Source: a virus | Length of the DNA stretch: 27,615 nt | Virus record (IMG/VR): IMGVR_UViG_3300049005_000031 | Coordinates: 1 to 27,615 of that record | Reading direction: 5' to 3' (one strand) | Shown here: in pieces, positions 1-27,615 of the stretch | Layout of the letters: each line of letters opens with the position of its first letter | Numbering within the stretch: position 1 is the stretch's first letter | Notes under the pieces: generated by a model | What the model was told of the DNA's origin: nothing | The model's database searches: none | Seen by the model: only the letters and a program-made list of their open reading frames with translations | Program-made: the position numbers and the translations under genes

Positions 1-12
1 TGCCGGGCGCAC

Positions 13-738
13 GTGAAGACTTGCAACGTCTGCGAGTACCGCTACCCGAAGGAGGAAGGCGGGCTGGAGGCGTGCCCCAGGTGCTCGAAGGATCGCCACT
101 GCCAGAAGCGGCACATCAAGGATCACGTCCGCTGCAAGCACCACGGCGGGAAGTCGCGCGCCGGGCTGTCGCACCGCGGGCTGAAGCACGCGCGCAAATC
201 GCGCTACCTCGACGTGCTCGACCCGAAGGGGAAGAAGGACTACCAGGGCGCGCAGGAGGGACCGAACAAGCTCAGCCTCGAAGAGGACATCGATCTCCTC
301 GACATGCGCGTGCGACGGTTGCTCTCCGGCGAGCCGTCCCGGTCTTTCTGGAAGGAAGTGGGTTCGACCTTCGAGGAGTTCGCCTCGGCGCAGTCGGCCA
401 AGGATCGCGATCGATCTCTCGCCGCGCTGCAGAAGCTCGCGGAGCTGATACGCGGCGGCGAGAACGAGGCGAAGCGCTGGGGGGAGATCGAGCAGCTCGC
501 GTTCGTGCGGCGCCCGCGCATGGCGCTCACCGAGACCCGGCGCAAGGTGCACCTGGCGGAGATGATTCACATGGCGTGGGTGCACGACATGATGAGATTT
601 TTGACCGCGTCGATCTACCGCCATGTTAAAGACCCTGACGCCCTCAACAACATCACTACCGACCTCCGCCGAATCGCTGGTGGGGTTGTTCTTGACGTAT
701 CTCCGACCGGAGGAGGCGAAGCCGGAGGAGACTACTGA
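13..738 (+). CDS. Putative terminase small subunit (zinc-ribbon N-terminus), possibly 5'-partial
   Basis: This 241-residue protein probably recognises phage DNA for packaging with the large terminase encoded next. Evidence: it lies directly upstream of the large terminase, and its N-terminus has paired cysteines (CNVC at residues 4-7, CPRC at 21-24) followed by CKHHGGKS and a basic stretch, a pattern common at the start of phage small terminases and their neighbours. The middle and C-terminal parts are charged and helical, with no catalytic motif visible. The start shown is a GTG. The frame stays open to the left edge of the window, so the real start could lie upstream. The 3' end overlaps the large terminase by 116 bases. 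The family call rests mainly on position and the Cys/HGGKS region; a DNA-binding regulator of another type is possible. Confidence 0.55.
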   Translation: MKTCNVCEYRYPKEEGGLEACPRCSKDRHCQKRHIKDHVRCKHHGGKSRAGLSHRGLKHARKSRYLDVLDPKGKKDYQGAQEGPNKLSLEEDIDLLDMRVRRLLSGEPSRSFWKEVGSTFEEFASAQSAKDRDRSLAALQKLAELIRGGENEAKRWGEIEQLAFVRRPRMALTETRRKVHLAEMIHMAWVHDMMRFLTASIYRHVKDPDALNNITTDLRRIAGGVVLDVSPTGGGEAGGDY

Positions 739-2407
739 CGAGCCGCCGCCCCCGTCGTTGCTCGACTGGTCTTACCTCTACCGCCGCATCGACGACAAGC
801 AGTTCAGCCTTGAAGACTACAAGCCGCTCGAAGCCATCTACCGCGACGAGCACCCGCGCCAGGTCATCCGCAAGCCGGGTCAGAAGGGGCTTTCGGTCCT
901 CGCCATCTCCAAAGCATGCCACGTCCTCGACGTCGGCGCGCGCTACTTCGGGCTCGACAAGGCGGGCCTGAACGTCGGCTACGTCTTCTCGACGAAGGAC
1001 GCGCTCAGCTATTTCTCGCGCGAGCGATTCTCCGAGCTGCGCGCGGAGACGCCGCACCTGGCGAACCTCTTCACCCACTACGATTCGGTGACGTTCAAGC
1101 AGGCGGGCAAGTCCTACCTCTATTTCGCGGGCGGTCGCTCGGTGTCGGGCGTGAAGTCGTTCGCCGCCGATCTCCTCGTGCTGGACGAGTACGAGGAGAT
1201 TTCAAAGAAAATTGTCTCGCTCACGCGCATCCGCCTGAACAACTCCGAACTCCAGCACGAGCTGCTGCTCTCGACGCCCAAGCTGCCCAACGTCGGCATC
1301 GACGCCGCCTACCAGGAGTCGGATCAGAAAGTCTGGGAGGTACTGTGCTCACGTTGCGGCGAGCACAACGAGCTGGATTTCTTCCGCGACGTTCGCGCCG
1401 GGGGCGAGGCCCGCGACGTGTGGGAGACGTGGGACAAGGAGCGGTTGTGGGAGGCGGAGATGCACGTCGCCTGCCCGAACTGCAAAGAGCCGATTGACAG
1501 CAAGGGCCCCGGGCGGTGGACGGCGCGCCGCCCCGAAATCAAAAGCGTCAGCGGCTACTACGCACCGCCGCTCTCGCTCGGCAAAGTCGATCTAAACCGC
1601 CTCGCGGTCAAGTCGATCTCGACCGAGCCGGAGGAGCTGGACGAGTTCTACCGCTCCGACCTCGGGCTGCCTTACTCGCAGAAGGACAGCATGGTCACGG
1701 AGACCATGCTGAGGATGCTCAGCGCCGAGCTCGATCAGGGGCGTTTGCCCGCCTTCAAATGGCGCAACGTCACGATGGGCGTGGACGTCGGCGCGAAGTA
1801 CAACTACCGCGTCTCGGCGACGGGTCCCGACTCAAAGCGCTACGTCGTCGCCATGGGCGTCGTCGGCTCGTGGGCGGAACTCGACCGGCTGATGGAAGTC
1901 CACCACGTCAGGCGCTGCGTCGTCGACGCGCTGCCCGAGTTAAACGGCTGCAAGGATTGGACGCTCAAGCACCGCGGCAAGGTATTTCGCGCCTTTTACC
2001 CGCACGGCGTCGAGGCTCTCCGCACAAAGATGTTCCAGGTGCCGAGCGAGGCGAAGGAGGAAAAGGCAAAGCGCTCGAAGGCGAACGAGGCCGACAAGCA
2101 GGACGCCTACACCATCATCATCAACCGCACGATGGCGATGGACACGGTCTACAACCTCATCGCGTCCGGGGGCGAGCGCTGGCCGGCTTCGATCCATAAC
2201 GACGCCGACGTGAAGAGGCAGATGTGCGCGCCGGTGAGAGTGCTCGTTAAAGACGACTACGGTCAGGAGCACGCGCGGTGGGATCACACGACGCCCGATC
2301 ACTACTTCCACTCGTGCGTGTACGACGTCGTTGCGTTCCGCTCGATGCCGAAGGAGATCCGCGGCGCGCTCGTCACCGGCAGCGCCAAGGTCCGCATGCC
2401 TGAGTAG
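623..2407 (+). CDS. terL: Terminase large subunit (lambda GpA-like)
   Basis: This is the packaging motor ATPase and nuclease, which docks on the portal, pumps DNA into the prohead and cuts the concatemer. The 594-residue length is near that of GpA-type terminases. Visible motifs in order: an atypical Walker A (RKPGQKGLS, residues 83-91), Walker B (LLVLDEYEE, about 184-192), a zinc-ribbon pair (CSRC at 242-245, CPNC at 284-287), then an RNase H-like nuclease domain with candidate acidic residues D388 (MGVDVG), D435 (VVDALPE) and the C-terminal DHYFHS...YD region (about 559-568). The ATG at 623 lies inside the preceding gene. No good alternative start with a spaced ribosome-binding site is seen downstream, though a shorter N-terminus cannot be excluded. 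The downstream portal gene follows after 12 bases. Confidence 0.93.
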   Translation: MLKTLTPSTTSLPTSAESLVGLFLTYLRPEEAKPEETTDEPPPPSLLDWSYLYRRIDDKQFSLEDYKPLEAIYRDEHPRQVIRKPGQKGLSVLAISKACHVLDVGARYFGLDKAGLNVGYVFSTKDALSYFSRERFSELRAETPHLANLFTHYDSVTFKQAGKSYLYFAGGRSVSGVKSFAADLLVLDEYEEISKKIVSLTRIRLNNSELQHELLLSTPKLPNVGIDAAYQESDQKVWEVLCSRCGEHNELDFFRDVRAGGEARDVWETWDKERLWEAEMHVACPNCKEPIDSKGPGRWTARRPEIKSVSGYYAPPLSLGKVDLNRLAVKSISTEPEELDEFYRSDLGLPYSQKDSMVTETMLRMLSAELDQGRLPAFKWRNVTMGVDVGAKYNYRVSATGPDSKRYVVAMGVVGSWAELDRLMEVHHVRRCVVDALPELNGCKDWTLKHRGKVFRAFYPHGVEALRTKMFQVPSEAKEEKAKRSKANEADKQDAYTIIINRTMAMDTVYNLIASGGERWPASIHNDADVKRQMCAPVRVLVKDDYGQEHARWDHTTPDHYFHSCVYDVVAFRSMPKEIRGALVTGSAKVRMPE

Positions 2408-2419
2408 GAGGGGAGAACC

Positions 2420-4057
2420 ATGGAGATGAATCAGTTGGGCATCTGGAGGAGCATGGGCGACGTGCTCGACGAGCGCGACGGAGAGCGGGCGAGTGTGCGC
2501 GCGTCGTCGCCCCGCGCTTCCGTTCCGTCGCGCTCGCGCGCCTTCGCCGGCGGCCGCGTCACCGTCGACCACCCCGGCGACAACCTGCTCGCCGCCGCCT
2601 CCTTCATCTCGCCCTTGAGCACCGACCCGCTCTGGCGCGGCGCCGACTTGAGCCCCAAGGCCCTCAGCCGCGTGCCGCCCGCGCGCCTGCTGGAGCTGCT
2701 CGCCGACAACAGCCCGGACGTCAGCCGCGCCCTCTGGGACACGCTCATCATGTGGAACCCCGGCTACGACTTCAGATGTTACAAGCCGGGCGGGCCGGGC
2801 GCGAAGAAGGTCGAGGACGCGCGCGCGAGGCAGGCGATCACGGACTTCCTCAAAAACCTGCACGGCCCTTACGCCGCGCCGAACGTCGTGCCGGCCAACG
2901 TCGTCATCGCCTCGCTCTTCATGGGCTACTTCCTGCGCGGCGCGATGTGCGCCGAACTGGTGCTCGACCCCGAAGGGCGCGTGCCGCTCGAGATCGCGAC
3001 GCCGGACCCGGCGCTCATCGGCTTCACGCGCGTCGCGGACGACGCGCGCGGCGCGGCCTGGCAGCTCGGGCAGTGGCAGCAGTTTAAGTTCGTCGCCTTC
3101 GAACGCCCCACCGTCGTCTACGTGCCGCTCCACCCGTTCCCCGGACAGCCCAGGGGCAGGGCGATGGCGACGCCCGCGCTCTTCTCGACCCTCTTCACGC
3201 TCGGGCTGCTGCACGACCTGCGGCGCGTCATCTCGCAGCAGGGCTACCCGCGCCCCGACATCGCCATCAAGTTCGAGGAGGTGATGAAGCTCCTGCCCGA
3301 AGAGGATCGCGACGACCCGGCGAAGGTCGAGGCGTTCCTGAAAGCCGTCGTCAAGCAGATCGAGGACTCGTACGAGCATCTCCAGCCCGACGACGCCTAC
3401 GTCCACATCGACTACATCGAGCACGGGAAGCCCGTCGGCACGGGCGACCGCAACTCCCTGGGCGGCATCGGCGACATGATCACGGCGCTCGAACGGCTCT
3501 CCGTGCGCGCGCTCAAGACGCTGCCGCTCCTGATGGGCATCAACGAGGCGACGAGCGAGACGCACGCCAACCGGCAGTGGGAGGTCTACGCGGCGCACGC
3601 CAAGTCGATCCAGCACGACTGCGAGTTCGTCATGGAGCGCCTGCTCGACCTCGCCCTGCAGGCGCAGGGGGTGGCGGCGACCGTCGAGTTCCGCTTCGCC
3701 GAACTGAGGGCCGCCGAGCGGCTGCGCGACGCGCAGAGCGAGGCGGGCGAGATCGCGAACGAGGCGCGCAAGCGCGACGAGGGCTGGCAGACGAACGACG
3801 AGGCGTCGCAGAAGATCGTCGGGCACGCGGCGGTCGCCGAGCCGACGCGCGCGCAGACGCCGCCCGCGCCGGGGGTGGCGGGCATCAACGCCGATCCGGG
3901 CAGCCAGCGGGACGTGCGGGCCGTCGAGCTGTGGAACCAGTACAAGCGCGAGACTGCGTTCGTCGACGGCGACGGCGAGACGGTGTTCAGCATCCCCTAC
4001 GGCGAGTGGTGGAACATCCGCTACGGGCCGGCGGGCTCGGAAGCGCTGAGACAATAA
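2420..4057 (+). CDS. Portal protein
   Basis: The portal forms the dodecameric ring at one capsid vertex through which DNA enters and to which the terminase and connector attach. The 545-residue protein is called from its position just after the large terminase and from portal-like features. There is a long helical C-terminal half with a conserved-looking segment near residues 340-410 (GTGDRNSLGG, then a helix ending in LPLLMGINEAT and ETHANRQWEVY), where portals carry the tunnel-loop and crown helices. The N-terminal 50 residues are low-complexity (Ser/Arg/Ala-rich). The start is well supported by GGAGGGGAG ending about 6 bases before the ATG. The exact portal subfamily is not resolved by eye. 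No fused head-morphogenesis domain is visible at the C-terminus. Confidence 0.85.
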   Translation: MEMNQLGIWRSMGDVLDERDGERASVRASSPRASVPSRSRAFAGGRVTVDHPGDNLLAAASFISPLSTDPLWRGADLSPKALSRVPPARLLELLADNSPDVSRALWDTLIMWNPGYDFRCYKPGGPGAKKVEDARARQAITDFLKNLHGPYAAPNVVPANVVIASLFMGYFLRGAMCAELVLDPEGRVPLEIATPDPALIGFTRVADDARGAAWQLGQWQQFKFVAFERPTVVYVPLHPFPGQPRGRAMATPALFSTLFTLGLLHDLRRVISQQGYPRPDIAIKFEEVMKLLPEEDRDDPAKVEAFLKAVVKQIEDSYEHLQPDDAYVHIDYIEHGKPVGTGDRNSLGGIGDMITALERLSVRALKTLPLLMGINEATSETHANRQWEVYAAHAKSIQHDCEFVMERLLDLALQAQGVAATVEFRFAELRAAERLRDAQSEAGEIANEARKRDEGWQTNDEASQKIVGHAAVAEPTRAQTPPAPGVAGINADPGSQRDVRAVELWNQYKRETAFVDGDGETVFSIPYGEWWNIRYGPAGSEALRQ

Positions 4058-4061
4058 CCAA

Positions 4062-4077
4062 GGGCGAGAGATCGCCC
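4062..4077 (+). other. Hairpin with GAGA tetraloop after the portal gene
   Basis: A perfect 6-bp inverted repeat (GGGCGA / TCGCCC) encloses the GNRA-type loop GAGA, starting 4 bases after the portal stop codon. No T-run follows, so it is not a classical intrinsic terminator. A role in protecting mRNA 3' ends or modulating downstream expression is inference. Confidence 0.5.
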
Positions 4078-4119
4078 GATGAATGATGAATGCGGAATGA
4101 TAAATGATGAATGATGAAA
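4078..4119 (+). repeat. Tandem 7-bp repeat, six copies, AT-rich
   Basis: Six consecutive heptamers with consensus GATGAAT fill exactly 42 bases (GATGAAT, GATGAAT, GCGGAAT, GATAAAT, GATGAAT, GATGAAA). It is strikingly AT-rich compared with the genes on both sides. It ends directly at the GGAGAGG ribosome-binding site of the next small gene. It could be a slipped-strand minisatellite, a protein-binding array, or an unstructured translation enhancer. Confidence 0.8.
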
Positions 4120-4132
4120 GGAGAGGCAAAAA

Positions 4133-4351
4133 ATGTTCGAGGGAGTGATAGACGTCCTGACGGACGAAGGTCAGAAGTACGAGCTGCACTACGGGGGCGA
4201 GGTGCGGCGCTTCGACACCAAGCAGCAGGCGACCGACGAGCTGCTGCTCAGACTTCAATCGGGGGGCGGCGCCGCGAATGCCGCGCCGGCGACGACCCGG
4301 AATCCCGCCGCAGACGCAGAGGAACGACCCGCCGTAGAACCTACCTCCTGA
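4133..4351 (+). CDS. Small hypothetical protein (72 aa)
   Basis: I do not recognise this protein. It starts MFEGVIDVLTDEGQKYELHY and looks like a short beta-rich N-terminal module (about residues 1-45), followed by a disordered Ala/Pro/Glu-rich tail. The start is strongly supported: AAAGGAGAGG lies about 8 bases before the ATG. It is first in a cassette of small genes placed between portal and prohead protease, where lambda-like phages may carry accessory head genes. It could be a minor head component or a non-structural accessory gene. There is no signal peptide, membrane segment or cysteine motif. Confidence 0.7.
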   Translation: MFEGVIDVLTDEGQKYELHYGGEVRRFDTKQQATDELLLRLQSGGGAANAAPATTRNPAADAEERPAVEPTS

Positions 4352-4370
4352 GCCCGCCAGAAGCCGCGTG

Positions 4371-4416
4371 ATGATGCGCATCACCATGCGCATGGTGATG
4401 CGCATGGTGATGCGCA
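4371..4416 (+). repeat. 32-bp perfect palindrome overlapping a 12-bp tandem repeat
   Basis: Positions 4374-4405 form a perfect 32-bp palindrome centred between 4389 and 4390, built from the 12-mer ATGCGCATGGTG and its inverse. From 4386 the same 12-mer is repeated in tandem about 2.6 times. The RNA could fold into a stem of up to 14 bp on either strand, and the DNA could extrude a cruciform. No T-run follows, so it is not an obvious terminator. A 24-codon Met-rich micro-frame (starting at 4371, stop at 4443-4445) crosses it, but no ribosome-binding site supports its translation. Confidence 0.85.
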
Positions 4417-4446
4417 CCCCAAACGCCCGGCTCCCGCCCGCATAAT

Positions 4447-4490
4447 ACGCCCGGATTGAACGCGGCTCGCGCCCGATTTAGTCCGGGCGT
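4447..4490 (+). other. Inverted repeat upstream of the secreted small protein
   Basis: A perfect 9-bp inverted repeat (ACGCCCGGA at 4447-4455 and TCCGGGCGT at 4482-4490) surrounds a 26-base GC-rich loop and is followed by TCTTCCC. It may be a weak terminator or leader structure between the palindrome and the next ribosome-binding site. No sequence-specific family is recognised. Confidence 0.45.
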
Positions 4491-4528
4491 TCTTCCCTTG
4501 TCCGATCACACCAACGGAGGCTACCCAG

Positions 4529-4915
4529 ATGACATCACGCTCCCTTCAGGCAATCGCGCTCGTCGCGTGCCTGCTCTTCGCGGCCGGCGCGGCGCAGCTC
4601 GCTTGGCACACTCCCGCGCGCGTGAGCGCGCCGCCCGCAGCTTCTCAAGTCGCGCCCTTGAGCACCGACACCATCATCACTGCCGACACCATCATCACCG
4701 CCGCCCCGCGCGCCGACTACGACGCCGAGTACAACCTCGCGTCCGACACGGCCGCCGCAGTGCCCGGCGGGCGGCGCACCAACGGGGTGAACGTCGCGCC
4801 GTTTACCAGCCGCCGCGCCCGCTTCGTCCAACCCGCACGCCCGGACAGGGGACCCTGCGCCCGCGCGACTAACGGGCACCCGCGACTCGACACCCGCCCG
4901 CCACTCGTCGCTTAA
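4529..4915 (+). CDS. Hypothetical exported or membrane-anchored protein (128 aa)
   Basis: I do not recognise the family. The N-terminus looks like a signal peptide or single membrane anchor: basic start (MTSRSLQ) then about 16 hydrophobic residues (LQAIALVACLLFAAGAA, residues 6-22). The rest is low-complexity and probably disordered, with a short internal duplication DTIITADTIITA (about residues 47-58) that is also a DNA repeat. The start is supported by GGAGG at 4515-4519, about 9 bases before the ATG. It sits in the accessory cassette between portal and protease. An overlapping longer frame in another phase is a GC-bias shadow. The export prediction is inference; the true product could be non-essential. 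Confidence 0.55.
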   Translation: MTSRSLQAIALVACLLFAAGAAQLAWHTPARVSAPPAASQVAPLSTDTIITADTIITAAPRADYDAEYNLASDTAAAVPGGRRTNGVNVAPFTSRRARFVQPARPDRGPCARATNGHPRLDTRPPLVA

Positions 4916-4936
4916 CCGACACGCGCCGGCGGCTCG

Positions 4937-5110
4937 ATGACTAACTCACGTTGCAAGAACTGCGGCTACCCGCTGACCGATGGGCAAGTGGATGCCGGGA
5001 AGTGCCCCCGCTGCGGCGAGAAAACTCCCGACCCCGATCCGCGCCGCGACAAGCCCGGCGACGCGCGCCGGCAGTCGCCGGAGCCGAACCGCAAGGTGAA
5101 ACCGCTGTGA
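4937..5110 (+). CDS. Small zinc-ribbon protein (57 aa)
   Basis: This 57-residue frame has a clear zinc-ribbon pattern: CKNCG at residues 6-10 and CPRCG at 23-27, separated by a short loop (YPLTDGQVDAGK). A Pro/Asp/Arg-rich charged tail follows. Such minimal ribbons bind zinc and often contact nucleic acid or protein partners; no specific role can be assigned. It begins 21 bases after the preceding stop and ends in GTGA, where its TGA stop overlaps the GTG start of the protease gene, indicating translational coupling. The ribosome-binding site is weak (GGCGGCTCG before the ATG). The coupling makes it likely to be real. Confidence 0.7.
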   Translation: MTNSRCKNCGYPLTDGQVDAGKCPRCGEKTPDPDPRRDKPGDARRQSPEPNRKVKPL

Positions 5111-6435
5111 CTGAAAAGACCTCGGACGGCATCTTCCAGTTCCCGATGGGCGTCGTGAGGACGCGCTCGCCCGAAGACCTGCGCCGCGTCGCGGTCGAGC
5201 GCCGCGTCTTCGACGAGGCCGAGTTGCAGAAGTTCGAGCCCTTCATGTTCGGCGCGGAAATCTCCAACAACCGGCTCGACTCACACTTCACGCGCATGGC
5301 GCAGTCGACGCTGAAAAACTTCGCGGCTGACGCGCAGGAGGGGGTCGCGTTCCTCTACAGCCACGACAAGGCGGAGCTCGTCGGGCGCTCGATGGGCGGG
5401 GAGTTCGTCGGCGGGCAGGGCAACGGCGTCGCCCGCGTCACCGCCGACTTCTACGTCATCCCGGGCCTGCAGCTCGGCACCGTCCAGAGCGACCAGATCA
5501 TCAGGGCGATCCAGACGCTGGTGCTGCGCGACGTCTCGGTCGGCTTCTACGGCGGCGAGTGGATCTGCTCGATCTGCGGCAACGACATCTGGGACTACAA
5601 CGAGTGCCGCCACTACCCCGGCATCAAGTTCGAGGTGCAGGCCGACGGCAAGACCGAAGAGGTCATGTGCACGGCTGACGTCGAGGACGCGCGCCTCGCC
5701 GAGACGAGCGGCGTCTACAAGGGCTCGACGCCGGGCGCGATGATCGAGAAGGCGAACCGGCAGGCGGTCGAGGGGCTGCTGAAGCCGGAGATCAGGCAGG
5801 TCCTGGAGCGGCGGCTGATGATTCATTTGCCGGAGAAGCGCGTGAGCGCGCCGGGCGCGGACACCTCGCGCGAGGAGAAAACGATGGCTGACGAGAGCAA
5901 GAACAAAAAGGATGCGGCCGCGGGTGAGCGCGCCGCCGATCCGCCCGCGAAGACCGGGGCGACCGACTCGCCGCCCGCGTCCGGCACCGCCGGCACCGCC
6001 GGAGGCGCCGAAGGCGGGCGCCAGGTCTTAGTAGTTACGCCGGAGATCGCCTCCGCGCACCAGCCGCTGCTGCGCTCGCTCGCCTCGATGATCGGTTTGG
6101 AGGGCGAGGGCAAAAGCGATCTCGAACGCGCGGGCGAGATCGTGACGCTCGCGCGCGACGGCCGCCAGTACAAGTCCGACCTCGTCACCGAGGCGCTCGC
6201 CGAGGGCGTGCGCGCCAACGGCGCGGAGTTCAACCAGGACTCGTACCGGGGCCTGCTGGAGCGCTCCGAGGTCGCGACGATCAAGCTGATGCGCGACGAC
6301 TGGAAGCGGCAGGCGGGCGCGAAGTTCGGCGGCGGCCGCCAGACCTCCGAGGCCGGCACGTCGACGAAGGAAGGCGAGGACAGCGCGCCGCAGACCGAAG
6401 CCGCGGCGCTGCCCGACTCGGCGCACGAGGGCTGA
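5107..6435 (+). CDS. Prohead protease fused to capsid scaffold domain
   Basis: The N-terminal part (about residues 40-215) is a caudoviral prohead protease, which cleaves scaffold and capsid proteins during head maturation. Candidate catalytic residues are H86 (in LYSHDK) and S144 (in RDVSVGF), in the spacing typical of the family. A metal-binding-like set C154, C157, C167 and H169 follows, as seen in some phage proteases. After a Pro/Ala/Gly-rich linker (about 260-305) comes a helical domain (about 310-420) that looks like scaffold. I chose the GTG at 5107 because it overlaps the stop of the zinc-ribbon gene (GTGA) and has AAGGTG about 10 bases upstream; a TTG at 4951 would run through that gene. 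The 442-residue fusion is organised like lambda gpC, where a protease carries scaffold at its C-terminus. Confidence 0.8.
   Translation: MTEKTSDGIFQFPMGVVRTRSPEDLRRVAVERRVFDEAELQKFEPFMFGAEISNNRLDSHFTRMAQSTLKNFAADAQEGVAFLYSHDKAELVGRSMGGEFVGGQGNGVARVTADFYVIPGLQLGTVQSDQIIRAIQTLVLRDVSVGFYGGEWICSICGNDIWDYNECRHYPGIKFEVQADGKTEEVMCTADVEDARLAETSGVYKGSTPGAMIEKANRQAVEGLLKPEIRQVLERRLMIHLPEKRVSAPGADTSREEKTMADESKNKKDAAAGERAADPPAKTGATDSPPASGTAGTAGGAEGGRQVLVVTPEIASAHQPLLRSLASMIGLEGEGKSDLERAGEIVTLARDGRQYKSDLVTEALAEGVRANGAEFNQDSYRGLLERSEVATIKLMRDDWKRQAGAKFGGGRQTSEAGTSTKEGEDSAPQTEAAALPDSAHEG
5873..5877 (+). promoter_or_regulatory. Internal ribosome-binding site for nested scaffold
   Basis: AGGAG lies 6 bases upstream of the in-frame ATG at 5884, an optimal spacing, and falls exactly at the boundary between protease domain and linker/scaffold. 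Confidence 0.65.
5884..6435 (+). CDS. Nested capsid scaffold protein (internal start in the protease gene)
   Basis: An ATG at 5884, in frame with the protease gene and preceded by AGGAG at 6-base spacing, would produce a 183-residue C-terminal product beginning MADESKNKKDAAAGE. It contains a disordered Ala/Pro/Gly-rich N-terminus and a helical domain with heptad-like runs, and it is acidic and lacks cysteines, as expected of a scaffold that nucleates capsid assembly and is then degraded. Lambda makes Nu3 scaffold by the same in-frame internal start inside gene C, so the arrangement has precedent. It lies just before the decoration and capsid genes. The inference is from start-site strength and domain boundary; separate expression is not proven. 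Confidence 0.6.
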   Translation: MADESKNKKDAAAGERAADPPAKTGATDSPPASGTAGTAGGAEGGRQVLVVTPEIASAHQPLLRSLASMIGLEGEGKSDLERAGEIVTLARDGRQYKSDLVTEALAEGVRANGAEFNQDSYRGLLERSEVATIKLMRDDWKRQAGAKFGGGRQTSEAGTSTKEGEDSAPQTEAAALPDSAHEG

Positions 6436-6476
6436 CGGGCATCCACTCATAACTCGACGAAGGAGAGCTGACTGTT

Positions 6477-6902
6477 ATGGTGAACGCAAGAAACGACGTT
6501 GACTTCACGGGGCTGCACCCGAAGAGAGCGACCTACAAGTCGGACGGCGTGGACATCGTCTACTCCGAGACGCAGGCGAACGGCTCGGCCGTCGTCGGGC
6601 GCGCCGCCATGATCTCGGCCCACAAGACCGTGCGGCTGTGCGGCAACGGCGATCCCGTCCGCGGCGAGCTGGAGCGCGTGGAGCGAGACGGCAACGTCGT
6701 CGTCAACACGAGCTACGTCGTGCTCCCCGGCGGCGAGGGCGCGGCGCTGACGCCAGGCAAGAAGATCGTCGGCGCGCTCGGCGCGGGCGGCGCGCGCGGC
6801 TACATCCGCGAGGCGGCGAGCGCGGCGGACGCCCTCGTCGCGCGCGGCTGCATCATCGACAGCTCCGATCCGGCCGCCGTGGTCGTCGACCTCGGCTGCT
6901 AA
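6477..6902 (+). CDS. Putative capsid decoration (head-stabilising) protein
   Basis: This 141-residue protein lies between scaffold and major capsid protein, the position of gpD in lambda. Residues 35-141 look like a compact beta-rich domain with repeated glycine turns (CGNGDPVRGELERV, then VVLPGGEGAALTPGKKIVG) and end in a helix plus strand (REAASAADALVA ... VVVDLGC). This resembles small capsid cement proteins that bind at capsomer junctions after expansion. A ribosome-binding site (AGGAG at 6461-6465) lies 11 bases before the ATG. I infer the role from position and fold-like pattern, not from a diagnostic motif. Other small head proteins are possible. Confidence 0.6.
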   Translation: MVNARNDVDFTGLHPKRATYKSDGVDIVYSETQANGSAVVGRAAMISAHKTVRLCGNGDPVRGELERVERDGNVVVNTSYVVLPGGEGAALTPGKKIVGALGAGGARGYIREAASAADALVARGCIIDSSDPAAVVVDLGC

Positions 6903-6933
6903 CCGCGGCCGCCTCGCGGCAGCCGCAAGTCAC

Positions 6934-6955
6934 GCGGCAACTTTGCGGCAACTTT
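6934..6955 (+). repeat. Two tandem copies of an 11-bp repeat before the capsid gene
   Basis: GCGGCAACTTT occurs twice in direct succession and ends 1 base before the AAGGAGAG ribosome-binding site of the major capsid gene. A short hairpin (GCCGC / GCGGC) lies just upstream. It may be a leader element that keeps the capsid ribosome-binding site open, or a simple duplication. Confidence 0.6.
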
Positions 6956-6970
6956 AAGGAGAGACCCCAG

Positions 6971-8215
6971 ATGGCCATTAAGAAGAAACTGAGTCTGGCG
7001 CGGATCACGAAGATGGGTCCTGCCGACATCCTCGGCGGCATCAACCTGGAGATGTTCCGCGACGCCTACGACCACGGCCTCAGCCTGTCGGCGTGGCTCG
7101 AACAGATGAACCCGACCGAGGCGGGCGACAAGGGCAGCCTCGACGCCTTCGGGCGCGTGCTCAAGGCCGCGGGCATCGTCACCCGCACCAACTACGCCGC
7201 GGGCTTCTACGCCGACGTCTTCGAGGACGCCTTCGACGGCACCCCCCAGCGGCGGCTGCTCGGCGCCGAGTGGATGCGCCGCCAGTGGCTCGCCGCCTCC
7301 GCCGGCATGAGCCCGAACACGCGCGCCGCCGTGCTCGGCAGTGACGACTACGGCCTCAACACGGCGATGCGCCCGTGGGTCGACGCCGCGCGCGCGCGCG
7401 ACCAGCAGATGGAGCCCGCCATCCCGCTCGCCGAGCTGATCGCGCAGACCACGCCCATCGAGGGCGACGGCGCGCGCATGGTCTACGTGCAGGACGTGGA
7501 CCCGAAGGCGAAGCGCATGGTCAGGGTCGGCGAGACCGCCGAGGTGCCGCGCGTGCGCCTCAAGTCCTCGGAGCAGTACGTGCGCCTCTTCAAGTTCGGG
7601 CGCGCCATCGAGACCTCCTACGAGGTCATCCGCCGCCAGCGCCTCGACCGCGTCAAGATGTGGATCGGCCTGCTCGCCATCCAGGCCGAGGTGGACAAGG
7701 TCTCGGTCGTCGTCGACGTGCTCATCAACGGAGACGGCAACCCCGGCACCGCCATGCTCACGCACGATCTGACCGCCCTCGATCCGGCCACGACGCCGAA
7801 CAACATCACGCTCCCCGCCTGGCTCAGCTACAAGCTGAAGTTCAAGAACCCCTACCGCCTGACCCACATCCTGTCGCGCGAGTCGGGCATCCTCAAGGTG
7901 ATGCTGCTCAACGTCGGCAGCGCCAACGTCCCGCTCGCCGTCGTCGCGGGCTTCATCGGCGTCGGCAACGTGCGCCCGATGAACAACAGGCTCGCGGACG
8001 ACGTGCAGTACGGGAACACCGACGACGCGCCGGCGAATCAGATCGTCGGCATCGACAAGCGCTTCGCCGTCGAGCGCTTCACCGAGGTCGGCTCCGACAT
8101 CACCGAGATCGAGAGCTACGCCATCACGCAGACGCGCGTGCTCGTGATGACCGAGACGGAAGGGTACGGGAAGATTTACAAGGAGGCGACGCGCGGCCTG
8201 AACCTCGCCGCGTAA
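6971..8215 (+). CDS. Major capsid protein
   Basis: The 414-residue protein forms the icosahedral shell. Evidence: it follows protease/scaffold and decoration genes, it has the expected size, and its mixed helix/strand content with many conserved-looking glycine and asparagine turns fits an HK97-fold or lambda-E-like capsid protein. Features include FKFGRAIETSYEVIRRQRLD (about residues 201-220, spine-helix-like), and a C-terminal half with an RLTHILSRESG segment and a domain ending in EIESYAITQTRVLVMTE. The start is the ATG at 6971, placed 6 bases after AAGGAGAG; the frame is open further upstream but that part overlaps the decoration gene. A strong GC hairpin follows the stop. I cannot assign a capsid subfamily by eye. 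Confidence 0.82.
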   Translation: MAIKKKLSLARITKMGPADILGGINLEMFRDAYDHGLSLSAWLEQMNPTEAGDKGSLDAFGRVLKAAGIVTRTNYAAGFYADVFEDAFDGTPQRRLLGAEWMRRQWLAASAGMSPNTRAAVLGSDDYGLNTAMRPWVDAARARDQQMEPAIPLAELIAQTTPIEGDGARMVYVQDVDPKAKRMVRVGETAEVPRVRLKSSEQYVRLFKFGRAIETSYEVIRRQRLDRVKMWIGLLAIQAEVDKVSVVVDVLINGDGNPGTAMLTHDLTALDPATTPNNITLPAWLSYKLKFKNPYRLTHILSRESGILKVMLLNVGSANVPLAVVAGFIGVGNVRPMNNRLADDVQYGNTDDAPANQIVGIDKRFAVERFTEVGSDITEIESYAITQTRVLVMTETEGYGKIYKEATRGLNLAA

Positions 8216-8240
8216 ACGACTCCCGCCGCAGCAGAAGCAC

Positions 8241-8272
8241 GGCGGGCGGGCGAGACCAAACGCCCGCCCGCC
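8241..8272 (+). other. Strong GC hairpin after the major capsid gene
   Basis: A perfect 12-bp inverted repeat (GGCGGGCGGGCG / CGCCCGCCCGCC) with an 8-base loop sits 25 bases after the capsid stop and about 9 bases before the next ribosome-binding site. No T-run follows, so full termination is unlikely. Partial attenuation or 3' mRNA protection, giving more capsid than connector, is a reasonable inference. Confidence 0.7.
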
Positions 8273-8292
8273 ACATTCATCAAGGAGCAGAC

Positions 8293-8604
8293 ATGGCAGA
8301 CGAGAGAGACAGACCGCCGAGCACCAACCCGCCACCGCCGCCTCCGCCCGATCCCGAGCCGGCGCCGAATGCGCGGCACGTCACCGTGTGCTCGACGCGC
8401 AAGCCCAACCCGGACGGCAGCAACGACACCATCCTCTTCGAGCGCGACGCGGCTCACCCCGAGGGCGAGGCGTTCGTCGCCGGGCCGAAGCCGGTCACGG
8501 TCGGCAGGACCTCCGAGGTCGAGCGCCTGCTGCGCGACGGCGCGCTGCGCGAGTGCGATCCGGCTGACGCGAAGTCGAAGAAGGCGCCCGGCCAGGCGAA
8601 GTAA
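8293..8604 (+). CDS. Hypothetical head-region protein with proline-rich N-terminus (103 aa)
   Basis: I do not recognise a family. The first 27 residues are proline-rich (a run of seven prolines) and probably disordered. The rest forms a small domain ending in a segment (VTVGRTSEVERLLRDGALRE) that resembles short proteins often found between capsid and connector genes, where residues of the type V-x-R-T-x-x-V-x-x-L-L-x-D-G recur. The ATG at 8293 has AAGGAG about 5 bases upstream. The frame is open far upstream, but that part is a shadow of the capsid gene. Four bases separate its stop from the next start. Virion accessory protein is the likeliest role, but this is unproven. Confidence 0.65.
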   Translation: MADERDRPPSTNPPPPPPPDPEPAPNARHVTVCSTRKPNPDGSNDTILFERDAAHPEGEAFVAGPKPVTVGRTSEVERLLRDGALRECDPADAKSKKAPGQAK

Positions 8605-8607
8605 GCG

Positions 8608-9051
8608 ATGCCGCTAGCCGATCTCATCGACGCCGAGGAGGTCAGGCGCTCGCTCGACCCGCTCGCCGACTGGCTCGACGCCGAGTCGCTGCCGGACCCG
8701 GTGGTCGACAGGCAGGTCTTCGCCGGGCGCGCGATCGCGGAAGTCGTCGCGCGCGTGCCCGACGCCGACGCGATCGCGACGGGCGCGGACGGGGCGGCGA
8801 AGCAGCACGTCAAGAACGCGCTGAACCTCCTGACCGCGTCCTTCATCGCGCCCTCGCTCTCGCAGACCACGAGAGAGCAGCTCACGCCGGGCGTCGTCCT
8901 GAGCCGGGAGAAGATCGATCTGAACCGGCTGTCGGAGGATCTGCGGCAGCACGCCACCTCCGAGATCGCCGCGCTGCTCAAAGTGGAGTCGCGCGGCTAC
9001 GTCGTCCCGCCGCTCTTCGGCGTGGCGCGCGGCAACAGGTCGAGGTGCTGA
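8608..9051 (+). CDS. Putative head-tail connector (adaptor) protein
   Basis: This 147-residue, mostly helical protein follows the capsid block at the place where HK97-gp6-like or lambda-W-like adaptors are encoded. These bind under the portal ring and extend the DNA channel. Helical segments cover roughly residues 5-20, 35-50 and 60-80 (AAKQHVKNALNLLTASFI), then an extended loop, then a C-terminal helix (SEDLRQHATSEIAALLK). No enzymatic motif is seen. The start follows the preceding stop by 3 bases with a weak AAGTAAG ribosome-binding site, suggesting coupled translation. The role is inferred from position and shape. A minor head protein is an alternative. Confidence 0.5.
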   Translation: MPLADLIDAEEVRRSLDPLADWLDAESLPDPVVDRQVFAGRAIAEVVARVPDADAIATGADGAAKQHVKNALNLLTASFIAPSLSQTTREQLTPGVVLSREKIDLNRLSEDLRQHATSEIAALLKVESRGYVVPPLFGVARGNRSRC

Positions 9052-9055
9052 GCCA

Positions 9056-9433
9056 TTGTCACAAGTCACCAGGGCGAGGCTGGCCAGGGCGTTCGACCGG
9101 CAGCGGCAAAAGAACCTCGGCGCCGCCGCGAGACTGATCTTTCTCAAGCTGGACGGCGCGGCCGAGACCTACGCCCCGCAGGCCACGGTCGAGTCGGGGT
9201 GGCACGCCTACTTCTCCGAGGAGTCGGGCGCGGCGCACTTCGAGGTGGCTGACGACACGGCGGAGTTCCGCGACAAGAAGAACCTCTCGTCGCACCTGGT
9301 CGTCGTCTCGAGCGCCGTCCCCGCGCTCAACAACGTCGTCCACACGATGCTGCGGGGCGGGCACGCGCCGCTCGCCGCGAGGCCCTACTGGAACATCCCC
9401 GCCGAGCCCGCGGGCGAAGTCTACACACCCTGA
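9056..9433 (+). CDS. Putative head-completion or neck protein (125 aa)
   Basis: I do not recognise a specific family. The N-terminal half starts with a basic helix (TRARLARAFDRQRQKNLGAAARL, residues 5-27), and the rest has alternating strands with little low complexity. It uses a TTG start at 9056, four bases after the preceding stop, with GAGGTG about 8 bases upstream. Its stop overlaps the next ATG (TGATG). Position between adaptor and neck gene suggests a stopper or head-completion protein, which seals the filled head. This is inference from gene order. Confidence 0.45.
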   Translation: MSQVTRARLARAFDRQRQKNLGAAARLIFLKLDGAAETYAPQATVESGWHAYFSEESGAAHFEVADDTAEFRDKKNLSSHLVVVSSAVPALNNVVHTMLRGGHAPLAARPYWNIPAEPAGEVYTP

Positions 9434-9822
9434 TGCGGACGGAAGTTACGATCAGCCGCGACCTGTTGACCCTCGACGCCGTCGTCGCGCGCGAGTTCGC
9501 GGCGGCGCAGGACGGCGTCGCCGAAGAGATCGCCATCGCCTGGCGCGACGCGGTCGAGGCGGTCGGGGCGGTCGACAGCCGCCGCTACCTCGACTCCATC
9601 GACGTGCGCGCGCGCGCCGAGCGCACCGGCGACGTGCGCACGCTCCTGATCGAAGCGCCGGCGGCGGAAGGCTACTCGGACGTGGTGGAGCGGGGCTGGA
9701 TCAATCGCGGTCGCGGGCAGGAGAGCTACCCGGGCAGGCACCCGGCGCAAAAGGGCATCGAGGAGGCCGACGCCCACGTCGGCACGCAACTCGACGGGGC
9801 GGGCCGGAGGATCGAGGGCTGA
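9433..9822 (+). CDS. Putative neck / tail-completion protein (HK97 gp10-like)
   Basis: The 129-residue protein probably belongs to the gp10/gpZ-type neck proteins that join head and tail. Supporting features: an N-terminal helix (about residues 10-45), strands around SRRYLDSIDVRAR, and a C-terminal stretch with VERGW and RGRGQESYPGRHPAQKGIEE (about 92-112). The order GW, then a flexible loop, then P-x-R-x-P with a following helix is typical of this group. It overlaps both neighbours by TGATG and is likely translated in a chain with them. Confidence 0.6.
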   Translation: MRTEVTISRDLLTLDAVVAREFAAAQDGVAEEIAIAWRDAVEAVGAVDSRRYLDSIDVRARAERTGDVRTLLIEAPAAEGYSDVVERGWINRGRGQESYPGRHPAQKGIEEADAHVGTQLDGAGRRIEG

Positions 9823-10355
9823 TGCCTTACACGGCGGAACAATTCGCGGAGCTGGTCGAAGCCGTCAGGCAGAAGGTCCTCTCGCTCGTCAACTTCGTCG
9901 TGAAGCCCGCCGGCGGCACGCACAACGCGAAGACGCTCGACAGATCGATCCTCGGCCGGGAGCAGGAGGAGTGGGCGGGGACGGCGACGACCGAGACCGA
10001 TCTGGACGCGCAGGGCAAGCCGCGCGTCCACCTCTGGCAGGTGTCCTTCGCGGGACTCGGCGGGCCGCCGAGCGCGGCGGTCGGCAGTTACGAGCCGCAG
10101 CTCACCTTCAACATCGACGGCTTCTACAAGCACGAGTTCGGCACGGACGCCGACAACTCGGAGAAGCGCTTCACCGCGGAGGTCGCGCGCCTCGCCTTCA
10201 CGCTCGCCGCCTCGCCGGGGTTGAACGTCAACGGCACGACGCTGCGCCACTCTCAGTTGCAGGCGCGGGTCAGCCTCGGCCCGCTCGGGGCGGTCAGGAC
10301 GCACAGGTGTTTCGCCACGCTCACGGTCGACGTGCAGCCGCTGCGCTACAGATAG
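9822..10355 (+). CDS. Putative tail terminator protein
   Basis: This 177-residue protein sits between the neck protein and the tail tube protein, the usual position of the tail terminator, which caps the growing tail tube and binds the neck. The sequence is an N-terminal helix (TAEQFAELVEAVRQKVLSLVN), then a long beta-rich region with repeated strands (PRVHLWQVSF, PQLTFNIDGFYKHEF), a helix (KRFTAEVARLAFTLAA) and final strands. This alpha/beta layout resembles gpU-like terminators. Its start overlaps the preceding stop (TGATG). Codon use is strongly GC-biased, unlike the next gene, marking a possible recombination boundary. The role is inferred from order and secondary-structure pattern. Confidence 0.5.
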   Translation: MPYTAEQFAELVEAVRQKVLSLVNFVVKPAGGTHNAKTLDRSILGREQEEWAGTATTETDLDAQGKPRVHLWQVSFAGLGGPPSAAVGSYEPQLTFNIDGFYKHEFGTDADNSEKRFTAEVARLAFTLAASPGLNVNGTTLRHSQLQARVSLGPLGAVRTHRCFATLTVDVQPLRYR

Positions 10356-10365
10356 GAGATCGACG

Positions 10366-11421
10366 ATGAACCAATTCTTAGAGGAACTGCAGCTCTTGAT
10401 CAGCTCGGCGCCTGAGTCGGCTGTGAATACCCCGGCGACGACCTCCGCCGCCTTCAAGACCGCCCTCTTCAACTCGTTCATGCCGCCGATCCCGCGTCCC
10501 GATAAATTAAAGTCGGCCGAGATCGGTGCGGGGAATGAATACGGGCAGAAGTCGCGAAGCGGCTACTGGCTGCCGATGGACATTCCAATCGGCGGATGGC
10601 TCAACACTGAGTTCGCCGCCATCGTCGCGGCTCGAGCGTTCGGTGGCACGATCACGGACGTGCCCGTCACAGCCGGGGCGTCGTTCGATCATTTCGTCGC
10701 GCTCCAGACGAGGGCGCAGGGCAGGGTGCCTAAGCTGAGCACGATCCTCGCGCTCCTCGGCGGCTACGACTTCCTCCACGCCTCCTGCGCCGTCGCCGCG
10801 TTCGAGATCAGTTTCGGCGGCAATACGCCGCCACAGTACTCGACCACTTTCCGCAACACCGGCTACTCCTGGAAGCGACTGCGCGACATTGTGCCTGCGA
10901 TCGTGCCGCCGCCGGCTCCCACTCATCACTACATCCACCCGGCAGCGATCAAGGCGACGTTCAACGACGGCTCGCTGCGGGACTTCGCGGCGGACGCGAG
11001 GCTGATCGGCGGGCGCTGCGGCATCAGCCAAGAGGTCGAGGTTCAGGCGTTGCCGGGCGATCCTTTCAGGGTGAGCGGGGACAGGAGCAGCGGCGCATAC
11101 GCGAGAGTCATTCAGCGAGGCAAACGCTCCTATTCGCCGTCGATCAAGGTGTTCATGGACGAGAACCTAGCCGAGTTCGTCGCGAGCCGGGATAACACTG
11201 ACATCACCGGGCTCTCATTCCTCTTCACGGGCGATCCCATCGGCGCGACGCCGGAGAGCTACGAGATCGAACTCACGTACCCGCTGGCTACGCTGATCGT
11301 CGAGGGCGACACGGAAAATAAAAATGCCGCCTTGAATATTTCGTTTGACATTGACAGGGCGGACGCATCACCGTCAATCGCGTCACTGCGCGTCAGAAAC
11401 AACCAGCCGGCGCTGGCGTAA
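10366..11421 (+). CDS. Major tail (tube) protein
   Basis: The 351-residue protein is the likely tail tube subunit: it follows the terminator, precedes the chaperone pair and tape measure, and is rich in beta strands and Gly/Thr/Ser, as tube proteins are. It has a central strand-rich part (residues 60-200) and a C-terminal domain (about 210-340) with alternating strands, including EIELTYPLATLIVEGDTENK. A ribosome-binding site (GGAG) precedes the ATG by 8 bases. Its codon use is clearly more relaxed (more A/T at third positions) than the genes before it, so it may come from a different phage lineage by recombination. The length is larger than the ~200-250 residues typical of small tube proteins, so an extra surface domain is possible. 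Confidence 0.65.
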   Translation: MNQFLEELQLLISSAPESAVNTPATTSAAFKTALFNSFMPPIPRPDKLKSAEIGAGNEYGQKSRSGYWLPMDIPIGGWLNTEFAAIVAARAFGGTITDVPVTAGASFDHFVALQTRAQGRVPKLSTILALLGGYDFLHASCAVAAFEISFGGNTPPQYSTTFRNTGYSWKRLRDIVPAIVPPPAPTHHYIHPAAIKATFNDGSLRDFAADARLIGGRCGISQEVEVQALPGDPFRVSGDRSSGAYARVIQRGKRSYSPSIKVFMDENLAEFVASRDNTDITGLSFLFTGDPIGATPESYEIELTYPLATLIVEGDTENKNAALNISFDIDRADASPSIASLRVRNNQPALA

Positions 11422-11433
11422 AGGGAGGTCAAC

Positions 11434-11814
11434 GTGAAAGACAACGAAGCTCGGATCATGACCGCCGAAGAGGCGAGCGCGTTGCAGCGCGAAGTGATCC
11501 TCAACTCCGGCAACCCCGATTACGTCATGCCAGACGGGCGTAAGAACAGCGACATCTGGGCGGGGCGTGCCGAGCGTGACGAAGAAGATCGAGCGGCTGC
11601 CGTCGAGTTCGACCGGCGCTCCCTCGAAGCCAACACCCCTAAGATCGAGCAGGTGAGGGTCGCAGTCACGCCGGAAGGCGGGATAGCGACAAGTCCCGTC
11701 GCGGTCAAGCCAGCCGAGACGAGCGTCGTCATTGAAGTGGAAGGAGCCCCGAAGGGGATTGGCGGGGCGTCGGAAAACTCTCAACCTCGCCCGTCCGGCG
11801 AACTGCCGAGGTAG
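11434..11814 (+). CDS. Hypothetical protein (126 aa)
   Basis: I do not recognise this protein. It is acidic, starts with a helical segment (EARIMTAEEASALQREVIL), contains GRKNSDIWAGRAERDEEDRAAA, and ends in a disordered Pro/Ser tail. It uses a GTG start with a strong GGGAGGT ribosome-binding site 5 bases upstream, 12 bases after the tail tube gene, so it belongs to the late operon. Its 3' end overlaps an antisense remnant of an endonuclease VII-type gene, so the last ~10 codons may derive from inserted DNA. A minor tail or accessory protein is possible. Confidence 0.6.
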   Translation: MKDNEARIMTAEEASALQREVILNSGNPDYVMPDGRKNSDIWAGRAERDEEDRAAAVEFDRRSLEANTPKIEQVRVAVTPEGGIATSPVAVKPAETSVVIEVEGAPKGIGGASENSQPRPSGELPR

Positions 11815-11903
11815 GAGGCGGCGCGAAGCATCCTTGCCGGATCGTCGTCGAGCAAGCCGACCGCGAGGTTGCACTTGTTGCACAGCAGCCCTCTTACGTG
11901 CCG
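11781..11903 (-). pseudogene. Remnant of an endonuclease VII-type HNH nuclease gene (antisense)
   Basis: Read on the minus strand, 40 codons give RHVRGLLCNKCNLAVGLL, DDDPARMLRAASYLG and a stop at 11781-11783. This closely resembles the C-terminal half of the endonuclease VII family, where H-x-T-G-x-x-R-G-L-L-C-x-x-C-N-x-x-L-G is followed by D-x-P-x-x-L-x-x-A-x-x-Y-L. The upstream half with the DHDH catalytic region is missing; the frame continues as unrelated sequence. These enzymes resolve branched DNA or act as mobile HNH nucleases. It is opposite to all surrounding late genes and overlaps the end of the 126-residue gene. I conclude it is a decayed, non-functional insertion. Confidence 0.65.
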
Positions 11904-11945
11904 GATAAAGGGGGCAGACCAGCGACGAAGAAGAAGCGTGAAGCC

Positions 11946-11974
11946 TTGACCATCCGACCAAGCGGCAGTATTTT
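11946..11974 (+). promoter_or_regulatory. Sigma-70-like promoter for the small membrane protein
   Basis: TTGACC (11946-11951), a 17-base spacer and TATTTT (11969-11974) match the bacterial consensus 5/6 and 4/6. The -10 ends 7 bases before the ATG at 11982, so transcription would begin at or next to the start codon and give a leaderless mRNA. Confidence 0.45.
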
Positions 11975-11981
11975 GAGCGGC

Positions 11982-12116
11982 ATGTCAGACGCCAAACAAG
12001 GCGGCACGCTTAGCCTCATCAAAAACACCGTCATCGTTGTATTGACGGTGCTTGCCGTCTTAATATTCCTGCCCATTGTTTATGGCTTCCTGCGGGGGCT
12101 CCTGCTTGGTAGATAA
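11982..12116 (+). CDS. Small single-pass membrane protein (44 aa), moron-like
   Basis: The 44-residue product has one clear transmembrane helix (about residues 15-38: TVIVVLTVLAVLIFLPIVYG) between a short polar N-terminus (MSDAKQGG) and an Arg-ended tail. It is placed in the inner membrane by prediction only. A GTG at 11898 would add 28 residues, but that region lies next to the antisense HNH remnant and lacks a ribosome-binding site. I prefer ATG 11982 because a promoter-like element ends 7 bases before it. A terminator follows at 12214-12255, so the gene forms a promoter-gene-terminator unit inside the tail operon, the definition of a moron. Superinfection exclusion or host-membrane modulation is a guess; a misplaced holin-like protein is another. 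Confidence 0.5.
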   Translation: MSDAKQGGTLSLIKNTVIVVLTVLAVLIFLPIVYGFLRGLLLGR

Positions 12117-12120
12117 TCGG

Positions 12121-12149
12121 TTGGCAAAACATCCAGACCCTGATATATT
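12121..12149 (+). promoter_or_regulatory. Sigma-70-like promoter upstream of repeats and terminator
   Basis: TTGGCA (12121-12126), exactly 17 bases, then TATATT (12144-12149), each matching the consensus at 5 of 6 positions. It stands out in GC-rich DNA. Transcription would start near 12157 and meet the terminator about 60-100 bases later, so it could drive a short RNA or an attenuated leader of the tail operon. Confidence 0.5.
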
Positions 12150-12159
12150 GTCGCCACCG

Positions 12160-12216
12160 CCCGCTTAGAGCATCTCTAATGGCGACGCACCCGCTTACGA
12201 CGTAGCTCTAATGGTG
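12160..12216 (+). repeat. Imperfect direct repeat in the leader
   Basis: Two copies of a ~25-base unit (12160-12184 and 12190-12216) share CCCGCTTA at the left and CTCTAATGG at the right with a diverged centre. They lie between the promoter at 12121 and the terminator. They could be protein-binding half-sites, or parts of a structured leader RNA. Confidence 0.6.
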
Positions 12217-12255
12217 CTTCTGAAACTTCAAAGTTTCGGGGGCGCTTTTCTTTTT
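12214..12255 (+). terminator. Rho-independent terminator inside the tail operon
   Basis: Positions 12214-12245 fold into a 14-bp stem (GAAACT / AGTTTC paired core extended by eight pairs, five of them G-U) with a TCAA loop, followed by TTTTCTTTTT. This is the best intrinsic terminator on the plus strand. Because tail genes continue downstream with no clear new promoter, late transcription must read through, for example by antitermination. Confidence 0.75.
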
Positions 12256-12292
12256 GGCCGCTCCTGAAAACTTCACCACCCAGGAGCCGACC

Positions 12293-13018
12293 ATGCAACC
12301 CGAAGAGAAGATCCTGCCTAACGGCGGCGCGGAACTTTTGCCGCAGCCCGCCGAAACCGAAAGCGACACGCCGTACGCGCCGGCGCTCTACGACGCCGAC
12401 GCCGAACAGATCGTGCCCGTCACGGTCGAGGACGACGGCGAAGAGTTCGAGCTGCTGCTCAGAACCAACCCCGTGTCCGATCACCTCGTCCGGCTTTACG
12501 CGAAGGCGCGCGCCGCGGGCGAGGATGACGCCGACGGCTTCGCGCCGAAGATAGCCGCCGCCGAAAAGTTCTTCCCGCAGTTCGTGCGCGGTCCCGAGGG
12601 CGTCGAGGGCGACGTGCCCGCCGACTGGGCGGGCATCTTCGGCGCGCAGGACATGCTCGCCATCGTAACCACGCTCCTCCTCTGCGAGCGCGTCAACACG
12701 CCCGTCACCAAAGGCAAGCAGCTCAAAGAGTGGAGAGTCTCGACGACCTCCAAGGTGCGCCTGCGCTGTTACTTCAACGGCGGGTTAGCCGAGACGCTGC
12801 ACGTCTTCAACAAGGCGTCGGCGAAGCCATACGCGGACTACGCGCGCGGGGCACTCGGCGGCGCGGACGAGCTCGAACAGCTCGACGCCCTCGCCGAGGT
12901 CTACGACAAGCTCCACGTCAGCCATGAGGGCTACCGGGGGAGGGTGCCGATCTTCCACAAGGCGGCTGCGGTGCGCGTCCACCTGGAGCGCATCGTGCGC
13001 GTGACGAGAAAAAACTAG
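12293..13018 (+). CDS. Tail assembly chaperone, upstream frame (lambda gpG-like)
   Basis: The 241-residue protein is the upstream partner of a frameshifted chaperone pair that coats the tape measure protein before tail tube polymerisation. Evidence is position between tail tube and tape measure, a mixed alpha/beta N-terminus with an acidic region, a helical C-terminal half (about residues 165-235), and a slippery sequence A AAA AAC at its very end. I chose ATG 12293 because AGGAG lies 6 bases before it; a TTG at 12254 would start inside the terminator's T-run. Codon use is GC-biased, unlike the following frame. The protein is longer than lambda gpG (140 residues), so it probably has an extra domain. 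Confidence 0.7.
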   Translation: MQPEEKILPNGGAELLPQPAETESDTPYAPALYDADAEQIVPVTVEDDGEEFELLLRTNPVSDHLVRLYAKARAAGEDDADGFAPKIAAAEKFFPQFVRGPEGVEGDVPADWAGIFGAQDMLAIVTTLLLCERVNTPVTKGKQLKEWRVSTTSKVRLRCYFNGGLAETLHVFNKASAKPYADYARGALGGADELEQLDALAEVYDKLHVSHEGYRGRVPIFHKAAAVRVHLERIVRVTRKN

Positions 13019-13047
13019 CAGGGCTCGCGTGGGCGATTTTGCACGCG
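13009..13047 (+). promoter_or_regulatory. Programmed -1 ribosomal frameshift signal
   Basis: The heptamer A AAA AAC (13009-13015) is in the correct phase relative to the upstream frame (codons AGA AAA AAC), directly followed by its TAG stop at 13016-13018. A 6-bp stem CGCGTG (13026-13031) / CACGCG (13042-13047) begins 10 bases downstream and could stimulate slippage. After a -1 slip, translation continues from the CTA codon at 13015 to the stop at 13399-13401. Confidence 0.8.
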
Positions 13048-13401
13048 GTTGATCGCCAGTTCGACGCGGGCCTGACCGACTGTCCGGGGAAGTCAAAATG
13101 CAAGACGCCCAAGCCGAGCGGGATGAGCTGCGGCGATTGCCCGCGCGGTAAGGACGCGCCGCAAGTCGTAGAGACAGGCGTGGAGTTAGAGGCGGCTCGT
13201 CTCGTCGCTCGTCTGATCGCAGAGAAGCAGAGTGGCTACGGGGTGCCGCTATCACAACTATCGCCGATTGAATTTGAAATGATTCTCTTGTGGGAGCAGA
13301 GGGAGCGCGCGCACCGCGCAGCTCATTCAGTCGAGATCGTGGACTCGGCGTCTTGGCTAAAGGCTTTCATCAAGTCGTTCGGCTCAGCCGGCAATAGGTA
13401 A
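13015..13401 (+). CDS. Tail assembly chaperone, -1 frame extension (lambda gpT-like)
   Basis: This frame has no convincing start of its own (only a TTG at 13039 without ribosome-binding site) and is open back to the slippery site, so it is expressed as a 128-residue extension of the upstream protein, giving a fusion of about 369 residues. In lambda the GT fusion bridges tape measure and tube protein. The extension carries four cysteines (C-P-G-K-S-K-C near residues 25-31, then C-G-D-C), which could bind zinc, and a helix (LSPIEFEMILLWEQRERAHRA) near its C-terminal part. Its codon use is more relaxed than that of the upstream frame. It abuts the tape measure start. Confidence 0.7.
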   Translation, partial: LAGLAWAILHAVDRQFDAGLTDCPGKSKCKTPKPSGMSCGDCPRGKDAPQVVETGVELEAARLVARLIAEKQSGYGVPLSQLSPIEFEMILLWEQRERAHRAAHSVEIVDSASWLKAFIKSFGSAGNR

Positions 13402-16400
13402 ATGTCCGTGTACGAATATTCAGTACGGATCAAGACCACGCTCGACGACTCTTCGCTGCCGGAAGAGCACCGCCGCCTGCTCGCCAAACTCGAAAGGAGT
13501 TCCGAAGAATCTTCACAGCGGATCAAAAAGTCGGCTACTAGCGCACAGAGCGAAGCTAGTCGCGCCGCCGAGCAGAGTGCGCCGATCATCATCCGCACCT
13601 ATGAGCGCGAGGCGGCTGCGGCTGAGGCATCCGCCGCCAAGCAAATTGCCGCGACGCGCGCCCTCACGGCGGAAGAAATAAAGTTACAAGAAGTCCGACG
13701 CCGCACGCAGTTCCAACGGGTCGGCGTCTCCGGGGCGGAGTTGGATCGGCTGGGCGTCCCGAAGATCGGATCGGGGTTAAGCGGGGCGGCGGAGAAGGAA
13801 GCGGCTGCGAGTCTGCAACGCCAGCGCGCGATGTGGACGACTTCGGTCGGCGACCTTGAGAAGGGGGTAAAAACCTCTGCGGCTTCGACCGCGCGGCTTA
13901 GCTCCGAGACGGACAAGCTCATCGCCAACTCTGCTAGGGCAATCAGCGGGGCGGAGAGCGCAGCTGTTCGTGCCGAGGCTTCCATCGCTCGCACCACCGC
14001 GAGCATAGGCGCGGCGAAGGCTGAAGCATCTAGTTTCGGCGGCATCATCGCGGGCTTGGCGAGCCCGGTTGGGATCGCCGTCGCCGCGTTCACGGTATTA
14101 GCAACGGTCGCGATAGGCGCGGGTGCTGCCGCCTTCAAAGTGTCCGACGATTTCGCGAAGACGGGCCGGCAGATTGCATTCACTTCCGAGCAGACGGGGC
14201 TCTCCATCCAGAATGTTAGTGCCTTACGCGTCGGCATGACGCTGTTGGGTAAGGACATTAATTCACTCTCGCCCTCAATCAATCTCTATCTCAAAAATTT
14301 ATCCGAAGCCGCGCACGGTAACGTTCAAGCGGCGGCTACTTTTAAACGCTTCGGTTTAGACGCTAAGGCTGGGATTCAAGACCCGAACAAAGCCATCGAG
14401 GACTTGATCAAGCGTCTCGGAGAGATCGAGAACCCGGCGGAGAGGGCGGACGCGGCGTTTAAGCTGGCGGGGCGTGGCGCGAAAGACCTCGCACTGATCG
14501 CGGCGGAAGCGCACGGCAGTCTGAAAGAGCTGCAAGCGACTGCGGACAGGCTGGGAGTCGCTTTTTCCGAGAACGATGTAGCCGCCTCAAAAGAATTCGA
14601 GAAGTCCCTAGCATTACTGAAGCTACAAATCGAAGGGGTCGGCTACAGCATCGCGCGCGAAGTGCTGCCCACGGTAGGGAACGCGATCACTAAGATCGGC
14701 GGCTACCTGCAAGAAAATCAAGAGGCGTGGAAGGCTTGGGGTAAATCTCTCTCCACGAGTGTAGACGAAGGCTCTAAGGTACTCACTTTTCTTGACGAGA
14801 TCGCGGCGCACGCCAACACGGCCGAGCGGGAGGCGGAAGACCTCGGCGTCCGCATCCGTCAACTCGCGCTCGCGGAGGCAGGCGCACCAAACCCGCGGGC
14901 GAGCGGGGCGGATGACTTCTTCGGTCGCCTGATGCGGCTCTCGAAGGCAGAACTCGGCATCGGGCATGAACCGGGAAGATTGAACCGCGGCGAGGAGGAG
15001 TATGTCGCCCCGTCCGACATGGGGCGCGTGGGTGAGACGAAGCCGAAGCCGAAGCCATTCGGAGAGATAGGAGACGTTGCGCCGCGAAAGGCGCGCGTCG
15101 GCGCAGACCCCGCCGACGCGGCGATTCAGAAACTCAACAAAGACATAACCACCGTCGAACGTCTCACCAGCGACGCGATGGAGAACCTCCAGCGCGCCTA
15201 CAGTCTCGGCTTGATCGGGGTCGCCGACTACGCGGCTAAAGCCCGGAGGATAGAAGAGAAGCGCACTACTGATGTTAGCGCGCTCTTACAACAGGAGCGC
15301 GATCTCGCGGTCGGTAAAAAGAAGGATCAGGCGAACGCCCTCGCTGCCATCGACGACAAGATCACGGAGGAAGTCAGTAAGAACGCGAAGAACAGAATCA
15401 GGATTACCGAGCAGACCGAATCCGATCAGCTCGACATGTTTAGGCGCATCGGCGAGGCGAGCCTTGACCTGTCGGTTTCCTCCGGTAAGCGGCGCACTGA
15501 CGCCCTGCGCGCGTCCGCGGAATTAGGCATCAAGACGCACGCCGACGCGGAAGCAGAGATCGACAAGATAGAGCGTGCCGCGTTTCTCCGAGAAGATAAA
15601 TGGCTCGCGGCGCAGCAGGAGCAATACAAAAAAGGCTCGAAGCAGTTTCAGGACTTCGCGATCAAGAGGATCAAAATTGCCGACGACGAGGCGGCGCGGA
15701 TTGAAGAGTCGCAGGATCGCATCTTCGCCGCTCTTAGTAAGGACGCACGGAAGTTAGAAGAACTCGATCAACTGCTGACGGGCGTCGAGCGGGAGAATAT
15801 ACAACGCCGCAACGAGATAAACAGGGGACGCATTGATCTGTTGGGGAGGTTGGGCGGCGATCCGAAGTACGTTCGACAGTTAGGGCAAAGCCAATCTGCC
15901 GCCGAAGAGAATCAGCGATACACAGCGGAGCGACAGGAGAATGCCAACCAAAGGTTAACTGCTCTCGCGAAGGCGTCAAAGAATCAGATCGGGATGATCA
16001 ATGATGACTTCCGGCAGCGCGACGAACTCGCCGAGCAGGAGCACCAGCTCAGGCTCGAAGAGATCATGCTCGAACCTTTAATCCGTTATCGCGAGAAGCT
16101 GGCGGAGATCGCCGGCTCCATCGGCGACATCTTCGGCAACGCGTTCTCGGCGCTGGGGCAGAAGGGCCGATCGTTCTTCGGCGAGTTGAAGAGCGGGTTC
16201 TCCGATCTGTTCAGGAGCATCGTCCGGGACTTCATCTCGAGCCGGGTCAAGCAGTACATCGAGAGCCTGTTCAACCCGACTTACGCTGCCACGAGGCAAG
16301 GCGGCCAGTCGTCCGGCGGCGGCATCCTCTCGACCATCTTCGGCGGCATCGGCTCGATCTTCCGCCCGCAAGGCGCGGCGGGCTTCCCCTCGACCCCCGG

Positions 16401-17625
16401 CTTCAACCCCAACGTCGGCGGCTTCAACCTCGGCTCGCTCTTCGGCTCGTCGGGCAGCCCGTCGGGCGGGGCGGGCGGCATCTTGTCTTCAATCCTCGGC
16501 GGCGGCTCTAATTTATCCGCGCCCGTCTCCGCCTCGCTGCCCGTCACGTCGGCGGCGCAGCGCGCCGCCATGCTCGGCACGGTCTTCCCCGCGGGCGTGC
16601 CCAACTTGACGCGCTCCCTGCTGTCCGGCTTCGGCTTCGGCCTCAAGCCCGGATCGGGCGGCGCGCTCTCTGCGCTCGCGCCCCTGCTCGGCGTGAGTCT
16701 GGGCTCGTCGCTCGGCGGCTCTTCCGGCTTGGGTCGGATACTCGGCGGCGTGGGCGGCGGGCTGCTCGGCGTCGGGCTCACCGCCGCGCCCGGCTTCCTC
16801 GGCACCGGGGCTCTCGCCGCGCTGTTCAGCAACCCCTTCACGGCGGTCGCGGGCGGCGCGCTGCTCGTCGGCGCGTTGGTACTCGCGAGGAATTCGGCGC
16901 GCCGCCGCGACGAGACGACCAGGAACGCGCTCTCGAACGACACCGGCACCGCCATCTGGCAACTGATCGGGCAAGCCAAAGCCGGCACCCTCGGCTTGAA
17001 CGAGGCGAAGGCGCAGTGGGCGCAGATTCAGCAGAAGTACCTGGCGGGCGCGAACGCGATCAAGGATAAGAGGACCCGCCAGCACGCGCTCGATCAGTGG
17101 TCCCACGACTTCATGCCGCTGCAAAAGATTCTCTACCAGGCGGCGGCGCAAGCCGACACGCAAAAGGCTCAGGCGCAGTTGCTGCACCAGACCTACGCCG
17201 TGAGCTCTTTCGCCTCGGGCGGGTTCGTCGGCGGCTTTTCCGACGGCGGGATGATGATGCCGTTCAGGGGGCGCGTCCCCGGCGTTTATAACAAAAAAGA
17301 CGACCGGCTGGCATTGCTGACGGGCGACGAGGTCGTGCTGACGCCGCCGCAGTGGCAGCCCATCCGGCACTACCTGAAGGCGGCGGGCGTGAGGGGGTTC
17401 GAGGGCGGGGGCGCCGCCTTCGGGGCGGCGGCGCGCGCGGCCGGCTTCGGGGGCGACACGCACGTCAGCGTCACCATCTACCCGGACAAGACCGCGACGG
17501 TGGAACTCGACTCGCCGCTGCTCCGCGAGAAGATCGTGAAGACGGTGCGCGCCGACATCCGCTCGAACCCGGCGGACATCCCCGGCGACATCGACATGTC
17601 GAATAAGAAGACGAGGGGGTACTGA
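13402..17625 (+). CDS. Tail tape measure protein
   Basis: The 1407-residue protein sets tail length and helps DNA entry. Evidence: it is the largest gene, placed after the chaperones, with long charged helical and coiled-coil stretches (about residues 10-210 and 570-900), a hydrophobic segment at about 213-245 (GGIIAGLASPVGIAVAAF), a Gly-rich region with hydrophobic runs at about 1113-1163 (near the sequence GGLLGVGLTAAPGFLGTG), and a C-terminal tail-tip-type segment (ASGGFVGGFSDGG...PGVYNKKDDRLALLTGDEVVLTP) seen in many tape measures. At 0.15 nm per residue the tail would be about 210 nm. No lysozyme or peptidase domain is recognised. Codon use changes near 16000 from relaxed to strongly GC-biased, suggesting a recombinant gene. 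A start directly after the preceding stop (AGGTAA-ATG) implies coupled translation. Confidence 0.9.
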   Translation: MSVYEYSVRIKTTLDDSSLPEEHRRLLAKLERSSEESSQRIKKSATSAQSEASRAAEQSAPIIIRTYEREAAAAEASAAKQIAATRALTAEEIKLQEVRRRTQFQRVGVSGAELDRLGVPKIGSGLSGAAEKEAAASLQRQRAMWTTSVGDLEKGVKTSAASTARLSSETDKLIANSARAISGAESAAVRAEASIARTTASIGAAKAEASSFGGIIAGLASPVGIAVAAFTVLATVAIGAGAAAFKVSDDFAKTGRQIAFTSEQTGLSIQNVSALRVGMTLLGKDINSLSPSINLYLKNLSEAAHGNVQAAATFKRFGLDAKAGIQDPNKAIEDLIKRLGEIENPAERADAAFKLAGRGAKDLALIAAEAHGSLKELQATADRLGVAFSENDVAASKEFEKSLALLKLQIEGVGYSIAREVLPTVGNAITKIGGYLQENQEAWKAWGKSLSTSVDEGSKVLTFLDEIAAHANTAEREAEDLGVRIRQLALAEAGAPNPRASGADDFFGRLMRLSKAELGIGHEPGRLNRGEEEYVAPSDMGRVGETKPKPKPFGEIGDVAPRKARVGADPADAAIQKLNKDITTVERLTSDAMENLQRAYSLGLIGVADYAAKARRIEEKRTTDVSALLQQERDLAVGKKKDQANALAAIDDKITEEVSKNAKNRIRITEQTESDQLDMFRRIGEASLDLSVSSGKRRTDALRASAELGIKTHADAEAEIDKIERAAFLREDKWLAAQQEQYKKGSKQFQDFAIKRIKIADDEAARIEESQDRIFAALSKDARKLEELDQLLTGVERENIQRRNEINRGRIDLLGRLGGDPKYVRQLGQSQSAAEENQRYTAERQENANQRLTALAKASKNQIGMINDDFRQRDELAEQEHQLRLEEIMLEPLIRYREKLAEIAGSIGDIFGNAFSALGQKGRSFFGELKSGFSDLFRSIVRDFISSRVKQYIESLFNPTYAATRQGGQSSGGGILSTIFGGIGSIFRPQGAAGFPSTPGFNPNVGGFNLGSLFGSSGSPSGGAGGILSSILGGGSNLSAPVSASLPVTSAAQRAAMLGTVFPAGVPNLTRSLLSGFGFGLKPGSGGALSALAPLLGVSLGSSLGGSSGLGRILGGVGGGLLGVGLTAAPGFLGTGALAALFSNPFTAVAGGALLVGALVLARNSARRRDETTRNALSNDTGTAIWQLIGQAKAGTLGLNEAKAQWAQIQQKYLAGANAIKDKRTRQHALDQWSHDFMPLQKILYQAAAQADTQKAQAQLLHQTYAVSSFASGGFVGGFSDGGMMMPFRGRVPGVYNKKDDRLALLTGDEVVLTPPQWQPIRHYLKAAGVRGFEGGGAAFGAAARAAGFGGDTHVSVTIYPDKTATVELDSPLLREKIVKTVRADIRSNPADIPGDIDMSNKKTRGY

Positions 17626-17627
17626 GG

Positions 17628-17816
17628 ATGAAGCATCACGAGTTAAGGGCGGTCACGATCAGCTTCGGCGTGGTGACGGGCGCGCCGGATCGCGATCTGA
17701 TGATTTTATTTAACCGGGCGCTGCTGGGCGTGCCGGGGGTGCGCCCGCTGATGTTGGAAACGAAGCTCTCGCCGGCCGAGGTGATCAGACCGAAGGCGCG
17801 GAGGGTCAGGCGATGA
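17628..17816 (+). CDS. Small hypothetical protein after the tape measure (62 aa)
   Basis: I do not recognise it. The ATG lies two bases after the tape measure stop (TGAGGATG) and the stop overlaps the next small ATG (ATGA), so it sits in a translational chain. It begins MKHHELRAVTISFGVVTG and ends with a basic tail (PKARRVRR). Position suggests a tail-assembly or minor tail component. No motif is recognised. Confidence 0.6.
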   Translation: MKHHELRAVTISFGVVTGAPDRDLMILFNRALLGVPGVRPLMLETKLSPAEVIRPKARRVRR

Positions 17817-17923
17817 AGAAGGTCTGGGAAGAGAATGAGTCTTTCAATCTGAAACAGGGCGCGGCGTTCGCCGCCAACGCCGCGGGGCGTGCCGAAAGGG
17901 AGTTGAAGAGGGGGGCGAAATAG
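17813..17923 (+). CDS. Very small hypothetical protein (36 aa)
   Basis: A 36-codon frame starts by ATGA overlap with the preceding gene, with GGAGGGTCAGG upstream as ribosome-binding site, and ends two bases before the next GTG. The product is helical and charged, with an Ala-rich middle (QGAAFAANAAGRAERELKR). The tight packing on both sides argues that it is translated, but a coupling spacer without a functional product is possible. Confidence 0.5.
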   Translation: MKKVWEENESFNLKQGAAFAANAAGRAERELKRGAK

Positions 17924-17925
17924 CC

Positions 17926-18537
17926 GTGGCAGGACGCGACGCGCAGGGCGCGACCTTCGACGCGATACTCGCCGGCGACGCCTTCGACTCGGCGGAGCTC
18001 CTCGTGCTCACGCTCGCCGACGGCGTGACCGTCATCCACCTGTCCGACGTGCCCGTGACCGTCGGCGCGCAACCTTACGTGCCGGACGTGAGGGAGCCGG
18101 GCGAGCCGAAGTTCTCGCAGGGCGGCAACACCGACGGCATGAGGATCGGACTCGACAACACGGACGGCGCGTACTCCGCGACCGACGCGGCGGGCGACTC
18201 ACTCCTCGAGGGCGCGACGTACCGCTACCTGAGGGCGGTCTCCTACCCCGGCGCGAACGACTGGCACGCGGACGAGATAGACGACGGCAGGTTGAGGGAC
18301 GTGGAGATCGATCAGGGGCTCGCGCACTTCTCCCTCATCTCCGACATGAGCGACCCGTCGAGGGTCGTCTCCGGCGAGGTCGTCACGCTGGAAGAGCTGA
18401 CGGTCGTCTCCGAAGTGGTCACGACCGGCGGCGGCGATCGTGTCGGCGGCGGCGGCGGATCGAACGGCTGGCGGCGCGACAACTACTTCGACTACCTGCG
18501 CGACCGGCAACTGGGCAGGGAGAATCGGGCGTACTGA
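17926..18537 (+). CDS. Putative tail tip / distal tail protein (DUF2163-like N-domain)
   Basis: The 203-residue protein begins with a beta-rich domain (about residues 10-150) that reads like the first domain of tail-tip proteins in siphoviruses: LLVLTLADGVTVIHLSDVPVTV, then YVPDVREPGEPKFSQGGNTDG and a DDGRLRDVEIDQG turn. It ends with a Gly-rich linker and a polar tail (NGWRRDNYFDYLRDRQLGR). It uses a GTG start just after the preceding small gene, and its stop overlaps the next ATG (TGATG). The family label is from the pattern of short strands and position, not a diagnostic motif. It probably connects the tape measure end and tube to the large tail protein that follows. Confidence 0.5.
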   Translation: MAGRDAQGATFDAILAGDAFDSAELLVLTLADGVTVIHLSDVPVTVGAQPYVPDVREPGEPKFSQGGNTDGMRIGLDNTDGAYSATDAAGDSLLEGATYRYLRAVSYPGANDWHADEIDDGRLRDVEIDQGLAHFSLISDMSDPSRVVSGEVVTLEELTVVSEVVTTGGGDRVGGGGGSNGWRRDNYFDYLRDRQLGRENRAY

Positions 18538-21500
18538 TGGCTACCCAGACCACACTCGTCGACGCGTTCGGGCGGCAGGCGACCGAGGGCTTGCGGCGCT
18601 GGGTCGGCCGGGTCGGCAGCCGCTGGGGCGGGATCGATCTGGTCGGCTCCGGCGAGATGGACGGCGTCGACAAAGCCTATTACGCCTCGGGGCGCGAACT
18701 GCCGGAGTTCGATTCGGCGGGCGCGCGCAACTGGAAGCTCCACTCGACCGACCCGGGCGTCGAGAGCGGCGCGCCGGAACTGATACCGGGTTTGCCGTTC
18801 TTCAAGACGAAGGGGCAGACCTGGATCGAGTGGCTCTTGCCCGAAGACTACACGACGGGCGACGACACGCCGCAGGCGATACTGTGGATGCTGCGCTGTC
18901 TGAAGGTGTGGGACTACACCCTGAGCGGCGGCGACCTCGTGCGCTCGGCGTCGAAAATCTTCTCGGCGAACAACGCGCTCGTCAGCCTCTTCATCGGCAC
19001 GGAGCGGATCAGGCGCCCGCTCTCCGGCTTCCACGGCGCCGACTGGATGGCCTTCCGCGACAGGTGCTCGGGTACGATCACCTTCGACGGCGGGACGGGC
19101 CTGAAGGGCGAATACTTCGACGGCGACGCCCTCGCGGGAGCGCCCAAGATCACGCGCAACGACGCCTACGTAGATTTCACGTGGGACGGCGTGTTCCCTT
19201 CGCCCGCCATCGGGGCCGATCCGTGGTCGGCGCGCTGGACCGGCAAGGTCAAGCCGCAGTTCGGCGAGACCTACACCTTCTACACAAAATCCGATGACGG
19301 CGCGCGGCTGTCAGTGAACGGCGTCCAGCTCGTCAACGACTGGGCCGACGGCGCGGAGCGGGAGCAGAGCGGCCAGGTCGCCCTGTCCGCCGGCGCGGAG
19401 TACGACATCGTGCTCGAATACTACCAGCGGCGCGGCCCGGCCCGGATCGCGCTCTCCTGGTCTTCCGCGTCGCGCCCGAAACAGATCGTGCCGCAGGATC
19501 GCCTCTCGCCGGGGGCGCGCCAGGTCGAGCGCTTCGACGCGCACGTCGCCTTCCCCCAGACGCTCCCCGCCCCGACCGCCTTCGAGTCGGTGATGCGGCG
19601 CGCGCCGGGCTGCGACTGGTACAAGGCGAACGGCAAGGTGAGGGTCTGGTCGTCGCCCGACCGCCCCGTGCTGAAGCGCTTCACCTACGATCTCAGCCAG
19701 CTCGCGCGCCTCCCCAACGTCGTCGACGGCTCGTTCAAGATGCGCCCGCGCTCCCGCGAGGATCAGCCCGACTACGCGACCTTCACCTTCTTCGATCTGG
19801 ACGACGCGCTCTACAAGGAGCGCACCTTCACCGTCGATCGCAGGGCGGACAAGACGAAGCCGCCGAAGTCGCCGATCGGCCCCGTCCCGCTCGGGGTCTG
19901 CGGCTGGAGCCTCGCCTCGCGCATCGGCGCGTCCGAGATGAACCTGATCGCGCTCTCGATGACGACCGACCTCGCCGGCTTCGCGGACTCCTACAACGTG
20001 GTCAGGGGCGGCGTGGTCGAGACCTCGCACGAGGTGCCGGGCTGGAGGGAGTCGTCGCCGCCGCGCCTCATGATCACCGAGGAGCAGTTCCTCACCAGGG
20101 GCGTGGCTGACGACCGCCGCTTCTCCGCGCGCCTCCACGCCCCCGACTACTACTCCGACGACGCGCACGAGGCGCTGCCGCCCCGCGTCGTCTCCGACAT
20201 CCCGTCGCCGTTCGTCGCGCCGCCGGCGGTCGTCTCCGTGGCCATGCTCCGGGCCGACCGCTGGCTGCCGGACGACACGGACGTGCCGCTCATACAGGGC
20301 GTCGTGCGGTTCGCGGCGCACCCGTACACGCAGCGCGGGAGGGTGTGGTTGAAGCGCCCGATGAAGCCGTTCACGGCCGACGCGGGGACGGACGCGCTCA
20401 CTTCCGTAAACCACGGATTCGCCGAAGGGCAGAAGGTCGAAGTCATCACGTCGGGCACGCTGCCGGCGCCGCTCGCGGTCGCCACCCCCTACTACGTCCG
20501 CGACGTGACGCAAGGGTCGTTCAAGCTCTCCGCGACTCCGGGCGGTGTGGTGATTAATTTAACGTCGGCGGGGACGGGCGCGAACGACGTGCGGGAACTC
20601 GATTTCGTCGACACGGGGATCCTCGTCGTGCCCGATCCGGCGACGCTCCGGGGCACGTTCGAGATAGAGAACGTGTCTTTGGGCAGGCACGACGTGCGCG
20701 TCGTCGCCGAGTCGTTGAAGGGCGTCTCGCGGGGCCTGGGCGATGCGCAAAGCTACCAGGTGGTGATCGAGTCGCGCGCGAACGTCTCGACGCCGGCCGG
20801 CTTGGCCATCGCCAACGTCACGCGCGCCGGCCTACGCCTCACCTGGTCGGCGAGCCCCGAAGTGTACGTCGTCGGCTACAAGGTCGAGCGTTATAACGGC
20901 TCGGCGTGGTCGGTCGTGGCGGCACGTGTAGACTCTCTCGAATGGAGCGACCCCGCGTCTTTCGACGGCGCGCAGTACCGCGTCACCGCGCTCGGCAGGG
21001 GCGGCTTGGACAGCGCGGCTTCCGCGGCCGTCACCTTCGAAGCCTCGACACTCTTCGGCACGACCGCGCCGGTCGTAAGTGTCATCACCCTCAAAGGCAC
21101 GGCTTCGTTTCTCGTCTCGCCGCCTGCCGGAATGATGCAGACTGGTCGTGACGCGATTTTGAGAATCAGGGCGCGGGTGACGACTTACGACTCCTCGTCT
21201 AACGTGCCGAACGAAAACTTCTACTGGTTCGAGGCCAGCGCGAAACCGTCGCAAATCAATTTCCCCGCGCCGCTCCGCAAAGGCGCCGTCTACGAGGTCG
21301 ACATCAACCTCGCCTACCAATTCTTCGGCGGCGCGCTCGGAACTGAAACGCTAGCCGCGGTGATAGGGAACTACTCTACGCAGCAACAGTCCGGCGACAC
21401 GCTGGTCTCGGCGAGCGAGACTTCTCCGGGCGTGGTGTCGATCGTCGCTCAGACCTTCGGCGGCGAGAAGACCGTCACCGCGCCCGGCGGCGCGCGCTTC

Positions 21501-21647
21501 CTCGGCTACACCACTTCGGCACTCCCGCCGTCGACGACCGAGTTGCCGAGCGACAAGGACTGGTGCTTCCACTACGACACCGCGCTGTCGAAGCTGTACG
21601 CCGCCTTCAACATCTCCGGGACCATCAAGAAGGTCGAGTTGACGTGA
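18537..21647 (+). CDS. Large tail tip protein with PA14 and fibronectin III domains
   Basis: This 1036-residue protein is probably the tail-tip hub or host-recognition protein. Domains: an N-terminal tail-type region (residues 1-180); a PA14/GLEYA-like domain at about 184-325, with GLKGEYFDG, the strand FTWDGVFPSP, the typical TYTFYTKSDDGARLSVNG block and a YDIVLEYYQRRGPARIALSW end; a mixed middle region; and a fibronectin type III domain at about 748-834 (TPAGLAIANVTRAGLRLTWS ... YKVERYNGSAWSVV). PA14 domains usually bind carbohydrate, so contact with host surface glycan is plausible. The start overlaps the preceding stop by one base (TGATG). There is no peptidase or lysozyme motif that I can see. 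Whether it is a hub (lambda J-like) or an accessory fibre is unresolved. Confidence 0.8.
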   Translation: MATQTTLVDAFGRQATEGLRRWVGRVGSRWGGIDLVGSGEMDGVDKAYYASGRELPEFDSAGARNWKLHSTDPGVESGAPELIPGLPFFKTKGQTWIEWLLPEDYTTGDDTPQAILWMLRCLKVWDYTLSGGDLVRSASKIFSANNALVSLFIGTERIRRPLSGFHGADWMAFRDRCSGTITFDGGTGLKGEYFDGDALAGAPKITRNDAYVDFTWDGVFPSPAIGADPWSARWTGKVKPQFGETYTFYTKSDDGARLSVNGVQLVNDWADGAEREQSGQVALSAGAEYDIVLEYYQRRGPARIALSWSSASRPKQIVPQDRLSPGARQVERFDAHVAFPQTLPAPTAFESVMRRAPGCDWYKANGKVRVWSSPDRPVLKRFTYDLSQLARLPNVVDGSFKMRPRSREDQPDYATFTFFDLDDALYKERTFTVDRRADKTKPPKSPIGPVPLGVCGWSLASRIGASEMNLIALSMTTDLAGFADSYNVVRGGVVETSHEVPGWRESSPPRLMITEEQFLTRGVADDRRFSARLHAPDYYSDDAHEALPPRVVSDIPSPFVAPPAVVSVAMLRADRWLPDDTDVPLIQGVVRFAAHPYTQRGRVWLKRPMKPFTADAGTDALTSVNHGFAEGQKVEVITSGTLPAPLAVATPYYVRDVTQGSFKLSATPGGVVINLTSAGTGANDVRELDFVDTGILVVPDPATLRGTFEIENVSLGRHDVRVVAESLKGVSRGLGDAQSYQVVIESRANVSTPAGLAIANVTRAGLRLTWSASPEVYVVGYKVERYNGSAWSVVAARVDSLEWSDPASFDGAQYRVTALGRGGLDSAASAAVTFEASTLFGTTAPVVSVITLKGTASFLVSPPAGMMQTGRDAILRIRARVTTYDSSSNVPNENFYWFEASAKPSQINFPAPLRKGAVYEVDINLAYQFFGGALGTETLAAVIGNYSTQQQSGDTLVSASETSPGVVSIVAQTFGGEKTVTAPGGARFLGYTTSALPPSTTELPSDKDWCFHYDTALSKLYAAFNISGTIKKVELT

Positions 21648-21832
21648 TGATCAGAATCGCCGCCGCCCTGCTCGCGGTCGCGCTCGTGCTCGGGCGCTGC
21701 GACACCCGCCACCCGCAAGGGGACTGCGCGGAGAGGCTCTGTCACTACGTCACCGACTACGGCGCGGGCAAGCAGCCGGTCGGCTACCACGTCGTCTGCG
21801 ACTGCCGGCCGCGCGCGGGCGGGGGGTTCTAA
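21647..21832 (+). CDS. Small exported cysteine-rich protein (61 aa)
   Basis: The protein starts with a signal-like or membrane-anchor segment (MIRIAAALLAVALVLG) followed by a 44-residue region with five cysteines (first at residue 18, then in GDC, RLC and VVCDC). The sequence LGRC at 15-18 is a poor lipobox, because Arg precedes Cys, so lipoprotein processing is uncertain. The start is coupled to the preceding stop (TGATG), and its stop directly precedes the next ATG. The position, between two tail genes, is odd for an exported protein. A spanin-like or disulfide-rich accessory is possible, but I cannot assign one. Confidence 0.55.
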   Translation: MIRIAAALLAVALVLGRCDTRHPQGDCAERLCHYVTDYGAGKQPVGYHVVCDCRPRAGGGF

Positions 21833-22909
21833 ATGATTAACGTGGCACTGGCGGCGAACGGCGCGACCGCGGCGGCGACGAGCGAGGCGGGGGCCGGGTA
21901 CGCGGCGGCGAAGGCGATTAACGGGGATCGGATCGGCGCCGACTACGACTCCGGCGGCGCGAACAGCGCCTGGGCGGCGTCGGGCACCGTGCCGGCGACG
22001 CAGCAGTCGATCACCGTGGACTTCGGGCAGATGCGCAGCGTCACCGAGATCGACGTGTTCAGCGCCCAGGACGCGCACTCCGCGCCGTCGCCGCCGACGC
22101 TCACGATGACGGGCGGTCTGTACGTCCTCCAGAATTTTAGCCTGGACTACTGGACGGGCTCGGCGTGGGCGGCGATACCCGGCGCGGCGGTCACCGCGAA
22201 CGACAAGATTTGGAAGCAGTTCACGTTCCCCGCGATCTTGACGACGAAGATCCGCCTGAACGTGACCGCCACCGGCGACACCTTCGTCCGCGTCGTGGAG
22301 CTGGAGGCGTGGGGGAACCAGCCGCCGCTCTCGCCGCCGGCGGCGATCCTCGGCGGCAACGAGGTGCAACTGTTCTCCGCCCCGTCCGCGGTCGTGTGGT
22401 CGACCAACGTCGGCACGCTTTTCACCGACGCCGCGGCGACCATCCCTTACGACGGCGTGAGCGCGCGCGCCACCATTTACCTGAAGGCGAACAATAAGAC
22501 CGCGACCGGCAGCGTGACGGGCGGCGCCGACACCGCCACGGTCGCCGTCACCGGCGTCTTCCCGCTCACGCCCGACTGGGGCTATAAGGTGTTGACGTTC
22601 GTCCCAGGCGTCGTCTCCACCGCCGAGGACAGGGTGACGACGAAGGTGCGCTACAAGGGCGGCGACTTCTACGGCGTGCAGTTCACGATGACGAGGCGCA
22701 CCGCCGCGGCGTGGTCGGCGTTCGAAGCTTTCCGCGCGCACCACCGGCTGCACCTGCCCTGGTACTTCACCGACCCGGAGACGGGGATCAGGTACAGGCT
22801 GAAGTTCGATCAGTCCGACTACGAGGCGGAGCGCAGCAACGCGGGGCGCGGCATCTACGACGACAACAACTTCAACTGCCTGGCGCGCAAGTACTCCGGC
22901 TCGCTCTGA
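21833..22909 (+). CDS. Tail protein with N-terminal discoidin (F5/8 C-like) domain
   Basis: The 358-residue protein probably contributes to receptor binding at the tail tip. Residues about 2-165 read as a discoidin/F5-8 type C domain: NVALAANGATAAATS, then AINGDR, SAWAASG, QQSITVDFGQMRSVTEIDVF, a long strand set, and TKIRLNVTATGDTFVRVVELEAWG at the end. Such domains commonly bind sugars. The middle (165-250) is an Ig-like Thr/Ala-rich linker. The C-terminal 110 residues (YKVLTFVPG to the end), with HLPWYFTDPETGIRYRLKF, resemble minor tail proteins that attach to the tip. It is the last late gene on this strand and ends 4 bases before a convergent gene; no terminator is visible between them. 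Confidence 0.7.
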   Translation: MINVALAANGATAAATSEAGAGYAAAKAINGDRIGADYDSGGANSAWAASGTVPATQQSITVDFGQMRSVTEIDVFSAQDAHSAPSPPTLTMTGGLYVLQNFSLDYWTGSAWAAIPGAAVTANDKIWKQFTFPAILTTKIRLNVTATGDTFVRVVELEAWGNQPPLSPPAAILGGNEVQLFSAPSAVVWSTNVGTLFTDAAATIPYDGVSARATIYLKANNKTATGSVTGGADTATVAVTGVFPLTPDWGYKVLTFVPGVVSTAEDRVTTKVRYKGGDFYGVQFTMTRRTAAAWSAFEAFRAHHRLHLPWYFTDPETGIRYRLKFDQSDYEAERSNAGRGIYDDNNFNCLARKYSGSL

Positions 22910-22913
22910 GGGA

Positions 22914-23429
22914 TCACTGCCGGCGACGCCTTCTGCGCGCCGCGCCCGTCGCCCCGGCCAGCCCGGTCGAGAGAAGTATTAGCGTGGCCGGCTCGGGCGT
23001 GGCGACGGTGAACAAGGTGCCCGTGCCTGGTATCCGGGTCACGAACCCCCAACCGCTGAAGTTGATGTGGACGGTCGGCCCCGTGCAGAACGAGTCAGTG
23101 TTCTGGCAGACGTTGAGCGTGCCACTGACGAAGTTCTCGGTGAAGAATCCACCACCTTGAAAGTGGGTGGATAAGAACGTGGGGCCGGGGTAGAGCGCAA
23201 CCCCGGCGCCGTGAAGGACGGTGTCGATGAAGAAGTGGGAACTGTCCGACGGGTCTTGATCGCCGCTGTAGCCGACGATGTCCGAAGAGATTCGGACGCT
23301 GCCGTTGCCGAGCAGGAACGTCGATCCGTTGGCGAGGGTGACAGAGTCGGCTTTCGCCGCCGGGGCGCAGGCGAGCGCGAGGGCGAACGCCGCGAACAGG
23401 GTGAGTGAGAGTTGACGGAGCGGGGGCAT
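22914..23429 (-). CDS. PEP-CTERM exosortase substrate (secreted, 171 aa)
   Basis: The protein has an N-terminal signal peptide (MPPLRQLSLTLFAAFALALA, cleavage probably after AAKA) and a textbook PEP-CTERM tail: Pro-Glu-Pro at residues 145-147, a hydrophobic helix LILLSTGLAGATGA, then six arginines. In known hosts, exosortase processes such proteins for export to the surface or polysaccharide matrix. The central ~115 residues are beta-like, with two cysteines (NVCQNTDSFC), and not otherwise recognised. I chose the ATG at 23429 because AAGGAG lies 7 bases upstream; an ATG 33 bases earlier lacks this. It runs against the late genes, has its own promoter and looks like a host gene carried as cargo. 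No exosortase gene is in the window, so processing would depend on the host. Confidence 0.85.
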   Translation of the reverse strand: MPPLRQLSLTLFAAFALALACAPAAKADSVTLANGSTFLLGNGSVRISSDIVGYSGDQDPSDSSHFFIDTVLHGAGVALYPGPTFLSTHFQGGGFFTENFVSGTLNVCQNTDSFCTGPTVHINFSGWGFVTRIPGTGTLFTVATPEPATLILLSTGLAGATGAARRRRRRQ

Positions 23430-23580
23430 GATCTTTCTCCTTGTGGAGGCCGTGAGTGGCACTTGGGAAGCGGCGGGCCCCTCCGCGGCGGGGGGCGGGC
23501 GCGCGGGCTAAGGCTACTGACGCGAGACGGGGGCAAGCCGAGGCAGGGTAGCCTGCTGACCGAACAGTTAGGGCGCGGAG

Positions 23581-23608
23581 GTTATACGCAACAGGGCGGG
23601 CGCGTCAA
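23581..23608 (-). promoter_or_regulatory. Sigma-70-like promoter for the PEP-CTERM gene
   Basis: On the minus strand TTGACG (23608-23603), a 16-base spacer and TATAAC (23586-23581) each match the consensus at 5 of 6 positions. Transcription would begin near 23574, giving a 5' leader of about 145 bases before the ATG at 23429. Confidence 0.6.
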
Positions 23609-23737
23609 GGGTCGGGCGGAAAGAGTCGCGGCTCCGATGTAATGCGCGCCACTCGACATGGTCTAACGACTGTGTCGCCGCGCGCTGCATATGGCATAGG
23701 TCGGCGCGCGACCTCACGATGGCAAGATCGTGGGACT

Positions 23738-23770
23738 GGGGCGGCGGCGGTGCGAGGCTACCGCCGCCCC
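23738..23770. other. GC-rich hairpin in the intergenic region
   Basis: A perfect 10-bp inverted repeat (GGGGCGGCGG at 23738-23747, CCGCCGCCCC at 23761-23770) encloses a 13-base loop. It lies 11 bases upstream of the plus-strand promoter. There is no T-run after it on either strand long enough for a standard terminator. It may be an operator or insulator. Confidence 0.55.
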
Positions 23771-23781
23771 TGATTATGTAA

Positions 23782-23810
23782 TTGACGTTGACCACCGACT
23801 GCTATATACG
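23782..23810 (+). promoter_or_regulatory. Sigma-70-like promoter for the membrane-anchored protein
   Basis: TTGACG (23782-23787), 17 bases, then TATACG (23805-23810); TATATA at 23803-23808 is an overlapping alternative -10. Transcription would begin within a few bases of the ATG at 23820, so the mRNA would be nearly leaderless. No ribosome-binding site precedes the ATG. Confidence 0.5.
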
Positions 23811-23819
23811 CTACGGGAT

Positions 23820-25013
23820 ATGAGCGCCAGAAAAGATCAGGAACTAACCCCGCCCGTACCGAAGGACCCCACACACCAGACGCTTCATAGTTTATGGACT
23901 GATCGTAAATGGGTAATAACCACCGCGCTAGCCGTAACCGCCCTGCTGCTCGGCGTTGTCTATAACAACATATTCCTACCGATCATTGACGGCCGAATTG
24001 ATGGACGGATCGATAGCAAACAAAAATCATTGGCGGACAAACTTGATTCAGTAACTAATACAATCAATGACGACGCCCGCAAGATCAGCAACATTGAAGG
24101 GCAACTTAAAATTCTACTCGATAAGGTTATTACAAATCCGACGCGGGGGAGTAAGGAGGAAGTGAATGCCAACGTCTCAACCGCACGGCAGATTTTGCGT
24201 GAAGCGCAGCAGGAGAAAGTTGTGTTCGAGCCGAAAGCGGTAAAGGCGGGGGCGCATAATGTCTTCGCGCACGCGGTCGCAGCCGGACCGGATGTGCGTC
24301 CCACCCTTTGGGCCGCCACTAACCAATACGTGAGTTACCAGACCTTTCTCTACGCACTGACCCCCGATAAGACGCCCGGCAACCTCAAGACTATAGACAC
24401 ACCGCTCCCGCCGGGGAAGTCCGCCGACACCGTAATCGTTACGGGCGATCAGGAACTCGGCGGGCGTGTCTTTATGAACGCAAGGTTCGAGCACGCGCGG
24501 GTCACGTACGGAGGCGGCGCGCTGTCTCTGAGCGCCGCCTCCTTCTACGATTGTGATTTTCAGATATCTGACGTGGCCGCGGGGCGTGAGCTGGCGAAAC
24601 AAATCCTCGACTCGCCTACTGTTTCGATTCAGACACCGGCAGTCCCGACAGGCGGCTCGGCCTCGAAGTTCTGGGAAGGTTCATTCGAAGTCACCGAAGG
24701 GGGTCTGATTAACGCCCGATACTCCGTGAAATGTACGATGGCGAGTGATGCGACCAGTTGGTGTAATGACTTTCCGGACTCTGCCAGGATCGTTGACCCC
24801 GCGGGGAAGATTATCGAGAGGGGGGGCGCGTCAGCGGGAATCCATACTATCAGTGCGATCGCCAGAACCACGGGTACATACAAGATTGAATTGTTTGCCG
24901 GCGTGCCGGGACCAGCGATGCCCAACCCTATCGCCAGATTGGTGTCAATTAAAGTACAAGTTAACGGTAGCGACGTGCGGATCAGCTCGCCGTTCCCCGT
25001 ACCCTCACCTTAA
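23820..25013 (+). CDS. Membrane-anchored protein with coiled coil and beta-rich external domain (397 aa)
   Basis: I do not recognise the family. Layout: polar N-terminus (1-30), one transmembrane helix (about 31-54), a DGRIDGRID repeat and a coiled-coil-like region (about 57-105), a middle region, a short part with repeated hydrophobic positions at about 208-248 (GRVFMNARFEHARVTYGGG ... FYDCDF) reminiscent of beta-helix or pentapeptide-like coils, and an Ig-like C-terminal domain (about 270-390). The N-terminus is probably cytoplasmic and the bulk external. The ATG 23820 is preferred because a promoter ends ~10 bases upstream; a longer frame starts at 23730. Base composition is clearly more AT-rich than the phage genes, suggesting separate acquisition. 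It has its own promoter and no phage family signature, so I treat it as cargo. A phage structural role is unlikely. Confidence 0.65.
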   Translation: MSARKDQELTPPVPKDPTHQTLHSLWTDRKWVITTALAVTALLLGVVYNNIFLPIIDGRIDGRIDSKQKSLADKLDSVTNTINDDARKISNIEGQLKILLDKVITNPTRGSKEEVNANVSTARQILREAQQEKVVFEPKAVKAGAHNVFAHAVAAGPDVRPTLWAATNQYVSYQTFLYALTPDKTPGNLKTIDTPLPPGKSADTVIVTGDQELGGRVFMNARFEHARVTYGGGALSLSAASFYDCDFQISDVAAGRELAKQILDSPTVSIQTPAVPTGGSASKFWEGSFEVTEGGLINARYSVKCTMASDATSWCNDFPDSARIVDPAGKIIERGGASAGIHTISAIARTTGTYKIELFAGVPGPAMPNPIARLVSIKVQVNGSDVRISSPFPVPSP

Positions 25014-25028
25014 AAACGAGCTGTAGGT

Positions 25029-25071
25029 AAAAGAAGAGAAGAGCCCGCCGGTTCACAAACCCGGCGGGCTC
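25029..25071 (-). terminator. Strong terminator of the ParB-like operon (possibly bidirectional)
   Basis: An 11-bp perfect stem GAGCCCGCCGG (25041-25051) / CCGGCGGGCTC (25061-25071) with a 9-base loop. On the minus strand it is followed by TTCTCTTCTTTT (25040-25029), a good U-rich tail, so it ends the minus-strand pair. The plus side has only TCTCGTCGT, so termination of the 23820 gene there would be weaker. Confidence 0.85.
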
Positions 25072-25079
25072 TCTCGTCG

Positions 25080-25310
25080 TCAATCGTACTCGCTGTCGAG
25101 CAGCGGCGCGCTGCGCCGGTACTTGAGGATCAGCGTGTTCCAGTTCGTCTCGATGCGGCGCAGCTCCGTGATCGGCATGGTGCGCCAGTGGGCGAGGTTG
25201 GCTTCGCGCGCGGGGTAGCCGAGCACCTCCGCGGACTTCTCCGCGACGGACGCGACGAGCCGCTCGCGCTCGGCGTCGTCCGAAGGGAGTTTGTAAACGC
25301 GGGTCGGCAC
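25080..25310 (-). CDS. Small hypothetical protein downstream of the ParB-like gene (76 aa)
   Basis: I do not recognise it. The 76 residues are charged and helical (DDAERERLVASVAEKSAEVL, then LAHWRTMPITELRRIETNWNTLILKYRR), with no cysteines or membrane segment. It uses a GTG start that shares one base with the stop of the ParB-like gene (TAGTG), so it is translated by coupling from the same mRNA. The stop lies 8 bases before the operon terminator stem. The link with ParB suggests a partner or regulator, but that is guesswork. Confidence 0.6.
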   Translation of the reverse strand: MPTRVYKLPSDDAERERLVASVAEKSAEVLGYPAREANLAHWRTMPITELRRIETNWNTLILKYRRSAPLLDSEYD

Positions 25311-27523
25311 TACCGCTTGCCCGCACCAGCGCGCGCGACCTTCTTCGCCCGCGCGGCTGCCGCCGATTTCTGGACGGGCACGGGCTTGCGAGCAGCCTTC
25401 GCGCCGCGCGCCTTGGCGGGCTCAGCCTTCCGCGCTTTGACAGCCTTACGCGGCGCGCCCGCCGGCTCGGCGTAGAGCAGATCGCCCGCGACGATCTGAA
25501 CCGACTTGCCGCCGTCGAGCTCCACCTTGCAGGTCACGCCGCCCGAGTAGTTGCCCGCGTCGAGCAGTTGGCCCTCCATGCCGGCGTGATCGCCGCGCAC
25601 GACGATCGCGCGAGCGCCGAGCCTGACGACGCCCTCCGGTCCGTCGAGGTAAGGGAGTAGCGTGACCTTTCTTTCGACCTGCTGCTTGAGATCGTCGTAG
25701 CCGATCCCTTTCGACTGAGTCACCTTGTCCGTGTAGAGGACGGGCGGCGGTGTCTTCGGATCGGAGAGCACCTCGAGCACGTGGCGCTGCAAGACGCCGT
25801 GGAACTTCTTGGCGGGCGACTGGGCGAACCGCTCGCGAGCGTCGAAGAGGTTGTACGGCACGCCGTGCTCGGCGGCGAGCTTGACGATCTCCGACTGATT
25901 CCTTTTAGCGTAAAGGTCGATGTTCTCGCCGAGGTGCGCGACCGAGCAGAGGAACATGAACGCGACGAGGCCGGGGTCGTCGAGCGCGTCGAAGTGCGCC
26001 CGCGCCTTCTCCACCTTCTTGTTGCCGTAGCCGCCCGGCAGCTTCGTCACGTCGTCCCAGCGCAGCGCCTCGTACATCACGCCCTGCGTGTCGGTCGGGA
26101 CGAGCTCGAAGTGAGCCCACGCCGCGCGCGCGAAGAAGCCGCGGTCGAGCGGGAACCGCACCGCCCGCCCCTCGGCCCTCAACACCCTCACGACAATCTT
26201 GTCGTAGAGCGCGCCGAGCACGCGCCGGCGCACCGGCTCCGCGACGCGCGCGTCGAACAGCTCCTGCTTGCGGGCGAGGAACTGCTTGCGCTCGGCGGGC
26301 GTCTTCTCTTGCCCGGTGCCGGCGGACGAAGACGCAGACGAAGACGAAGACCGGCTCGCGGAGCGCCCCTTGTGATCCTTACACTTCGGCTCGGCGCAGA
26401 CCCAAGCAGTCTGCCCGCGCCTAGTGCCCTGCACGAAAACGCCCGGCAGCGCGAAGTCGCAGCGCGAGCCCTTCTTCTCGATGACCTCGTAAGCGTCGCG
26501 CCCGAGCGAGCCCGCGGGGAGGTTGTGGCGGCGCACGTCGTTCGCGTCTACTGACCAGATGTCGGTCAGGCGGAGAACTTTCGCGGCGCCCTCAGTTTTT
26601 AACTTCTCCTCCTGGCGGGAGATCCACGCGACCATCTTCCGCTCGTACCCTTCGGGGTTCGTGCAGATGGCTTTCTGCGCGGCGTCGGGGAAGAGGAGCG
26701 CGTTGGTGGCCGTGTTCGACGGACAGGTCGAGCAGGGACCCTGATCGGGCACGAGAGAGGGGTCTTCGAGGCTCCACGGCGCTTTGGCGAGGTCGAGGGC
26801 GACGTTGCTGTTGATCCAGCGGCGCAGGTCTTCGACTGTTTGCAGATCGTCCTTGCGCGGTTTGTAGATTTGCGTGTTGAGTTTGGAGTCATACCGGACG
26901 AACTCCTGCCCGTAGCAGGCGTCCAGCGCCTTGGGCTGCACCTCGGCTGCGAGCCGCGCGATCTGCGTCGCGTGACCGAGCGAGATGCGACCCTCGCGGA
27001 AGTCCTTCGCCGCGGGCTCGATCAAGGTGTTGAGCGACAGGCGCTGCGCGACGTAAGCCGGCGTCTTGCCGACCCGCGCCGCCAGCTCCTTCGCCGTCAT
27101 GCCGGCGACGACCGCGAGCAGGTGCTTGTAGCCCGTCGCCTCGTCGAGCGGGTGCACGTCCTCGCGCTGCAGGTTCTCCACGATCTGGAGTTCCAGCACC
27201 TGCTCGTCCCCCATCTCCTCGACGAGCGCCGGGACGGTGACGTGCTTGGCGAGCTTCGCGGCGCGGAAGCGGCGCTCGCCCGCGACGATCTCGTAGCGCG
27301 CCAGCGCGATCTTCGTCGTCGGTCTGACGAGGATGGGCTGGCGGATGCCGTGACGGTTGATGCTGTCCGCGAGCTCGGCGAGCTTCGCCTCGTCGAAGTG
27401 CGTGCGCGGGTTGGTGGGCGACGGCGCGATCTCGGAGATCGCGAGCAGCTCGAACTTCGGCTGCGGGACCGCGCCGGGCGCCTGCCTGTTGTGTCCGTTA
27501 GTTTCAGTTGTCGTTTTCTTCAT
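25310..27523 (-). CDS. Large ParB-domain protein with zinc clusters, KOW-like segment and basic tail (737 aa)
   Basis: The N-terminal 165 residues are a ParB/Spo0J-type domain: ISEIAPSPTNPR, then GIRQPILVRP, the nucleotide-binding AGERRFRA (81-88), ENLQRED (116-122), and a helix-turn-helix (about 142-162, MTAKELAARVGKTPAYVAQR). Such domains bind DNA clamps and CTP in partitioning. The protein then departs from typical ParB (~300 residues): a cysteine cluster (CSTC and later C, about 263-290), a second one (about 355-385, ending VCAEPKC), a Ser-rich linker, a long unknown region, a KOW-like segment (about 635-690: GARAIVVRGDHAGMEG), and a Lys/Ala/Arg-rich tail like a histone tail. The start has GGAG 7 bases upstream. 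No ParA gene is in view, so segregation is unproven. Host takeover, nuclease or DNA compaction roles are possible. Confidence 0.75.
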   Translation of the reverse strand: MKKTTTETNGHNRQAPGAVPQPKFELLAISEIAPSPTNPRTHFDEAKLAELADSINRHGIRQPILVRPTTKIALARYEIVAGERRFRAAKLAKHVTVPALVEEMGDEQVLELQIVENLQREDVHPLDEATGYKHLLAVVAGMTAKELAARVGKTPAYVAQRLSLNTLIEPAAKDFREGRISLGHATQIARLAAEVQPKALDACYGQEFVRYDSKLNTQIYKPRKDDLQTVEDLRRWINSNVALDLAKAPWSLEDPSLVPDQGPCSTCPSNTATNALLFPDAAQKAICTNPEGYERKMVAWISRQEEKLKTEGAAKVLRLTDIWSVDANDVRRHNLPAGSLGRDAYEVIEKKGSRCDFALPGVFVQGTRRGQTAWVCAEPKCKDHKGRSASRSSSSSASSSAGTGQEKTPAERKQFLARKQELFDARVAEPVRRRVLGALYDKIVVRVLRAEGRAVRFPLDRGFFARAAWAHFELVPTDTQGVMYEALRWDDVTKLPGGYGNKKVEKARAHFDALDDPGLVAFMFLCSVAHLGENIDLYAKRNQSEIVKLAAEHGVPYNLFDARERFAQSPAKKFHGVLQRHVLEVLSDPKTPPPVLYTDKVTQSKGIGYDDLKQQVERKVTLLPYLDGPEGVVRLGARAIVVRGDHAGMEGQLLDAGNYSGGVTCKVELDGGKSVQIVAGDLLYAEPAGAPRKAVKARKAEPAKARGAKAARKPVPVQKSAAAARAKKVARAGAGKR

Positions 27524-27546
27524 TTTTATTCTCCGTTGAAAGGCGC

Positions 27547-27615
27547 GGGGGGGGGGGGGGGGGGGGGGGGGGGGCGCGCCCGGGGGGGGGTTTGTGGGGG
27601 GGGGGGGGGGGGGCG
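27547..27615. other. Poly-G low-complexity tail, likely sequencing or assembly artefact
   Basis: A run of 28 G (27547-27574), then a short GC-rich stretch, ten or so further G, TTTGT and another G run fill the right end of the window. Long poly-G is typical of two-colour sequencing dropouts, and nothing biological is needed to explain it. The sequence upstream of the ParB-like gene is therefore not trustworthy. Confidence 0.75.

Follow-up and report, generated by a model that had tools for sequence, protein, structure and literature searches.

A predicted exosortase substrate gene beside the tail module of a viral contig, and similar genes in other phages

The window, by which we mean the whole stretch of 27,615 nt that was analysed and which is a complete IMG/VR record, is classified as viral and encodes on its minus strand a PEP-CTERM protein of 171 residues (22914..23429), which we propose to be an exosortase substrate. 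The best explanation of the gene, to which we give a probability of about 0.5, is that it is phage cargo, a moron, and that its product would be exported, sorted by an exosortase of the host and reduce the adsorption of further phages. Taken alone the gene is a modest find; more interesting is that exosortase substrates recur in phage genomes, capsid operons included.

Sorting signals and transcription unit

The protein scores 24.8 bits against PF07589 of Pfam (curated cut-off 20.7) and 26.6 bits against TIGR02595 of NCBIfam (curated cut-off 16), and PF07589 matches no other gene of the record. The PEP-CTERM domain covers residues 143-171 (22917..23003, minus strand) and contains the PEP motif (22989-22997) and six arginines (22920-22937), both on the same strand. 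The C-terminal hydrophobic stretch reaches an 11-residue mean hydropathy of 1.9 and is followed by RRRRRRQ, the protein ending in GAARRRRRRQ. The N-terminus, MPPLRQLSLTLFAAFALALACAPAAKA-DS, is signal peptide-like with an 11-residue hydropathy maximum of 2.6, and a signal peptide of residues 1-27 ending in AKA (23349..23429, minus strand) was called from hydropathy and, by inspection, an AxA-type site, AKA-D. A domain above cut-off, a signal peptide and a hydrophobic helix with a basic cluster mark a protein as a member of the PEP-CTERM class, and all of them are present; the complete exosortase substrate that an earlier note on this DNA had described, with signal peptide, PEP motif, hydrophobic helix and six arginines, is borne out by the two model scores. 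No named NCBIfam PEP-CTERM family was above its cut-off for the body of the protein. The model of the floc-associated PepA, NF033554, gave 25.9 bits against a cut-off of 80, and no match when the C-terminus was removed. A single-sequence AlphaFold model had a pLDDT of 37.5 and was too poor for use.

The open reading frame starts with an ATG at 23429, an in-frame GTG being also present at 23462, and seven bases ahead of the ATG there is a ribosome-binding site, AAGGAG (23437..23442, minus strand). Further upstream, a predicted sigma-70-like promoter, TTGACG-N16-TATAAC (23581..23608, minus strand), has 10 of 12 consensus matches. Two sites in the whole window score 10/12 when both strands are counted, this one, the best upstream of the PEP-CTERM gene, being among them, and 0.4% of the mononucleotide shuffles of the upstream stretch reach this score. 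A stricter scan, in which T was required at the sixth position of the -10 box, did not list the site at 23608-23581. No good sigma-54 site was found upstream of the gene, the best scoring 8/12, and no clear terminator of its own. The stop codon of the gene is convergent with that of the last tail ORF (21833-22909, plus strand), the two being 4 bp apart. The gene is located between the phage tail module and parB, on the strand opposite to the virion genes, and its ribosome-binding site and promoter-like site are those of a transcription unit of its own between phage modules, as for a moron. The same minus-strand unit, convergent with the last tail gene, had been read from the letters in the earlier note, and the AAGGAG, the 10/12 promoter and the 4-bp gap agree with it.

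From left to right, the plus strand encodes a large terminase subunit of the GpA type (623..2407; phrog_675, E=9.5e-72), a portal protein (2420..4057; phrog_3753, E=1e-33), the major capsid protein (6971..8215), a homologue of the major head protein of Caulobacter phage Seuss (alignment A1), a tail tape-measure protein (13402..17625; phrog_9570, phrog_2276) and large tail proteins. One of the latter (18537..21647) has a PA14 domain (PF07691, E=1.6e-24) and matches in part a tail-fibre PHROG, and the last gene of the tail module, which faces the PEP-CTERM gene, has a discoidin (F5/8 type C) domain (21833..22909; PF00754, 33.4 bits). The divergent neighbour of the PEP-CTERM gene (23820..25013, plus strand) encodes a putative membrane protein with one predicted membrane segment. 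Its GC content is low, 55% as compared to 67%, no family match or phage relative was found for it, and it is possibly a second cargo gene. On the minus strand follow a small ORF from the ORF list (25080..25310), abutting parB, and the gene of a ParB-like partition protein (25310..27523). The G runs at the contig end (27548-27615), just beyond the start of parB, are probably a sequencing artefact. No integrase, repressor or defence family was found in the window, and no exosortase in the part of the phage seen.

Relatives of the phage and of its cargo gene

The ParB of the window is 41% identical over 303 aa to the ParB of the temperate Variovorax phage VarioGold (OP296522) and 33% identical to that of Acidovorax phage Aval, and both these phages encode integrase and repressor-type genes. 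VarioGold has a cargo interval between its lysis genes and attP, where an O-antigen ligase gene (L305:17115-18350) and genes of small membrane proteins are located on the strand opposite to the virion genes; beyond it follow the integrase and then the parB operon. The window has the same interval plan, the opposite strand, a separate transcription unit and a predicted effect on the cell surface, but its interval lacks lysis genes and integrase. Furthermore, the ligase acts on O-antigen, whereas the window gene would act at the level of protein, through the sorting enzyme of the host, and lysogeny is only suggested here. The match is a similarity of plan, and it is the ParB that suggests a temperate life style. 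According to the earlier note the protein would act after lysogeny. A temperate phage would agree with the cargo position and the ParB, but no integrase is encoded in the window; most of the other viral contigs with such genes are likewise without one, and there the gene is often part of a late operon.

The capsid is distantly related (about 28%) to those of Caulobacter phage Seuss and Achromobacter phage JWF, and closer relatives (45-49%) are found in a few IMG/VR contigs and in contigs binned as Sulfuritalea and Kouleothrix. The closest ones, L020 and L021, have the head module in common with the window, and their tails, which differ, are sheath-like by inspection; this looks like a modular exchange between tail types. 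These two were rejected as a test of the cargo slot, only the head module being shared and the tails different.

PF07589 was above cut-off in none of 30 capsid-related records, while the same search recovers the window gene and 44 of the 44 other records that had been selected by PEP-CTERM motif. The gene is accessory in its phage group, and absence from related phages is likewise what is found with morons. The body of the protein has no homologue in viral contigs, genome contigs, INPHARED phages or PDB, and because of this and of the 30 capsid-family records that lack a PEP-CTERM gene we regard the gene as accessory cargo here. Scans with the tail protein and parB revealed no relative with the junction of tail and PEP-CTERM gene, so that synteny provides no argument against a chimeric join at 22909-22914. 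The search of phage and bacterial genomes proposed in the earlier note did not find the gene elsewhere: in a sample of 274 genomes from a single class there were five matches, most of them limited to the tail of the protein. A profile of the window protein against two phage families of PEP-CTERM proteins, family A and that of L221, also aligned mainly over the tail. As to the proposed check of host genomes, the nearest capsid relatives are in two genome bins, and no PF09721 exosortase was found in either. What stands of the host clue in the earlier note is the expectation of a diderm with an exosortase; nothing narrower followed, and these two bins do not provide one.

Alternatively, the sequence beyond 22909 may derive from a bacterium or a plasmid, through a prophage end or a chimeric join, and the PEP-CTERM gene would then be an ordinary host gene. 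The contig is metagenomic, the gene is a singleton with no counterpart in the 30 capsid relatives, and the next gene has a GC content of 55% vs 67% and no phage relative. In bacteria a PEP-CTERM gene typically forms an operon by itself and is preceded by a long intergenic region (PMC1569441), which is likewise the arrangement here. However, a ParB of temperate-phage type is encoded beyond the gene, and the phage genes span a GC3 range that includes the 0.83 of this gene. A prophage end could be marked by a tRNA, an attachment repeat or an integrase, none of which was found in the window, and elsewhere PEP-CTERM genes are demonstrably part of phage head operons. We therefore consider a host origin of this end of the contig rather unlikely. 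It is conceivable, too, that the gene is a neutral passenger recently picked up from the host, as it has no relative and is accessory in its phage group, but the ORF is intact, with a ribosome-binding site and a promoter-like site, and the class of genes recurs in viral contigs, which makes this extremely unlikely.

PEP-CTERM genes across viral contigs

A strict DNA pattern, VPEPATLLLLGxG, matched 10 viral contigs in IMG/VR, and a looser one, PEPAxLxLLGxGL, matched at least 120 stretches, 80 of which were listed. Among the matches listed, 83 of the 85 loci examined have a true PEP-CTERM tail, with the motif in frame near the end of the ORF and followed by basic residues, and nearly all of these ORFs have a signal-peptide-like start. 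L195 and L255 were rejected on ORF inspection as chance matches. Both patterns undercount, because the window gene itself would be missed, having S instead of G. PF07589 exceeded its cut-off in all of the 44 records tested, the window not counted. Many viral contigs have two or three PEP-CTERM genes, often close to each other (L004, L202; also the records of L005, L201, L212, L222, L224, L234, L237, L239, L241, L256, L258, L259, L261 and L262).

The proteins group into families, the two largest with 38 and 12 loci and the others smaller. At 29 loci a terminase, portal or capsid gene, as judged by PHROGs, lies within 5 kb of the PEP-CTERM gene, at 16 within 2 kb, and in 29/29 the two are on the same strand. 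Each of the two large families is linked to three terminase types, from which it appears that phage lineages exchange these genes. In L221 the PEP-CTERM gene (L221:5777-6511) is located in the head operon, its start overlapping the stop codon of the portal gene (ATGA), and the next gene starts 3 bp downstream; the order is TerL, capsid/protease, portal, PEP-CTERM, a portal-end-like piece, Ad1, Hc1 and Ne1. Portal profiles match the ORF after the PEP-CTERM gene (L221:6518-6937) with their C-terminal end, as though a longer portal gene had been split by insertion of the PEP-CTERM gene. In L205 the gene (L205:1913-2545) is between TerL and portal, also in a head operon. Neither of the two is host flank. 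The window gene differs from these cases: its sequence is a singleton and it is encoded on the opposite strand, the others being mostly on the late-gene strand.

Tyrosine integrases were absent from 40 and serine recombinases from 43 of the 44 records longer than 20 kb, which is a tendency only, as many of the records are fragments. Integrases are carried by L230, L262, L207 and L218; in L230 the PEP-CTERM gene is at the contig end and may be host flank. The late head operons and the lack of integrases in many cases could also mean that a late-made protein loosens or labels the exopolysaccharide, so that the progeny leave the aggregate or escape trapping in debris. The window gene, however, is outside the late operon and faces it, and known PEP-CTERM proteins promote aggregation rather than dispersal (PMC9850573). 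A role in spread of this kind seems quite unlikely to be the explanation here.

No exosortase was found in any of 30 viral PEP-CTERM records tested, and the C-terminal signal is the only part that unrelated phage PEP-CTERM families have in common. Phages that carry substrates without the enzyme might use them as decoys, which saturate the host exosortase and block the export of host PEP-CTERM proteins and the assembly of the matrix during infection. Contrary to this, family A, a large family, has kept a common all-beta body in 28 aligned members (model pLDDT 77.7). A pure decoy would need no body, and the conserved one speaks against a mere exosortase decoy; the linkage of the family to several terminase types also suggests that the body matters. 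We regard the decoy as very unlikely. The family A model had no significant fold match in PDB or BFVD. When 299 genomes of one phylum were searched with the large family, there were just two matches, both weak and lying towards the C-terminal half. None of the 11 viral PEP-CTERM proteins compared with INPHARED had a homologue there, so that these comparisons provide no isolate. Tail queries of 26 and 28 residues had no match in INPHARED either, the low-complexity filter probably being the reason.

Proposed role and meaning

Bacterial PEP-CTERM proteins are exported by Sec and held by the C-terminal helix, cleavage by the exosortase being supposed (PMC1569441; PMC12188702), and in Nostoc the export depends on the exosortase (PMC12188702). 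They retain exopolysaccharide on the cell: overexpression of PepA decreases the soluble polymer, increases the bound polymer and brings back flocs in an rpoN1 mutant (PMC9850573). The window protein shares with the substrates of the EpsH system the signal peptide, PEP motif, hydrophobic helix and basic tail, the single-gene unit behind a long intergenic region and a homology confined to the tail (PMC1569441), but its gene is on a phage contig with neither exosortase nor sigma-54 site. With PepA of Aquincola/Zoogloea (NF033554), the proposed role of which is polysaccharide retention, it has the sorting signal in common, while pepA is chromosomal and sigma-54-controlled.

From the PEP-CTERM/EpsH literature we infer export, cleavage and a surface location for the window protein as well. 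The gene would be a self-contained cargo unit in the interval that separates the tail module from the leftward parB genes. After export by Sec, the protein would be anchored in the inner membrane through its C-terminal helix and arginine cluster, the host exosortase would cleave it at the PEP motif, and the cleaved product would be released to the cell surface or the exopolysaccharide matrix. There it may change the retention of polysaccharide or mask receptors, and hypothetically fewer phages would then adsorb.

Counting for the cargo reading are the two curated models passed, the full tripartite architecture, the ribosome-binding site and promoter-like site, the VarioGold-like interval and the fact that viral contigs repeatedly carry PEP-CTERM genes, also in head operons. 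Counting against it are the body with no homologue, the lack of a phage relative carrying the gene and of an integrase or repressor in the window, the two capsid-relative bins with no exosortase and the different gene context in the other PEP-CTERM contigs. The remodelling of the surface or matrix and the block of re-infection that the earlier note suggested are plausible by analogy. Its interpretation was right in substance, but its scope was too narrow and lysogeny is unproven.

The earlier note also knew of no established class of phage-encoded exosortase substrates. This agrees with our full-text searches of open papers, which found no description of phage-encoded PEP-CTERM proteins (subscription journals may differ), except that one paper on Yellowstone hot-spring viruses mentions in passing, as host-derived, 13 TIGR03118 proteins, which have a putative exosortase-interaction domain (PMC11003980). 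They are likewise virus-borne with a C-terminal exosortase-interaction domain and are the only published hint found, but they belong to another family and are counted in a list only, with no position, mechanism or class. As for the genes themselves, many viral contigs carry them, and viruses seem to use host exosortase sorting regularly, which has barely been noticed in the literature searched.

Exosortase substrates act in flocs, biofilms and motility, and phages must cross the same matrix. A phage-supplied PEP-CTERM protein could thicken or alter the coat against other phages, or act on the matrix at release. We tentatively suggest, at a little under even odds, that phages of exosortase-bearing bacteria commonly encode exosortase substrates of their own, as separate cargo or as genes of head operons, and recoat the cell with them during infection or lysogeny. 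If true, recoating through host sorting would be a general way, so far undescribed, in which phages control the surface of their hosts. Phages with genes of this kind would be expected to have exosortase-bearing diderms as hosts, and the many viral PEP-CTERM genes are material for testing the function of the sorting system. If phages do supply the substrates, this system would be a battleground between phage and host.
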